Source: a virus. From it: a stretch of 54,054 nt of DNA. The notes beneath the pieces were generated by a model, which saw only the letters and a list, made by a program, of their open reading frames with translations, did no database searches and was not told the DNA's origin. Of this stretch, positions 1 to 54,054 are shown piece after piece. The translations under genes and the position numbers were made by a program. The stretch covers positions 1 to 54,054 of IMG/VR virus record IMGVR_UViG_3300028091_000011; one strand, written 5' to 3'. How positions within the stretch are numbered: position 1 is the stretch's first letter; each line of letters starts with the position of its first letter.

Positions 1-196
1 GCTCCCGTGCGATCTTGTCGATCATCATCATCATCGCCCAGTCGCTTGGTGTCAAGTCCTCGTTGAACTTGTGCTTGAACATGGCGTTGATCGCGCCAAC
101 AGTACGCATGAAATGATGCTGTGCGTCTCCGTAGGTGCGTCCTCGCTTCGACACAGCATCAATCGCCTCATTCAATAATGCTTCTTTGTCGTTCAC
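1..196 (-). CDS. DUF6378-like phage protein, 3' part cut by window edge
   Basis: Partial gene running leftwards out of the window. I translated it by hand from a GTG at 196 that shares four bases (GTGA) with the stop of the methyltransferase upstream; a GGAGA ribosome site lies about 11 bases before it. The visible ~65 residues include RGRTYGDA, a histidine-rich turn, then PSDWAMMMMIDKIAR. This order, an RGxxYG motif followed by a D-x-A-x-M-x-x-x-KIAR helix, is what I remember of the DUF6378 family, a small helical protein common in phages with no assigned activity. It appears to be the last visible gene of the minus-strand operon. The family call rests on motif memory only. Confidence 0.7.
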   Translation of the reverse strand, partial: MNDKEALLNEAIDAVSKRGRTYGDAQHHFMRTVGAINAMFKHKFNEDLTPSDWAMMMMIDKIARE

Positions 197-1548
197 GGAG
201 TGGTCTCCGAGAAAAGAGTTGGATGCGCTGTTGATTTCGTTCGCTTTTCCATTGCAGACGCGATACGAGCCTTCGCTATCTCGACATAACTCGCTTCTCT
301 TTCAATACCAACAAAGCGAAATCCTTCCAGCATCGCTGCCTTGCCCGTACTTCCTGATCCCATGAAAGGATCAAGGACGATCCCGTTTGGAGGGGTGACC
401 AAGCGACATAGGTAGCGCATCAGGTCGGTCGGCTTGACCGTTGGATGGGTGTTCACCCTTGGTCGTGGATTCTGTTCACGAATCTCATTTGTGTAGGGAA
501 GCGTTCCATGCTTCCTCTGCCCGAATGCAACAGACTGCTGCAAGGTTCCGCTGTCGGATTCCAAGCCATCTTCCCTGTCGCTCCTGCTTGCCTTGGCGCA
601 GTAGAAGAAACGGGCGGCAGACCCGCTGTCGCCAAATCCCGTGAGCGGTCTACCCGCTTGAGACTGTCCGTAGGTGGAAGACTTGACATTCTGAATGCCG
701 CACGGCTTGCCGCTAGTTGTGTGGGGAAACAACCCCACCACCTCATCGCTGCCATCGTGAATGAGGTTGGCGGGGAAGCGACCCTTCGTCGTGTCCATTT
801 CCCCGATTCCGATTTGTGGAGAGAAGTATCCATCGCCTCTCCTTCTTCTGTCAATCCTCATCCTTGCAGAGTTGGGGCTGTTCACTCTTTCCATAGCGGC
901 TGCGTCCTCTGCGCTCGTGGAAATCCTACACCCATCAACATTGATCCCGCCCGTTCCGTGCTTCAACACATTCTCCGCAACCGTTCCGACGAGCGGCTTC
1001 CTTGCGACGATGATCGGCTCCCATGCGGGCTTGAGAGCGGTTCCCCAACCATTCCATTTTTTTGCATCATCGGTTGCTGGGGGATCAATGGTGATCTTCC
1101 TGCCACCAGCACTCCATCCCGATGATGTTTGGTATTCGCATTGTTGATTGACCAATCTCCCAGCCCTAGCGGGATCAACTTCTCCAACTTCACGCTCGGC
1201 TCCCGCCGCCTTGTCAATCGCCTTGCTCACATCATGCGACTTGGGGAATCCGCTGCCGTAGACCCACATGATGCAGTCTCGGATTTCCCATCCTGCGTCT
1301 TCAATCGCCACGGCAAGTCGGTGGTAGGTGCGAGTTCCGCCGAAGGCAAGAAGGTGACATCCCGGCTTTGCAACCCGCAAGGCTTCGATCCAAAAGTCCT
1401 TGGCGGGAACGCCGTGATCCCACTCCTTCCCCATGAACTCAAGTCCGTAGGGAGGATCGGTAACAATGGAGTCAATGCTTTGATCGCAAAGTTTCCGAAT
1501 CTCGTTCCAACAATCGCCTGCATAGATCGTGTGCCTGATGTCTTCCAT
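193..1548 (-). CDS. DNA methyltransferase, class beta (N4-cytosine or N6-adenine), orphan
   Basis: Transfers a methyl group from S-adenosylmethionine to an exocyclic amino group in DNA. The catalytic motif TDPPYG (about residue 30) precedes the AdoMet-binding motif DPFMGSGSTG (about residue 400), which is the class beta order; the ~350 residues between hold the target recognition domain. I choose ATG 1548 (MEDIRH) because GAGGAAG sits just upstream and it clears the helicase stop at 1575; a longer frame to 1662 would overlap the helicase. No restriction endonuclease gene is adjacent, so it is an orphan enzyme, probably protecting phage DNA from host restriction or marking it for regulation. 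The target sequence cannot be read from the protein. Confidence 0.92.
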   Translation of the reverse strand: MEDIRHTIYAGDCWNEIRKLCDQSIDSIVTDPPYGLEFMGKEWDHGVPAKDFWIEALRVAKPGCHLLAFGGTRTYHRLAVAIEDAGWEIRDCIMWVYGSGFPKSHDVSKAIDKAAGAEREVGEVDPARAGRLVNQQCEYQTSSGWSAGGRKITIDPPATDDAKKWNGWGTALKPAWEPIIVARKPLVGTVAENVLKHGTGGINVDGCRISTSAEDAAAMERVNSPNSARMRIDRRRRGDGYFSPQIGIGEMDTTKGRFPANLIHDGSDEVVGLFPHTTSGKPCGIQNVKSSTYGQSQAGRPLTGFGDSGSAARFFYCAKASRSDREDGLESDSGTLQQSVAFGQRKHGTLPYTNEIREQNPRPRVNTHPTVKPTDLMRYLCRLVTPPNGIVLDPFMGSGSTGKAAMLEGFRFVGIEREASYVEIAKARIASAMEKRTKSTAHPTLFSETTP

Positions 1549-1574
1549 GACTTCCTCGTCTGTGCTTGGGCGAT

Positions 1575-3248
1575 CTAGCCCTTCTTGATCTTGTCGATTG
1601 CCTCTGACGCGCCCTTGCGGTCGAAGTTCGCGGGGTCGAGACCAGCCTTGCGAAGCACCCATGCCTGCTTGTCCGTGGGCGCGGACATGAGGTGTTCGAT
1701 CAACTGGCTTGCCTCCTTGGTGTTGAGGTTGTCAACATTGGGAATGTTGTTGCGCTTCAGGAAGGCGATCTGCTTCTCGCTGGCGGGAATGCGCTTCGCC
1801 CACCCGGGCACGCGCTGCGGCACGATCCCAAGCGACGAGAACGGGTCGATGTCCTGCGTCTTGTAGGTCGTGCGAATCTTGATGAAAGTCCTGCGCTTCT
1901 CCTCCGCCTCGCGCTTGAGGTCGCGCTCGACCTCATCCATCTGCTCAAGTACATCGACCTCGACCAGCAGCGAGTTGTTGGCATCCTGCTCCGACTTCGC
2001 CGTAGCCCTGTCGCGCACAGCGTCAGACCAGTTTCCTCCAAGCGCGTCCGCGACACGCATCAACTTGTGGCGACCAGAGTTCCCAACGAAGTCGAGGACG
2101 GTCACGCACTTCTTCGCGCTCGACGCGATTGCAGCCCGTCTCCCCTCTGGCGTTTCGATCCCGTCAATCACGCTCGGCAGCGTCCTCGTACCGCGACCAA
2201 CCATCTGGCAGTAAAGGCTCCTGCTCTTGGTCGGGCGCATCATGGCGATGAACTGAACGCCCTTGCCGTCCGTTGCTGGGTCGTCCCACCCCTCCGTGGC
2301 GATGCCGACATTGCAAAGGAACTGGTACTTGCCGTCACCGAAGTCGCGGAAGATGGTTCGCCTGCGGTCGTGCGGGGTGTTCGCGCTCACGAACGCCGCC
2401 GTGTTGGGCTTGTACCTGTTGATGATTTCAGCCACCCGCTCGGCGTGTTCGACGGACGCGCAGAAGATGAGCGTTCGCCTGTCGCCAGCGATCTTCACGG
2501 TCGGCTCGACCATGCGGTGGAGCGTCTCCTCGTACTTCAGAACGCGGTCGAGGTCGGCTCCGTTGAGGTCGCCAGCGGTGGTGCGGCAGTCGGAGTAGTC
2601 GAGGCTGCTGACCGTGACCATCGTCTGCTTGATGGGGACAAGAAATCCGTCTGCAATGCCTTCAGCGACACCGTACTCATACGCGACCGAATCGAACACC
2701 TGACCAAGAGCCTCTTCGTCGGCGCGGTCGGGGGTCGCGGTAACGCCAAGAACCTTCGCGCCGCCAGCGGTGAACCAGTTGATGACATCTCGGTACGACG
2801 AACTCGTCGCGTGGTGAGCCTCGTCAACGACGACAAGGCTGAACTGCGATGGGTTGAACCGCTCCATCCGCCGCGAACCGCCGCTCTCCGCGACACAGGT
2901 CTGGACGGATGCGACGACGACTGGATCGGCGTAGATGCCGTTCGTCGCACGCCGCTCCGCCATCTCAACGGAGGCGTTGATGCCAACTCGCGTCTGGATG
3001 TGCCGTGCAGCCTGTTCGACAAGTTCGCTTCGGTGGGCGATCACTAGGCAACGCTTCCCATTGCCAGACATTCGGCGGATCATCTCGCCAAAGGTCGCCG
3101 TCTTGCCAAGACCAGTCGCCATGACGAGCAGGGTCGAGTCGTTGGTCTGGAACTCGCGTTCGACAGCCTCGACAGCCTCGGTCTGGTACGGACGCAGGCT
3201 GATCGCCTTGCGCTGAATCAACTGCGTGGGAGTGAACAGGTCGGTCAT
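1575..3248 (-). CDS. DEAD/DEAH-box superfamily 2 helicase
   Basis: ATP-dependent helicase or translocase acting on nucleic acid. Motifs in order: MATGLGKT (Walker A, about residues 43-50), VVDEAHH (Walker B/DEAH, about residue 138), TATPDR (motif III-like), TLIFCASVEHAERV (start of the second RecA domain), a stretch around EGWDDPATDGKGVQ and MVGRGTRT (motif VI arginine finger). At 557 residues it matches compact phage ResIII-type helicases used in replication or recombination. Its ATG overlaps the stop of the 89-residue gene upstream by four bases, so it is translationally coupled in the minus-strand operon. The last ~100 residues look like a small helical domain of unknown role. Confidence 0.93.
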   Translation of the reverse strand: MTDLFTPTQLIQRKAISLRPYQTEAVEAVEREFQTNDSTLLVMATGLGKTATFGEMIRRMSGNGKRCLVIAHRSELVEQAARHIQTRVGINASVEMAERRATNGIYADPVVVASVQTCVAESGGSRRMERFNPSQFSLVVVDEAHHATSSSYRDVINWFTAGGAKVLGVTATPDRADEEALGQVFDSVAYEYGVAEGIADGFLVPIKQTMVTVSSLDYSDCRTTAGDLNGADLDRVLKYEETLHRMVEPTVKIAGDRRTLIFCASVEHAERVAEIINRYKPNTAAFVSANTPHDRRRTIFRDFGDGKYQFLCNVGIATEGWDDPATDGKGVQFIAMMRPTKSRSLYCQMVGRGTRTLPSVIDGIETPEGRRAAIASSAKKCVTVLDFVGNSGRHKLMRVADALGGNWSDAVRDRATAKSEQDANNSLLVEVDVLEQMDEVERDLKREAEEKRRTFIKIRTTYKTQDIDPFSSLGIVPQRVPGWAKRIPASEKQIAFLKRNNIPNVDNLNTKEASQLIEHLMSAPTDKQAWVLRKAGLDPANFDRKGASEAIDKIKKG

Positions 3249-3514
3249 GCGGTCGGCTTCCGATACGGATGCGAGTCATCGCCTGCAACGCCGCTTCTCG
3301 CGGCTTCTTCCATCGTCGCGTGATAGTGAGACGGTGGCATCTGCGCCATGATGAACGAGAACAGCCTGCGGGCATCCTCATCCTTGACCACGATCACCTC
3401 GTCGCCACGGGTCGCGCTCGGCTTGAGTTCGACTCTGGCATCGCCGCCAAAGAACGAGATTCTGCTGACGGAATCGACTGGTATGAACACCAGTTCGGAT
3501 AGTGGAATGAACAT
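3245..3514 (-). CDS. hypothetical protein, 89 aa
   Basis: Not recognised. The frame reads MFIPLSELVFIPVDSV then a beta-rich middle (RISFFGGDARVEL) and EDARRLFSFIMAQ, a short helix. The start ATG at 3514 overlaps the TGA of the ParB-like gene (TGATG) with a GGGA site upstream; a longer frame to 3652 would run inside that gene and is rejected. The stop overlaps the helicase start by four bases. It therefore sits tightly between ParB-like protein and helicase and is probably a small accessory of early DNA metabolism, but this is inference from position only. Confidence 0.75.
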   Translation of the reverse strand: MFIPLSELVFIPVDSVSRISFFGGDARVELKPSATRGDEVIVVKDEDARRLFSFIMAQMPPSHYHATMEEAARSGVAGDDSHPYRKPTA

Positions 3515-4338
3515 CACTTGCGTCCCTTCTTGAGATTCTTCGGAGCCATTTCGATTGCGACCTTTCCAAGCCAGCCCGTGTGCTTGCAGGCATCGCACCC
3601 GTCTCCATTGCAATACACGCACAGGTCGTGCGGCATCGCATCGGTCAGGCAACGCTTGGCGTTCCTTATGTCCGCGTCCAGCGCGTTCCAGTTGACCGAA
3701 TAGCCAGCGGGGTCGCTCGACAGCATCGTGAGCGCGGCACGCACCGCGTCGATCATGCCGATGATCTCCGTGTACTTCTTCTTCGCCTCCGCCATCGGCT
3801 CGTCTGCGGCGTTGTCGCCAGCGTCATCGTCGCCGTCAACGCCCGTGGACTCCTCGTCCATCTCCTCGACCTCATCGACCGAATCGGAGCCTTCCTCCTC
3901 GCGCATCCTGTGCTGGCGCACGAACTCGTGCGACACGCCGATGCGCCGCGCAATCTCCCTGTCCGACATCATCTCGGTGGTCGGGATCGCGAGAACCATC
4001 TCGACGGCGCGAATCTTGTCGGCGTTGCTTCGGCGCAGACCGTGCGACTGGTTCGCGCCAGCGGCACGCCACATAGCCTCGCTGTCGGTCATCGGAATGA
4101 CCTCGGCTTCGATCTCCTCGTATCCAAGTTCCCGTGCAGCCTGAACGCGATGCCATCCGTCAACGATGAACATCACGCCCTCGACAAGAGCGACCGTGAT
4201 AGGTGGCATGACCGCGCCGCCTGACATCGACTCCTTGTAGTCGTCAACCGTTCCCGTGTCGGTACGGGTGCGCGACTGAAACCGCGCATCATCGGTGAGG
4301 TCTGCGAGAGGGACAACCGTCTTCTTGGTCTTCGTCAT
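3514..4338 (-). CDS. ParB-like protein with C-terminal zinc motif
   Basis: The N-terminal half resembles the ParB/Sulfiredoxin fold: DLTDDARFQSRTR, then PPITVALVEGVMFIVDGWHR with the characteristic DGWHRVQAA turn (about residues 58-67), then a helix-turn-helix-like MSDREIARRIGVSHEFVRQH (about residues 124-143). An acidic linker follows. The C-terminus has CVYCNGDGCDACKHTGWL, a four-cysteine CxxC-x4-CxxC zinc knuckle. Phage proteins of this type bind or nick DNA, or act in partition and transcription; which applies here is unknown. It lies downstream of a 346-base structured non-coding region that may contain its site. AAGGA lies ten bases before the ATG. Confidence 0.85.
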   Translation of the reverse strand: MTKTKKTVVPLADLTDDARFQSRTRTDTGTVDDYKESMSGGAVMPPITVALVEGVMFIVDGWHRVQAARELGYEEIEAEVIPMTDSEAMWRAAGANQSHGLRRSNADKIRAVEMVLAIPTTEMMSDREIARRIGVSHEFVRQHRMREEEGSDSVDEVEEMDEESTGVDGDDDAGDNAADEPMAEAKKKYTEIIGMIDAVRAALTMLSSDPAGYSVNWNALDADIRNAKRCLTDAMPHDLCVYCNGDGCDACKHTGWLGKVAIEMAPKNLKKGRK

Positions 4339-4684
4339 TCCCGTATCATCCTTGATGTTGAGGTGTTTCTTTGGCTACCCGTGAGGCGGGAGCGCAGAGC
4401 GGCTCCTGAAGGAGAGCCGCTGCGATCTCTGGCTGACCCTTTCGGCGTACAGCGCGTATCGCGCCCCGTCAGAATGCTCATTTCGGTGGGGTCAGCCACC
4501 CGCTGATGACGGGGAATAGCGCGGGTGTCAATCGTTGACACTCGGCGTAGGGTAGAGCCAATCCCTACGGCAAATCCCCGTCTTTCGACGGGGAGACCTC
4601 GACCTTCTCGACGGGCAGTCGTCACCCTTCCCGATGCGCCACAGCGCAGTAGTCGTCGGGAGCGACTTGACCTTTGGTTGGACA
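4339..4684. other. 346-bp non-coding region with nested inverted repeats
   Basis: No credible gene lies here. Reading the bases gives many perfect inverted repeats: AGCGGCT/AGCCGCT (4398-4404 and 4415-4421), GGCTGACCC/GGGTCAGCC (4431-4439 and 4489-4497), CCCCGTCA/TGACGGGG (4464-4471 and 4507-4514), the palindrome at 4525-4541, CGTAGGG/CCCTACG (4546-4552 and 4563-4569) and CCCCGTC/GACGGGG (4576-4582 and 4587-4593). As the region lies between ERF and the ParB-like gene on a common strand, it may be a structured leader, an origin or a partition site. No known RNA family was recognised. Confidence 0.7.
4525..4541. repeat. GTCAA-N3-TTGAC palindrome, site 1
   Basis: GTGTCAATCGTTGACAC, perfect 7-bp arms around TCG, inside the non-coding region. 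One of at least five copies of GTCAA-N3-TTGAC in the window (others at 10466, 18669, 35374 and 48094). Its size and two-fold symmetry suit a dimeric repressor operator. No promoter with good spacing is centred on it. Confidence 0.75.
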
Positions 4685-5494
4685 TCAGCCGCCCCTTGAG
4701 GAGCGGCGGGTGCGGAGCGTATCCAGCCGCGAGGACTTGTCACTACCCTCTGCGGAAGATTCCGCATTTTCTTCCCCAGCCGCCTCGCCGTGGGCTTGAA
4801 CAGCCTTGGCGACCCACGCTTCCACGCGAGGCAAGAGCGACTCGGGCAGACCAGCGATGCCGCTGGAGACATCGAAGCCCTGCCCCTCAACCGCCGCGAG
4901 GAGCGCGACTGGGTTGCGCTTGATCGCCGCCAGACGATTGAGAATCTCGTCGGCGCGGTCAGAGCCGATCAGAGGCTCGTCGGATGAAGCCGCGCGAATG
5001 GGGGCGGCTTCCGACAGGAAGTCGTCAGCGGGCTTGCTGGGCTTGCTGGCGGGCTTGCCGCTTCCGCCCTTGGCGTTGGCAGGGTTGAAGGTAGGACGGC
5101 TCTTGCGATCCTCTTCCCCATCGTCGTCGGGTTCCCCGACCACCAGACCGAACGCCGCAAGAGAGTACCTACGGAGGTAGGTCACGAACGAACCCAAGAC
5201 CTGTGCCGTTGCACGCTCGGGCAATGCCATGCTCACGCTGTCCGCCATCCATTCGCCGCTGGCGTGAATGAGTCGAGTCGTGACGGAGACGCTGTTGTCG
5301 CCCGTGCTGATTGACTGGACGATTGCGAGTCCTTGCTTCGCGAGTGGCTTGCGGAGCGACTCGGTGTGCGCCGCGAGACTCGCGTAGCGGTTCTTGAAGT
5401 GCGGGTTCACCGCGTCGAACTCTGGGTTCGCGATCTCAAGTTGCGCCTTCGCAAGCGCGGCAGCGAGACTGCCGATCTGCTGTGACTGTTCCAT
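4685..5494 (-). CDS. erf: ERF-family single-strand annealing recombinase
   Basis: Anneals complementary single strands during phage recombination. The N-terminal ~130 residues carry the family pattern: EIANPEFDAVNPHFKNRYAS (about residues 21-40), LRKPLAKQGLAIVQ, then LIHASGEW, and GSFVTYLRRYSLAAFGLV with the acidic GEPDDDGEED that ends the core. A Ser/Pro/Lys linker and a charged C-terminus follow, common in ERF proteins. Its own promoter lies at 5550-5577. The YqaJ-type exonuclease at 8108 is the natural partner: exonuclease to expose single strands, ERF to anneal them. Size (269 aa) is usual for the family. Confidence 0.92.
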   Translation of the reverse strand: MEQSQQIGSLAAALAKAQLEIANPEFDAVNPHFKNRYASLAAHTESLRKPLAKQGLAIVQSISTGDNSVSVTTRLIHASGEWMADSVSMALPERATAQVLGSFVTYLRRYSLAAFGLVVGEPDDDGEEDRKSRPTFNPANAKGGSGKPASKPSKPADDFLSEAAPIRAASSDEPLIGSDRADEILNRLAAIKRNPVALLAAVEGQGFDVSSGIAGLPESLLPRVEAWVAKAVQAHGEAAGEENAESSAEGSDKSSRLDTLRTRRSSRGG

Positions 5495-5549
5495 TGTGTG
5501 TTGCCTCTTGTCTCTGATTCAGGCGACCCCGTTAGCCGCCATTGTCGGT

Positions 5550-5577
5550 AGTATACCGAACTCGGAATAGGTGTCAA
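5550..5577 (-). promoter_or_regulatory. sigma-70 promoter of the ERF gene
   Basis: On the minus strand TTGACA (5577-5572), a 16-bp spacer and TATACT (5555-5550). It reads into the ERF gene at 5494 with a leader of about 50 bases. The -35 sits in CTTGACACCT, the same ten bases as the promoter at 7026-7053. It overlaps the stop of the small gene upstream. Confidence 0.8.
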
Positions 5578-5837
5578 GACCCTCGGACGAGTTTCCCGAA
5601 CTTCTTCAGGGCTTCGTCCCAGTCGTTGTAGAGTTCGATGGTTACATCGTTGCCGACGACCTGTACACGCGCGACCGCGTGAATGTCGTCGCGCACATTG
5701 CGGCAGAGCGCGGCGACCGCGAACTCCCCGATGCGACCGATTGCCGTAGCCCTGTTCTCCATGATGGAGTCAACGGCGGCGGCGGAGAGGAGACGAACCG
5801 TCTCCACCGAAGGGGAGAACTTCTTCTTGTTGGACAT
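5574..5837 (-). CDS. hypothetical protein, 87 aa
   Basis: Not recognised. The frame from ATG 5837 reads MSNKKKFSPSVETVRLL, a helical middle with AAVDSIMENRATAIGRIGEFAVAALC and a C-terminus with VQVVGNDVTIELYNDWDEALKKF. A second ATG lies directly before it (5840); longer frames would overlap the DUF932 gene and its terminator. There is no obvious ribosome site, but TACAAC lies seven bases before ATG 5837 on this strand, so a leaderless message is possible. It sits between DUF932 and ERF genes, hence probably early. Confidence 0.65.
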   Translation of the reverse strand: MSNKKKFSPSVETVRLLSAAAVDSIMENRATAIGRIGEFAVAALCRNVRDDIHAVARVQVVGNDVTIELYNDWDEALKKFGKLVRGS

Positions 5838-5868
5838 CATGCTAGTTGTACCCGCTGAATCGAAAGCA

Positions 5869-5892
5869 CCGCCGCGTGTCTGGTCGCGGCGG
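5869..5892 (-). terminator. hairpin terminator after DUF932 gene
   Basis: On the minus strand CCGCCGCG, an 8-base loop and CGCGGCGG form a perfect 8-bp GC stem, followed by TGCTTTC. It lies about 35 bases after the stop of the DUF932 gene. The T tract is short, so termination may be partial. Confidence 0.6.
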
Positions 5893-5926
5893 CGCAACTT
5901 GAGGTCACCAGACGACCGTGAGACGC

Positions 5927-6946
5927 TTACGCGCCGACCAGTTCGACCGTCTTGCGCCACGCGATGTTGCGGAGTTCCGCCTCGCGTCCGAAGAGGTGCG
6001 AGTGGATGCGGGCATCGGACGAAGGTGCGCTACGCGCGGCGAGTTCGCTATGCTGGAGGAACTCGGTCACCGCGTTGTACGCGATCCAAGCGTTCGCACC
6101 GAACTGACCAGCCTCGCGGTCGAAGGTCTCGCTCATGCGGCGGAGCGCGGCGACACAGGTCGCCTTCTTCGTCTCCTCGCGCTTGTTGACGGGGTTCAGC
6201 GGGATTTCGCCGTACATCGTCTCAAGCACATCGACCCACAGCCCGCGAATCTGCTCGGCGTTCAGCGACTTCTTCGCCACGCCGTTGATGGCGATGGCGT
6301 AGTTGTCGGTCGCCTTCTTCCACGCCTTCGACACGCGCACCGCGTACTCGCGGTTCTCAAGGAAGTTGAGCGTGTGCTTGAGGCTCCACGCGAAGCCGTC
6401 CTTGCCGCCCTCCTGAAGAGCCATGCGGACGGTGTTCGCGCACACGGGGCGGATGCCCGACCACATTGACTTGTACGCGAGGGTTCCGTCATGCCCGTTG
6501 CACAGGATGAAGTAGGGCTTCACGAAGTCGCCCTTGCCTCCGATCTCAATGCCGTCCTTCGACCCGATGGCGGTGTACACGATGCGTCCGCCGCGAATCG
6601 AACCGAAGGTCTCGGCGCAACCGCCGATCTCCTCCGCGATCAACTGCGCGTCCTCCGCCATCTGGCGGTTCTGGAGCGGAGTCCAGTTGGACGGCTGGAC
6701 GGCGAAGATGTCGCCCGTGTCCTCGCGGATCACCATCTTGAAACGCTCGGTGGCGAAGGCGGTGGGCTTGTCGTCGCCGTCGATGTAACCCGACAGGCGG
6801 TTGGTCGTGACGATGTTCCAGTCCAGTCCCGACTCGCTGAACGCCTCCATCGGCATCATGTCGGTCTGGACGACCCGACCCTTGCCGTGCCAAGCGGCGG
6901 TGCGGCGGAGGATCAGGTTGTCGGTGTCGGTCATCTCGTGTGCCAT
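5927..6946 (-). CDS. DUF932 phage/plasmid protein
   Basis: Belongs to the DUF932 family, found in many phages and plasmids next to recombination genes; biochemical role unknown. Supporting features: the early RTAAWHGKG (about residues 14-22), LSGYIDGDDKPTAFATERFKMVIRED, NWTPLQNRQMAEDAQLI, and the central FILCNGHDGTLAYKSMWSGI followed by RPVCANTVRMAL, the most conserved part of the family. At 339 aa it is full length. AGGAGA precedes ATG 6946, and a strong promoter (7026-7053) lies upstream, divergent from the promoter of the peptidase-like gene at 7154. Confidence 0.9.
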   Translation of the reverse strand: MAHEMTDTDNLILRRTAAWHGKGRVVQTDMMPMEAFSESGLDWNIVTTNRLSGYIDGDDKPTAFATERFKMVIREDTGDIFAVQPSNWTPLQNRQMAEDAQLIAEEIGGCAETFGSIRGGRIVYTAIGSKDGIEIGGKGDFVKPYFILCNGHDGTLAYKSMWSGIRPVCANTVRMALQEGGKDGFAWSLKHTLNFLENREYAVRVSKAWKKATDNYAIAINGVAKKSLNAEQIRGLWVDVLETMYGEIPLNPVNKREETKKATCVAALRRMSETFDREAGQFGANAWIAYNAVTEFLQHSELAARSAPSSDARIHSHLFGREAELRNIAWRKTVELVGA

Positions 6947-7025
6947 TGCTCGTCTCTCCTATGCGTGTGCGGCGTTGCCGCGATTCCGATCAGTCGAGCC
7001 AGCCCGTTTGCTGTTCGACCCGCGT

Positions 7026-7053
7026 ACTATACCCCAATCGGCACAGGTGTCAA
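7026..7053 (-). promoter_or_regulatory. sigma-70 promoter of the DUF932 gene
   Basis: Minus strand TTGACA (7053-7048), 16-bp spacer, TATAGT (7031-7026). It drives the DUF932 gene at 6946 with a leader of roughly 70 bases. Its -35 context CTTGACACCT is shared with 5550-5577. It is back to back with the plus-strand promoter at 7101-7129, so a regulator binding here could control both arms. Confidence 0.82.
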
Positions 7054-7100
7054 GGGGTGTGAACAGAAAATGGGAGAAATAGATTCTTGCCGCGACCCAC

Positions 7101-7129
7101 TTGACAAGTGTTGATACTTGTGGTAGGGT
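7101..7129 (+). promoter_or_regulatory. sigma-70 promoter of the rightward accessory operon
   Basis: TTGACA (7101-7106), 17-bp spacer, TAGGGT (7124-7129), then GGAAGGAG and ATG 7154. The -35 is embedded in CACTTGACAAGTG, an inverted repeat (CACTT/AAGTG), which could be an operator overlapping the promoter. Confidence 0.78.
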
Positions 7130-7153
7130 GTAAGCCTCACGGAAGGAGTCTTG

Positions 7154-7885
7154 ATGCCTACTCTCAAGAACGGCAAGTGGAGGATGCCCAAAGACAGCAG
7201 CATCCGACAATGGAAGAACACAAGCGAGTTTCCAGACTCGTGGGCAAAGGCAACGGTCGAGTGGCTGTGCGAGTTCTACGGAGTCCCTGCGGTGTCGATC
7301 ACCATCTGGGACGCGAAGAAGAGGCGCGGCAGCGGTACGGCGTTCCTGACCATGAACAGGGTTCATCTTTCCATCTCTCGGCGCAACTACCGCCGCGACT
7401 GGAAATACTGGAACATCTACTGGGATGTCCCGCGCACGGCGAACAGCGCGTGCGAGGCGTTCGTGTTCCTCGCGGCTCACGAGATCGCCCACATCAGTCA
7501 CGAGGGCAAGACGATCTACCGAACTTGCCAACAGGAGAGTTCGCTCCCGAACAAGCGCGACTGGCGGAACCGCATGGAGTGCCGCATTCAAGACATGGCG
7601 CAGAATGCGCTTGATGCCTACCGCGCGGGCGCATACAGGTGTCTCCTCGCGCATCACGCATCGTCCATCAGACGAGAAGCGGCGGCAAAGACCGCAAAGG
7701 CGGAGATGAAGCAAAGGGCAAGCACGGCAGAGGCTCGTGTACTCGCGCTGGAATCTCGCGTCGAGGTCTGGGACGCAAAGAAGCGCAGAGCGGAGAACGC
7801 GATCAAGAAACTACGCAGGAGCATCTCGGGAATACTGGCGGCGCAGAAGCGTGCCGCATTGAAAGCGGGCGCGAAGCCGCTATAG
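7154..7885 (+). CDS. HExxH putative zinc metallopeptidase-like protein
   Basis: Contains AAHEIAHISHEGK (about residues 107-119), the HExxH zinc-binding motif with a third histidine three residues on, inside a hydrophobic helix (AFVFLAAHEIAH). This is typical of gluzincin- or SprT-like folds; the substrate is unknown. The region after residue 165 is an Ala/Arg/Lys/Glu-rich coiled coil ending in AQKRAALKAGAKPL. I take ATG 7154, five bases after GGAAGGAG, rather than TTG 7151. It is the first gene of the rightward early operon. The promoter of the next gene lies in its last codons. Confidence 0.75.
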   Translation: MPTLKNGKWRMPKDSSIRQWKNTSEFPDSWAKATVEWLCEFYGVPAVSITIWDAKKRRGSGTAFLTMNRVHLSISRRNYRRDWKYWNIYWDVPRTANSACEAFVFLAAHEIAHISHEGKTIYRTCQQESSLPNKRDWRNRMECRIQDMAQNALDAYRAGAYRCLLAHHASSIRREAAAKTAKAEMKQRASTAEARVLALESRVEVWDAKKRRAENAIKKLRRSISGILAAQKRAALKAGAKPL

Positions 7886-7886
7886 T
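7859..7886 (+). promoter_or_regulatory. promoter for the small HTH gene, leaderless geometry
   Basis: TTGAAA (7859-7864), 16-bp spacer, TATAGT (7881-7886), inside the end of the peptidase-like gene. The -10 ends seven bases before ATG 7894, so transcription should start at or next to the A of the start codon. No ribosome site is present before that ATG, consistent with a leaderless message. Confidence 0.7.
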
Positions 7887-7893
7887 GTACCGA

Positions 7894-8094
7894 ATGCGGA
7901 ATATCTTGTCGGATCATGTCACGGTTGCCGACCTCGCGCGTATCTACGGGGTCACGCCTCGGCGCATCAGGGCAATCGCTGCAAACAGAAGCATCGAAGG
8001 CGAACGGGTTGGGCGCACGCTCGTCTTCAAGAAGAATCAGGTCGCCCAGTTCAGACCGCTTCCATGCGGTCATCGCGCTACGGGGCGCGGGTAA
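7894..8094 (+). CDS. small helix-turn-helix DNA-binding protein, 66 aa
   Basis: The frame reads VTVADLARIYGVTPRRIRAIAANRSI then GERVGRTLVFKKNQVAQF. This is an excisionase/MerR-type winged helix: a helix-turn-helix followed by a beta turn placing R/K residues and a short helix. Such 60-70 residue proteins act as recombination directionality factors or small repressors; no integrase is visible, so a regulator is the better guess. It has its own promoter and apparently no leader. It could be the protein that reads the GTCAA-N3-TTGAC palindromes, but nothing in the sequence proves this. Confidence 0.75.
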   Translation: MRNILSDHVTVADLARIYGVTPRRIRAIAANRSIEGERVGRTLVFKKNQVAQFRPLPCGHRATGRG

Positions 8095-8107
8095 GGAATG
8101 AGACGGA

Positions 8108-9046
8108 ATGGTCATCTCCCCACAGCAACTCGCTGATCGCAACAAGGGCATCGGCTCGTCGGACGCTGCGGCGATCCTCGGGTTGTCGTCGTACAAGACC
8201 CCCTACGACATCTGGCTCCAGAAGACTGGTCGCGTCGATGGCGGCGGTGCAGGCGAAGCCGCGTGGATCGGCACGATGCTTGAGAAGGCTGTCCTCGACA
8301 TGGCGGCGGTCAAGATCGGCAAGCCTGTCGTCGCGGCTCCAGACCACTCCGATGCGACCTTCGTTGACGGAATCCTCCGCGCGAATGTCGATGGCATGGT
8401 CGAGGCGTTTGAGCGCGGTCGTCCCATCGTGGAGTCCAAGACCACGGGTCAACTGAAGGACTGGGGCGATGCCGAAACCGATGGCGTTCCCGACCATGTT
8501 CTGGTTCAGGTGACGCATCAAATGATCTGTGCTGGCTCCGACCTCTGCTATGTGGCGCGGCTTGGGGCTGCATTCGGTCTGTCATTCGACATCTTCACCG
8601 TGCCTCTCGACCGATCCTTCGCGGAGGAAATCAAGTCGCGCCTTGGCGAGTGGTGGGACAACCATGTCGTGAAGGACACTCCGCCCGAGATCGTTGATGG
8701 TCAGGTTCCTTCGTTCGACCTTCTCCGCGCACGCAAGCGCGATGACGGGGTGATCGCGGAACTGCCAGAGGAACTGGTGATGCACGAGCGGGCTGCAAAG
8801 CAGCGGCTCGACGCTGCGGAGCAGGACTACGCGAACGCGAAGTCTCTGCTGGTCGCCGCGATGGGCGATGCGCCCGTAGGCATCGGAGCGGGAGTCCGCA
8901 TCACGGTCAGTCAGGTCAGCCGCAACGGGTTCGATACCGACAAGTGGAAGTTGGAGAACCCAGAGGCGGCGAAGAGGTACGCCAAGACGACCTCGTACTC
9001 CAAGATCGACATCCGCGATGTCGGTCGAGTCATCAGGTCGCGCTGA
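8108..9046 (+). CDS. YqaJ-type viral recombinase / phage exonuclease
   Basis: PD-(D/E)XK nuclease that degrades one strand of double-stranded ends. Evidence: N-terminal GIGSSDAAAILGLSSYKTPYDIW (the family opening at about residues 14-36), WIGTMLEKAVLD with a conserved glutamate, ILRANVDGMVEA with the catalytic aspartate (about residue 97), and VESKTTG (about residues 112-118) supplying the E-x-K pair. A following QVTHQM provides the usual Q/H helix. The C-terminal third is helical and less conserved. Length 312 aa is normal. Together with the ERF annealase at 4685 it makes a two-component recombination system. ATG 8108 is chosen for the AAGGA upstream. Confidence 0.93.
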   Translation: MVISPQQLADRNKGIGSSDAAAILGLSSYKTPYDIWLQKTGRVDGGGAGEAAWIGTMLEKAVLDMAAVKIGKPVVAAPDHSDATFVDGILRANVDGMVEAFERGRPIVESKTTGQLKDWGDAETDGVPDHVLVQVTHQMICAGSDLCYVARLGAAFGLSFDIFTVPLDRSFAEEIKSRLGEWWDNHVVKDTPPEIVDGQVPSFDLLRARKRDDGVIAELPEELVMHERAAKQRLDAAEQDYANAKSLLVAAMGDAPVGIGAGVRITVSQVSRNGFDTDKWKLENPEAAKRYAKTTSYSKIDIRDVGRVIRSR

Positions 9047-9105
9047 TCCATTCACTCGCGGGCGGGCGCACGGACGCGCCTGTCAACCTTCTGTACGCGC
9101 AGCCC

Positions 9106-9134
9106 TTGACACGAGTCGAGGGCTGTGCTACAAT
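9106..9134 (+). promoter_or_regulatory. strong sigma-70 promoter, leaderless geometry
   Basis: TTGACA (9106-9111), exact 17-bp spacer, TACAAT (9129-9134). ATG 9141 follows after only six bases, so the predicted transcription start is the start codon itself. No ribosome site fits in this space. This is the clearest leaderless candidate in the window. Confidence 0.85.
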
Positions 9135-9140
9135 GTGGGC

Positions 9141-9398
9141 ATGAGCAAGCCAAAGCCAGACCATCTCTCCCCGACTGGAAGTCCGTACTGGACTGACGGC
9201 AACGGAGTTCCGCATCTCAACTTCGCATGGGCGGAGAGGCACTACGGGACGATGAGCGATGATGCTCTGCGCTGGAACATCGGTGACTGCCGAGCGGCGG
9301 TCAAGGCGAATCCAGACAATCCAAAGAACGGGCTGTACGAAGACACCGTTCATGTGATCGCGGGAATCCTGTCTCGCCGTAACAAGGAGAAGGCATGA
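9141..9398 (+). CDS. hypothetical protein, 85 aa
   Basis: Not recognised. Reads MSKPKPDHLSPTGSPYWTDG, then HLNFAWAERHYGTMSDDALRW and DCRAAVKANPDNP, ending GILSRRNKEKA. The composition is that of a small soluble helical protein. It is the first gene after a strong promoter and lacks a ribosome site. Its stop overlaps the next start (ATGA), so the two are co-translated. Confidence 0.75.
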   Translation: MSKPKPDHLSPTGSPYWTDGNGVPHLNFAWAERHYGTMSDDALRWNIGDCRAAVKANPDNPKNGLYEDTVHVIAGILSRRNKEKA

Positions 9399-10465
9399 GC
9401 AAGTTCATCTACAGTTCGATGTGGGAGTGGTCGCCATTGGCGGATGCTCTACATTCGTTTGTTGGGATGCCAGTCGTTGGTGAGCAAGGGCGCATTGTGA
9501 TTCCAACGCTTGACGAGATCGTCAGGGATCGCGAGGAGATGTTCGGCGCAAATCAGTTGCGCGATGGCATCAGACCGCCGCGCCTGATCCAGCCGCCAAG
9601 CGGCTTCACCGATCCGTACAAGTGGTGGGTTCTTGCGACCGAGACGGTCATCAGGGACAAGGACACGGACGCGGAGTTCGTGTCGCGCGGAGTCATGGAG
9701 GCGTTGCGTGAGCATGACGCGCCGACCTACTTCGTGAGTAACGAGATGATCGACGCGATGGAGCGAACCGACTTCGGCAACGCTCCGATGCGAGACATCC
9801 AATGGGCGCACGAGGGGATGCTGTTCATGCTCCCCGACCGACAGGACTCGTACTACGGGGCGGTCATGCGAGACCCCAATACGGGGAGCGCGTTCACAAC
9901 GAAGGTACGCGCTGTCGGCATCGGATTCGCCCGAGTCTGGTCAGAGGTCGAGAAGGGTGACGGTATCGCGGTGTTCATCGTGGACAGCGCGGGGGCTTGC
10001 TCTTGGGCTTTGATCCCGTTCATGGACACTTGGCAGGAGGCGATGGACTACATCGGCAAGCGCGACATGGTGGACGACGAGACGCGGAGGAAGTACCCGT
10101 GGCAGTCGAAACTGGCGGAGGTCGAGCGCGAGGCTTTGTTCAAGAACTGTTCGCTGATATTCAAGGTTCTCTGCCTCTGGAACTCCGAGCGGTCAGACGG
10201 TTCGTCGGAGATCGTCCAGCACGGAGGACGGATCATTCGCGCGGGCAACCCACGGCGAACCGACCGAAAGAGGCACGACCTCTGGAGCGGCATCCTGCTT
10301 CGGCTGAACGAGAGCGTTTCCGAGTCTGGCGAGAGCGGGGATGCCAGCGACCCCAAGGTGCGCCGACATTGGCGGCGAGGTCACTTCCGAAACCAGCCTC
10401 ACGGGGCTGGTCGATCCCTCCGAAGGTCTATCTGGATCAGACCGTACATGGCTGGTTCTCTGTAA
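9395..10465 (+). CDS. hypothetical protein, 356 aa, with C-terminal GHxRxQ...WI-P motif
   Basis: Function unknown. The first ~260 residues contain PTLDEIVRDREEMF, a WWVLATETV strand and IGFARVWSEVEKGDGIAVFI; the middle contains FKNCSLIFKVLCLWNSE. The last ~35 residues read RRHWRRGHFRNQPHG followed by RSIWIRPYMAGSL. I recognise this R-x-H-x-R-x-H/G-H-x-R-x-Q...iWI-P tail as a motif that recurs at the ends of otherwise unrelated hypothetical proteins in phages and plasmids; its meaning is not known to me. Start ATG overlaps the previous stop. A palindrome (10466-10482) begins right after its TAA. Confidence 0.75.
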   Translation: MSKFIYSSMWEWSPLADALHSFVGMPVVGEQGRIVIPTLDEIVRDREEMFGANQLRDGIRPPRLIQPPSGFTDPYKWWVLATETVIRDKDTDAEFVSRGVMEALREHDAPTYFVSNEMIDAMERTDFGNAPMRDIQWAHEGMLFMLPDRQDSYYGAVMRDPNTGSAFTTKVRAVGIGFARVWSEVEKGDGIAVFIVDSAGACSWALIPFMDTWQEAMDYIGKRDMVDDETRRKYPWQSKLAEVEREALFKNCSLIFKVLCLWNSERSDGSSEIVQHGGRIIRAGNPRRTDRKRHDLWSGILLRLNESVSESGESGDASDPKVRRHWRRGHFRNQPHGAGRSLRRSIWIRPYMAGSL

Positions 10466-10482
10466 CCGTCAACGATTGACGG
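10466..10482. repeat. GTCAA-N3-TTGAC palindrome, site 2
   Basis: CCGTCAACGATTGACGG, perfect 7-bp arms around CGA, in the 74-base gap before the metallophosphoesterase gene. The central three bases are the reverse complement of site 1, so the core 13 bases are the same site read on the other strand. Confidence 0.75.
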
Positions 10483-10500
10483 CTTCAAACCGAGGAAGCA

Positions 10501-10533
10501 GCCTTTCTGCCCGTATTTTACGAGCGGAAAGGC
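10501..10533 (+). promoter_or_regulatory. leader hairpin masking the ribosome site of the phosphoesterase gene
   Basis: GCCTTTCTGC (10501-10510) pairs with GCGGAAAGGC (10524-10533) with one G-U, and the loop holds CGTA-TTT-TACG as a further stem. The only purine-rich ribosome site, GGAAAGG, is within the 3' arm, seven bases before ATG 10540. Folding of the leader would block translation; melting or a binding protein would release it. Confidence 0.6.
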
Positions 10534-10539
10534 GTTTCC

Positions 10540-11313
10540 ATGCCAAGGACGGTACGGATAGTCGCGATCAGTTGTACCCACGCCCCATTCACCCCGCCAA
10601 GCACGGTGAAGTGGCTGTGCGACACCATCTCTGGACTGAAGGGGATCGACTGGTTCGTTCACCTTGGCGATCTGTTTGAGGCTGGTGCTGCAAGCGTCCA
10701 CGCCAGCAGCGCGGAGTATTCACACACGCTTGAGGACGAGTACCAGTTTGGTCACAACTTCCTCAAGTCGATCCGCGAGTGCCTGCCGAAGAAGGCGCAC
10801 ACGCTGTGCCACCTTGGGAACCACGACGACAACATCCTGACCCAAGACCCGCGCCGAGTCCCCTCGCAGTTGCGCTCACTCGTTGACTGGCGCAAGCACG
10901 AGAAGTACGGCAAGGAGTTCAGCCGATGGGTATGGAAGCCCTATGTCAAGGGCAGGGATGGGGTCTCGTCGTTCGGTCAGGTTCGACTCATCCACGGCTT
11001 CGACGCTGGAGCAAACAGCGACGAGTTGGAAGGCTTGCAGATCGCAAATCTGTTCGGCGGTGAGGCGAACCAGTTGGTCGTGCGGGGACACACGCATCGT
11101 CCGATGGAGGTGACGCAGGCGAAGAGGACGGCGCGAATACCGCTGCCGTACTGGTACGCCAATGTCGGCACAGCCGGTCCGCTGCAACCGACTTGGATGA
11201 TGCGAAAGGACACAAGCCAATGGGGAACCGCGCTGATCGTCATCGACGCGGTTGTTGACTACCGCCCCGCAGGAGGACGGCAATGGGACGCTCGACTCGT
11301 AAGAATGCCATAA
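10540..11313 (+). CDS. calcineurin-like metallophosphoesterase
   Basis: Predicted metal-dependent phosphoesterase. Motifs in order: ISCTHAPF (about residues 10-17), HLGDLFEA (about 41-48), HLGNHDDN (about 91-98), LIHGFDAG (about 150) and VRGHTHRP (about 182-189), the full metallophosphoesterase series. In motif I the usual first aspartate of D-x-H is replaced by cysteine (C-T-H), which may change the metal set. Phage enzymes of this fold are thought to cut phosphate from nucleotides, RNA or DNA ends; the substrate is unknown here. Its leader hairpin (10501-10533) hides the ribosome site. Its end overlaps the next gene by 31 bases. Confidence 0.88.
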   Translation: MPRTVRIVAISCTHAPFTPPSTVKWLCDTISGLKGIDWFVHLGDLFEAGAASVHASSAEYSHTLEDEYQFGHNFLKSIRECLPKKAHTLCHLGNHDDNILTQDPRRVPSQLRSLVDWRKHEKYGKEFSRWVWKPYVKGRDGVSSFGQVRLIHGFDAGANSDELEGLQIANLFGGEANQLVVRGHTHRPMEVTQAKRTARIPLPYWYANVGTAGPLQPTWMMRKDTSQWGTALIVIDAVVDYRPAGGRQWDARLVRMP

Positions 11314-11618
11314 AGGACAGGATGCGCGTCATCCTGAACGGGAAGCGTTGGTTCATCTGGTTCGTGCGTTCAAGGGAGATTCCCTCCGACCGCTACGGCG
11401 ACTGTGGCTATTCGGGTTCGACTCCGATCATCCGAGTCCGCCGTGCGCTGCAAGGTCGCATGGCGTTGAATGTGCTGATCCACGAGGTGTTGCACGCCTC
11501 GCGTCCCGAACTGGCGGAAGAGGCTGTCACCGAGACCGCCAACGACATAGAGAAGGTGCTGTGGCGGCGCGGCTACAGGTTGATCCCAAAAGAAAGTTCA
11601 GAAAAATCTCCCGATTGA
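11283..11618 (+). CDS. small HExxH metallopeptidase-like phage protein
   Basis: A 111-residue protein with LIHEVLHASRPELAEEAV (about residues 67-84), an HExxH motif followed by an acidic helix, then ETANDIEKVLWRRGYRL. This pattern, I-H-E-x-L-H-A with downstream glutamates and an LW-x-x-GYR end, recurs in short phage proteins that look like zinc-dependent peptidases; activity is unproven. It begins inside the phosphoesterase gene in another frame with AGGAGGACGGC just before ATG 11283. After its stop lies the strong promoter at 11631. Confidence 0.75.
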   Translation: MGRSTRKNAIKDRMRVILNGKRWFIWFVRSREIPSDRYGDCGYSGSTPIIRVRRALQGRMALNVLIHEVLHASRPELAEEAVTETANDIEKVLWRRGYRLIPKESSEKSPD

Positions 11619-11638
11619 CCGATACACCACTTGACAGG
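11619..11638 (+). repeat. 20-bp promoter repeat, copy 1
   Basis: CCGATACACCACTTGACAGG here is identical to 54033-54052 at the right edge. It contains the -35 box TTGACA. The A-rich DNA before both copies is also alike (runs of A then CCGATT), suggesting a duplicated promoter with an upstream element. Confidence 0.8.
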
Positions 11639-11658
11639 AGTGTAGTGCCTGCTATGAT
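11631..11658 (+). promoter_or_regulatory. strong sigma-70 promoter
   Basis: TTGACA (11631-11636), 16-bp spacer, TATGAT (11653-11658), preceded by an A-rich stretch. It drives the acidic protein at 11704 with a leader of about 40 bases that contains AGGAG at 11692-11696. Confidence 0.85.
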
Positions 11659-11703
11659 GCGCGTGTCGATCAAGGGGATCGACTCAACTTCAGGAGACGA
11701 GCA

Positions 11704-11961
11704 ATGACGATCAACTTCCAGCACACTCTGAAGAACGGCATGACGGTCAGCATCACCGCGACCGTCTGTGACGGATCGGTCGCTGACTACAGCGCGACCG
11801 CGAAGGTCGAGAAGAACGGTGTCGAGCGCGAGGTTCTCCTCGCGGAGCGCGGCAGCGCGTTCGACCGAGAGTTCATTCCCGCCATCGCCAATCGCATGAG
11901 CGCGGTGACGGTCGCGGAGTGCGACGACGACGAAGACGACTTCTCTCCCGACTGGGAGTGA
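11704..11961 (+). CDS. small acidic protein, 85 aa
   Basis: Not recognised. The start MTINFQHTLKNGMTVSITATV suggests beta strands; SVADYSATAKVEKNGVEREV a second hairpin; the C-terminus AECDDDEDDFSPDWE is strongly acidic. Such acidic, beta-rich small proteins under strong early promoters often bind and inhibit host DNA-binding proteins, but that is only a possibility here. It has its own strong promoter (11631-11658), a good ribosome site and its own terminator (12037-12075), so it is a highly expressed single-gene unit. Confidence 0.75.
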   Translation: MTINFQHTLKNGMTVSITATVCDGSVADYSATAKVEKNGVEREVLLAERGSAFDREFIPAIANRMSAVTVAECDDDEDDFSPDWE

Positions 11962-12036
11962 GGTCGCCGCGACTGGGCAGAGTCGCGAACGAACCCCCTA
12001 GACCACGGGCTGGCTGCTCGTCTCGCCCGTTGGTCG

Positions 12037-12075
12037 CCCCTCCCGTCAGCCGCTTGCGAAGCGGGAGGGGTCTTT
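12037..12075 (+). terminator. intrinsic terminator after the acidic protein gene
   Basis: CCCCTCCCG (12037-12045) pairs perfectly with CGGGAGGGG (12062-12070), followed by TCTTT. The stem is strong and the T tract short. Together with the promoter at 11631 it isolates the 11704 gene. Confidence 0.72.
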
Positions 12076-12114
12076 GAACTACATTCGGCATCCATGTGCC
12101 GTCAGGAAGGAACC

Positions 12115-12447
12115 ATGTCAGGAAACCCAAGCATCGTCGCGATTGCGGGCAAGCGAGTGGATCGTGCGGAGTTCATCCGCTCGTTTCGGCAGCGCGGCAT
12201 GAACCTCATCATCGAATCAGCGCACAAGGCTCCGCCGTCGAACACGATTCCAGAGATCGTCGGCGGGCTTGACCGAGCCAAGACCATGCTGTGCATGGTT
12301 CACGCCGTGGACACGGGCGCGTCGAGCGCGACCATCGCGCTGGAGGTGAATGGCGACGAGATGGAGGTCGCCGTCCCCAAGAACCTTGAGCGCGAGGTCG
12401 AACTGGCTTTCCGCTACAACTGGGTCAAGCAACTGGAACCCGCATGA
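12115..12447 (+). CDS. hypothetical protein, 110 aa
   Basis: Not recognised. Residues 1-25 include SIVAIAGKRVDRAEFIRSFRQ; the middle has GGLDRAKTMLCMVHAVDTG, and the end VAVPKNLEREVELAFRYNWVKQL. It looks like a small mixed alpha/beta soluble protein. I take ATG 12115 (AGGAAGGA upstream) rather than ATG 12094. It follows the terminator of the acidic gene closely; TACATT at 12078-12083 is a weak -10 candidate. Confidence 0.7.
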   Translation: MSGNPSIVAIAGKRVDRAEFIRSFRQRGMNLIIESAHKAPPSNTIPEIVGGLDRAKTMLCMVHAVDTGASSATIALEVNGDEMEVAVPKNLEREVELAFRYNWVKQLEPA

Positions 12448-12538
12448 AGGCGGGAGGCTTGAGGGCGCACGATGCGTCCAAGTCAACTTCGGAACTTGGT
12501 AGGTGGGCGGGTCGCCGCAAGCCTCCCATGTAATGGGC

Positions 12539-12556
12539 GGGCGCATCCTTGCGCCC
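12539..12556 (+). other. GC hairpin in the 12448-12609 gap
   Basis: GGGCGCA (12539-12545), four-base loop, TGCGCCC (12550-12556). There is no T tract, so it may slow or protect RNA ends rather than terminate. The rest of the 162-base gap shows nothing clear. Confidence 0.45.
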
Positions 12557-12609
12557 TTACGGAACCGCAACCTGATCGTACTGTCGGGTTGCTCAACAAC
12601 GGAGATTCA

Positions 12610-12855
12610 ATGGCTGGATACGAACACAAAGAGAACAGCGGGTCGCTCTTCCGCAACGACCGCAAGGAGAAGGAGACGCATCCCGACTACAAGGGAGCGT
12701 GCCTCGTCAACGGCGTGAAGATGGAGATCGCCGCGTGGATCAAGGAGCGCAACGATGGCTCCAAGTTCATGTCGCTTCGCTTTGAGGAGCCGCGTGAACG
12801 AACCGCCGCGCCGAAGAAGCCAGCCGACGAGATGGACAGCGACATCCCGTTCTGA
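12610..12855 (+). CDS. DUF736-like small protein with SSB-type acidic tip, 81 aa
   Basis: The sequence begins MAGYEHKENSGSLFRND, then HPDYKGACLVNGVKMEIAAWIKE and KFMSLRFEEP. This resembles DUF736 and related small phage proteins (GslF-N...K...G...v.G...i.aW.k...g..y.sl..e.P), predicted to be short OB-like or beta-barrel folds. The C-terminus DEMDSDIPF matches the acidic tip of bacterial SSB proteins (D-D-x-I-P-F), which docks partner proteins. Next to ERF/YqaJ functions it may bind single-stranded DNA or recruit host SSB partners. The family call is moderate; the tip is clear to the eye. GGAG lies before ATG 12610. Confidence 0.72.
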   Translation: MAGYEHKENSGSLFRNDRKEKETHPDYKGACLVNGVKMEIAAWIKERNDGSKFMSLRFEEPRERTAAPKKPADEMDSDIPF

Positions 12856-12856
12856 A

Positions 12857-13255
12857 TCACTTCAGGACTGCGGATGACTTGAGACTCCCGCGCTGGTCGC
12901 GGGAGTTTTCTTTCTCGCGGGCGATTGCGAGTTCGGCGTTCATCAGGCTGATGGTGTTGGCGACAGCCTGCGCGAGTTGCGGCGGGATGGGCTTGCCAGC
13001 ATCGGCAAGTCGCTTGAACCGTTCGATGTCGTCCTGTGGCATGGAGGCGCAGATTAGCGAGACGGCTTCACCGAAGACCGCAAACACCTCTGACGGGTAC
13101 ATGAGCGCGTTTGTCTCATGCTGACCGATGACGATTCTCACGAGAAGTGCGTCGATCATGCCGCGATCATGTTGGATCGTCAATGTAACAAAGCCGCTTG
13201 CGTTGTGAGCAAGCCGTTCGTTTGTGCCGATGTTGTCGATTGTTGTGTATGCCAT
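12857..13255 (-). CDS. hypothetical protein, 132 aa
   Basis: Minus-strand gene meeting the SSB-like gene tail to tail with one base between the stops. It reads MAYTTIDNIGTNERLAHN, a beta-rich GFVTLTIQHDRGMIDALLVRIVI, then helical DDIERFKRLADAGKPIP and ISLMNAELAIAREKE. Not recognised. A start upstream (TTG 13300) is possible; ATG 13255 is preferred, with only AAGG directly before it. It is divergent from the 13334 gene with a 78-base shared gap. Confidence 0.6.
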   Translation of the reverse strand: MAYTTIDNIGTNERLAHNASGFVTLTIQHDRGMIDALLVRIVIGQHETNALMYPSEVFAVFGEAVSLICASMPQDDIERFKRLADAGKPIPPQLAQAVANTISLMNAELAIAREKENSRDQRGSLKSSAVLK

Positions 13256-13333
13256 CCTTGGCGTACATGAATGTCGGCGTGAACATGGGTGCGACTTCAA
13301 TAAACCGTAAGTGCTTGCAGTACGATATCCGCT

Positions 13334-13666
13334 ATGGTCGATGATGCAATGCTCCGCGACTTATGTAAGGCTTGCGAAGTCAAGGGGGTCTTGACTGGTG
13401 GCATCCTCTATTTCGTTGACGGCATGGATCACGCCATCGTCGGAGTAGGCGTTCGCTCTGGAAGACCATGCGTGGTGTATGACAGGGCGAAGGTCATGGA
13501 CACCCTGATGGGGTCTGGGGAAATGACCTACTGCGAGGCAGAACAGGTCATGGCAAGCAAGATCGAAGGTGTCAGCGTTGGCAAAAGCACCCCGATCTTC
13601 ATCGTGCCGTGTGAGGCAAGGCACATTCACATGGCGACAGAATGCCGAATCCCCGATCAGGATTAG
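13334..13666 (+). CDS. uncharacterised phage protein of the AIVGVG/TPIF family, 110 aa
   Basis: Reads GILYFVDGMDHAIVGVGVRSGRPCVVYDRAKVMDTLM, then EMTYCEAEQVMASKIEGVSVGKSTPIFIV. I recall a widespread phage family with the same skeleton (D-A-x-x-G-V-G...AVYDYDKVI...GMTYEEA...N..GAWxGE-TPIF). Its function is unknown. No ribosome site precedes ATG 13334; TACGAT (13321-13326) ends seven bases before it, the same spacing as the leaderless promoters, though the -35 is poor. Confidence 0.75.
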   Translation: MVDDAMLRDLCKACEVKGVLTGGILYFVDGMDHAIVGVGVRSGRPCVVYDRAKVMDTLMGSGEMTYCEAEQVMASKIEGVSVGKSTPIFIVPCEARHIHMATECRIPDQD

Positions 13667-13681
13667 GCAAGAACCCGATTG

Positions 13682-14410
13682 ATGCGTGTTACCATCCGAA
13701 AAACCGCCATGCAACGCCGCGCGATCATTGTCATTTGGATACTGGCACTCGTTCTTATGACGCTTGGAGCGTGCAAGAGCGCGACCCAGCAGATTGCTTC
13801 GTCGGCGGAGGACATCAGGGCGCACTCCAACTACATCGCTGATGCCACGAAGCAGACCAGAGACCTAGCGGAAGTAAGTGGAAACAGGTTCAGGGGCATC
13901 GGGGCAGAAGCGCGGGCGGAAGCCCCAGACATCCAGAAGATCGAAGCCGAGGCTGTTGCAGGCGAGGCGGAGCAGGAGCAGATCGTCGTCAACTCCGATT
14001 CGATCATCGACAGGCACTACGAGATCATTGAGGCTGTTGGGGAGGTTGCAAAGTCCCTGACGGGGGTTCAGGACATCACGCCGTGGTGGGCGAAGACCAT
14101 CGCTTACGGTCTTCTGGCTTTGAGCGTTATAGGAATCTGCTTCATCCTGTGGTACACAGGTGTCGGAGCGTTCCTGCGTGGCGTTCTTGGTCTGGTCACG
14201 CCCCGCGCCCGCAAGGAAGCGGAGATCGCTGCGGCGGCAATGGACACCAGCGACCCGACGACAATGCGCGAGTTCGTGGCTGCAAAGCGCGGACTTGACC
14301 CAGAGTTTGACCGCGCATTCAGGAAAGTTTGGAAGCAGCACCGCGAAGCGGCGGCGGAGCAGCCTCCCGTGTCACAGCCAGCCGCGTCAGAGACAACGGA
14401 GACCACATGA
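13682..14410 (+). CDS. membrane lipoprotein with internal transmembrane segment
   Basis: The N-terminus RRAIIVIWILALVLMTLGAC is a lipoprotein signal with lipobox LGAC (cleavage before Cys at about residue 31 counting from ATG 13682; an ATG at 13709 gives a more typical signal length). A coiled region rich in Ala/Glu follows, then a second membrane span AYGLLALSVIGICFILWYTG (about residues 141-160), then a charged tail ending in Pro/Thr/Ser. A lipoprotein plus a second span may join outer and inner membranes, as spanins do, or be a superinfection factor. Its stop overlaps the next small membrane gene. It opens a run of three membrane proteins. Confidence 0.65.
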   Translation: MRVTIRKTAMQRRAIIVIWILALVLMTLGACKSATQQIASSAEDIRAHSNYIADATKQTRDLAEVSGNRFRGIGAEARAEAPDIQKIEAEAVAGEAEQEQIVVNSDSIIDRHYEIIEAVGEVAKSLTGVQDITPWWAKTIAYGLLALSVIGICFILWYTGVGAFLRGVLGLVTPRARKEAEIAAAAMDTSDPTTMREFVAAKRGLDPEFDRAFRKVWKQHREAAAEQPPVSQPAASETTETT

Positions 14411-14535
14411 TCCTTGCGTCTATCGAATCGTTCCTTGGCGGAATCTGGTTTGCAGCCCTTGTCGGCGTGGCTTGCTACATCGCTGGAAGCGTGTTCCCGA
14501 TCAGCAGCCTGCTGTCGAAGTTCACCAAGAAGTGA
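14407..14535 (+). CDS. small membrane protein, 42 aa, holin-like candidate
   Basis: ATG 14407 overlaps the previous stop (ATGA). The protein is one hydrophobic span, GIWFAALVGVACYIAGSVFPI, followed by a short basic tail SKFTKK. Single-span peptides with a basic tail resemble pinholins and other small phage membrane proteins. No endolysin is seen next to it, so the lysis role is speculative. Confidence 0.55.
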   Translation: MILASIESFLGGIWFAALVGVACYIAGSVFPISSLLSKFTKK

Positions 14536-14581
14536 TCTGGTGTTCGCGCTGCCAGCCGACAGTCGGCATGGAGACCCAAGG

Positions 14582-14905
14582 ATGGAGATTTTCACGCCTG
14601 CAACTGTCGCCCTGTGGGGGACGCTTGGAACGACGATGACTTCGCTTGGTGTTGTTCTGGCGGACAAGTCGCAAAAGGTTCTGGCGGAAAGCACCTTCAC
14701 GGAGACGACCCTTGTCCCTGTCGGCATGATGCTGGCAGGGATTGCTGTGACAGCGGCTTTGGTCTGGAAGGTCGCCAACCAGAAGCACACCGTCGAACTC
14801 AACATGAAGGACTTGGAGAATCGGATCAGACGCTTGGAGGATGAGTTGAAGAGCGTCGAGACCGAGTTGGACGACAAGCAGGACAAGCAACATCACCGAA
14901 AGTGA
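14582..14905 (+). CDS. membrane protein with C-terminal coiled coil, 107 aa
   Basis: Two hydrophobic segments, PATVALWGTLGTTMTSLGVV (about residues 6-25) and LVPVGMMLAGIAVTAALVW (about 44-62), then a coiled coil LNMKDLENRIRRLEDELKSVETELDDK. This layout fits a class II holin or an inner-membrane spanin-like protein. It follows the 42-residue membrane gene by 46 bases. Start chosen by GGAGA upstream of ATG 14582. Confidence 0.6.
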   Translation: MEIFTPATVALWGTLGTTMTSLGVVLADKSQKVLAESTFTETTLVPVGMMLAGIAVTAALVWKVANQKHTVELNMKDLENRIRRLEDELKSVETELDDKQDKQHHRK

Positions 14906-14975
14906 CGATTGGTCTGCATGGTCGTGGGGCGATTGCCCGCCGTGTATTACAGTACGCGGGTAAGCAGGAGCATCT

Positions 14976-15392
14976 ATGCCAAAGAACACCCCATCCATCG
15001 TCCTGTCGCGTACAGACTCCGCCGTGCAAATCCTGTTTGGGGGCTTCGACACCTCCATCGACCCAGTTCTCGTTGAGCGACGAGCCGTTGGTGGATCGTC
15101 TTGGACGGTGGTTGCTACTCCATCGGACGGGGATGGCGAGGTCTTGGACGACTCCATCATCGACGGCGTGAACTACGAGTATCGCGCGACCGCAGGAGGG
15201 CAGAGCGCGATGGCGGCTACCGCCACCGAGCAGGAGCCGAAGCGGAAGCGCAAGGAGAAGCAGGCGGATGCGGTCGAACAGGCGATTGTTCCAGTCATGC
15301 AGCCCGTGATCTTTGACCCGTGGGGTCTGCTGGCTGACATCTCCGAGTACGACCCGCAGGCTGTGTTCATGGTTCCAAAGAATGACAAGTAG
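14976..15392 (+). CDS. hypothetical protein with fibronectin-III-like fold, 138 aa
   Basis: Residues about 30-75 read VLVERRAVGGSSWTVVA, then LDDSIIDGVNYEYRATA, the spacing of an FN3 domain (paired strands with W and Y-x-Y-R). A lysine-rich patch PKRKRKEKQ and a short C-terminal tail follow. Such domains decorate phage particles. It starts with AGGAG six bases before ATG 14976 and its end overlaps the portal start by 11 bases, placing it at the front of the head operon. Confidence 0.65.
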   Translation: MPKNTPSIVLSRTDSAVQILFGGFDTSIDPVLVERRAVGGSSWTVVATPSDGDGEVLDDSIIDGVNYEYRATAGGQSAMAATATEQEPKRKRKEKQADAVEQAIVPVMQPVIFDPWGLLADISEYDPQAVFMVPKNDK

Positions 15393-17784
15393 TCGATCCA
15401 TCCTCTACGGACCGGATGGCGAGAAACTAGACATTCACGCCTCCATGAACGGTACTGCCCACGAGCGCAAGGTCGCGGGTGGTCGCATCATGCGTGCGTA
15501 CCAGAACTTCGTTTCTAGCATCTATGGGATCAGAACTGACCCGATTCGTCGCGCCACCGACCCATTCAGCAATCACGCTTGGGTCTACGCCGCAGCGATG
15601 GTTCGCGCCATCAACATCTCTCAAGCACCGTTTCTGGTGTACCAAGAGACATCGGACACCATCAGGCAGCGTCAGGAGAAGTTGGTTGGCAAGGGACTGC
15701 CTCCCGAGCCGCCACGAGCCAAGAATGGTCGTCGCGCCATCCACCGCCACTTGTCCAAGGCGGGCAACGCGCAACGGTTCACGGGCGCGAAGTTCAAGGG
15801 TGCAGAGCCAATCCTAGCGCATCCCCTGATGGACACGATGCTGCGTGCGAATCCCCACATGACAGGGGCGCAACTGTGGCAGGCGACCGAACTGTTCATG
15901 GCTCTGCGCGGAGAGTGCTTCTGGATTCTCGCCAAGGATGGTGCGGGACGGCTGCAATCTCGTGGTGAGTTTCCAGAGGAGATTTACCCGATCAGCCCCG
16001 ATCTGATGGAGGCGGAGGTCGAGGGTGGTCGCTTGGTCGCGTGGAGGTACAAGCAGGGCGGCGTGCGGTCGGACAAGATTCCTGCGCCCGTGATCGGAGA
16101 CCAGACTGGCGACATCATGCTGTTGCCGTGGGAGGTCATTCACTACCGCTACATCAACCCAGACGACTCGCTGCGAGGCTACTCGCCGCTGATTCCTGTG
16201 GCTTCGTCAATCGCCAGCGACATGACGGCGAAGACGCACAACATGAGCGTGCTGAAGAACGGAGCCAACCCGGGCGGAATCCTCATCGACAAGAACGCCG
16301 TCGAGCCGTGGTCAGCCGACGAGGAGAAGGAGTTCCTTGAGCGGTGGCAGCAGCGTCATGGCGGTGCAGGCAACCGTGGCGAACTCGCCATCCTGACCGG
16401 CGGTCTTGAGTACATCCCGACTGGGATGTCCCCCCGCGACATGGAGTACCTCGACTCCATGCGCTACAACCGCGAGGAAGTCTTCGCGACGATGCGCGTT
16501 CCCAAGACGGTTGTCGGCATCACGGACACCGTGAACTACGCGACCCAACTTGGTCAGGATGCGAACCTGTGGGACAAGTGCTTGCTGCCCGAGGTGCGCT
16601 ACTTTGAGGATGTCATCGACGGGACGCTCCTGTTCAGGGAGCCTGACTCCGTGTTTGCCGCGTTCGACCTGTCTGGCGTGGAGGCTCTGCGGTCGAGCCT
16701 CGCGGACAAGATCAACATGGTCAACACGCTGACGGCGGCGAACATCCACATGAGTCCGAAGGAGGCGTTCACCCTCGTTGGTCTGGAGGTTCCAGAGTAC
16801 GAGGGCAACGACAAGGCGTTCGTCGGGCCGGGTATGACCGTCAGCCAAGCCCTTCAGGGAGGCGGACAGCCATCCGAAGCCCCGCCCCCGCCCGCGCCCG
16901 CGCCCGCGCCCGCGACTGCACCAGCGCAGGATGCGACTCCTATTCAAGACATTCCAGATGCTCCCGCTGCTCCCGCCCCGACCATCGCATCCCTCAAGCG
17001 GCTTCGTGGATCGGACTACTGGAATCTCGCCAACAGGCGACTGTATTCGCGGATGGAGCCACGGCTTTCCCGCGCGTGGCGAGGCTTCGTCCGCCAAGTC
17101 AGGGACTCCTTCATGGAGTCTTTCGACGGCAAGGCTCGTGATGTGGAGAAGCGTCTCAAGGCTGTCGAGATCGACGGCTTGACCGCCCCAGACGCGGTTT
17201 CAGCGATCCTCCCAGCGCGTGATGTCCTTGGAAGGATGATTGAGACGCAGTTCAGGCAACCGCTGATGGCGAACCTGATGGATGTGTTCAACTTCACCAC
17301 GGACATCGACTTCCGTGGTGTCGCTAACTTCGCGATTGACGATCCCCGACTGATGTCGTGGTTCGACAAGGTTGACGACCGCCTTGCAGACACCGCCGCC
17401 GTCACGCTCCAGCAGAACATCCGCAATGCGGTTCGCGTTGGGATGGAGCAGGGCGAGTCGCTGATGCAAATCAGGCAGCGCGTGAGTCAGGTCTTCAGGG
17501 TCTCCGAGAGCGATGCCAAGGCTCTGACCGTGGCGCGGACGGAGAGCGGGGCGTTCCTGAACAACTCGCGCCAGATCATGCACCAAGCGCAGGGCTTCAC
17601 GGTCTACGAGTGGTCTACGGCGCAGGATGAACTCGTGCGCGACAGTCACGCGATGTTTGGGCGGATGCCTCCGCGCAAGTTTGGGCAGCAGTATGCACCG
17701 GGTCTTCGGTTCCCGCACGACCCAATGTGCATGGACGCAAGCGAAGTCGTCAACTGCCGCTGTATGCTTATCCCAGTTGAATAA
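15382..17784 (+). CDS. portal protein fused to a MuF-like domain
   Basis: Residues 1-~500 form an HK97-type portal: DPFSNHAWVYAAAMVRAI near the N-terminus, HPLMDTMLRANPHMTGAQLW, then LLPWEVIHYRYINPDDSLRG, KNGANPGGILIDK and VPKTVVGITDTVNYATQLGQ. A Pro/Ala linker encoded by CCCGCG repeats follows (about residues 495-515). The last ~270 residues form a Mu gpF-like domain: ARTESGAFLNNSRQIM, YEWSTAQDELVRDSH and the CMDASEVVNCRCML end. MuF is normally a separate gene, so this is a fusion. The portal forms the DNA entry ring; MuF aids assembly. The start (ATG 15382) has a weak ribosome site; ATG 15445 is an alternative. Confidence 0.9.
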   Translation: MTSSRSILYGPDGEKLDIHASMNGTAHERKVAGGRIMRAYQNFVSSIYGIRTDPIRRATDPFSNHAWVYAAAMVRAINISQAPFLVYQETSDTIRQRQEKLVGKGLPPEPPRAKNGRRAIHRHLSKAGNAQRFTGAKFKGAEPILAHPLMDTMLRANPHMTGAQLWQATELFMALRGECFWILAKDGAGRLQSRGEFPEEIYPISPDLMEAEVEGGRLVAWRYKQGGVRSDKIPAPVIGDQTGDIMLLPWEVIHYRYINPDDSLRGYSPLIPVASSIASDMTAKTHNMSVLKNGANPGGILIDKNAVEPWSADEEKEFLERWQQRHGGAGNRGELAILTGGLEYIPTGMSPRDMEYLDSMRYNREEVFATMRVPKTVVGITDTVNYATQLGQDANLWDKCLLPEVRYFEDVIDGTLLFREPDSVFAAFDLSGVEALRSSLADKINMVNTLTAANIHMSPKEAFTLVGLEVPEYEGNDKAFVGPGMTVSQALQGGGQPSEAPPPPAPAPAPATAPAQDATPIQDIPDAPAAPAPTIASLKRLRGSDYWNLANRRLYSRMEPRLSRAWRGFVRQVRDSFMESFDGKARDVEKRLKAVEIDGLTAPDAVSAILPARDVLGRMIETQFRQPLMANLMDVFNFTTDIDFRGVANFAIDDPRLMSWFDKVDDRLADTAAVTLQQNIRNAVRVGMEQGESLMQIRQRVSQVFRVSESDAKALTVARTESGAFLNNSRQIMHQAQGFTVYEWSTAQDELVRDSHAMFGRMPPRKFGQQYAPGLRFPHDPMCMDASEVVNCRCMLIPVE

Positions 17785-17795
17785 GGATGGCAGGG

Positions 17796-20700
17796 ATGCT
17801 CGACCAAATCACAGAACTCAAGTCCGCAGAAGTTATCGACACACCAGAAGGTGTCGAGCGGTTCCTTGCCGAACTCAAGAACGCGGTAAGCGAAAACGGA
17901 GACACCTCCGTAATGCAGACCGCTGACGGTCGTCTTTGCGTCACGAAGCAGAACCCCGCTACCGCGATGTCTGATCCGATGAGTGCGCCCTCGCGTGAGC
18001 GCATTCAGCAGATGGTCGCGGAGCGGGGAATGCCTTGGGACGAGAAGTACGCCGAGCGCGTCATTCCGTGGTGGGCTTCGGATGAGCGCGTTGACCGTCA
18101 GGGCGACATCGTTCTCCAGAACTGGAAGTTCGATGACTACCAGAACAACCCCTTGATGCTGTACGCGCATCGGTGGGACGATCCGCCGATTGGCACGGTT
18201 CTGAACTGGGAGGTCATGCCGCGAACGAGCCGCGCCTACAACGGTCGAAGCCTTCGCCTGATGCCCCTGTTCGCGACCAAGGATCAGTACGAGTGGGCTG
18301 ACACGATCTTCCGACTCGCCAAGGCGCGGTTCCTGCGGACTGGCTCCGTTGGGTTCTATTCGGACAACATCATTCAGGTTCGCGACCCCAACGAGCGGAT
18401 GCGTATGGGGCTTGGCAACATGGGCGTGATCTACGACAGAAACAACCTGATTGAGTGGACGGTGGCTCCCGTGCCTGCAAATCAGGGTGCGCTCCAGAGC
18501 CTTTCGCTCGTGGCACGCAAGGGTCTGCTGAAGGGCGACGACCTCCCTGTCGTCACGGACATCTTCAAGTCGTCCGTGAAGCGCGGGGTTGGAGACGCGG
18601 AGAAGATTCGCGACATTGAGAAGGCGGTCGGAAACTACTGGAACCGCCTCTTCCCAGCGACCAAAACGGTGTCAACCGTTGACACGAAGGCACTCCCGCA
18701 GTCGTACCGAGAGGCTGACGGCTCCCAGCGGTGCGAGAACTGCGCCTCCTACGAGCCTGACTCGACCGATGAGAAGATGGGCGTGTGCAGGCAGTACAGC
18801 GCAACTTGCCGAGCCAACATGACTTGCAACTCGTGGAAGGCGAAGATGCCTGTTGAGATTACGAAGGAAGGCGTTGCTGTTGCTGTTCCAGCACCCGCTG
18901 TCGCTCCAGTTGTATCTATGCCTGTTGCTGACTCTGGAAGTGGCATTACTGGTACTACTTCTGGAGGTCGCACAACTGGCGGAGCGTCAAGTCCAGTTGA
19001 CAATCAGCGTCCCGAGGCTGTTCCGCAGCGATGGGACGATGCGATGGACTTCATCAAGTCGCGCTACGAGGATCATCAGGCGGCTGTCGGAAACGATCCG
19101 CGCAAGCAAACCACGGAAGGCAAGTTGCAACAGGTGTTCGCGCGTGGCGTGAATGCTTGGGACGATGCCAACGAGGAGCAGCGCGGAGGTCTGACTGGCG
19201 AGGACTGGGGCTACGCGCGGGTGGAGTCGTTCCTGAACGCGCTGCAAAGCCTGCGCTTTGAGGGCGAACCTCACGATCAGGACTTGCTGCCTGCCGAGCA
19301 TCCCAAGTCCGAGCGCGAGAAGGTGAACAAGGCGGTTGTTGGTTACATCAACCGTGGCATGAACCGATTCATCAAGGGCGACTTCGTTTCGTGGCGGACG
19401 AAGGGCGGCATGGCTGTCGGTCAGATTGAGCAGATCGACATGAAGGGCATGGTTGCCACCGACAGCGAGGAGATGGAGGCGATGCCTGAAGACCCTGTGG
19501 CGACGATCAACCCGATTGTCGAGCAGGAAGGCAAGAAGATGGGCTGTGGCAAGCCGCGCCTGATGCCGTTCTCGCGCATCAAGATGGCTCCCAATCAGTT
19601 CCCCGAGCCGTCCAACTGGCGTTGCATGGATTCGCAGCGCAAGCGGATCGGTGACATGGTGATGTCGCACAACAAGGAGGTTGGCAATGATCCCATTCGT
19701 CTCGCATCCGCTGGCACGGCTGTTCATGTCTTTGAAAGAGGCATGGGGTCGTATCTGGAAGATCGCCGTGGCATCTCCGATGCAGGCTCCGCCGAGCAGT
19801 ACGCCGAAGCGCGTCTCGCGTCCTACCTCGACGCGCTCCGCAGGGGCGGCTTCCAAGGAGACTCGCACGACGAAGACCTCCTCCCACAAGACATTGCGGG
19901 ATCGCGCAGGGCGCAAGCCATCAAGGTGATGGTCGCGCGTGCGGCGGCATACGAAGGCATCGACTTCGTGCCGCCCGAGGGCGCACGCACCGAGGCGCAG
20001 CGCGGTCTTGACTGGAGGCGCGAGTACGGGCGTGGCGGCACGGAGATCGGTGTCGCCCGCGCACGCGACATTGCCAATGGCAAGAACCTGTCTCCCGAGA
20101 CTGTTCGCCGCATGAACTCGTACTTCGCACGCCACGAGGTGGACAAGAAGGGCGAGGGATTCAACCCAGACGAGAGCGGCTATCCGTCAGCGGGTCGAAT
20201 CGCGTGGGCGTTGTGGGGTGGTGATGCGGCGATGGGGTGGGCTGCAAAGGTGATGCGCCAGATGGAGGCGCGTCAGACCAAGATGTTTGAGCCGATTGGC
20301 GTTGTCGGCGGGCTTCGCGGTCGCATGAACGAGGCTTCAGACCGTTATCAGGAGATTTACCGTTGGGTCAAGACCGCCGATCCCGAGATGGTCAAGAAGG
20401 CTGTCGATGGCATCGGAGTGCGGACGGATGTCGATTACTCGACGCTCTGGCAGGACGAGCCGAAGGCGAAGTTCGTGTCCAGCGTGCTGCTGGCTGCGGA
20501 GATCGGAGGCGATCCTCGCGATCCCAACGAGACGCTCAAGTTCGTTCGGGGCTGCGTGTCCAAGGCGATTCGCCACCGAGCGGTCGAGCAGATCACGAAG
20601 GCTGCTGCAAAGAGAACTTCGGAGTTGGACTCGCTTGCGTCCGCGCTCAAGGAGTTCGATGAATCGAAGATCGACCGTGATGAGAACGGTCGGTTCAGCG

Positions 20701-21500
20701 GCGGCGGAGGCGGCGCATCAGATTCATCGTCCGATTCCAAGCAAGGCGCAGGCGAAGCGGCGAAGTTAGCGTCGATGGTCGAGGAGGCAAAGCAAGGGGT
20801 CTGGGCTTCTGGAAAGGATGATCGCGAGGCAAGCGAGTTGATCGCTGACGATCAGGAAACGATGACGGGTTTCATAGACAGGATCGACACGGAACTTGAC
20901 GATGAGAGGGAGGCTCTTGAAGCCCGAATCTCCGACTACGGAGGAGACGACGAGGCTGGTCTTCGGGAATCTTTGAAGGACGAGTTCGATTCGATTGCCG
21001 ATCAGCGTTCTTTCGTTGACGCAATCAGAAACAGAAACGATCAGATTGGAAGCGCGATCAGGCAGTACGACGAGGAAACACGCTTCGCCATTGGTGAGGC
21101 TCGTAACACCTTGAAGTCGGCAAGGTTTGCAAAGACGGCTGAAGAGTTCAGGGAGCGTGTCGCTGGCGCGGCAGGAAAACTCGTCTCTTCGCTTGATGCA
21201 GCAGACAAGAATGGCGGAGCCGCGCTGGATAGCCTTGTTCGACAGGCTCAATACGAGGCGGATCGCGACAAGAGGACGGGCGCAGGAGGCGACAAGATGC
21301 CCAAGGAAAGGCGCAGCGCGGCGGAAGCGTCTCGTTCTAGTGGAATCTCTGCTGGAAGGATTGCTCGGGTGAGGGTGGAGGTTCTTCGTCAGACATTGCT
21401 GCGCGGTCTTCGGTCTCCGCTTTACAGCGAGAGTCGGCATAGGGACGCAAGCGATGTCATTGCAAGAACCAGAAACCAGCGCGGCATTGGTGAAGACTGA
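17796..21500 (+). CDS. giant prohead-protease polyprotein, ~1234 aa
   Basis: The N-terminal ~250 residues resemble the HK97-type prohead protease: DIVLQNWKFDDYQNNPLML, YAHRWDDPPIG with the catalytic-type His (about 125), and RTGSVGFYS with the Ser (about 184), then EWTVAPVPANQGA. After it come a six-Cys segment (RCENC...GVC...TC...TC, about 313-344), a domain ending HDQDLLP and its repeat ending HDEDLLP, a Tudor-like FVSWRTKGGMAVGQI (about 530), a conserved block RMNSYFARHEVDK...IAWALWGGDAAMGWA (about 770-815), a linker RDENGRFSGGGGG (about 965), and a long coiled C-terminus like a scaffold. Usual proteases are 200-300 aa. ATG 17796 is preferred over 17787 for AAGGA spacing. Confidence 0.85.
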   Translation: MLDQITELKSAEVIDTPEGVERFLAELKNAVSENGDTSVMQTADGRLCVTKQNPATAMSDPMSAPSRERIQQMVAERGMPWDEKYAERVIPWWASDERVDRQGDIVLQNWKFDDYQNNPLMLYAHRWDDPPIGTVLNWEVMPRTSRAYNGRSLRLMPLFATKDQYEWADTIFRLAKARFLRTGSVGFYSDNIIQVRDPNERMRMGLGNMGVIYDRNNLIEWTVAPVPANQGALQSLSLVARKGLLKGDDLPVVTDIFKSSVKRGVGDAEKIRDIEKAVGNYWNRLFPATKTVSTVDTKALPQSYREADGSQRCENCASYEPDSTDEKMGVCRQYSATCRANMTCNSWKAKMPVEITKEGVAVAVPAPAVAPVVSMPVADSGSGITGTTSGGRTTGGASSPVDNQRPEAVPQRWDDAMDFIKSRYEDHQAAVGNDPRKQTTEGKLQQVFARGVNAWDDANEEQRGGLTGEDWGYARVESFLNALQSLRFEGEPHDQDLLPAEHPKSEREKVNKAVVGYINRGMNRFIKGDFVSWRTKGGMAVGQIEQIDMKGMVATDSEEMEAMPEDPVATINPIVEQEGKKMGCGKPRLMPFSRIKMAPNQFPEPSNWRCMDSQRKRIGDMVMSHNKEVGNDPIRLASAGTAVHVFERGMGSYLEDRRGISDAGSAEQYAEARLASYLDALRRGGFQGDSHDEDLLPQDIAGSRRAQAIKVMVARAAAYEGIDFVPPEGARTEAQRGLDWRREYGRGGTEIGVARARDIANGKNLSPETVRRMNSYFARHEVDKKGEGFNPDESGYPSAGRIAWALWGGDAAMGWAAKVMRQMEARQTKMFEPIGVVGGLRGRMNEASDRYQEIYRWVKTADPEMVKKAVDGIGVRTDVDYSTLWQDEPKAKFVSSVLLAAEIGGDPRDPNETLKFVRGCVSKAIRHRAVEQITKAAAKRTSELDSLASALKEFDESKIDRDENGRFSGGGGGASDSSSDSKQGAGEAAKLASMVEEAKQGVWASGKDDREASELIADDQETMTGFIDRIDTELDDEREALEARISDYGGDDEAGLRESLKDEFDSIADQRSFVDAIRNRNDQIGSAIRQYDEETRFAIGEARNTLKSARFAKTAEEFRERVAGAAGKLVSSLDAADKNGGAALDSLVRQAQYEADRDKRTGAGGDKMPKERRSAAEASRSSGISAGRIARVRVEVLRQTLLRGLRSPLYSESRHRDASDVIARTRNQRGIGED
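18669..18685. repeat. GTCAA-N3-TTGAC palindrome, site 3
   Basis: GTGTCAACCGTTGACAC, perfect 7-bp arms around CCG, inside the protease polyprotein gene (codes V-S-T-V-D-T). Its flanks match site 1 (GTG...CAC). It uses the serine codon TCA, which looks uncommon beside the TCG/TCC/AGC codons nearby. Confidence 0.7.
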
Positions 21501-21503
21501 CAG

Positions 21504-22229
21504 ATGCAATGGGTTGATGGTCTTGTCCTGACAAGGCGAAACTGCGGCACGGGTGCGGGTGGATTTCAACCCGGGAACTCTTGCGGCGGCGGTTCTGGCT
21601 CTGGCGAATCAACCAGCCTCTCTCGCCTCATTGCAGCCCCAGACGAATCCCAGAAGGAGGCAATGCGGAACCTTGAGGGTGTCATCAGCCCCAAAGACCC
21701 GCTTGCCGCCACTATGCTTCGCCAGATCGCGGCGGACATCCCGTCCGAGCATTACGGCGGTCTGTCAACGATCAGTTCTGGTTCGCAGGGCGTTGACATG
21801 GTTACAAACATTCGCGTCTCCAGCGGCTCCGATGTCGTCCGTGTCCTTGGGTACTACCGTCCGTCAACTGCGGAGATTGTCCTATCAGGAGGCGACAACA
21901 TCGCGACCATCGGCGGTGGGACGCTGCACCACGAGATCGGTCATCATGTCCACGAGCGAAGGCTGACTTCGGAGGCTGACGCGGAGTGGCGAGGCATCTC
22001 CGACAACGGGCGAAACGCCTCCATCTCTGCCTATGCCCGAACTTCCCGTGGTGAGCATTTTGCCGAGGCGTATCGTGCCTACGCCAAGGGCGGCAACGAC
22101 AGGGCGCGACTGCGCCGTGTGGAGCCTCGCGCCTACCAGTTCATGGCAAAGGTGTTCCGCAAGGGGTCGAAGATGCTCAATCCAGACGGTCGTCTTGGTG
22201 GAATCGACACGACAAGGTGGGGCGACTGA
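21504..22229 (+). CDS. HExxH metallopeptidase-like virion protein
   Basis: Begins with RNCGTGAGGFQPGNSCGGGSG (near residues 12-32), a linker motif known from phage head polyproteins, where it joins MuF or protease parts to toxin-like tails. Residues about 138-152 read GGGTLHHEIGHHVHERR, an HExxH zinc motif in a predicted helix. Near the end FAEAYRAYAKG resembles the E-x-F-A-x-A-Y element of lethal-factor-like peptidases. It could be a packaged effector or maturation peptidase. It follows the protease by three bases and ends in TGATG with the next gene. Confidence 0.72.
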   Translation: MQWVDGLVLTRRNCGTGAGGFQPGNSCGGGSGSGESTSLSRLIAAPDESQKEAMRNLEGVISPKDPLAATMLRQIAADIPSEHYGGLSTISSGSQGVDMVTNIRVSSGSDVVRVLGYYRPSTAEIVLSGGDNIATIGGGTLHHEIGHHVHERRLTSEADAEWRGISDNGRNASISAYARTSRGEHFAEAYRAYAKGGNDRARLRRVEPRAYQFMAKVFRKGSKMLNPDGRLGGIDTTRWGD

Positions 22230-22501
22230 TGGGCATCCGAGAGTTCGTCGCTGGCGTTCTGGATGGTTCGATCAAGGTGATCGGTGGCGGTCGATCTGCC
22301 GATGGGTACTTCACGGGAGAGGTGGATTCCTCCCGCTTGACCAGCGCGGACATCGCGGCTGAAGCCATTGGGAACGATGTGGACGACATCTCGTCAATGC
22401 CATTCAATCAGGTGGTTGCCGCCGTCGAGTCGGAGCGTGCGCGGATTCAGGCTAGGAAATCGCTTGTGGACGCTGTGTTTGCCCCGAAGAATCGGTCTTG
22501 A
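22229..22501 (+). CDS. hypothetical protein, 90 aa
   Basis: ATG 22229 shares its A with the stop of the peptidase-like gene; AGGTGGGG is seven bases upstream. It begins MGIREFVAGVLDGSIKVIGGGRS and continues with helical ADIAAEAIGNDVDDISSMPFNQVVAAVESERARI. Not recognised. Its place between head peptidase and capsid genes suggests a head-assembly accessory. Confidence 0.65.
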   Translation: MGIREFVAGVLDGSIKVIGGGRSADGYFTGEVDSSRLTSADIAAEAIGNDVDDISSMPFNQVVAAVESERARIQARKSLVDAVFAPKNRS

Positions 22502-22527
22502 CTCGTATCACAAGAAACTTGTCAAGA
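22496..22527. repeat. spaced inverted repeat before the 22592 gene
   Basis: TCTTGAC (22496-22502) and GTCAAGA (22521-22527) form 7-bp arms separated by 18 bases, straddling the end of the previous gene. The half-sites TTGAC/GTCAA are those of the five palindromes but face with wider spacing. Confidence 0.5.
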
Positions 22528-22591
22528 TCGTTGGCGAAAAAACGGACAAAACCCACAAACCTCTTGGTGTCCGATAGAATGGAGATCGCTT

Positions 22592-23119
22592 ATGCAGGAC
22601 GCAACGAACATTTCTGACGCGGAAACTGTCTGGCTCAAGGCGATTGCTGCCGAGCAGTCGGATCGCATCGCGGAAGAACTCGTCCAGCCGAATCCCGATG
22701 CTTCGGTCGTGAAGAGCGTCGATTCGGAAGCGGCTGTTGAGACTGCAAACTCCGCAGAAGTTGCGGAGAAGTCGGAGTCTGGCGATGCCGTCAAGTGTCC
22801 TCCGATGAAGGATGGCATGGAGTACGGCTCGACCGATGCGGTCATGGTTCCGCCGAGCGCGGGTATGCCAGTCATGCCCCCGCAGGAGATGGAGTCGGAG
22901 CCTGCCCTTTCGTTCGGTGAGCAGATGCTCGTTGATCGAATGGACGATCTGATTGCAATCATGTCGGATATTCGTGACCGCCTTTCCACTACTGGTAGTG
23001 GTGATGCGGTATCTTCCCCTCAAGCGGTTGTGCCAGCCGAGGATGCAGGCACGAACCTTTCGTCTGCGCTTCTAGCGGCTCTGACGATCACGGACGGCAT
23101 CCTCGCAACCCGCAAGTGA
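22592..23119 (+). CDS. hypothetical acidic protein before the capsid gene, 175 aa
   Basis: Reads ISDAETVWLKAIAAEQSDRIAEELVQ, an acidic disordered middle (ETANSAEVAEKSESGDAV), then PPMKDGMEYG and PPSAGMPVMPPQE, and a helical SFGEQMLVDRMDDLIAIMSDI. The acidic, helical, low-complexity make-up just before the major capsid gene suits a scaffold or capsid-assembly chaperone, but no family is recognised. GGAGA precedes ATG 22592. Confidence 0.65.
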   Translation: MQDATNISDAETVWLKAIAAEQSDRIAEELVQPNPDASVVKSVDSEAAVETANSAEVAEKSESGDAVKCPPMKDGMEYGSTDAVMVPPSAGMPVMPPQEMESEPALSFGEQMLVDRMDDLIAIMSDIRDRLSTTGSGDAVSSPQAVVPAEDAGTNLSSALLAALTITDGILATRK

Positions 23120-23142
23120 CCTCAAGGACGGAGCAGAAACAA

Positions 23143-24561
23143 ATGAGCGACATTGGTATCAAGCCCGAGCAGGAAGTGGCACGCCGCCTCCTCGCGAATG
23201 TCGAGAACCTTGGTAAGAACTACGAAGGTCTCGTCGCAGAGGTGAACAAGATTCAGGGCGACCTGAAGAAGTTCGACGGCTTCGACCCCGCGACCATCGA
23301 CATCAAGGGCGCGATTGCCGAGTTTGAGAAGACGAAGGCTGTCATCGAACAGATGAAGGCTGATCGTCGCCGCGCCTCTGGCAACAGCCGCATCCCGGGT
23401 CTCGCTGCCGAAGCCAAGAACTTCAGCATGATCCGCGCCATGACCGCCATCAAGACTGGCGACTGGTCGCGTGCAGGCTTTGAGCAGGAGGTCTTCTCCG
23501 CTGCCCGCACCAAGGCGCAGGCGATGGGCATCGACAGCGCGGGCGGCTACTTCATCCCCGACGAGGTGATCGAAGATGTGATCGCCGCGATCTACACCCA
23601 GTCCGCCCTCATCAACCTGTCGGGCGAAGGCACGACCCGTGTCAGCGTCCTCGACGGTCTGAACGGCGGCACGGTGAAGGTTCCGAAGTTCCTTGGCGGC
23701 GTGGTCGCCTACTGGATCGGTGAGTCGGACGAGTACGCGGAGTCGCAGACCAAGGTCGGTGACATGATGATGACCCCCAAGAAGTTGGGTGTCCTCGTCC
23801 GCATGACGCAGGAGATGCGTACCTACGCCTCCTACGGCTTTGAGAGCCTCCTCCGCACGGACATGATCCGCGCTGCGGCGAAGGTTCTCGACAAGTCGAT
23901 CCTGTACGGGTCGGGTACGGCTCACGCCCCCCGTGGCGTGGTCAACGCCGTGAACGCTGCGAATCTCGCCAAGGGCGACCTCAAGGCGTTCCCGTCCGTT
24001 CAGGTCTACGACGCGGCTGCAAAGGCTGGTTGGAACGGCGCGTCCGTCACCAACAACGAGACCAAGGACGATGCCGCGCTCGACTTCGACGGCATGGACA
24101 ACATGATGGCTCTGCTTGAGGACAACGATGTCGTCGCTGACAACAGCGCGGCGTTCCTCGCGCACCCCAAGTTCTTCCGCAAGGTCAAGCAGTTGAAGAT
24201 TGAGAACTACACCAGCCAGACCAGCGGTCAGCCGTACCTCCTCGGTGCGCCCCGCCTGCCTGACGCTCGGCTGTCGGACATCATCGGCAACTTCGCGAAG
24301 TCCACGCAGATCGCCACCAACAACAAGGCTGGCGAGTCGGTCGGCTGGACGGGTTCGTCCAACGCGGGTCACACCGATGTCTTCTACGGCAACTGGAACG
24401 AGGTCGTTCTCGGTCGCTGGGGCGGCATCGAAATCGAAGACGATGGCGGTCGTGGCAAGGGCTTCACCTCTGACCAGACCTACATGAAGATGCGCCTGTA
24501 TGTCGATGTCGGCTTCCGCCACGACCAGAGCATCGTCGTCTGCCCGAACGCGAAACTCTGA
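23143..24561 (+). CDS. major capsid protein, HK97 fold
   Basis: N-terminal ~110 residues are a helical delta domain (EVARRLLANVENLGKNYEGL...EKTKAVIEQMKADRR) expected to be cleaved by the prohead protease. The body carries GIDSAGGYFIPDEVIEDVI, VPKFLGGVVAYWIGESDEY, TPKKLGVLVRMTQEM and LLRTDMIRAAAKVLDKSILYGSGTAHAPRG, the signature series of HK97-type capsids. The C-terminus ends in SDQTYMKMRLYVDVGFRHDQSIVV. Length 472 aa is normal with a delta domain. ATG 23143 is chosen over GTG 23116 for GGAG spacing. A hairpin at 24578-24601 follows the stop. Confidence 0.95.
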   Translation: MSDIGIKPEQEVARRLLANVENLGKNYEGLVAEVNKIQGDLKKFDGFDPATIDIKGAIAEFEKTKAVIEQMKADRRRASGNSRIPGLAAEAKNFSMIRAMTAIKTGDWSRAGFEQEVFSAARTKAQAMGIDSAGGYFIPDEVIEDVIAAIYTQSALINLSGEGTTRVSVLDGLNGGTVKVPKFLGGVVAYWIGESDEYAESQTKVGDMMMTPKKLGVLVRMTQEMRTYASYGFESLLRTDMIRAAAKVLDKSILYGSGTAHAPRGVVNAVNAANLAKGDLKAFPSVQVYDAAAKAGWNGASVTNNETKDDAALDFDGMDNMMALLEDNDVVADNSAAFLAHPKFFRKVKQLKIENYTSQTSGQPYLLGAPRLPDARLSDIIGNFAKSTQIATNNKAGESVGWTGSSNAGHTDVFYGNWNEVVLGRWGGIEIEDDGGRGKGFTSDQTYMKMRLYVDVGFRHDQSIVVCPNAKL

Positions 24562-24577
24562 ACCTGAACGGTGAATG

Positions 24578-24601
24578 GGGAGGGGTCGAAAGACCCCTCC
24601 C
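24578..24601 (+). terminator. GAAA-loop hairpin after the capsid gene
   Basis: GGGAGGGGTC and GACCCCTCCC form a perfect 10-bp stem closed by a GAAA tetraloop, followed only by TTGAAG. With no real T tract it is probably a partial terminator or a 3'-end stabiliser that raises capsid mRNA above downstream genes. Confidence 0.65.
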
Positions 24602-24644
24602 TTGAAGCCATCCAAACCCGCACACACACTAGGGAAAACTCCCC

Positions 24645-25112
24645 ATGCTTCACAAGACCTTTCACGAATCCGTCATGGTCGGGACTGCACTCGTCCCCAC
24701 CGCCATCTCCGCAGCAACCGCCGTCAACGGCGCGACCATCGCCCTGAACTTCGGTGGCAGCGCGATCTCCTTCCTCTTCCAGACCACGAGCATCGCCACC
24801 GACGAGGTTGCGACCGTGAAGTTTGAGGAGTCGGTTGACGGCTCGACTTGGACGAAGGTTCAGTCGAACGATGCAGCCGCCGACCTCTCGTTCACCGTGC
24901 CGAACGCTGCTGCTGGCGACGAGACCACCGCGATGGCGACCATTCCCTTCGCGAAGTTCCTCTCGACCACCAAGTTCGTCCGCCTCGTGGTCACCTCGGC
25001 TGGCACTACGATCTCGTACACCGCTGCGGCGCAGTATGTGATCTCTGGCTTCCAGAGCCGTCCGACTTCGCAGGAAGACAAGACCTTCGCGGCGTGCGTG
25101 TCGTTCGTCTGA
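24645..25112 (+). CDS. capsid decoration-like protein, 155 aa
   Basis: Beta-rich throughout: GTALVPTAISAATAVNGATI, LNFGGSAISFLFQTTSIA, TVKFEESVDGSTWTKV, AKFLSTTKFVRLVVTSAG. The V-K-x-E-x-S-x-D-G-S-x-W element is shared by small phage head or decoration proteins that follow major capsid genes. It is flanked by two hairpins (24578-24601 and 25140-25180), so it forms its own expression unit, typical of an abundant structural protein. The exact family is not certain. Confidence 0.7.
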   Translation: MLHKTFHESVMVGTALVPTAISAATAVNGATIALNFGGSAISFLFQTTSIATDEVATVKFEESVDGSTWTKVQSNDAAADLSFTVPNAAAGDETTAMATIPFAKFLSTTKFVRLVVTSAGTTISYTAAAQYVISGFQSRPTSQEDKTFAACVSFV

Positions 25113-25139
25113 TCGAACAACCCACCCTGCCAGAAACTC

Positions 25140-25180
25140 ACAGGGGCGCAGGGCTTCGGCTCTGCGCCCCTGTCTTTGTT
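25140..25180 (+). terminator. strong intrinsic terminator with UUCG loop
   Basis: ACAGGGGCGCAG (25140-25151) pairs with CTGCGCCCCTGT (25162-25173); the stem extends inward to 15 bp (one G-U) and closes on a C-TTCG-G tetraloop. CTTTGTT follows. It separates head from connector genes. Confidence 0.82.
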
Positions 25181-25194
25181 ACGGGAGGTGACGA

Positions 25195-25365
25195 ATGGCG
25201 GCACGCGAGTCGATTGAGAAAACGGACATCCGCAATCCCAACGCAACGATGTCGGAGCCTGCAAAGGTTCAGACGGCTGCTGGAGTCGCGTCGATAAAGG
25301 TCGTCATGGGCTACAACAGGACGATCAAGGTTCGCGTCAGCGGAAAGGGGATCAGGAATGGCTGA
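25195..25365 (+). CDS. small basic protein, 56 aa
   Basis: Found by translating the gap by hand: MAARESIEKTDIRNPNAT, then KVQTAAGVASIKVVMGYNRT and VRVSGKGIRNG. GGGAGG lies seven bases before ATG 25195, and the stop overlaps the next gene by eight bases in another frame, as in coupled genes. Not recognised; probably a small head or neck component. Confidence 0.7.
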   Translation: MAARESIEKTDIRNPNATMSEPAKVQTAAGVASIKVVMGYNRTIKVRVSGKGIRNG

Positions 25366-25738
25366 AACGGCGACCCTGTATCTGACCCAAGGTGGGCAGG
25401 CTGTGGTCACGGTCGCGCTTGTGGCGGACACGGGCAGCGCGTACAGCATTCCCGCTGGTCACACCTTCTACGCCTTCACGATCTGTTCCTATCTGGGGGC
25501 AACGCCGAAGGTCAGCAAGGACACGGCTACGGTGAGCGGCTCCAATGTGAGCGTTACCCTGACGAGCGCGGACACGAATCTTCTGTCCGCTGGGAAGTAT
25601 GTGGGTCAGGTCGTCTTCTCCCTTGCAGGCAGCAACTATGTTTACTCCGACCCGTTCGTGGTCGTCGTGACCGCCAAGCCCGACTTCGGTCTTCCTGTCA
25701 ATATCCAGACCTTTGGTGATGACGGCGGTGTGTACTGA
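25358..25738 (+). CDS. hypothetical beta-sandwich virion protein, 126 aa
   Basis: Reads ETATLYLTQGGQAVVTVALVAD, AGHTFYAFTICSYLG, then TVSGSNVSVTLTSADTNLLSAGKYVGQVVFSLAG and YSDPFVVVVTAKP. The strand pattern is Ig-like and resembles the N-terminal domain of baseplate-anchored upper proteins, although here it lies in the head-tail connector block. It is overlapped at both ends by neighbours. Confidence 0.7.
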   Translation: MAETATLYLTQGGQAVVTVALVADTGSAYSIPAGHTFYAFTICSYLGATPKVSKDTATVSGSNVSVTLTSADTNLLSAGKYVGQVVFSLAGSNYVYSDPFVVVVTAKPDFGLPVNIQTFGDDGGVY

Positions 25739-26409
25739 TGCCAATCCTCGCGACCATTGCCGATCTCCGTCTCCGCCGCGACATCGCCGTCGATGACGAG
25801 GCGATCTACGCCGCAACGCTGGATACGGTCGAGACGATGTTTGAGACCATGACCAAGCGGCTGTGGAAGTACCGCGAGAACCATGTCAAGTTGTTCTCGC
25901 TCGACTGGGAGAACCAGCGCAACGCCAAGCGACTCTACGCCCCGATCTTTCCCATCAACACCACGGTCGCGCTCCCGAAGGAACCCCAGATTTCTGTCAA
26001 GCATTGGCAGACTCCAAGCAAGGAGTCAGATGCCACCGTCTTGACGGTCAACGAGGACTACCAGTTGGAGTTGGATCGCGGAGTCGTCATTCGCACGATG
26101 GCAACCAACTGGTTCGACACCGTGAAGATGACGGTATCTGGCGGGTACGCATCTGCAAATGCGGAGGTCACGCCTGCTTCTGGTCTGGCAGTACCTCCGA
26201 CGACTCCTCTGGATGTTCTGGAGGCGATCTGCCGACAGACGATCTACATGAGGCTCCGAACGCAGAACGACAGGATCGTGCTTCAGTCGCAGTCGAGCCT
26301 TCAGGGGCAGGCGAATGTTTCATTCACCTACTCGGACAAGCCGCACGATTCCTTCTTCCTACAGGTCGTGAGGTCGTACACACGAAGGACATACGGCGGC
26401 TATGGCTAA
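25738..26409 (+). CDS. head-tail connector protein, gp6-like
   Basis: Starts with LATIADLRLRRDIAVDDEAIYAATLDTVETMFETMTKRLWKY, a helical bundle typical of HK97 gp6-type adaptors that bind under the portal, though the insertion that follows (LPKEPQISVKHWQTP, VNEDYQLELDRGVVIRT) adds a beta domain seen in larger connector proteins. The C-terminal VLEAICRQTIYMRLRTQNDRI is again helical. Its position directly before the gp10-like protein supports this. The ATG overlaps the previous stop (TGATG). Confidence 0.78.
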   Translation: MPILATIADLRLRRDIAVDDEAIYAATLDTVETMFETMTKRLWKYRENHVKLFSLDWENQRNAKRLYAPIFPINTTVALPKEPQISVKHWQTPSKESDATVLTVNEDYQLELDRGVVIRTMATNWFDTVKMTVSGGYASANAEVTPASGLAVPPTTPLDVLEAICRQTIYMRLRTQNDRIVLQSQSSLQGQANVSFTYSDKPHDSFFLQVVRSYTRRTYGGYG

Positions 26410-27049
26410 AGCGGAACTGACGGTCAATGCGGATCAGGTTCGCATCCAGATCGACAGGCTGCTGAAGCGCATATCGGTCGAGGCTGTTCGTGCGGCTGTT
26501 GGTGCTGCATTCCAGCGAGGGGCTACGAAGGTCGGCGGCTTCATCGCGAAGAAGTTCCTGTCTGGTCAGGTTCTTCGGAGGAGGACTGGCAACCTCGCAC
26601 GCTCGGTCGAGGGAATCTTTGAGGTGTCTGATGGTCTGCCTCGTATTCGCGTGGGGGTCTTCAAGTCCCCAGCCAGAAACTATGCACGCATCCACGAGTT
26701 TGGAGGGACGATCACGCCCAAGAAGGCGAAGTCTCTTGCCGTACCCGTGGGTGCTGGGGCGGTTACTCCCGCTGGAGTGCCGAAGTACGCCAGTCCCCGC
26801 CAGTACCCGGGAGAGTTGCAATACATCCCCATCAACCGTGGCAATGTTGCAGCCATCCTCGTTGACCCCAAGGAGAAGCGCAAGGCTGAAGGAGAGCGCA
26901 TGAAGGCGACCTACCTCCTGCTGCGCCGCGTGCGTGTCAAGGCGCGTCCGTTCCTCCGACCCGGGGTAATGGCGTATCTGCCCGAACTCACGGAAGAGGT
27001 GTCCCGTGCCGTCAGAAAGGTTGTGAATACAGATGTCAGCGGTAACTAG
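26402..27049 (+). CDS. HK97 gp10-like tail completion protein
   Basis: Carries the pattern of gp10/minor tail protein Z-type neck proteins: VRAAVGAAFQRGATKVGGFIAKKF, RRRTGNLARSVEG, ARIHEFGGTITPKKAKSLAVPV (about residues 94-115) and VKARPFLRPGVMA. The I-H-E-F-G-G-T-I...K-x-L-A-V-P motif is the family hallmark. It joins head and tail during assembly. It overlaps both neighbours by a few bases. Confidence 0.88.
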   Translation: MAKAELTVNADQVRIQIDRLLKRISVEAVRAAVGAAFQRGATKVGGFIAKKFLSGQVLRRRTGNLARSVEGIFEVSDGLPRIRVGVFKSPARNYARIHEFGGTITPKKAKSLAVPVGAGAVTPAGVPKYASPRQYPGELQYIPINRGNVAAILVDPKEKRKAEGERMKATYLLLRRVRVKARPFLRPGVMAYLPELTEEVSRAVRKVVNTDVSGN

Positions 27050-27485
27050 CCAGCGCACCCGCGTCCTCGCCCAGATCATCGACCTGTGCAAGCAGGCTGG
27101 CGGTGGTCGCTACTTTGTGAGACGCGGCGCGGTGAACTGGGCGGAGTTCGACTTCAACCGATACTCGGCTGGCATCTCAATCCTCACCCCAGAGTTCACG
27201 CTTCTGGGCGTTCAACTGAACAGTATCACAGTCACGCTGGAACTTGTGCAACGCATTCCAGACGGAGAGCGTCTGTATCTTGAAACTGATGGGCTAAATG
27301 ACGAGGAAATCGAAGGACTTGTCGAGGATGCCCGTATCATTCTTCTTGGCTTGAAGGCGGCGAAGGACGACAGCGGAGATGCGACTGTTCTGCGAATCGT
27401 GGACAATCGCATTGAAGGTCAGGAAATGTCCAATCTCGACTTCAGCATTCAGGGCGTTATGGTCACCTTCACCGTAGAATACTGA
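27033..27485 (+). CDS. tail terminator / neck protein
   Basis: 150 residues with RTRVLAQIIDLCKQAGGGRYFV, LLGVQLNSITVTLELVQRIPDG, GLVEDARIILLGLKAAKDD and a beta C-terminus FSIQGVMVTFTVEY. Size, alpha/beta order and its location between the gp10-like and tail tube genes match gpU-type tail terminators. No strict motif is visible, so the call is mainly positional. Confidence 0.65.
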   Translation: MSAVTSQRTRVLAQIIDLCKQAGGGRYFVRRGAVNWAEFDFNRYSAGISILTPEFTLLGVQLNSITVTLELVQRIPDGERLYLETDGLNDEEIEGLVEDARIILLGLKAAKDDSGDATVLRIVDNRIEGQEMSNLDFSIQGVMVTFTVEY

Positions 27486-27509
27486 TCGCACCAACAGAGG
27501 AGCGAACAC

Positions 27510-28343
27510 ATGGCAGGCATCGTTGGAACTCAAGACCTGTGGGTCGTCGGATCGCGGTTTTTCTTCAAGCCCGAAAGCACGATCTCTGATCGCATCATCG
27601 ACATTGGCACGATCAACACGGTGAATCCCGCGATTGAGCCGACCAAGGTCGATCTTCGCGACTCTGGCTCGGGCTTCTCCAAGATCATCGACTCGACCCT
27701 CACGGATGTCTCGGAGTCGTTTGAGGTCACCACGAAGAACTTCAGCCGCGACAACCTGTCGTACCTCTTCGTGTCCGCGACCCCGAAGGAACTCACCGAA
27801 GAAGCGGACACGGCTGTCCAGATGCTCCTGTCGAATGTGGCTGCAACGGCTTACCCCGTGAACACGCTCGTCAAGGTCTACAACAACACGGGAACGGGAA
27901 ACACGGGTCAGCCCGTCTACAACATCAACGCCAACCCGACGAACGCCGTGTCTGGCTTCGCCTCTGGCGCGATCTCCTTCGTCGTGCATGACGCTGCGCG
28001 TGGCATCCTGCGGGTCGCTACAAACAGCCTGTCGGGAACGGGCAGCATCACGATCACGCTTGCTACGACCGATCCCGAACCTGTGGCGAACAACCGCCGC
28101 GTGCTGACCCCGCAGATGGGTTCGCTCTCGCGCCTGACTGGTCGCGGCTACATCTACTACTCGCGCAACAACTTTGAGTACCAGACCGTTCGCGAGTTCA
28201 AGTGCCAGATCACCCCGTCGAACGCGAACTTCCAAGTCGAGGACTACTCGGACTTCACGCTGACGGCGAAGGCTCTGTATGAGCCGACCAACACCACCGC
28301 GCCGTTCGGTCGTCTCGTCGCATTCGCTGGCTCCATCGTCTGA
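27510..28343 (+). CDS. tail tube-like paralogue A1, 277 aa
   Basis: First of four tandem related genes. It begins MAGIVGTQDLWVVGSRFFF, then IIDIGTINTVNPAIEPTKVDLRD, FEVTTKNFSRDN, and late in the protein LSRLTGRGYIYYSRNNFEYQ, KCQITPSNANFQVEDYSDFTLT. Its closest relative here is the 29328 gene (A2): both have IGTINTV-P-EP-K-DLR and PSNANFQ-EDYS. The location between neck and tail chaperone genes is that of the major tail (tube) protein. The middle ~100 residues are variable, perhaps an exposed loop domain. RBS GGAG precedes ATG 27510. Confidence 0.82.
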   Translation: MAGIVGTQDLWVVGSRFFFKPESTISDRIIDIGTINTVNPAIEPTKVDLRDSGSGFSKIIDSTLTDVSESFEVTTKNFSRDNLSYLFVSATPKELTEEADTAVQMLLSNVAATAYPVNTLVKVYNNTGTGNTGQPVYNINANPTNAVSGFASGAISFVVHDAARGILRVATNSLSGTGSITITLATTDPEPVANNRRVLTPQMGSLSRLTGRGYIYYSRNNFEYQTVREFKCQITPSNANFQVEDYSDFTLTAKALYEPTNTTAPFGRLVAFAGSIV

Positions 28344-28361
28344 TAGAAAGAGGACACCACA

Positions 28362-29309
28362 ATGGCAGGACTCGTTGGCAATCAAGACCTCTGGATCGTT
28401 GGCTCCCGCTTCTACTTTGAGCAGGGAACTCGCGGCTCTGGCAAGATGATCGACCTCGGAACCGTGGATGTCATCTCGCCGCAGTTGACGACCAACATCG
28501 CTGAACTGAAGGACGGCGACAAGGGCATCCTGCGCCTCCTCGACCAGTCAATCACCCAGATTGATGAGGTCTACAACATCACCATCAAGAACTTCAACCT
28601 GACCAACCTGAACACGCTGTTCCTCGGCGGCGGTTGGACGGGAAGCAGCACGGCTGTCACGGGCAGCAACACCGCGTTCGACACGCTGAAGTTGAGCCTT
28701 GAGGACATCAACAACATCGGCGGCACGATCAACACGGGACAGTCGATTACTGGCGCGGGTGGTCTCTACCTGTTCCAGTTGACTGCAAGTGGTGAGCCTG
28801 TCCGAAACTTCGTTGGTACTGGCGGAACGCTGACCATCGGCGGCATCACGCAAGTCGAGAACACCAACTGGAAGTGGTACGACAAGAGCCGTGGCATCAT
28901 CCAGATTCTCACGCTTGCCGACTCGGGTGGCGGTGACGGCGTGACCGAATACAGCCCCGACATCACCTTCTCGGGCAACCGCGCTACTGGGTTCTCCAGC
29001 GGCAGCACCATCGACCTGATCTACACCCCCAGCAGCGCAGCCTACGGGTTCAGCGCGGGTCGCATCATGTACCCGCAGACCGCCACCCTGTCGTCGCTGT
29101 CGGGAACGGGTCATGTCTACTGGACGCGAAACAACGGCGAGTACATGACCGCCCGTTCGTTCCCATGCCAGATTCAGCCCGCTGGTGCAGCCCTCTCCGC
29201 AGACGATTACTCGTCGTGGACTCTGGCTGTCACCGTTCTCGCGAACAGCACCGTGGCTGGCGAAGAGGCTGGTCGCATGGTGTACGCGACTGGTACTGGC
29301 GAAATCTGA
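28362..29309 (+). CDS. tail tube-like paralogue B1, 315 aa
   Basis: Starts MAGLVGNQDLWIVGSRFYFE, then MIDLGTVDVISPQLTTNIAELKD, NITIKNFNLTNLNTLF, and near the end ATLSSLSGTGHVYWTRNNGEY, CQIQPAGAALSADDYSSWTL. It pairs with the 30156 gene (B2) by the shared MIDLGTVD-ISPQ...TNIAELKD and QIQPAG...DDYSSWTL blocks, and differs from the A type. A variable beta-rich insertion lies between about residues 95 and 215. It follows A1 by 18 bases with GAGG before the ATG. Confidence 0.82.
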   Translation: MAGLVGNQDLWIVGSRFYFEQGTRGSGKMIDLGTVDVISPQLTTNIAELKDGDKGILRLLDQSITQIDEVYNITIKNFNLTNLNTLFLGGGWTGSSTAVTGSNTAFDTLKLSLEDINNIGGTINTGQSITGAGGLYLFQLTASGEPVRNFVGTGGTLTIGGITQVENTNWKWYDKSRGIIQILTLADSGGGDGVTEYSPDITFSGNRATGFSSGSTIDLIYTPSSAAYGFSAGRIMYPQTATLSSLSGTGHVYWTRNNGEYMTARSFPCQIQPAGAALSADDYSSWTLAVTVLANSTVAGEEAGRMVYATGTGEI

Positions 29310-29327
29310 CCCTGACAGGAGGATGGC

Positions 29328-30143
29328 ATGGCAGGCATCGTCGGTTCCCAAGACCTCTGGGTCGTTGGATCAAGGGCTTACTTTCAGCGCGAGGGCGCGG
29401 CGAGTCTCGTGGAGATCGGAACGATCAACACGGTCAGCCCCGCCGTCGAGCCAGTCAAGATCGACCTCCGCGAGTACGAGACGGGTCTCGGCAAGTTGTT
29501 CGACTCGACGCTGACGGAGTTCACGGAGACCTACGAGGTCACCACCAAGAACTTCTTCCGCGACAACATCGCCAACCTGTTCCTGTCGTCTGCACCTGTG
29601 ACGCGATCCAATCCGTCAGAGAGCGTAAACGCAAATCAGGCGATCTTCAGTTTCACCTTCGACAGCAGCCGTCACGCGGCTGGTTCGTTGTTCTTGGCGG
29701 TAGACAACGGCGGAACATCACCGACCAATCAGGTTTGCTACAACATCACGAACATCGCCGCAAGCGGTGCGCTGTCTGCTCAAGTCGAGGTCGCTGACGC
29801 GACTCGCGGTCTCATTCGCCTATTGGGTGTTAGCGGTCTTACGGAGGCGCAGACATACTCCATCACGGTCAACCTTGATGCCCCAATCGGAAACAACCGT
29901 CAGGTCATTCGACCGCAGACGGCTACGCTTTCGCGGGTCACGGGCGAGATGCTGGTGTACTTTGAGCGCAACAACGGCGAGTACCAGTCCTGCCGTAACT
30001 TCAAGTGCATCATCCAGCCGTCGAACGCGAACTTCCAGATTGAGGACTACTCGGAGTTCACCTTCACCGCGAAGGCTCTCTACGAGCCGTCCAAGGCGGC
30101 GAAGTTCGGCAAGTTCATCACCTACCGTGGCAGCGTGATCTAA
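29328..30143 (+). CDS. tail tube-like paralogue A2, 271 aa
   Basis: Begins MAGIVGSQDLWVVGSRAYFQ, then VEIGTINTVSPAVEPVKIDLRE, YEVTTKNFFRDNIANLF and later ATLSRVTGEMLVYFERNNGEY, KCIIQPSNANFQIEDYSEFTFTAKALYEP. The N- and C-terminal thirds are close to A1, while the central insertion (about residues 85-190) is different. AGGAGG lies before ATG 29328. As with the other three copies, it may build part of the tube or carry an exposed domain. Confidence 0.82.
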   Translation: MAGIVGSQDLWVVGSRAYFQREGAASLVEIGTINTVSPAVEPVKIDLREYETGLGKLFDSTLTEFTETYEVTTKNFFRDNIANLFLSSAPVTRSNPSESVNANQAIFSFTFDSSRHAAGSLFLAVDNGGTSPTNQVCYNITNIAASGALSAQVEVADATRGLIRLLGVSGLTEAQTYSITVNLDAPIGNNRQVIRPQTATLSRVTGEMLVYFERNNGEYQSCRNFKCIIQPSNANFQIEDYSEFTFTAKALYEPSKAAKFGKFITYRGSVI

Positions 30144-30155
30144 AGGGAGCAAGTC

Positions 30156-31247
30156 ATGGCAGGACTCGTTGGCTCACAGGACTACTGGATCGTTGGCTCT
30201 CGGTTCTACTTTGAGCCGAATCTCTCTGGCACGACCACGCGCAGCGGCGAGATGATCGACCTTGGCACGGTTGACACCATCAGCCCGCAGATCGCGACCA
30301 ACATCGCGGAACTCAAGGACGCGGAGAGCGGTGTCATTCGCCTTGTGGATCAGGGACTCGTGAGCATTGACGAGACCTACTCCATCACGGTCAAGAACTT
30401 CAACTTCCGCAACCTCCAGATTCTCTTCGCTGGCAAGCCGCAGGCGGAGACGCAGGCGGCGAACATCACTCCTGCATCCATCACGCTGTCGAGCGAGGAA
30501 CTTTCGCGAACTCCGTCAGGCAACTCTGGTTCGATCATCAAGCCGACTGGCGGCTACCTCCTCGTCCAGTTGCGGGATAGCAACGGCAATCCTCTCCGCA
30601 ACTTCACCACGAGCAGCACCCTGACTGCAACAGCCAACATCGGTATTGGTGGTGCTTCTGCTGGGCTGACCAAGGACACTCATTGGACTTGGTGGGATGC
30701 GCCGAAGGGCATCATTCGCATCATCAACCTTCCTGCTGGTAGCGGTGGATATGCGGGCATGACGGTCACGGGCGGAGTCATCACCGCCTATCCGACCGCT
30801 GGGTTCACGATCACCTTCTCGGCGGCGACTGGTCTTGGCTACTCGGGCAACCGCGTGATCTACCCGCAGTCTGCAACGCTGTCCGACCTGACTGGCAACG
30901 CGCACATCTACTGGACGCGCAACAACGGGCAGGATGTCTCCGCCCGCACCTTCGCGTGCCAGATTCAGCCTGCTGGTAGTTCGCTGACCACCGACGACTA
31001 TTCGTCGTGGACGCTGACCGTGACTGCCCTCGCCACGGGATCGTCCACGGAGATCGCTGGTCGCTACACCAACATCAAGTGGAACAACACCACCACGGGC
31101 GACAATCTTGGTCTGCTGCCTAACGGCAACCCCGCGTACAACGAGAACTATGACGGCGCGGGTGGCGGTACGACAGGAACCAACTGGGACAAGAACCCGA
31201 ACGACTTTGATGTCGGCGGAACGCTTGGTGGCGGCAAGGCTGTCTAA
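30156..31247 (+). CDS. tail tube-like paralogue B2 with Gly/Asn-rich tail, 363 aa
   Basis: Starts MAGLVGSQDYWIVGSRFYFE, then EMIDLGTVDTISPQIATNIAELKD, SITVKNFNFRNLQILF and ATLSDLTGNAHIYWTRNNGQ, QIQPAGSSLTTDDYSSWTLT. It is the B-type partner of 28362. It alone has a C-terminal extension of about 45 residues rich in Gly, Asn and Thr (GNPAYNENYDGAGGGTTGTN and GGTLGGGKAV), perhaps a surface or interface tail. It ends the tail-tube block; an inverted repeat, an extended -10 and a terminator follow at 31259-31331. Confidence 0.82.
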   Translation: MAGLVGSQDYWIVGSRFYFEPNLSGTTTRSGEMIDLGTVDTISPQIATNIAELKDAESGVIRLVDQGLVSIDETYSITVKNFNFRNLQILFAGKPQAETQAANITPASITLSSEELSRTPSGNSGSIIKPTGGYLLVQLRDSNGNPLRNFTTSSTLTATANIGIGGASAGLTKDTHWTWWDAPKGIIRIINLPAGSGGYAGMTVTGGVITAYPTAGFTITFSAATGLGYSGNRVIYPQSATLSDLTGNAHIYWTRNNGQDVSARTFACQIQPAGSSLTTDDYSSWTLTVTALATGSSTEIAGRYTNIKWNNTTTGDNLGLLPNGNPAYNENYDGAGGGTTGTNWDKNPNDFDVGGTLGGGKAV

Positions 31248-31258
31248 AGAAGCGACAA

Positions 31259-31286
31259 GTATCACACTTCTCACGCAGCGTGATAC
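31259..31286. repeat. inverted repeat over the promoter before the tail chaperone gene
   Basis: GTATCAC (31259-31265) and GTGATAC (31280-31286), perfect 7-bp arms 14 bases apart. The right arm is part of the extended -10 below, so a dimer bound here would cover the promoter. Confidence 0.65.
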
Positions 31287-31289
31287 AAT
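31281..31289 (+). promoter_or_regulatory. extended -10 promoter TGATACAAT
   Basis: TG-A-TACAAT is an extended -10 element; the -35 region (ATCACA at 31261-31266, 17 bp away) matches TTGACA in four of six bases. It would drive the tail chaperone and tape measure operon. GTGATACA also occurs at 41647 and 49280, each just before a gene start. Confidence 0.6.
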
Positions 31290-31292
31290 CAG

Positions 31293-31331
31293 ACCCGTGG
31301 TGGCGCACCCGCTCCCACGGGTTCTTCTTTT
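31293..31331 (+). terminator. hairpin with T-rich tail before the tail chaperone gene
   Basis: ACCCGTGG (31293-31300) pairs with CCACGGGT (31315-31322), followed by TCTTCTTTT. It lies a few bases after the promoter -10, so it could end tail-tube transcription and also attenuate new transcripts. Confidence 0.7.
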
Positions 31332-31340
31332 GGAGAGAAA

Positions 31341-31820
31341 ATGCCTCAAGCGCGAGATGAACTTGCCGAACTGTTCCCGGGCAAGACGATTGAGATCAAG
31401 GGCAACGGCAGGACGATCAGGGTCACCGTCTACCCGATGGCGATCAAGCACTTCCGCACCTTCAAGGATTCCGTCACCAAGGCGATGGACAAGATCGGGA
31501 AGGCTCCCGCTGGAGGAGACTGGTCGAGCGTCATCATGCCCATGATCGTCCAGATTGCAGCCGATGATCTTCTGGACATCGTGAATGAGTGCGTCGAGGG
31601 CATCGACCTCAAGCACGACCGATGCCCCAACTGGGTCTACCCCATCGTCGTCAAGGAGTGGGTCATCGAATCATTCGGGTCGGAGGACAAAATCCGCCCT
31701 TGGGTGAGCCTTCTGGAAGAACTGGCAGAGAGGGTGGGCGGTCAGAAGGTCAACATTTGGCAGACGCTTACGCAACGCTCATCCTCTGCGGCTGGAGCAA
31801 GCCAGACATCGACAGACTGA
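31341..31820 (+). CDS. tail assembly chaperone, gpG-like, 159 aa
   Basis: Lies directly before the tape measure gene, where siphoviruses encode tail assembly chaperones. It reads ELFPGKTIEIKGNGRTIRVTVYPM, then HFRTFKDSVTKAMDKIG, IAADDLLDIVNECVEGIDL and PWVSLLEELAERVGGQKVNI, a small beta start followed by a helical bundle, as in gpG-type proteins. A second frame, -1 relative to this, overlaps its end and continues to the tape measure start. GGAGAG lies before ATG 31341. Confidence 0.82.
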   Translation: MPQARDELAELFPGKTIEIKGNGRTIRVTVYPMAIKHFRTFKDSVTKAMDKIGKAPAGGDWSSVIMPMIVQIAADDLLDIVNECVEGIDLKHDRCPNWVYPIVVKEWVIESFGSEDKIRPWVSLLEELAERVGGQKVNIWQTLTQRSSSAAGASQTSTD

Positions 31821-31981
31821 CGCTCAAGCAGTTCAATCTGTTCTCCGAACGCGCAGTTCTCGCAGTAAGACGCTTCCAAGCCTCGCAAGGAGAGATAATC
31901 AGGGTCGGAACGGCATCCCTGCTATCCAAGGAAGGGCAGCAGGCTTACAAGCGGCTGAATCAGGAGATACAGCGTGGCTGA
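31757..31981 (+). CDS. second tail chaperone segment (gpT-like), -1 frame or TTG start
   Basis: In the -1 frame relative to 31341 a continuous reading gives ADAYATLILCGWSKPDIDRL, TLKQFNLFSERAVLAVRRFQ and KEGQQAYKRLNQEIQRG. This looks like the T part of gpG/gpGT pairs. I found no standard X-XXY-YYZ slip site in the shared region; GGGCGGT near 31738 is only a partial fit. Instead AGAAGG (31744-31749) stands seven bases before TTG 31757, so independent translation is possible. TTG starts also occur at 43620 and 46628. The stop overlaps the tape measure GTG start. Confidence 0.68.
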   Translation: MADAYATLILCGWSKPDIDRLTLKQFNLFSERAVLAVRRFQASQGEIIRVGTASLLSKEGQQAYKRLNQEIQRG

Positions 31982-34900
31982 AGGCTCTGACATCTCAATC
32001 GACATTGTTCTGAAGGAACAGGTCAAGCCTGCACTTGACGCGCTGTCGAGCGGGATTGCGGAGTTCACGAAGACGCTTTCGATCCTGACGGCGCAGGCGA
32101 AGTCCGCTGGCGATCTGATCGGCAAGGTCGGCACGCAGGCGGAGCAGGCTGGGCAGAAGGTCGCTGCCGCCACCAAGCCAACGGAGCAGTTGAAGACCAC
32201 GCTGACGGCGGAGGCGAAGGCTGCGAAGGAAGCGGCTGATGCCACCTCTCGGTTCGGTACGGCGGTTGACAAGGACTCGCCGCGCATCAGGTCGAACGCG
32301 AGGGAGATTGAGGCTCTCGTCAGTTCGTACAGCCGATTCAGGCAGGGCATCACGAATGCCGCCACGACATTGCAGAATCAGGTTCGCGGCTTGCGCGGGG
32401 CGAAGGAGGCGTTTGCCGACCTACGGTCTGGAGTCAACGACACCGTTGGTGCGCTGACCTCGTTCAAGGCTCTCGCTATCGCGGCTGTGGCAACGCTTGG
32501 CGTGTTCAAGGCGAAGTCGTTCATCGAAGGCATCGTCGGTGACGCGGCGAAACTGGACGAGACGCTCCGCAAGGCGGCTGCTGCCGTTGGTGCGCTCAAC
32601 GAGACCACCACGGAGAGGCTCCGTGAAGACCTAAAGCGGCTCTCCATTGAGGAGGGCGCGGACATCCGTGCGCTTGCGGAGGCGGCTGTCGGGGTCATTC
32701 CAGATGTGGGCGAGAAGGGAATCGCGGAGTTCCTGAAGGTCGCCCAGAGGTTCAGCGAGGTCGCTGGCGGCAATGTCGCGCAGATCGCGGACACGCTGGT
32801 ATTCATCATCAAGGGCTTCGGAGACGAGGCTGACAACTCGTCCAAGAGCATGGCGGAACTCGCTTCCACCATCTCGGACAAGTTGTTCGTGGCTGCACGA
32901 GAGGGCAACATCGCCATCGGGCAGTTGACGGGCATTGTCGGACTGGCGGCGCAGCAGGCGGAGGTGCTTGGCATCTCCTTCGATGAACTTCTGGCGGCTT
33001 TCACCGCGCTGGGCGATGTGGGCGTGAAGCCCATGCGTGCGTTCCGCGTGCTGTCTGGCGTGCTTGCTGGGGTACAGGAACCGTCCGTCAAGGTCGTGGA
33101 GGCTGTCGAGCGAGTCAACAGGGCTATCCCGACCCTGAACCTCGACTTCTCTCGGACTGGTCTTGCAGCGGACGGTCTTGCCAAGTTCCTCGGCAAGTTG
33201 ACCATCGCGCTCAAGGCGGACGAAGACCTCGCCAAAGACTTGGGCATCAACATCCGCGAGATGGGTCTGATCTTCAAGGCGACCGCCAACGAAGGCAAGG
33301 CTCTTGCGGATCAGTTGGAGAACATCCAGAACAGCGGCGGCGAGGTCAACCGTGCGGCGGACTTCATTCTGGAAGGCACGGAAGGCAAGTTGCGCCGCAT
33401 CAGCGCGGTGTTCGCGGCACTCAAGGACGACATCGCACAGGTCTTCATCCCTGCCATTGACGACTTCCTTGAGAACTTCAAGAACGGCATCGAAGGGTTC
33501 AGGAACTCGTTCGGCGGGTCGCTGTCTGCAATCAGGCAGGCGGTGAGCGAAGTTCAGCAGTCTAACCTGACCACGGATCAGAAGAAGGTCGCGCTAGCGA
33601 CCCTTGGCGACCTACAGCGCGAGGTGAACAGGGCTGGTCTGACGGTGCTTGTCGAGGCGTTGAAGGTCGCGTTCATCGCTGGCGGAAAGATTCTTGCAGA
33701 CCTGATCTTCGCCGCGTTTGCCAAGGGCGGTCTCGTCCTCAAGAACACCATCTTGGAGGCACTTGGAAAAGAAACAGCAGGGACGCGGGCTGCTCGTCTT
33801 GAGGCAACTCAATCCGTTATTCAGCGAGTCATTCCGCGCGGAGGCGTGATTCCAGAGGCGGTTCCAAACGAGTCGCAGGCTAGCGATATTGCCATAGCGA
33901 TCTCGCAAACGCTTGCGAACGCACAGGCACTATCTCGTCGCCAGCCGATACCAGCAGACGCAAGCACCCGAACGGATACCGACAATCGGATTCTGGGCTT
34001 TGCGAAGGATATTTCCGATGCCGTCAAGGAATCTGTTGGGCGATTGCCAGAGGAGGTTCGTGCGGCTCTTGGGGCAAGCGGAGCCATCGACCCCCTCACG
34101 AACGAAGTCAAGAACCTACGGCAGATCGCGTCAGAGCAGCCCGAGTTGTTCAGGGAGATTGTTGCAGCCGTCCTTCGCGGTCAGTCTGAACTTGTCAGGC
34201 AGAACAACGACACCGACATCAACAGGCGGATCGACTTCGTTCGCAGGACGGATCGCCCCGCACTTCTGGCTGAACAAACACGGTTGCGTGAGCAGAGGGA
34301 TCAGCAGGCGAATGACGGGGCTGGCGTTGGTTCGCGCAGGAATCTGGTAACAGACGCGGCGATCCAGCAGGCGGAGTTCCAAGTCGAGTCATCGTTGTTC
34401 ATCGACAACATCCGCAGCCTGAATGTGGCGTTGCGAGGTGGGTTCGGCGCGGGTGGCGGTGGCTTCGGAAGCGCAGAGTTTTACAATCAGACGGTTGGCG
34501 GTCTTGCTGGTACTGGAATCCCGACTAGGCAGTTGCCAGCGACTTTCCGCGAGGGGAATCAATCGGAGCAGGGCGTTGCTCTCGACATTCTTCAGAGATT
34601 CTCCGCCCAAGGCAATCGGTTCCCGCAACTCACCGCTGCACGCTCGTTGATTGAACAGGCTGGCATTGGCGGCTTGAGCCGTCTGGACTTTGAACAGCAA
34701 CTCCGCGAGGCGCAGGCAGAGCGTGACGCGGAAGAAGCCGTGATCCGCGAGTTCATCGACAGCGCGATTTCCCGTGCTGGGGAAACGGCGCAGGGCTTTT
34801 CGCGGGTGGTCGGTGAACTTGGCAAGGCGCAGACAGCCGATGATTTGCGAAAGGTTCTGGAGAACCTTGGCGCGGACGCTGGCGACTTCGCCCCGCTTGT

Positions 34901-37900
34901 GCAGGCGTTCATTGACATCCGATCTGAAGGCGATGATGTCGTCAAGTCGCTTGAGGAGATGGGCAAGTCGCTTGGCTTTGTCGCGACCAAGGGCGATGAC
35001 GGTCTGATCTCGCTAGTCAGGACGACCGACGAGGCTGGCAAGGCTGTTGCGGATACTCAATCGAACATTCAGGATGCGGCATCTGCGGCGATTGACGGAC
35101 TGACTGACACGGCGGAAAAGGTCGGCACGCTCCAGCAGCGCATAGCGGAGCAGGCTGGAGACTCCGCGCTGACGCTGGCGAAGCGGTTCGCGCAGGCAGA
35201 GGTGGAGCGCAGGAAGGCTATTGGTTCGGTCACCGAGGATCGAATCGCCGCCGAAATCCAAGCCGCCATCAAGGTTGCAGACGACCTCAAGAGCCAGATC
35301 GCCGCAGTTCAAGAACAGAAGACCGCTCGTGTTATTGGAGAGAAGGAAGCGGTCGAGCAGACTCGTCAACTGCGTCAACGGTTGACAGAGCAGGCACAGA
35401 TCATCTTCAAGTTTGTCCCAGATGCGAGTGCGATCTTCAAGTCCGTCGAGGACATCGGCAAGCGCATTGATGAACTCCGCGCACGCGCGTCTGCGATCAA
35501 GTTTCAACAGTCGATCCTGCCGCCGATTGCGTCACCGCAGCAGGATGCACTTCGTGTCGAGGCTAGTGATGTTGGGGCGCAACTTCAAGAGGCTGCAAAG
35601 GACTACGCGAACGCGCTGGTCACCCTTATCCGCGCCAACGACAAGGCTACGCAGGAGGAGACGGTCAATGTCTTCCGCGCTGCGGTAGACAAGAGCGCGG
35701 ACGGAGCGGAGAAACTGATTGTCGAGGTCGCCAAGCGTGCCGCGAAGTTGTATCAGGAGTCGTTGCGGACGCTGTTCAAGGACGAGGCTGGCGCGAAGCA
35801 GAGTGAAGCCATCGTCGCGGAACTCGACCGCCTTGTTTCAGCGAAGACTGATGCCACGGCGAAGGGGCTGGTGACGGAGGTCGATCAACTCAACAAGGAC
35901 ATTGCTGGCAAGATCGCGACATTGCTTGGGACGCTACAGGGCGATGTTCCTGCCGAGTTGAAGACCGCCTACGAAACGATTGTCGCGCGGTTGCGGGACA
36001 TCCAGACCGCGACAGGCGACAAGGCAAAGAGCATCATTGAGCAGTCTGGTCAGGAGATTTCTGACCTCATCAAAGTGCTGTTTGCCACGAGCGACAATCT
36101 GGCAAAGGAGTTGGCGGCTGCACAGGAGAACTTCCGAAAGAGCGAGGAAGAGTTCAAGCGCGGCAGGGAGTCGCGGTCGCAGACGGTGCGGGTTGGAGAG
36201 GTCGTCTCGCAGAGGTTGGCTGTAGGACCGGTTATCCCCGCTGGCAACCAGTCCCTCATCGACCAGAGCGCGGGAGGGATCACGGCGGCATTTGAGGCAT
36301 CGCAGCAGGCTGGTCGCGAGATCGACTTCCTGATCGACAAGATCAAGACCCTTGAGAGTCAGTTGGATGCGGTGCGTTCGCTTCAGGTCGGAGCCGAAGA
36401 CGAGCCGAAGCGTCAGGCACTCATTGCCCAGATCAACGGCATCATCTCTGGAACCGAAGTTCTCCTTCAGACCAAGTTGCAGAACGCTGGAGTGCCGTTC
36501 GTCGGAGATGACGACATCACTCGTGCTGATGCTCTGGTCAAGGCGCAGTTGGAGTTGCTCCGTGTCGAGGAACAGCGCGTTCCCGTGCTTGAACTCGTCA
36601 GGCAGGCGACCGAGGCGCAAGTGAAGGCGCAGGAGAAACTCGCCAACTCGCAGAAACTCGCCGCTGCCGCTGGTACGAATCAGTACGCGACCCTTGAGGC
36701 GGTCTACGGTGTTGCCACCTTCCAGATCGACAAGACGCGCGGCAGCATTGAGCAGCAGAGGCAGGCTCTACAGGCGTACATTGCGGAACTGGAGTCGATC
36801 CGCGTCCGCTTGCAGGACGCTCTCTCCCTGAATCCAGACCTTGCTGGCGATCTTCAGCCAGCCATTGACGAGGCGAAGCAGAAGATTGACGATGCACAGG
36901 TCGATCTGGACGCTCTTGGTCGCAAGTGGGGCGGCGCGTTCGGTGAGGGATTCAAGCAGGGTCTTGGTGCGGTCGAGACTGCCGACGAGTTCTTGGCGAA
37001 CCTTGGACGAGGTGCTGGTCAGGCTCTCCAGAGCAACCTTGGGACTGCAATCGACAGCGTGATCGACGGCACGAAGTCGCTTGGGGAGGCATTCAAGGAG
37101 TTTGTTGCCAGCACGCTGATCGACATCGGCAAACTCATCATCAAGATGCTCATTCTTCAGGCGATCCAGTCCGCGCTTGGCGGGCTTGGTCTCTTCAACG
37201 ATGGCGGTGTCGTCCCAGAGCCAGTCGAGTTGAACCGTGGAGGCATGGTTCCAGACTTGCGCCAGCCCCGCCGATGGAACGGATACAACACGGGTGGATC
37301 GGTCAGCAACGACGATCCGAAGCAGCCGAGTCGTGGAATCATGTCGAGGATCAGGGCGGCTGTGGCGCGAATCAAGCCCACGCCCTCTCCAGAGCCGCAG
37401 CCTGTGTTCGTCCGCGCCTACGCGGAGGGCGGATTCGTCGGTGCTGACCCGCTTACCAAGGCGATCCACACCATCGTCAATGTCCTTTCCCCGAGTCAAG
37501 AGGAGCCGCGTTTCTACGACACGGGCGGCTTCGTCGCTAGGAACGCGGAAGACACGCCGAGGATCGACAGGGTAATCAATACGATCAGCAGGGTGTTTGA
37601 GCCGCAGGATGTGCAGGCACTCAACACGGGCGGACGGGTGGAGAAGAGCGGTGTCGGAAAGGCGTTGAGGGCGATTGCTTCTGTGCTTCAGCCGCAGGAG
37701 CCAGAGGTGCTGGCTCTGGCTGGTGGAGGTGTCGCGTATCTGGCGGTGGGAGGATTCCCAGCGAATGCGCCTCGTCGCAAGGGCAGAGTACCCGGTCCTG
37801 ATGTGAATCGCGATGTGGTTCCCGCGATGCTCACCCCGGGTGAGTTCGTGATGAAGCGTTCGGCTGTGAGCAACTACGGTCTGGGCGTGATGTACGCCAT

Positions 37901-38165
37901 GAACGAAGGTCTTGTGCCGAAGGATATGTTCGGTAGCCTACCCGGGGTTCGGAAACTAGCCACGGGCGGTACGGCAGAGGCGACCATCCCACCAAAGATC
38001 GAAGTCACTACTCCGATGCAGCCGCCTCCCCAGATGCCGCAGCAGTCTGGTTCGCAAGCCCCAGTTCCCGCCTACATCGTTGCCAACGAGCAGGCGATGC
38101 AAAACCTACTCAACGGCGGCAGGAACGCCATGATCGACTTCATGCGTCGAAACAAGAACACATGA
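31974..38165 (+). CDS. tail tape measure protein, 2063 aa
   Basis: Sets tail length and helps DNA entry. GTG 31974 start. Residues ~170-480 form a TP901-type core (RALAEAAVGVIPDVGEKGI, SISFDELLAAF-like repeats, FRVLSGVLAGVQEPSVKVV). Long coiled coils fill ~500-1650. Near the end a hydrophobic stretch STLIDIGKLIIKMLILQAIQ (~1710-1730) may insert in membrane, followed by several NDGG/NTGG/EGGFV repeats and VPAMLTPGEFVMKRSAVSNYG, a known tape-measure C-terminal motif. At about 1.5 angstrom per residue the length predicts a tail near 300 nm. A GTCAA palindrome lies inside at 35374. Confidence 0.95.
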   Translation: MAEGSDISIDIVLKEQVKPALDALSSGIAEFTKTLSILTAQAKSAGDLIGKVGTQAEQAGQKVAAATKPTEQLKTTLTAEAKAAKEAADATSRFGTAVDKDSPRIRSNAREIEALVSSYSRFRQGITNAATTLQNQVRGLRGAKEAFADLRSGVNDTVGALTSFKALAIAAVATLGVFKAKSFIEGIVGDAAKLDETLRKAAAAVGALNETTTERLREDLKRLSIEEGADIRALAEAAVGVIPDVGEKGIAEFLKVAQRFSEVAGGNVAQIADTLVFIIKGFGDEADNSSKSMAELASTISDKLFVAAREGNIAIGQLTGIVGLAAQQAEVLGISFDELLAAFTALGDVGVKPMRAFRVLSGVLAGVQEPSVKVVEAVERVNRAIPTLNLDFSRTGLAADGLAKFLGKLTIALKADEDLAKDLGINIREMGLIFKATANEGKALADQLENIQNSGGEVNRAADFILEGTEGKLRRISAVFAALKDDIAQVFIPAIDDFLENFKNGIEGFRNSFGGSLSAIRQAVSEVQQSNLTTDQKKVALATLGDLQREVNRAGLTVLVEALKVAFIAGGKILADLIFAAFAKGGLVLKNTILEALGKETAGTRAARLEATQSVIQRVIPRGGVIPEAVPNESQASDIAIAISQTLANAQALSRRQPIPADASTRTDTDNRILGFAKDISDAVKESVGRLPEEVRAALGASGAIDPLTNEVKNLRQIASEQPELFREIVAAVLRGQSELVRQNNDTDINRRIDFVRRTDRPALLAEQTRLREQRDQQANDGAGVGSRRNLVTDAAIQQAEFQVESSLFIDNIRSLNVALRGGFGAGGGGFGSAEFYNQTVGGLAGTGIPTRQLPATFREGNQSEQGVALDILQRFSAQGNRFPQLTAARSLIEQAGIGGLSRLDFEQQLREAQAERDAEEAVIREFIDSAISRAGETAQGFSRVVGELGKAQTADDLRKVLENLGADAGDFAPLVQAFIDIRSEGDDVVKSLEEMGKSLGFVATKGDDGLISLVRTTDEAGKAVADTQSNIQDAASAAIDGLTDTAEKVGTLQQRIAEQAGDSALTLAKRFAQAEVERRKAIGSVTEDRIAAEIQAAIKVADDLKSQIAAVQEQKTARVIGEKEAVEQTRQLRQRLTEQAQIIFKFVPDASAIFKSVEDIGKRIDELRARASAIKFQQSILPPIASPQQDALRVEASDVGAQLQEAAKDYANALVTLIRANDKATQEETVNVFRAAVDKSADGAEKLIVEVAKRAAKLYQESLRTLFKDEAGAKQSEAIVAELDRLVSAKTDATAKGLVTEVDQLNKDIAGKIATLLGTLQGDVPAELKTAYETIVARLRDIQTATGDKAKSIIEQSGQEISDLIKVLFATSDNLAKELAAAQENFRKSEEEFKRGRESRSQTVRVGEVVSQRLAVGPVIPAGNQSLIDQSAGGITAAFEASQQAGREIDFLIDKIKTLESQLDAVRSLQVGAEDEPKRQALIAQINGIISGTEVLLQTKLQNAGVPFVGDDDITRADALVKAQLELLRVEEQRVPVLELVRQATEAQVKAQEKLANSQKLAAAAGTNQYATLEAVYGVATFQIDKTRGSIEQQRQALQAYIAELESIRVRLQDALSLNPDLAGDLQPAIDEAKQKIDDAQVDLDALGRKWGGAFGEGFKQGLGAVETADEFLANLGRGAGQALQSNLGTAIDSVIDGTKSLGEAFKEFVASTLIDIGKLIIKMLILQAIQSALGGLGLFNDGGVVPEPVELNRGGMVPDLRQPRRWNGYNTGGSVSNDDPKQPSRGIMSRIRAAVARIKPTPSPEPQPVFVRAYAEGGFVGADPLTKAIHTIVNVLSPSQEEPRFYDTGGFVARNAEDTPRIDRVINTISRVFEPQDVQALNTGGRVEKSGVGKALRAIASVLQPQEPEVLALAGGGVAYLAVGGFPANAPRRKGRVPGPDVNRDVVPAMLTPGEFVMKRSAVSNYGLGVMYAMNEGLVPKDMFGSLPGVRKLATGGTAEATIPPKIEVTTPMQPPPQMPQQSGSQAPVPAYIVANEQAMQNLLNGGRNAMIDFMRRNKNT
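35374..35386. repeat. GTCAA-N3-TTGAC palindrome, site 4
   Basis: GTCAACGGTTGAC, 5-bp arms around CGG, inside the tape measure gene (codes R-Q-R-L-T). The codons TTG (Leu) and ACA (Thr) used here look less common in this GC-rich gene, so the site may be kept for its DNA sequence. Confidence 0.6.
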
Positions 38166-41100
38166 CCGTCACGCAATCGTCATTCGTGTCTCGCGCTGGC
38201 ACGCCAGCACCCTTGTCAGCGAACGGTGTGAATCCAGCAGTTCCGCTTGTGGAGCGATGCTGGGAGCCGCAGGCGTTGTTCATCCACGACTGGAGTCAGC
38301 CAGTCACGCTTCGCAGCAAGTGGAATACCGTGGTCAGCAAGAGCCGTACTGGAGAAATCCAGAGGATCGGCTTGAGCGACAAGCCGACCCTGACTCTTGA
38401 TTCCGAAAGCCGTTGCTTCAATCAGAATCATTGGAGCAACCTAAACGAGATGCTGTCGAAGCAGGAGGTTTGCCGATACCTGTCGCCGCTGCATTGCGAT
38501 CCGATTCATGGCGTGACCCTGTTCGACCCGCAGTATCACCGCTTCGCCGTCACGAGCGACTTGAATACGCGAAGGTTGTTTCAGGGTCAGAACGCCATGA
38601 TCGCAACCGTCCCATCGACGGCTATGACATCGGAGTTCACTTGCTCTGAAGTTACTGATGTCAATAGGACTACGAAGCGAATCACATTGGAGACTCCGCT
38701 TCGCAGGGCGCAGTATGAAGAGCCGAAGATCGACAAGTCGATCTACGCAGTTACAAGCACAAGTGCCATTCCGTCTGGTGGTTATGGATACGCAAGTGGC
38801 TCGACGGTAACGATGTGGTGTCGTAAGTCGTGGACGGCTGGCAATCCGACGACTGTTGGATCGCGTGCTTCAGATGGTGGGCAGACGACATCCGTTGCTG
38901 GCGTTGAACTTGTCGTCAACAGCAAGGCGCAGGCTGTTCTCATCAAGCCAAACGATCAGATCATCCATATCGGCTACACGATGGCTCGTAACAGCCAGTC
39001 AATGACCCTAACGCCAACGGTCATCAAGGCAGTCAAGGGTGCTGGCGGCGCAACCACACAGGTATCTCCAACTTGGACGCTGGTCGCGCTCAATGGCGGA
39101 GTCACCGATTGGGTTGAGAGCGGTACTGTCGGTGGAAGCACGGCTAATCAACCGACCAACTTCAGTCATCAGCGCGTTGGAGCGGCTACCCCAACGACAG
39201 CGCAAGTGAGAACTTGCCGCGTTCAGGTTCGCACTACGACCGTCACGCAGGCAATGATCGACACCCTTCGTGCAGCCGATACTGGCATCACAGGGAATGG
39301 CGCGGCTCAAGTCTATGTTGAGGCTACCGTTGCTGGATCGGCTGGCACAAGCACTACGACCGACAACGCGCTTGCCCATGTCGTGCTTGTGGTCAGAGAC
39401 GGATTTCTGAAGCCAACTGGTGCTACGGCATCGCTAATCGCCGCCGTTGATGCGGAGATGATGACACACCTGTCTGCGTCAGCACCAGATACCAACCAGA
39501 ACGACTATCCATCTGGGGCTTCAGCCTATCCGTTGTATACGCAGTCGATTTCTCTTACTTCTGCGGCTCCAAAGTCAAAGACGCTTGCGATCCAGTTCTT
39601 GAGTTATGGGCGTTCATCACAGCAAGGCGACCCAGCGATTGCCGTTTCGTCGCCACTTGCTGCAACTCTGCTGTACCCAACATCACAGTCGTATCCCGAT
39701 GGATCGTCAACTCCATCGAACACCAACCTTTCTCGTGCGTTTGTGTCGTCGTCGGCTACCGATGTCACGACAATGATTCACGAGATCGTTGACGCATCAG
39801 CCGTTGAAGCCGAGCCGATCACGGGAAACCTGAAGAACTACGGGTTCAGCGGTACTTTTGGATACACGAGTGGTGTGCCGACCACGCCGAATGTCACGCC
39901 GTTCCTGTTCAACCTTGGTCTGGTGCTGAATCCTTCGATTCAGAAGCCGCTTCGCTGCTATCCGCTGATGGAGAGCGATCCATCGCCGTCGAATCCGCAG
40001 TACGGAACGCCAGACACAAGCACGATTGGAAAGGTGTCCGTCAGCGCATCGCAGTCGAGCGGGATGGTCGCCTTGGATTCGCCTGACACGATGATCCAAA
40101 CTGGATGGGATTACGCCGCATATCCGCCGTTCCAGTCGAATCCAAAGCGAGTCAACTCTGGTTCGGTGTGCAACACGAGCAGCGACTATGCGACCACGGC
40201 AATCGTCGCGCCTCTTCTGACGGGCAAGTTTGACTACGCGACAGGAATCACAATCGGCGCATCGTCATCGGTTGACATGGAGACAGTTGGCATCGGTCGA
40301 TCAGTCGAGGGGTATCAGGAAGAGCCGCGCAAGGAGTTCTCCGTGCAGGCGACATTCCTCAAGCGAACGGACGCTTTCAAGTTTCTTCAACTATGGAACA
40401 ACCGCCGTGGTCGTTTGGCTCCCGTTTGGTTCCCAAATCCATCCGACAGCCTCAACGCGCTGTATTCAGCCTTCGACAACGAAATCTACTTTGCCGCAAA
40501 TGACTCCAATGTCCTTCCGTCCATTACGCACGGAGCGAAGTTTATCTACATCAGGACGACAGGTGGCACTTCATACATCTTGTCGGTGAGTGGATGGACA
40601 AGCGGGCAAGGGTTCATCGTGGCAACCATTGACACCACATTGCGTTCTGATGGAACGCAGTTGTGCAACCTTGATCCAGCGGTTGCTAGCGCGATCCAGA
40701 CAAAGACTGTTGCGCGAATCACGACCGCGCATCTTTGCTACTTCGACAACGACGAGTTGACCGAGCAATGGCGCACGGACGAGGTGATGTCCGTGCAGTT
40801 CAAACTGACGGAACACAGCGGCGTATTCAAGCCAGAGATGGAGGCTGGAGTTGCGACTCCAACCACGGGATGCGGATACTGCTGCGGTTCAGTCGATCCG
40901 TGTCCATGTACTGGCGGTAGCGCGTTCGGCTGTCCTACGACGATCAACTCGCCAAATGCGTGCTGCATTTGCCGAACATCTGGTTTGAAGTTGCGCGTCA
41001 CGGTGTTTTGCTACGACCCCTGCTACAACATTGAAGAACCAGATAACGATCCTCTTGATTGCCCGGGTTGTTCGTGTACGAAATGCACGCTTGCTGGTAG

Positions 41101-41644
41101 TTACTGCCTCCCGACTGGGGCAAAAGAGTTTGAGTTAGAGGTCTCGGCTCCCGATACAACTTGTTCCGTCCTTGGCTTTAGGTCTCCAGCACCAGCCGCG
41201 TGTGCAGCGGGTGGAGATCAAGCGTTCACCGCTTTCTTGGACACAAGGACTGGTCAATGGACGGTCTCGCAGAACTCTTGGATAATCAATCCATGTTGTG
41301 CTGGAGGAGCCTGCCAATGTCCGCCACAGGGATGTCCTTGCGCCACGGCTAACTGCAACAATGCTTGCGGGACTCCAAAGTCCGTGTCTGAATGCGCGAA
41401 GTTTGAGTTCTACGAGAATATTTGCGATTTGACTTGCGTAATAAACCCAAACTGCGCCTCTCTGAAATGCGGTCAACTGGTTGGCGGAACGAGAAGACCA
41501 CTTACAGACTGTTGTGGGAAAGAAGACCCCAATCGACCCGGGAACGCCGTTGGTCGCCTGAAGGTGCTTGGAGAACTCATCAACGAGTGGGGGTCAATCG
41601 GATCGACTACTGGATGCACGCTTGCTTGCGCCACTTGCACCTAG
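38162..41644 (+). CDS. distal tail-slot protein with 36-Cys C-terminal domain, 1160 aa
   Basis: Occupies the gene transfer agent slot of the distal tail protein (DUF2460) directly after the tape measure. An N-terminal TLRSKWNTVVSKSRTGEIQR, later a block VQATFLKRTDAFKFLQLWNN with RRGRLAPVWFPNPSDSL (about residues 730-775), recalls distal tail proteins whose conserved part ends in R-x-G-R...P. Between them lies a large Thr/Ser-rich insertion. From about residue 900 the composition changes: 36 cysteines in ~260 residues, including CGYCCGSVDPCPCTGG, CPGCSCTKC, CCAGGACQCPPQGCPC and ACATCT at the end. The Cys-rich part resembles no phage domain I know; it may bind metal or form many disulfides. Confidence 0.8.
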   Translation: MTVTQSSFVSRAGTPAPLSANGVNPAVPLVERCWEPQALFIHDWSQPVTLRSKWNTVVSKSRTGEIQRIGLSDKPTLTLDSESRCFNQNHWSNLNEMLSKQEVCRYLSPLHCDPIHGVTLFDPQYHRFAVTSDLNTRRLFQGQNAMIATVPSTAMTSEFTCSEVTDVNRTTKRITLETPLRRAQYEEPKIDKSIYAVTSTSAIPSGGYGYASGSTVTMWCRKSWTAGNPTTVGSRASDGGQTTSVAGVELVVNSKAQAVLIKPNDQIIHIGYTMARNSQSMTLTPTVIKAVKGAGGATTQVSPTWTLVALNGGVTDWVESGTVGGSTANQPTNFSHQRVGAATPTTAQVRTCRVQVRTTTVTQAMIDTLRAADTGITGNGAAQVYVEATVAGSAGTSTTTDNALAHVVLVVRDGFLKPTGATASLIAAVDAEMMTHLSASAPDTNQNDYPSGASAYPLYTQSISLTSAAPKSKTLAIQFLSYGRSSQQGDPAIAVSSPLAATLLYPTSQSYPDGSSTPSNTNLSRAFVSSSATDVTTMIHEIVDASAVEAEPITGNLKNYGFSGTFGYTSGVPTTPNVTPFLFNLGLVLNPSIQKPLRCYPLMESDPSPSNPQYGTPDTSTIGKVSVSASQSSGMVALDSPDTMIQTGWDYAAYPPFQSNPKRVNSGSVCNTSSDYATTAIVAPLLTGKFDYATGITIGASSSVDMETVGIGRSVEGYQEEPRKEFSVQATFLKRTDAFKFLQLWNNRRGRLAPVWFPNPSDSLNALYSAFDNEIYFAANDSNVLPSITHGAKFIYIRTTGGTSYILSVSGWTSGQGFIVATIDTTLRSDGTQLCNLDPAVASAIQTKTVARITTAHLCYFDNDELTEQWRTDEVMSVQFKLTEHSGVFKPEMEAGVATPTTGCGYCCGSVDPCPCTGGSAFGCPTTINSPNACCICRTSGLKLRVTVFCYDPCYNIEEPDNDPLDCPGCSCTKCTLAGSYCLPTGAKEFELEVSAPDTTCSVLGFRSPAPAACAAGGDQAFTAFLDTRTGQWTVSQNSWIINPCCAGGACQCPPQGCPCATANCNNACGTPKSVSECAKFEFYENICDLTCVINPNCASLKCGQLVGGTRRPLTDCCGKEDPNRPGNAVGRLKVLGELINEWGSIGSTTGCTLACATCT

Positions 41645-41659
41645 TTGTGATACACTAGG
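41640..41659. repeat. inverted repeat over an extended -10
   Basis: CCTAGT (41640-41645) and ACTAGG (41654-41659) flank TGTGATAC. The centre and right arm contain TG-A-TACACT (41648-41656), an extended -10 pointing at ATG 41678. The left arm includes the stop codon of the tail gene. No good -35 was found. Confidence 0.55.
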
Positions 41660-41677
41660 TTCGCTTGGTAATCTGCC

Positions 41678-42115
41678 ATGAACACGGCACAGACACGCAT
41701 TCACAACAACGCCTGCTTCGTGACCGTCACCATTGACGGTCATTCGTTGCACGCCAAGTTCGTGCCGAGTAAGCAGGCGATCATTCGGCTTGAGGCGGAC
41801 GATATGCCCGCAAGCATGATGAAGCAGGAAGGCGATCCTTCTCCAGCAGCGGTTGAAGTTGCGGACAAGGCGGTCGCCGTCGAACAGCATCAGGAACAGC
41901 CTAACCTTGGCGTTGCTGCGACCATCGCTGGTGCAGCGAAGTTGGCGGCTACGCATCTTGGGATCGGGATGGCATCCAAGGATGATGTCTCGCGGCGCAC
42001 ATCAGTCTGTCTTGGATGTCCGAAGAACGATCTTGGTCGATGCAATGCCTGTGGCTGCTATCTCTGGGCGAAGGTTCGTCAGGCGAAGGAAACCTGTCCA
42101 ATAGGGAAGTGGTGA
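41678..42115 (+). CDS. zinc-ribbon tail accessory protein, 145 aa
   Basis: The C-terminus RRTSVCLGCPKNDLGRCNACGCYLWAKVRQAKETCPIGKW has CxxC...CxxCGC...C-P-x-G-K-W. This is the pattern of short zinc-binding tails found in cyanophage and other tail genes ending CPxGKW. The first half is beta-rich (CFVTVTIDGHSLHAKFV) with a helical linker. It is inserted into the tail-tip gene order between the distal tail slot and the DUF2163-like gene. Preceded by an inverted repeat with an extended -10. Confidence 0.8.
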   Translation: MNTAQTRIHNNACFVTVTIDGHSLHAKFVPSKQAIIRLEADDMPASMMKQEGDPSPAAVEVADKAVAVEQHQEQPNLGVAATIAGAAKLAATHLGIGMASKDDVSRRTSVCLGCPKNDLGRCNACGCYLWAKVRQAKETCPIGKW

Positions 42116-42118
42116 CGC

Positions 42119-43135
42119 ATGGCTGGCGGACTGACCGAGACAGTCAGCAACCTCTACCTTATGGTGGAGTTTGAGTGGGGATTGCTGTGCGACTACGGCG
42201 CAGGCAGCGCACCAAACGATCCATGCGTTGAGACTGCGGCGTATCGGGTTGGGTTCATTCGCGCCAATACGGATGCGACTCTGGACATCGGCGGGGAGAG
42301 CAAGACCTATAAGGCAGTTCCAGAGATGGACTTTGAGATGGTCGATGCGCTCAAGGGCGGTACTGCCGACGAGCCGTTCAGAGTCATCTTGCCGCTGCAC
42401 ATCTATCCAGCCAATGTGATGGTTGGCAACCCTTTCCCAACGACACGAGTGTCGGTTTGGCAATGCCGAATGGGAGATGCTGGAGTACCCGGGACTTGGG
42501 GAGGCGCAAACTACAGCAGGCGGCTTCTCGCGCAAGGGCAAGTTGGTCGCACTACCGCGCGGTACAACCGACGACCAGACATCGTTGCCGTCGAGTGTTA
42601 TCGCAACAAGGCGCAGATGCAGTCTGTAACCCTTGGCATCACATCGTCGCAGCGTTGCTATTGGAGGTTTGGAGACAACAACTGCCAGTTCCCTATTCAG
42701 CAGGCGACCGTAAGCACCGTCTCTTGCACGAGCATTCAGAATCAGAAACTCTATGTCACCATCCCGCAGAATGCTGTCGTCGGCAGCGCACTTCAGGTCA
42801 TCAGCGGGTATCAGGCATTTCAGTACGGCTATGCCGAGGCAGAGGGTCTCAAAATCTTCATCCGCGAACATAGGGTAAAGAGCGGCGCGAACTACATCGT
42901 CGCGACATCTGGAGTTGCAGTCGGGCAGCAACTTGAACTGCTCCTGACATTCCAGCCACCATCTCATCCGAACTACACATGGCTCACCAAGCCGATCACC
43001 TTGGTCGGCGGATGCACGAAAAACAAGTCTGCTTGCATCGGCAAGTGGAACAACGCTGAACACTTTGGGGGATTTGGAATCCTTGTTCCGACATACAACC
43101 CAGTCTGGGAGGTTGGCGGAGGTATGCCAGCATGA
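42119..43135 (+). CDS. DUF2163/BR0599-like tail tip protein
   Basis: The C-terminal half matches the BR0599-type domain: CYWRFGDNNCQFP with two Cys, and GGCTKNKSACIGKWNNAEHFGGFGIL, the C-x(5-6)-C-x-x-x-x-N...F-GG pattern at the end. The N-terminal half is DUF2163-like: YRVGFIRANTDATLDIGGES, VILPLHIYPANVM. In gene transfer agents the equivalent baseplate protein holds an iron-sulfur cluster through such cysteines; by analogy this may do so. Order with NlpC/P60 and hub genes is conserved. It overlaps the next start (ATGAGA). Confidence 0.85.
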   Translation: MAGGLTETVSNLYLMVEFEWGLLCDYGAGSAPNDPCVETAAYRVGFIRANTDATLDIGGESKTYKAVPEMDFEMVDALKGGTADEPFRVILPLHIYPANVMVGNPFPTTRVSVWQCRMGDAGVPGTWGGANYSRRLLAQGQVGRTTARYNRRPDIVAVECYRNKAQMQSVTLGITSSQRCYWRFGDNNCQFPIQQATVSTVSCTSIQNQKLYVTIPQNAVVGSALQVISGYQAFQYGYAEAEGLKIFIREHRVKSGANYIVATSGVAVGQQLELLLTFQPPSHPNYTWLTKPITLVGGCTKNKSACIGKWNNAEHFGGFGILVPTYNPVWEVGGGMPA

Positions 43136-43623
43136 GAACGCTTGCCGAGTTCAATGACGAACTTCAGGGGTGGTATGCGACTCCGTATCGGCATGGGATC
43201 AGCATCAAGGGTTCTCATGGCGGGGTGGACTGCGTTCGCTTCGTCGTGTCTATGCTTGAGTGGCTGCATGGACGAAAGGCTGATGCTGGGTGCATTCCAT
43301 TCGACTTTCCTGCTTCGGCTGCGTATGTCGCGAAGTTCCCAGCCGTAGATGTGTTCAACTGGATGACCGACAGGTATCCATGCCATGTCGTTTATCGCAA
43401 GGGCAGGGATTCGGAGATGCCTGAACTAGCCCCAGCGGATGTCGTTGTGCTTGAACACACGGACGAAGAGCCGTGCCACATGATGATCGCTGGAGACGGG
43501 GTGATCTGGCACTCCAACAACTGGCTGCACGGCGGTCGAGTTAGTTGGACTGGGCTTACGGAGAAGATGCGCGAAAGCGTCTGGTGCATCTGGCGCGTAG
43601 ACGCGGCAAGGAGCCTTCGTTGA
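43132..43623 (+). CDS. NlpC/P60 family peptidase of the tail tip
   Basis: Cysteine peptidase expected to cut peptidoglycan peptides during DNA entry. Catalytic Cys in GGVDCVRFVVSML (about residue 34), the His in EPCHMMIAGDGVIWHS (about residues 109-124) and a further polar residue. Short length (163 aa) and position between DUF2163-like and hub genes match the GTA g14 type. Its stop overlaps the TTG start of the hub (TTGA). Confidence 0.9.
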   Translation: MRTLAEFNDELQGWYATPYRHGISIKGSHGGVDCVRFVVSMLEWLHGRKADAGCIPFDFPASAAYVAKFPAVDVFNWMTDRYPCHVVYRKGRDSEMPELAPADVVVLEHTDEEPCHMMIAGDGVIWHSNNWLHGGRVSWTGLTEKMRESVWCIWRVDAARSLR

Positions 43624-46600
43624 CTGGCTACACGCCCATCCTCGCGACCTTCTTCGGCATCGAATACCTGATTGCCTATGCGATTGTCGCCGCAATCTCC
43701 ATTGGTGCTGGACTGCTGCTTCGTCGCAAGAGCAGTCAGGCTTCGATGGATGTGCAGGCTGAACAGCCGACGAATCAAACAGCCCGTGGTGGCTTCATCC
43801 CCATTGTCATGGGACGAAGGCGAGTTGGATCATGCTTCCTTTGGACTGGTGATCGCATTGAGATTGAGGAGGTTGTCGGTCAAGCACCGTCAGGAGGAAA
43901 GGATTTTGGCGGCGGCGGGTCACAGGACATCAAGCAAGTCGCCTACTTGGAGCGTGGATGGATTGGTCTTTGTTGCGAACGCGCCCTGATCGTCCACGGC
44001 ATCTACAAGGATGGTCGCCTTGTCGAGAACAGCCGTTTCGCCAAGCCATTCATGCCATCTGGTTCGCGCATTGACTTCGCGAAGGATGGCTCTGGGTTCA
44101 TCTTCTGGGGAGAAGACCACCCACCAATCACTCACGAGGCGTTGGTTCTGCTGAACGACCTTGCTGGAGTGCAGTCAAAGTGGGAAGGCATGGTCTGGAT
44201 GTATTGGGACAGGCTCCGTCTTGGTCAGGTCGCCAGATGGGGCAACATGGAATACGACATTGAGACTTGCCCTCCGTCTGGTCTTGGGGGCTTTACGGCT
44301 CCATCAACAATCGGAGCAGACGAGGACAAGGGTTGGAATCCCTCTCTGTGCATCTTGATTCTCCTGATGCAAGAGTCACCCCTTGGATGTGCGATTCCCA
44401 ACTGCCGCATTGACTTCGCAAGTTTCAACACGGTTGGAAATGCGATGAATAGCGAGGGGCTGTCTGCAAACATCTTGGTTCAAGATGGTCAGACCGCCGA
44501 GAATGTCATTGGCGGAATCCTTGAGGACATCGGAGCGATGCTCTACGAGGTTGATGGCAAGATCGGCATTCGCCTTGTCCGTCAGGTCGCCACTCCGCTT
44601 GCAATCACCGACGATGTGATGCTCCCGCCCTACGAGGAGATCGACAGGTTTCATCGAATCACGCAAACGGATCAGATTGTCTTTACCTACGCCAATGTCA
44701 CGCGAGACTTTGCGCCCGACATCGTGAACATCGAAGACGATGGATTGTCGGAACAGGGGACACGGCGAAGGCAGCGTCGAGTTCCACTTACGATTGCAAC
44801 GAGCGAGAAGGTTGCTTGGAAGATCGCAAACAGGCGATTGCAGGAGAGTTTTGCTCCGTTTGCGAAGTACGGAATCAAGTTCATCCGTGACTTCAAGATG
44901 CTGCTACCCGGGGAGACGGTTCGCCATCCCACGCTTGGCGATCTACGGCTGATTGAGACGCGCTTCGACGCGAACAGCCCGACCACGGACTGCCTTTTCG
45001 TTCAAGATGTCTACGGCAATGCCCCTGACTACACCGACCCAGACGATGGCGGTGGTGGCGGCGGAACGGCGGAGGCTCCACTTCCTGACTTGATGTTCAA
45101 GATGTACGAGGTTCCAAGAACGATGTTGCAGCGCGGCAACTACACAGGGATACAGCCCGTGTTTTCAATGCTGCGCGTCCGCAAGCGCAACTCTGTTGCT
45201 CGTGCTGGCTTGTATCGCGGAACATCTCCGCTTGAGTATGTCCTCGTAACAAGCACGGGACGAAGGCAGTTCGGTGGCTTTCTGGTTGGTGGGATTCAGG
45301 ACGACTTTCGATACGAAGACGCTTCGATCATCATTGAAATCTTCGGAAACGGCTTTGAAGCACCGCTAACCGATACGGACAAGAAGAAGCACGCGATTGA
45401 CATGGCTTCTTGGGTTCCAGTCACAACTCAAGCAAACTACTTCAATGGCGGAATCACCGTTGTCATAGGAACTCTTGGACAAGAAGAGATTTGCTACGCC
45501 AAGCAGATTGAGCCATATGCGACTGCAAGCATTGATGGGAAGAACAGTCTTGTCGTCCAATACAGGATTCGCGGCTTGGTCAGAGGCAGGCATCAGACCG
45601 AAATCGGAACACATTACGCTGGCGCAAGGGTGTTTGTGTTTCAATCGGCATCTGCAAATCAGAGACCGCTCACGGTTATTGGAACGACCGCCACAGGATT
45701 GACCGCTTATCACAAGTCTCGTGCGGTAAACGCTAATGGAACGGCGATCACCCTAAACGCATCTCCGAACTCCAACATTACGGTGGCAGGCAAGTGGGAT
45801 AAGGCAATCCCGCTGCAATACTTGCGGTTTGGCGAGAAGATGCCAGCCATCGACCTTTCACTTCTGCCAAGCGGAAATGCTTGGCGTTCCGAACTTCCGA
45901 ACTTCAAGGCTAACAGGACGATTGACACTTACGCGATAACCAACTCGTTTGGTACAGCCGTGGTACTCGCGGCAATCGCCATTGAGATCAGCATTCCGTC
46001 AAACACTTACCTGAAGGGGGCTGGTGGTCGAGCCTACGCATCATCGGCTGGCGGCAGCGGATCGGTTGCGGAAAGTGGATTGGAGAAGACACGAGATAGG
46101 TTTGTTCTTGAAGTGTGCTTTGTCCCTTGGGATGGATCGGCTAGGCGTTCAGCACCAGTCGTCATTCGATCCCAAACGGTCGCTGACTACACAACCACCG
46201 ATCCAGACGGTTCGTTCAGGAACCACGCCAGATACTACGGAAGCGTCACCATCGACTACTCCGCCTTGATGCACGAGGAGGATCGAACTGCGACACTCGC
46301 TTGGCTAAATGCAAACGCTGGATGGTCTATCAATCGTAAAGTGAGTAGTGCAGACTTCAGCAACTCTTTCTTCAGCGAAGACATTCCAGTCGTCGGTGAT
46401 GTCGGAAACGAGACGGGCAATCCTCCGATCTTCTACATCAGGATTGCTCACTATCTGATCGACAACGCTCCGAACGGAACGCCTGCGTCCGTAAGGTATT
46501 ACTACTCTTACGACAGTCGAATCAGGCATGATTGGCGAACCCCGAAGTACGATGCAAGGGATGAGTTTGGGGGGTTTTCTTGGCATCGCGCTGACTACCA

Positions 46601-46631
46601 GTTCCTTGGATTTGACGGAGGTCAGTATTGA
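43620..46631 (+). CDS. tail tip hub protein, GTA g15 / gpJ-like, 1003 aa
   Basis: TTG start at 43620 with AAGGAG six bases upstream; the TTG shares TTGA with the NlpC stop. The N-terminus has a hydrophobic span IEYLIAYAIVAAISIGAGLLL (about residues 13-33) then IPIVMGRRRVGSCFLWTG, the entry common to GTA hub and lambda J-like proteins. A central beta/alpha part (LVRQVATPLAITDDVMLPPYEEI) leads to the baseplate domain, then QGTRRRQRRVPLTIATSEKVAWKIANRRLQE, typical of the hub core. The C-terminal ~350 residues are beta-rich and less conserved (fibronectin-like). It closes the tail tube and binds fibres. Confidence 0.88.
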   Translation: MTGYTPILATFFGIEYLIAYAIVAAISIGAGLLLRRKSSQASMDVQAEQPTNQTARGGFIPIVMGRRRVGSCFLWTGDRIEIEEVVGQAPSGGKDFGGGGSQDIKQVAYLERGWIGLCCERALIVHGIYKDGRLVENSRFAKPFMPSGSRIDFAKDGSGFIFWGEDHPPITHEALVLLNDLAGVQSKWEGMVWMYWDRLRLGQVARWGNMEYDIETCPPSGLGGFTAPSTIGADEDKGWNPSLCILILLMQESPLGCAIPNCRIDFASFNTVGNAMNSEGLSANILVQDGQTAENVIGGILEDIGAMLYEVDGKIGIRLVRQVATPLAITDDVMLPPYEEIDRFHRITQTDQIVFTYANVTRDFAPDIVNIEDDGLSEQGTRRRQRRVPLTIATSEKVAWKIANRRLQESFAPFAKYGIKFIRDFKMLLPGETVRHPTLGDLRLIETRFDANSPTTDCLFVQDVYGNAPDYTDPDDGGGGGGTAEAPLPDLMFKMYEVPRTMLQRGNYTGIQPVFSMLRVRKRNSVARAGLYRGTSPLEYVLVTSTGRRQFGGFLVGGIQDDFRYEDASIIIEIFGNGFEAPLTDTDKKKHAIDMASWVPVTTQANYFNGGITVVIGTLGQEEICYAKQIEPYATASIDGKNSLVVQYRIRGLVRGRHQTEIGTHYAGARVFVFQSASANQRPLTVIGTTATGLTAYHKSRAVNANGTAITLNASPNSNITVAGKWDKAIPLQYLRFGEKMPAIDLSLLPSGNAWRSELPNFKANRTIDTYAITNSFGTAVVLAAIAIEISIPSNTYLKGAGGRAYASSAGGSGSVAESGLEKTRDRFVLEVCFVPWDGSARRSAPVVIRSQTVADYTTTDPDGSFRNHARYYGSVTIDYSALMHEEDRTATLAWLNANAGWSINRKVSSADFSNSFFSEDIPVVGDVGNETGNPPIFYIRIAHYLIDNAPNGTPASVRYYYSYDSRIRHDWRTPKYDARDEFGGFSWHRADYQFLGFDGGQY

Positions 46632-46963
46632 CCAGCATCGCCATCAACCGCATTCGCAGGCGAATCTCTGGCGCGGGAGGTGCGCCAGCCGACATCGCTC
46701 ACGGCGAACTCGCGTTCAACGAGGTCGATGGTGTCCTTTACTACGGATCGGGCGCAAAGAAGAGCAGCGACAAGGCGACTCTCGCCCTCAAGGTCGGTGG
46801 CGTGGGGACTTTCGTCGCGCTTGAAGGTAATCAGACCATCAATGGGAACAAGACCTTTCAAGGTATAGTTACAGTCGCAACTCCACCGCTTGACGATGAC
46901 AGTTTGCGCGTTGCAAACACCAGTTGGGTGCAGGCGAAGTCGATTGACGGCGGAAACTTCTAG
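46628..46963 (+). CDS. short fibre-like protein, 111 aa
   Basis: TTG start at 46628 overlaps the hub stop (TTGA), with GGAGG upstream. Residues 1-45 contain GGAPADIAHGELAFNEVDGVLYYGSG, the same N-terminal module as in the next fibre gene, and 68-110 match its first repeat (NGNKTFQGIVTVATPP, LRVANTSWVQAK). It is therefore a truncated fibre or a connector that links the hub to the main fibre. Confidence 0.75.
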   Translation: MTSIAINRIRRRISGAGGAPADIAHGELAFNEVDGVLYYGSGAKKSSDKATLALKVGGVGTFVALEGNQTINGNKTFQGIVTVATPPLDDDSLRVANTSWVQAKSIDGGNF

Positions 46964-46971
46964 GACACATC

Positions 46972-49230
46972 ATGGCAAACACCATTCGTATCAAGCGGCG
47001 TGGTTCTGGCATTGCTGGCGCACCAGCGTCTCTCGCAAGCGCAGAGTTGGCGTTCAACGAGATCGACAACACGCTCTACTACGGCAAGGGCGACAGTAGC
47101 GGAACCGCGACGAGCATCGCTGCCATCGGCGGTGACGGCGCGTTCGTCTCGCTGTCTGGCACGCAGACGATCAGCGGCAACAAGACCTTCTCTGGAACGG
47201 TATCGCTTGGCTCTTCGGCAACTGCGACTACGCCTGCAAGCAACAGCAACGACACCACCCTCGCGACGACTGCCTTCGTCACGACCAAGACCACGGGTTT
47301 CGGAAGCGGATCGGTGACCAGCGTTGGTCTGTCCTTGCCCGCCATGTTCTCGGTCACGGGTTCTCCCGTCACGACCAGCGGCACGCTCACGGCAAGCCTT
47401 GCTTCGCAGACCGCCAACTATGTGTTCATCGCTCCGAATGGAACGGCTGGCGCACCGACCTTCCGCGCACTCGTTGCAGCCGATCTTCCGTCCCTGACGG
47501 GAACCTACCTCGGTCTGTCTGCGGGCGGAACCGTCTCTGGAAACACGACCTTCAGCGGCACGGTCGCGCTTGGCGCATCGGCTACGGCGACCACCCCATC
47601 GACCATCGACAACAGCACGAAGGTCGCAACCACCGCGTATGTCCAGAATCAGGGCTTCCTCACTACAGCGGTGTCGAGCGTTGGGCTTTCGCTCCCCAAC
47701 ATCTTCACGGTGTCTGGCTCCCCAGTCACCCTGTCGGGAACGCTGACGGCTTCGCTGGCATCGCAGACGACCAACACCGTCTTCGCCGCGCCGAACGGCT
47801 CGACGGGCGCACCCACCTTCCGTTCGCTTGCTGCGGCTGACATCCCGACCCTGACTGCTGCGAAGATCAGCGACTTCGACACGCAAGTCCGCACCTCGCG
47901 TCTGGATCAGATGGCTGCGCCGACTGCAAGCGTGGCGTTCAACAGCCAGAAGATCACGGGTCTTGCCGATCCGACGAACGCGCAGGACGCGGCGACGAAG
48001 TTGTATGTCGATAACTCCCGTCTGGGAATCGACTTCAAGGACAGCGTTCGCGTTGCTACCACGGCGAACATCACGACCATCGCTGGCGGCGCACCGTCAA
48101 CCGTTGACGGAGTGAGCCTCGTGGCGAACGACCGAATCCTCGTCAAGAACCAGACGACCGCCTCGCAGAACGGCATCTACAAGGTCGATACGGTTGGAAC
48201 GGGAGCGAACGGCAGTTGGTCGCGAACGACCGATGCTGACGGCTCTCCCGCTGGCGAGTTGACCTCTGGTGCGTTCGTGTATGTCGAGGAAGGCACAGCC
48301 AACGCGCAGGATCAGTATGTCATCACGACTACTGGCACGATCACCGTTGGCACGACTGGCATCACATGGGGTCTGTTCTCTGGCGCGGGCAAGATCACCG
48401 CTGGTGCTGGTCTGTCGAAGACGAAGGACACCCTCGCGTTATCCCTTGCTGGAAGCAGCGGTCTTGAGACGACGAGCGGTCTTGCCCTGACCAACACGGG
48501 CGTTTCCGCTGGCTCTTATCAGAGCGTCACCGTCGATGCGAAGGGTCGAGTGACGGCTGGAACGAATCCGACCACCCTGTCTGGATACAACATCACGGAC
48601 GCGCAGTCCTCTGACCCGACCCTCACCGCTCTTGCAGGGGTCACGACCGCCGCCGACCAGATCATCTACGCGACTGGCTCCGACACCTTCACCACGACCG
48701 CGCTGACCTTGACGGCTCGTAGCCTCCTTGACGACACCTCGACCTCCGCGATGCGGACGACCCTTGGTGTGGCAATCGGCACGGATGTTCAGGCTTACGA
48801 TGCGACCCTCGCCGCCCTCGCTGGCGTGACGACCGCCGCAGACAAGTTGATCTACGCCAGCGGCGTGGACACCTTCCTGACGACCGACTTCACCTCGACC
48901 GCCCGCACCCTGCTGGACGACACCAGCACGAGCGCAATGCGGACGACCCTCGGCGTTGCCATCGGAACCGATGTGCAGGCGTACAACGCCGCCCTTGCCT
49001 CCATCGCTGGTCTGACCACGCTGGCGGACAGGATGATCTACACGACCGCCTCTAACACCTACGCGGTCACCACCCTGACCTCGTTCGGTCGAAGCCTTGT
49101 TGACGATGCGGACGCATCGACGGCACGCACGACCCTCGGTCTTGGAACGATGGCTACGCAGTCTGCAAGCAGCGTGAGCATCACGGGCGGCAGCATCGAC
49201 GGCATCACCATCGACGGCGGAACCTTCTGA
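46972..49230 (+). CDS. tail fibre protein, 752 aa
   Basis: N-terminal module SLASAELAFNEIDNTLYYGKGD followed by stacked repeats. Two ~115-residue units share FSGTV-LG-SATATTP, SVGLSLP-F-V-GSPV and NGT-GAPTFR-L-AAD-P-LT. A middle block KIRGLADPTNAQDAATKLYVD-type and RILVKNQTT-SQNGIYKV is common in phage fibres. Three 62-residue repeats then occur at 48628-49160. The end SITGGSIDGITIDGGTF is shared with many fibres and with the short protein at 46628 (SIDGGNF). It binds receptor or carries a tip adhesin encoded downstream. Confidence 0.88.
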   Translation: MANTIRIKRRGSGIAGAPASLASAELAFNEIDNTLYYGKGDSSGTATSIAAIGGDGAFVSLSGTQTISGNKTFSGTVSLGSSATATTPASNSNDTTLATTAFVTTKTTGFGSGSVTSVGLSLPAMFSVTGSPVTTSGTLTASLASQTANYVFIAPNGTAGAPTFRALVAADLPSLTGTYLGLSAGGTVSGNTTFSGTVALGASATATTPSTIDNSTKVATTAYVQNQGFLTTAVSSVGLSLPNIFTVSGSPVTLSGTLTASLASQTTNTVFAAPNGSTGAPTFRSLAAADIPTLTAAKISDFDTQVRTSRLDQMAAPTASVAFNSQKITGLADPTNAQDAATKLYVDNSRLGIDFKDSVRVATTANITTIAGGAPSTVDGVSLVANDRILVKNQTTASQNGIYKVDTVGTGANGSWSRTTDADGSPAGELTSGAFVYVEEGTANAQDQYVITTTGTITVGTTGITWGLFSGAGKITAGAGLSKTKDTLALSLAGSSGLETTSGLALTNTGVSAGSYQSVTVDAKGRVTAGTNPTTLSGYNITDAQSSDPTLTALAGVTTAADQIIYATGSDTFTTTALTLTARSLLDDTSTSAMRTTLGVAIGTDVQAYDATLAALAGVTTAADKLIYASGVDTFLTTDFTSTARTLLDDTSTSAMRTTLGVAIGTDVQAYNAALASIAGLTTLADRMIYTTASNTYAVTTLTSFGRSLVDDADASTARTTLGLGTMATQSASSVSITGGSIDGITIDGGTF
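48094..48110. repeat. GTCAA-N3-TTGAC palindrome, site 5
   Basis: CCGTCAACCGTTGACGG, perfect 7-bp arms around CCG, inside the fibre gene (codes P-S-T-V-D-G). Flanks match site 2 (CC...GG). It again uses the serine codon TCA. Confidence 0.7.
48628..49160 (+). repeat. three 186-bp fibre repeats
   Basis: Units start near 48628, 48814 and 49000 with ALAGVTT-AD--IY. The segment LLDDTSTSAMRTTLGVAIGT is identical in protein between units 1 and 2, while the DNA differs at many third positions; unit 3 is more diverged. Confidence 0.8.
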
Positions 49231-49235
49231 TCTAG

Positions 49236-49269
49236 GCACTACACCCGATGAAGCCATCGGGTATAGTGC
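49236..49269 (+). terminator. 14-bp hairpin between fibre genes
   Basis: GCACTACACCCGAT (49236-49249) pairs with ATCGGGTATAGTGC (49256-49269) with one C-A mismatch and a 6-base loop. The tail after it, ATTCTGGG, is not a clear T tract, so it may be a partial terminator or an RNA processing site. Confidence 0.5.
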
Positions 49270-49286
49270 ATTCTGGGATGTGATAC

Positions 49287-49946
49287 ATGGCGAACACCAT
49301 CATCCATAAGCGAAGCAGTACAGCATCAGCCGTCCCTACGGCGGGATCGTTGTCCTTGGGCGAGTTGGCGATCAACACCACGGACGGCAAGGTCTACTTG
49401 AAGAAGGGGGATGGCTCTGTTGTCGAGGTGAGCAGCAACAACAGCCACACGCACTCCGCCACGGACATCACGAGCGGAACCCTCGCCAACGCACGGACGA
49501 CCGCCGTATCCACAAACGATGCAAGCACCATCGTCCTGCGTGATGCCTCAAAGGGGTTCTCCTGCACTTCGATAAGTGGCGGCAACAATGGTCTCACGAT
49601 CTCTGGGTCGGTGAAGATTCTTGATTCCGCAGTCTTCTCCGCTGGCACATTGCGATCTGGCTACTACATCCAGTACGCGGACGGGAACATCCAGACCGTG
49701 ACTGGAACGACGACTGGAACGCAAGTCTCCTATGCAGTTCGCTATGACGGCATGAGTGGCTCTGCGACGACTGTGATCTTCACGAACGGTGGGCTGATGA
49801 GCGGCTCGACGGCGTTCTGGCATCCCACGATCCTGTTCCCCGGTGGAGTGAAGCCAACGCTGTCGAGCAGCGGCATTGATGTCATCACCTTCATCAACGA
49901 TGGGACAAACACCCTCGCCTTCGTCGGCGGATTGGCGTTCGCATGA
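49287..49946 (+). CDS. fibre or adhesin protein, 219 aa
   Basis: The N-terminus MANTIIHKRSSTASAVPTAG then GELAINTTDGKVYLKKGDG matches the module of the two preceding fibre genes, seen in many phage fibres and short adhesins. The rest is a beta-structured, Thr/Ser/Gly-rich domain (SGSVKILDSAVFSAGTLRSG, QTVTGTTTGTQVSYAVRYDG) ending in IDVITFINDGTNTLAFVGG. It ends by overlapping the glycine-rich gene (ATGA). Confidence 0.78.
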   Translation: MANTIIHKRSSTASAVPTAGSLSLGELAINTTDGKVYLKKGDGSVVEVSSNNSHTHSATDITSGTLANARTTAVSTNDASTIVLRDASKGFSCTSISGGNNGLTISGSVKILDSAVFSAGTLRSGYYIQYADGNIQTVTGTTTGTQVSYAVRYDGMSGSATTVIFTNGGLMSGSTAFWHPTILFPGGVKPTLSSSGIDVITFINDGTNTLAFVGGLAFA

Positions 49947-50692
49947 TCGGAGCCGCCTACATCGGAAGCCAGCGTGCGACATCTCGTGTCCTCCTGTCAA
50001 CGACTGACATCACGCTTACTGGCTCTCGTTCGTACACCGTTCCCGCAGGAGCCGTGTATGTCGAAGCCGATATGTACGGCGGCGGCGGTGGTGGTGCAGC
50101 AGGCAACTACATCGCTGGCAGCAAGGGAAATCCAGCGAACTACAAAGGTGGCGGCGGCGGTGGCGGTGGAGGTCGGACGGCGCATCGCTACTCGGGCAGC
50201 ATGACATCTGGTGATGCCATCAACTTCACCGTTGGCTCTGGAGGAGTCGCTGGAAGCGGCGGAGGTGATGGCGGTGACGGCGGTGCGACGACCATGAACA
50301 CGCACACCAGAAGCGCGACGACGATCACTACTTTCTCGCCTGCTCCAAGTGGCGGAGGTGGAGAGGGCGGTGGCGGATACATCACGATTGGAAGAACGGG
50401 TGCGGCTGGAGTGGCTGCAAACGGAAATATGTCGAACCAGAGCGGAAGTTCTGGAACCGCTGGTGGAAGCGGGACAACGGAGCAGAACGGCGGTAACGGC
50501 GGCAACCCGGGCAGCGGCGGCAACTACTCTGGAACTCAAACCAGAGGCAACGGCGGAGTCGCCTCAACCAGCACCGTTCCGACAGCAGGCACGCAACCCG
50601 GTGGTGGTGGCGGCGGTGGCTATTCCAAGACGACACCAGTCGCAGGAACGGTCGGCGGCGCGGGTCAGGTTCGCATCAAGGCATACGGATGA
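49943..50692 (+). CDS. glycine-rich adhesin, 249 aa
   Basis: Begins LSTTDITLTGSRSYTVPAGAVYVEADMYGGGGGG, the entry of glycine-rich phage tip proteins, then many polyglycine blocks (KGGGGGGGGGR, SGGGDGGDGG, SGGGGEGGGG, PGGGGGGGY) separated by variable loops, and ends VGGAGQVRIKAYG. The arrangement resembles T-even gp38-type receptor-binding proteins, where polyglycine-II helices pack in a sandwich and the loops bind the receptor, although size and order differ. It is likely the host-range determinant. It overlaps the preceding gene by four bases. Confidence 0.82.
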   Translation: MIGAAYIGSQRATSRVLLSTTDITLTGSRSYTVPAGAVYVEADMYGGGGGGAAGNYIAGSKGNPANYKGGGGGGGGGRTAHRYSGSMTSGDAINFTVGSGGVAGSGGGDGGDGGATTMNTHTRSATTITTFSPAPSGGGGEGGGGYITIGRTGAAGVAANGNMSNQSGSSGTAGGSGTTEQNGGNGGNPGSGGNYSGTQTRGNGGVASTSTVPTAGTQPGGGGGGGYSKTTPVAGTVGGAGQVRIKAYG

Positions 50693-50695
50693 ACT

Positions 50696-51580
50696 ATGGG
50701 AACTTCATACGACTTTTCTCTCAAGGACACGGAAGACGCAATGCCAGTCGATGCAGGCATCGACGGCTGGGATGCCGTAATCCAGATCAACAATGTCGTC
50801 AATCGACGCTACGCCGCCCAGACACCCCTGTCGCTCATCTCTCGTCAGATCGACTTCAGGGGCAACTACGACCGAGGAACTACTGCTGGTAATGTTGGTT
50901 TCACGCTTGATGCAGGAACAGTCTTCCCGTTGATTGACATGGGAGGGATCGGCTCGTCATCGAATGTGAAGAACCTCATCATCATCCCGACCATGATCGG
51001 GCTAATGGTTCATCCAGAGTCAACTGGAACAATGACCCTCCCCTTTACTGGGTTCATCGGCGTGCGTAACAACGGTACGGCTTCAACGCCATACGCACTT
51101 ACCAGCGCATTCTCGTTGGCTCCCCAAGCGGCGACATTGAACTCTACTACTATAGGTTCGTCTCTCGTTATGCCCAACATGGCTGGATCAGCAACCAACA
51201 ATGTTCCCCAGCCAACTGCGGCAACTGGCTCGGGCTTGGGATCATCGGTTAGCACGGTCGCCTTGAATGTTCCACCGACATCAGAGCCGCCAAAGGGCTA
51301 CTACTACCTATGCCCAGTCAATAGGCATTGGCTTGGTCATCAACTTGGTACTGCTGGTGGCGCACCGCTTCGTGGCTTCACGGCGTTGAACAGCATTAGT
51401 GGCAACACCGCGTTCATCCCAGATGCCAATGATCCATCCTATACCGCCGATGCAGATGTCGTTTACGCATCAAGCGTATCTGGATTGAACGAGATCGTTC
51501 TTGTCTGCGTGGGGACTTCAAACACGGCGCGATTCTCCATCATCGACCTCTATGGGATGGTCATTCCGACCACGGGCTAA
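50696..51580 (+). CDS. hypothetical structural protein, 294 aa
   Basis: Not recognised. Reads GIDGWDAVIQINNVVNRRYA, IIIPTMIGLMVHPESTGT, FTGFIGVRNNGTASTPYAL, then a low-complexity Ala/Thr/Pro stretch and PPKGYYYLCPVNRHWLGHQL, ending FSIIDLYGMVIPTTG. Beta-rich with little charge, like a virion or adhesin component. It follows the glycine-rich gene after three bases and overlaps the RHH gene by one base (TAATG). Confidence 0.7.
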   Translation: MGTSYDFSLKDTEDAMPVDAGIDGWDAVIQINNVVNRRYAAQTPLSLISRQIDFRGNYDRGTTAGNVGFTLDAGTVFPLIDMGGIGSSSNVKNLIIIPTMIGLMVHPESTGTMTLPFTGFIGVRNNGTASTPYALTSAFSLAPQAATLNSTTIGSSLVMPNMAGSATNNVPQPTAATGSGLGSSVSTVALNVPPTSEPPKGYYYLCPVNRHWLGHQLGTAGGAPLRGFTALNSISGNTAFIPDANDPSYTADADVVYASSVSGLNEIVLVCVGTSNTARFSIIDLYGMVIPTTG

Positions 51581-51813
51581 TGAGCGATCAACGCAGGACG
51601 CAGTTCGTGATCTTCAGGCTGACGGTCGAGCAGCAGCATTCGCTGCATTCGGCGGCGGCGCGGCGCGGAATCTCCGTCTCCGATGTCGTCCGCGATGCGC
51701 TTGACAACTATTCACAAGGTGGTAGGCTGGAGGGATGGAGTTCGACCTCTACCACGCATTCGTCTTCTGGCTCCCTTGGAGCCTCGGCATCCTCACGGCA
51801 ATCGCGGCAGTAG
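51580..51813 (+). CDS. ribbon-helix-helix DNA-binding protein, 77 aa
   Basis: Residues 6-45 read TQFVIFRLTVEQQHSLHSAAARRGISVSDVVRDALDNY: a beta strand for pairing followed by two helices with the G-x-S-x-S-D turn, the CopG/Arc pattern. Such proteins bind short palindromes as dimers and repress phage or plasmid genes. The last ~30 residues are Ser/Gly/Arg rich and overlap a second reading frame (51735). It could recognise the window's palindromes, unproven. Confidence 0.8.
   Translation: MSDQRRTQFVIFRLTVEQQHSLHSAAARRGISVSDVVRDALDNYSQGGRLEGWSSTSTTHSSSGSLGASASSRQSRQ
51701..51728 (+). promoter_or_regulatory. promoter within the RHH gene, leaderless geometry
   Basis: TTGACA (51701-51706), 16-bp spacer, TAGGCT (51723-51728); ATG 51735 follows after six bases. 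GGAGG lies in the six bases but touches the start codon, too close for normal use. Confidence 0.6.
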
Positions 51814-51848
51814 CCGTATTGGTGGGCAAGTGGACACGAAAGAACTGA
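51735..51848 (+). CDS. small membrane peptide, 37 aa, nested in the RHH gene
   Basis: Hand translation gives MEFDLYHAFVFWLPWSLGIL then TAIAAVAVLVGKWTRKN: one long hydrophobic span with a basic end. It uses another frame over the 3' third of the RHH gene and overlaps the next gene by 19 bases. It has its own promoter six bases upstream. Function unknown; single-span basic peptides are typical of holins or inhibitors of host membrane proteins. Confidence 0.6.
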   Translation: MEFDLYHAFVFWLPWSLGILTAIAAVAVLVGKWTRKN

Positions 51849-52312
51849 AGGGATTGTTCGGGACGGCTGAAGAGCGCAAGTCAATCGACTGGGCGGCTCT
51901 CAAGCAGCAGAACAAGCAACTCTGCGCCATCCATCCGCTTCTCGACCTGTCCGCGAAGGCGACGATCCCCGACAAGGAGACGATCATCGACCTGATGCGC
52001 GATGTCATGGACTACTGGTTTGACGAGCGCATTGAATGCAGCCGTTCGGACGGCAAGAAGATCGCCTTGCTGCCCATCAAGGGGTACTGGCGAATCGGTG
52101 CTGTTTCTGGTCGCGGTCTCTGCGCGGACAAGCCTGTGGTGTGCAACGAGAAGATGGTCGAGATGGTCTTCTGGTCGCGCGAGGCGGTCGAGTCCGACGA
52201 GGCTATGCGTGCTGTGATCCCAGAAGACCTGTTGGAGAACATCGAATGGTGGTTCGTGGGGATCGACCCGCTTGCTGCCGAAGAACATTCCGATCAGGAG
52301 ACCAATCAATGA
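51830..52312 (+). CDS. hypothetical protein, 160 aa
   Basis: GTG start at 51830 (VDTKELKGLFGTAEERKSI), then LCAIHPLLDLSAKATIPDKE, IIDLMRDVMDYWFDERIEC, and IKGYWRIGAVSGRGLCADKP. The end VIPEDLLENIEWWFVGIDPL is helical. Not recognised. Two other starts upstream lie inside the RHH gene in this frame and are less likely. It is followed by a four-base overlap with the next gene. Confidence 0.62.
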   Translation: MDTKELKGLFGTAEERKSIDWAALKQQNKQLCAIHPLLDLSAKATIPDKETIIDLMRDVMDYWFDERIECSRSDGKKIALLPIKGYWRIGAVSGRGLCADKPVVCNEKMVEMVFWSREAVESDEAMRAVIPEDLLENIEWWFVGIDPLAAEEHSDQETNQ

Positions 52313-52551
52313 GCGCAACTGAAATCGCCGTACTGTCGCTGGCTGCAAGCACGGTTGTCCTGTTTCTGATGCTGGTGTGGCAGAATCGCCGCCATGCCGA
52401 ATGCAAGACCGATGCGAGGTTCGATGAGATTCATCGTGAACTTGGCAAGGTCTGGGACGAGATGGACGAGAAGATCGAACGGCACGACCGCGACATCAGC
52501 GACAGGTTCGACGCGCTTGAGCGATCATTGGAAGCGAAGAGCAAGGGCTGA
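52309..52551 (+). CDS. small membrane protein with coiled coil, 80 aa
   Basis: ATG 52309 overlaps the previous stop with AGGAG upstream. The N-terminus EIAVLSLAASTVVLFLMLVW is a membrane span; the remainder DARFDEIHRELGKVWDEMDEKIERHDRDISDRFDALERSLE is a heptad coiled coil. Inner-membrane spanins and some holin partners share this layout. It ends before a minus-strand terminator, so it is last of the plus operon. Confidence 0.65.
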   Translation: MSATEIAVLSLAASTVVLFLMLVWQNRRHAECKTDARFDEIHRELGKVWDEMDEKIERHDRDISDRFDALERSLEAKSKG

Positions 52552-52586
52552 ATCAAAAGAGCCGCACGGCTTCAGCCGAGCGGCTC
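52552..52586 (-). terminator. minus-strand intrinsic terminator
   Basis: GAGCCGC (52559-52565) and GCGGCTC (52580-52586) form a 7-bp stem; on the minus strand it is followed by TTTTGATT. It ends the minus-strand cluster 53862-52612. The plus-strand operon ends at 52551, so the hairpin sits where the two converge. Confidence 0.75.
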
Positions 52587-52611
52587 CGAGGAGAAAGATG
52601 GCTGTGCAGCG

Positions 52612-52809
52612 TTACGGGCGCGTTGCGATGTTCTGATTCGCGGCGGCGCGGGCGGCACGGCGTTCGGAGTTGTTGGTCTTCACGCGACCACCGCCTCCGC
52701 GACCTCCGCCGCCGACAAACACACCCGGGACGACTTCGATGGCTTGCTGCCGTCCTGCGCGATTCGATCCGAAACCCGGCGGGTCAACAAGTCTTCCAAA
52801 TCGGCTCAT
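52612..52809 (-). CDS. twin small paralogue 2 (ends NQNIATR), 65 aa
   Basis: Starts MSRFGRLVDPPGFGSNRAGR, then VPGVF, a glycine block GGGGRGGGGRVKTNN and ends ERRAARAAANQNIATRP. It is a paralogue of the gene at 52824, sharing MSRF, GVF, GGR-KTN and ERR-AR-AANQNIATR. AAGGAG lies nine bases before ATG 52809. Its Gly/Arg-rich middle may bind nucleic acid or be a flexible virion linker. Not recognised as a family. Confidence 0.72.
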   Translation of the reverse strand: MSRFGRLVDPPGFGSNRAGRQQAIEVVPGVFVGGGGRGGGGRVKTNNSERRAARAAANQNIATRP

Positions 52810-52823
52810 GTCCTGATTCTCCT

Positions 52824-53024
52824 TTAGCCACGAGTGGCGATGTTCTGGTTTGCAGCCTCACGAGCCAACCGCCGCTCGTTGGTCTTCGGGCGACCTCCCG
52901 TGATTCCTGCGCCACGGTCACGCGCGAACACGCCAAGGGGAAGGGCGGGCTTGTTGGGATTGGCGATGCCTCCGCCGCCGAAGCGGTCAGTACCAGCAAA
53001 GCCCGATGGATTGAATCGGCTCAT
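52824..53024 (-). CDS. twin small paralogue 1 (ends NQNIATR), 66 aa
   Basis: Starts MSRFNPSGFAGTDRFGGGG, then PLGVFARDRGAGITGGRPKTN and ends ERRLAREAANQNIATRG, matching the next gene at both ends. No ribosome site stands at normal distance before ATG 53024, but TAGAAT ends six bases before it. The two genes lie in tandem with 14 bases between. Function unknown. Confidence 0.7.
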   Translation of the reverse strand: MSRFNPSGFAGTDRFGGGGIANPNKPALPLGVFARDRGAGITGGRPKTNERRLAREAANQNIATRG

Positions 53025-53030
53025 GGCACG

Positions 53031-53036
53031 ATTCTA
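53031..53036 (-). promoter_or_regulatory. -10 element TAGAAT, leaderless geometry
   Basis: On the minus strand TAGAAT ends six bases before ATG 53024. No good -35 lies at 16-18 bp, so the promoter is weak or activator dependent. The spacing equals that of the other leaderless candidates. Confidence 0.45.
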
Positions 53037-53044
53037 CCGCCTCG

Positions 53045-53473
53045 TCAGTAGGTTCGGGCATTCCACTCGCTTGGAACGCCGTTGATGAGCATGGACAGGT
53101 AGTGGGCTACGCGGCAGTCCTTGCCCCCGATGTTCCATTGGGTGACGCTTCCGACAGGAAGGTCTTGCTTCCAGTCGTAGATGGTGGCGACCCCCCTGAA
53201 CACCGCCCCGTCCTCCTCGTCTTCGGCGGCGTAGACCCTGATGTGCCACTCCGCCCTGACCTTGCCGTCCCCGTTGGCTTCGGTGTATCGGTAAGGTGCG
53301 CCGAAGAGTTCCACTAGCCGCGCGAACGGCGTTGTGATACAGCCCTGAAGGGAAGTCCCCTCCGTCCGCTCCATGAGGGAATCGGCGGCTCTCTGGCTGC
53401 TGTTGTGACTGGAGGCGGAGATGGTGAGACCGTCCGCCGAGAGTTCGATGTCGTCTGTTCCAGCGATGTTCAT
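53045..53473 (-). CDS. uncharacterised phage protein with ATIYDWK/WNIGG, 142 aa
   Basis: The N-terminal half is Ser/Thr-rich; the second half reads FARLVELFGAPYRYTEANGDGKVRAEWHI, then FRGVATIYDWKQDLPVGSVTQWNIGGKD. I recall short phage proteins with DGK-x-x-x-EW...dG-x-ATIYD-x-K...W-x-I-G-G and no known role. Start ATG 53473 with AAGGACAAG upstream; a longer frame would run into the next gene. Part of the leftward early unit driven from 53916-53944. Confidence 0.75.
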   Translation of the reverse strand: MNIAGTDDIELSADGLTISASSHNSSQRAADSLMERTEGTSLQGCITTPFARLVELFGAPYRYTEANGDGKVRAEWHIRVYAAEDEEDGAVFRGVATIYDWKQDLPVGSVTQWNIGGKDCRVAHYLSMLINGVPSEWNARTY

Positions 53474-53484
53474 GGCTTGTCCTT

Positions 53485-53862
53485 TCAGTCGATGCGGGAG
53501 CCAGCGCACACCTCGTATCCAGCGTTCGACAGCGCGTCCGCCACGGCGTGGGCGTAAGCCTCCTTCATGGCGAGGCTCTGCCTGAAGTCGCTGATGTTGA
53601 CCCAGTAGCAGCGGTGGTACGAGGACACGGAGCCGATCCCGCTCTTCTTGAGGAAGGTGACGAGCGATCCACGGGCGGGACGAATCTCCAGCCACGCGAA
53701 CCCGCACACGCCATCGGGAACGATGTAGGAACCCTCGCGCCCGACCACGACCATCGGCTTGATGGTCTCGCGGACGCGGGCGACCGCCTCCAGCCCAGCG
53801 AGGTGGGCGATGTTCCAGTCGCGGGCGACTTCGCGGGCGGTCTTCTTCACGGCGATCTTCAT
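53485..53862 (-). CDS. uncharacterised phage protein ending GSR-x-D, 125 aa
   Basis: Reads MKIAVKKTAREVARDWNIAH, then VPDGVCGFAWLEIRPARGSLVTFLKKSGIGS, and SLAMKEAYAHAVADALSNAG, ending VCAGSRID. I recognise the skeleton CGFAW-x-x-x-x-P...F-x-x-x-L-K...QS...K-E-A...GSR(M/L/I)D from many phage proteins without assigned function. AGGAGA is seven bases before ATG 53862, and the promoter at 53916-53944 lies upstream. Confidence 0.78.
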   Translation of the reverse strand: MKIAVKKTAREVARDWNIAHLAGLEAVARVRETIKPMVVVGREGSYIVPDGVCGFAWLEIRPARGSLVTFLKKSGIGSVSSYHRCYWVNISDFRQSLAMKEAYAHAVADALSNAGYEVCAGSRID

Positions 53863-53915
53863 GGCTCGTCTCCTGTTCTTGCGTTCCGCCAGTCCCCTTG
53901 ACCAGCGATGCGACG

Positions 53916-53944
53916 ATCCTAGCGCAAGCATTGACCGCTGTCAA
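53916..53944 (-). promoter_or_regulatory. sigma-70 promoter for the leftward 53862 unit
   Basis: Minus strand TTGACA (53944-53939), 17-bp spacer, TAGGAT (53921-53916). The -35 is inside CATTGAC-CGCT-GTCAATG (53929-53946), a 7-bp inverted repeat that uses TTGAC/GTCAA half-sites with a 4-base centre, and so may be a regulated variant of the palindrome family. Confidence 0.8.
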
Positions 53945-54032
53945 TGGCTTGGGGAGGGAAATCCGAGAAATCTATTCCGACGAGGGAACCGATAACGGGA
54001 TGGAAAAAACTTGTGGAAATCATCCGATTCAC

Positions 54033-54052
54033 CCGATACACCACTTGACAGG
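54033..54052 (+). promoter_or_regulatory. rightward promoter -35 region cut by window edge (repeat copy 2)
   Basis: CCGATACACCACTTGACAGG is identical to 11619-11638 and holds a -35 TTGACA at 54045-54050. The matching -10 would lie beyond the window. A run of six A is about 25 bases upstream. It indicates a rightward transcription unit starting just after the window. Confidence 0.75.
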
Positions 54053-54054
54053 TA

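Follow-up and report, generated by a model that had tools for sequence, protein, structure and literature searches.

A tail tube is commonly regarded as a stack of a single protein. The solved YSD1 and Chi structures (6xgr, 8vhx) show a tube of one protein, and the JBD30 tube protein consists of a beta-sandwich, a hinge loop (residues 42–62), a helix (77–83), a decoration domain (88–175) and a further stretch of beta-sandwich, with the hinge loop of one disc sitting between the loops of the next disc (PMC11445458). SPP1 builds one tube from two isoforms at 3:1, gp17.1 and gp17.1*, which share their core, differ in an added part and arise by translational frameshift of one gene (PMC7666168). 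In T5 pb6 and the P74-26 tube protein, the tube domain is duplicated, so that two non-identical units stand in a pseudo-hexameric ring; in these two proteins a single chain contains both copies, fused, and the rings are trimeric (PMC5717097, PMC10034513). Several related major tail genes lie between terminator and tape measure in Gordonia cluster DJ, Microbacterium phage Damascus and Arthrobacter phage Stayer, and actinophages have been annotated with two or three major-tail paralogues (PMC12859696, PMC11080557, PMC10652937). When we searched this separate actinophage family by tblastn, we found 480 places in 243 records, mostly two per genome and at most three among the matches listed. The first-pass annotation had stated that siphoviruses usually carry one major tail protein and sometimes a second, which is too narrow, as hundreds of actinophages carry two and some carry three (PMC12859696).

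We analysed the whole of an IMG/VR record of 54,054 bases (hereafter the window), which comes from an uncultured virus of bacteria and has a siphovirus-like late region. In this region, a portal gene with a MuF-like end is followed by genes for a capsid protein, a neck protein and a tail terminator, by four tube genes, and by genes for a chaperone, the tape measure, and the tip and fibres (Table 1). The four tube genes, which we call A1, B1, A2 and B2, occupy positions 27510–31247 exactly as first annotated; their ORFs are intact, complete, co-directional and adjacent, and each begins with ATG after an SD-like sequence, with gaps of 12–18 bp and one common reading frame. As in SPP1, the forms have a common core and a different extra part; however, each form in the window has a complete gene with its own start, and frameshift isoforms of the SPP1 type are therefore not what is found. 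In contrast to T5 pb6 and P74-26, the copies are separate genes, and a pb6-like read-through fusion of A and B is rejected because in-frame stops lie between all genes, including a double stop (TGA TAG) between A1 and B1. In Damascus, gp17, gp19 and gp20 have a common core (42–51% identity over about 215 aa) and differ in the rest, and this sharing of a core is as in the window. However, in the actinophage sets another gene lies between the first two copies and the paralogues differ in C-terminal domains, whereas the window genes are directly adjacent and differ in an internal insert. A profile of the window proteins found no match among Damascus gp15–21. Multiplicity of tube genes is thus already known; what is new is the number of four copies, the A-B-A-B order and a series of one, two, three and four copies in one lineage. 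In the literature searched, mostly outside subscription papers, we came across no phage with four tube genes, no array in A-B-A-B order and no one-slot copy-number series.

Table 1. Features of the tube-gene array and its flanking landmarks in the window.
Feature	Position	Strand	Evidence and remarks
Tail terminator, upstream landmark	27033..27485	+	48% identical to the same-place gene in relative L009; function from position
Tail-tube gene A1	27510..28343	+	277 aa; phrog_807 E 8.7e-7; NF052337 tail_tube_6XGR E 7.2e-7; Foldseek YSD1 6xgr E 1.3e-5
A1 inserted domain, residues about 93–195	27786..28094	+	position fits JBD30 decoration domain; low inter-paralogue identity
Tail-tube gene B1	28362..29309	+	315 aa; phrog_807 E 1.2e-7; NF052337
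B1 inserted domain, about 140 residues, approximate limits	28638..29057	+	alignment
Tail-tube gene A2	29328..30143	+	271 aa; phrog_807 E 4e-6; 48–52% identity with A1
A2 inserted domain, about 100 residues, approximate limits	29598..29897	+	alignment
Tail-tube gene B2	30156..31247	+	363 aa; phrog_807 E 2.6e-11; 47–53% identity with B1
B2 inserted domain, about 136 residues, approximate limits	30441..30848	+	alignment
Hairpin then T-rich run, probably a terminator or attenuator at the end of the array	31292..31323	+	dG -23.6 kcal/mol, z -3.5 from comparison with shuffles; also called by a separate terminator scan
Tail assembly chaperone, downstream landmark	31341..31820	+	E 0.013, a weak match to phrog_1442; relatives have a homologue in this position
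Tape measure protein	31974..38165	+	2063 aa; phrog_991 E 3e-14; PhageMin_Tail E 4e-7, below its cut-off

That all four products are tail-tube (major tail) proteins, of the type seen in YSD1, Chi and JBD30, is supported by profiles and by genome position, with the Foldseek neighbours of a low-confidence model pointing the same way, in agreement with the first-pass annotation. Each of the four matches phrog_807 ('major tail protein with Ig-like domain'), and both this profile and NCBIfam NF052337, which is named after the YSD1 tube structure 6XGR, match 14/14 aligned family members. The relation to the YSD1/Chi type is remote, since A1 scores 28.9 bits against NF052337, below the curated cut-off of 60. 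From four sequences we modelled A1 with AlphaFold (pLDDT 48), and the top four Foldseek hits of the model in the PDB are YSD1/Chi tubes (E 1e-5 to 3e-4, prob 1.00, TM 0.35); the top two hits of this low-confidence model in BFVD are major tail proteins. A Pfam search of the four proteins gave no match and a PDB sequence search returned nothing relevant. In the window and in its relatives, the tube gene or genes lie in the slot between tail terminator and chaperone with the tape measure after, the same slot as in YSD1/Chi; the terminator gene had no match of its own in a profile library search, and its homologues adjoin tail-tube genes in the relatives. The predicted layout of A1 runs parallel to that of JBD30, with strands, loop and helix in corresponding order, the hinge at residues 45–64 (42–62 in JBD30), the helix at 80–87 (77–83) and the insert at about 93–195 (88–175), and the insert is probably an exposed decoration domain. 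A joint AlphaFold model of A1 and B1 (stop codons as residues, 3 rows) reached pLDDT 43 and gave no usable interface.

To the eye of the first annotator, the genes alternated as A-B-A-B and arose by duplication of a two-gene unit, and our comparisons confirm that the four genes are full-length paralogues derived by duplication of an A-B unit. All pairs match over their full length by blastp at E 1e-38 to 1e-84, far above chance; identities were 48% for A1–A2, 47% for B1–B2 and 30–33% for A–B by pairwise BLAST, and 52%, 53% and 31–36% by MAFFT (A versus B 30–37% overall). Among ungapped alignment columns, 34 are diagnostic of the pairing (A1=A2, B1=B2, A≠B), and the alternative pairings have 2 and 3. 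The tree that had been proposed together with an alignment as the test of (A1,A2),(B1,B2) recovered both pairs with 98–100% support (maximum likelihood; 100/98 for A1,A2 and 100/100 for B1,B2); a topology joining A1 to B1 is rejected (p-AU 8e-9). Within-pair tree distances are alike (1.14 and 1.18), as expected from one duplication of a two-gene unit. The inserts alone reproduce the pairing, both by nearest insert and by length (A 100–103, B 136–140 residues). The sequence motifs quoted in the first-pass annotation are present in the array, except that B2 reads RNNGQD instead of RNN-EY.

To place the array among its relatives, we found the family in IMG/VR by hand-made degenerate motif scans, which gave 14 further contigs (L009, L021–L033) besides a near-identical fragment (L006/L020); L030 and L032 seem to belong to a single species, and L028 is fragmentary. 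A tblastn search of A1, B2 and X (one of the two copies, X and Y, in L009) against 50,697 phage records found no relative and no named phage, and back-translated peptide searches of IMG/VR and GTDB genomes gave near-identical fragments only, or nothing. In the relatives, tube genes sit between homologues of the window's terminator and chaperone, and we counted copies where both flanking genes were visible. Eight phages have one copy (L022, L023, L024, L025, L026, L027, L029 and L033/L044), L009 and L032 (with its relative L030) have two, L031 has three and the window has four; L021 has at least two, as the contig ends there. In the tree, the L031 trio (100/100), the L009 pair (97/97) and window A+B (93/84) are each monophyletic, and about three independent expansions of the tube gene are likely. 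This count depends on the window A+B branch, the least certain of the three: an A/B split predating the split from L009 is not rejected (p-AU 0.35 for A with X,Y; 0.065 for B with X,Y). The two copies in L021 and those in L032 may have arisen by separate events or by a common one. Misassembly is an unlikely source of the array, as its copies are only about 50% identical at the protein level and independent contigs hold two and three copies.

We then compared core and inserted domain. Core and insert identities are 0.63 and 0.35 for A1–A2, 0.66 and 0.37 for B1–B2, and 0.61 and 0.33 for the L009 pair; in the L031 triplet, cores are 83–85% identical and inserts 33–40%. The central insertions do differ among the four window proteins, as first described. 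In single-copy orthologues (28 pairs), the two parts diverge almost in step, with core identity at 0.50 and insert identity at 0.42. The insert/core ratio is 0.39–0.56 in the A1–A2, B1–B2, L009 and L031 pairs, and 0/28 single-copy pairs are that low (lowest 0.60), in a comparison set whose cores are all less alike than those of the recent paralogues. The A–B pairs are ordinary (0.65–0.81). In the L031 trio, four-fold sites differ at about half of positions, equally in core and insert, indicating that the cores are kept alike by purifying selection and not by youth or recent gene conversion; the latter is rejected because synonymous sites have diverged. On a simple reading, the tube proteins of one genome must fit one tube, and the exposed part may be free, or pushed, to differ. 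The earlier suggestion of several exposed domains on one tube type thus gains indirect support: every clear recent pair combines a constrained core with diverging inserts, which single-copy orthologues do not.

Where A and B differ within the core, the sites cluster at predicted ring contacts. Strand 2 and the hinge loop hold 11/35 diagnostic A/B sites and residues 237–258 hold 8/22, with none in 196–236. Together, regions 30–64 and 237–258, which were picked after seeing the data, contain diagnostic sites at 19/57 core columns as compared to 6/114 elsewhere (Fisher p 3e-6). A–B identity is 0.35 in strand 2 and 0.25 in the hinge, as compared to 0.58 and 0.54 in single-copy orthologues; in the 237–247 loop, which from loop order and length would correspond to JBD30 217–227, it is 0.32, slightly under the single-copy value of 0.38. 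In the L031 trio, these segments (strand 2, hinge, 237–247) are 0.90–0.96 identical, so the copies look interchangeable there, whereas window A and B do not. With different predicted contacts between rings (hinge loop and 237–247 loop), A and B are probably two stacking types, alternating or in different tail segments, and not free substitutes.

Taken together, these data favour, with a probability of about two in three, a mixed tail tube whose subunits have a core in common, carry several decorations and fall into two stacking types, and in which we infer that the products co-assemble. In each tube protein, a beta-sandwich core bearing a long hinge loop would form the ring, and an inserted domain, probably Ig-like, would face outward. 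A single ancestral tube gene would have given A and B by duplication before the A-B pair was doubled as a unit. The four products most likely co-polymerise around one tape measure; the core would stay constant, allowing every one of them to fit into the same tube, and the differing inserts would give a tail with up to four surface domains. Repeated multiplication of the tube gene with a frozen core and a diversified insert points to a general route to multi-component, multi-decorated tubes. The steps from one to four copies lend themselves to studying the function of exposed tube domains and to asking if a tube can be a hetero-polymer, and the mixed-tube reading leads to a concrete prediction for actinophages with two or three copies, which have been little explained. 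A stricter version, less likely than not, is an obligate hetero-polymer: A and B would be ring types that cannot replace each other, their hinge-loop/socket contacts being matched, and doubling of the unit would make an ordered tube with four surface domains, their number having grown in this lineage from one through two and three to four with tail length.

Codon bias falls in the order A1 (0.64), B1 (0.59), A2 (0.58), B2 (0.56), all nearer the capsid gene (0.75) than most other late genes (0.30–0.55), although some non-structural genes are equally biased. Together with the hairpin after B2, these values would fit strong expression of the whole array and less of the tape measure downstream. 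The drop in codon bias along the array is also what one might see if one main tube protein built most rings and the other copies formed the first or last rings at the tip or neck. We consider this arrangement unlikely: A and B do differ at the stacking loops, B2 alone has a long C-terminal tail (Gly/Asn/Thr-rich, about 55 residues) and one Damascus paralogue reaches 609 aa with a large extra domain, but inserts differ within each type too, and there is neither truncation of any copy nor fusion with another tail domain.

In the window's lineage, copy number rises with tape-measure length, which we regard as a tentative lead. Tape measures of the eight single-copy relatives span 977–1147 aa; those of two-copy phages have 1324 and at least 1521 aa, and the window's reaches 2063 aa (rank test p 0.006, kinship uncorrected; three multi-copy points, two of them sisters). 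This trend, and the terminator-like hairpin that closes the array, would suit a long-tailed phage that amplified its tube gene for subunit supply, with equivalent copies. Such a dosage effect is quite unlikely to be the explanation, as the copies are about 50% diverged, with inserts far more so, and A and B differ at contact loops, none of which dosage needs. In addition, the unrelated Damascus-type family shows no such length trend, or the opposite one (one copy, 1692–2202 aa; two, 1492–1829; three, 1402–1516).

The fast divergence of the inserts could also mark a store of alternative tube proteins that serve recombination or are expressed selectively, with a single one in use at any time; this is highly improbable, because all four genes are intact and tightly packed with their own SD-like sites, the cores are under strong constraint, and an unsystematic look at the array revealed no promoter switch or recombinase. 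That the copies are neutral duplicates heading for loss is barely credible even though copy number varies among relatives, since the ORFs are all intact and, in the A1–A2 and B1–B2 cores, four-fold sites differ at 0.50–0.57 as compared to 0.11–0.23 for second codon positions, which indicates long-term purifying selection on each gene.

The tape measure protein of the window, which carries four tail-tube genes, is approximately twice as long as the tape measures of single-copy relatives (IMG/VR contigs with one tube gene), and in two-copy relatives we found that its length is intermediate between the two. This comparison covered the window gene and loci L018, L022, L026, L027, L030 and L044-L048.

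Between the last tube gene (B2) and the tail assembly chaperone gene there is a strong hairpin with a T-rich run, which is likely a terminator or attenuator. An ORF in a different frame, which overlaps the chaperone gene at its end, runs as far as the tape measure start. By position it is a candidate for a chaperone extension made by frameshifting, which one would expect to find here.

Elsewhere in the window, the 1237-aa ORF lies between the portal and capsid genes, and its only strong family match is at residues 718-827, to phrog_2859 (unknown function). The 752-aa protein matches both phrog_2647, a head-decoration family, and many tail-fibre families; it is probably a mosaic fibre or decoration protein.

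Coordinates of the features
Feature	Position	Description
Portal protein	window 15313-17784	single ORF, MuF-like head-morphogenesis domain at C-terminus
1237-aa ORF	window 17787-21500	
Hairpin	window 31292-31323	
Out-of-frame ORF	window 31589-31981	
Tape measure	window 31974-38165	
752-aa protein	window 46972-49230	
Microbacterium phage Damascus gp19	L012:4261-6090	one of three tube paralogues
Stayer gp18	L051:12465-14504	annotated minor tail protein
Lactococcus phage P118 gene	L049:9001-9918	Damascus major tail protein homologue

In the actinophages, Damascus gp19 has approximately 400 additional C-terminal residues, and Stayer gp18 occupies the same gene place and is similar in length. In P118, the homologue is annotated as a 'cell adhesion domain-containing protein' and the gene adjoining terminase as tape measure; both names look wrong.
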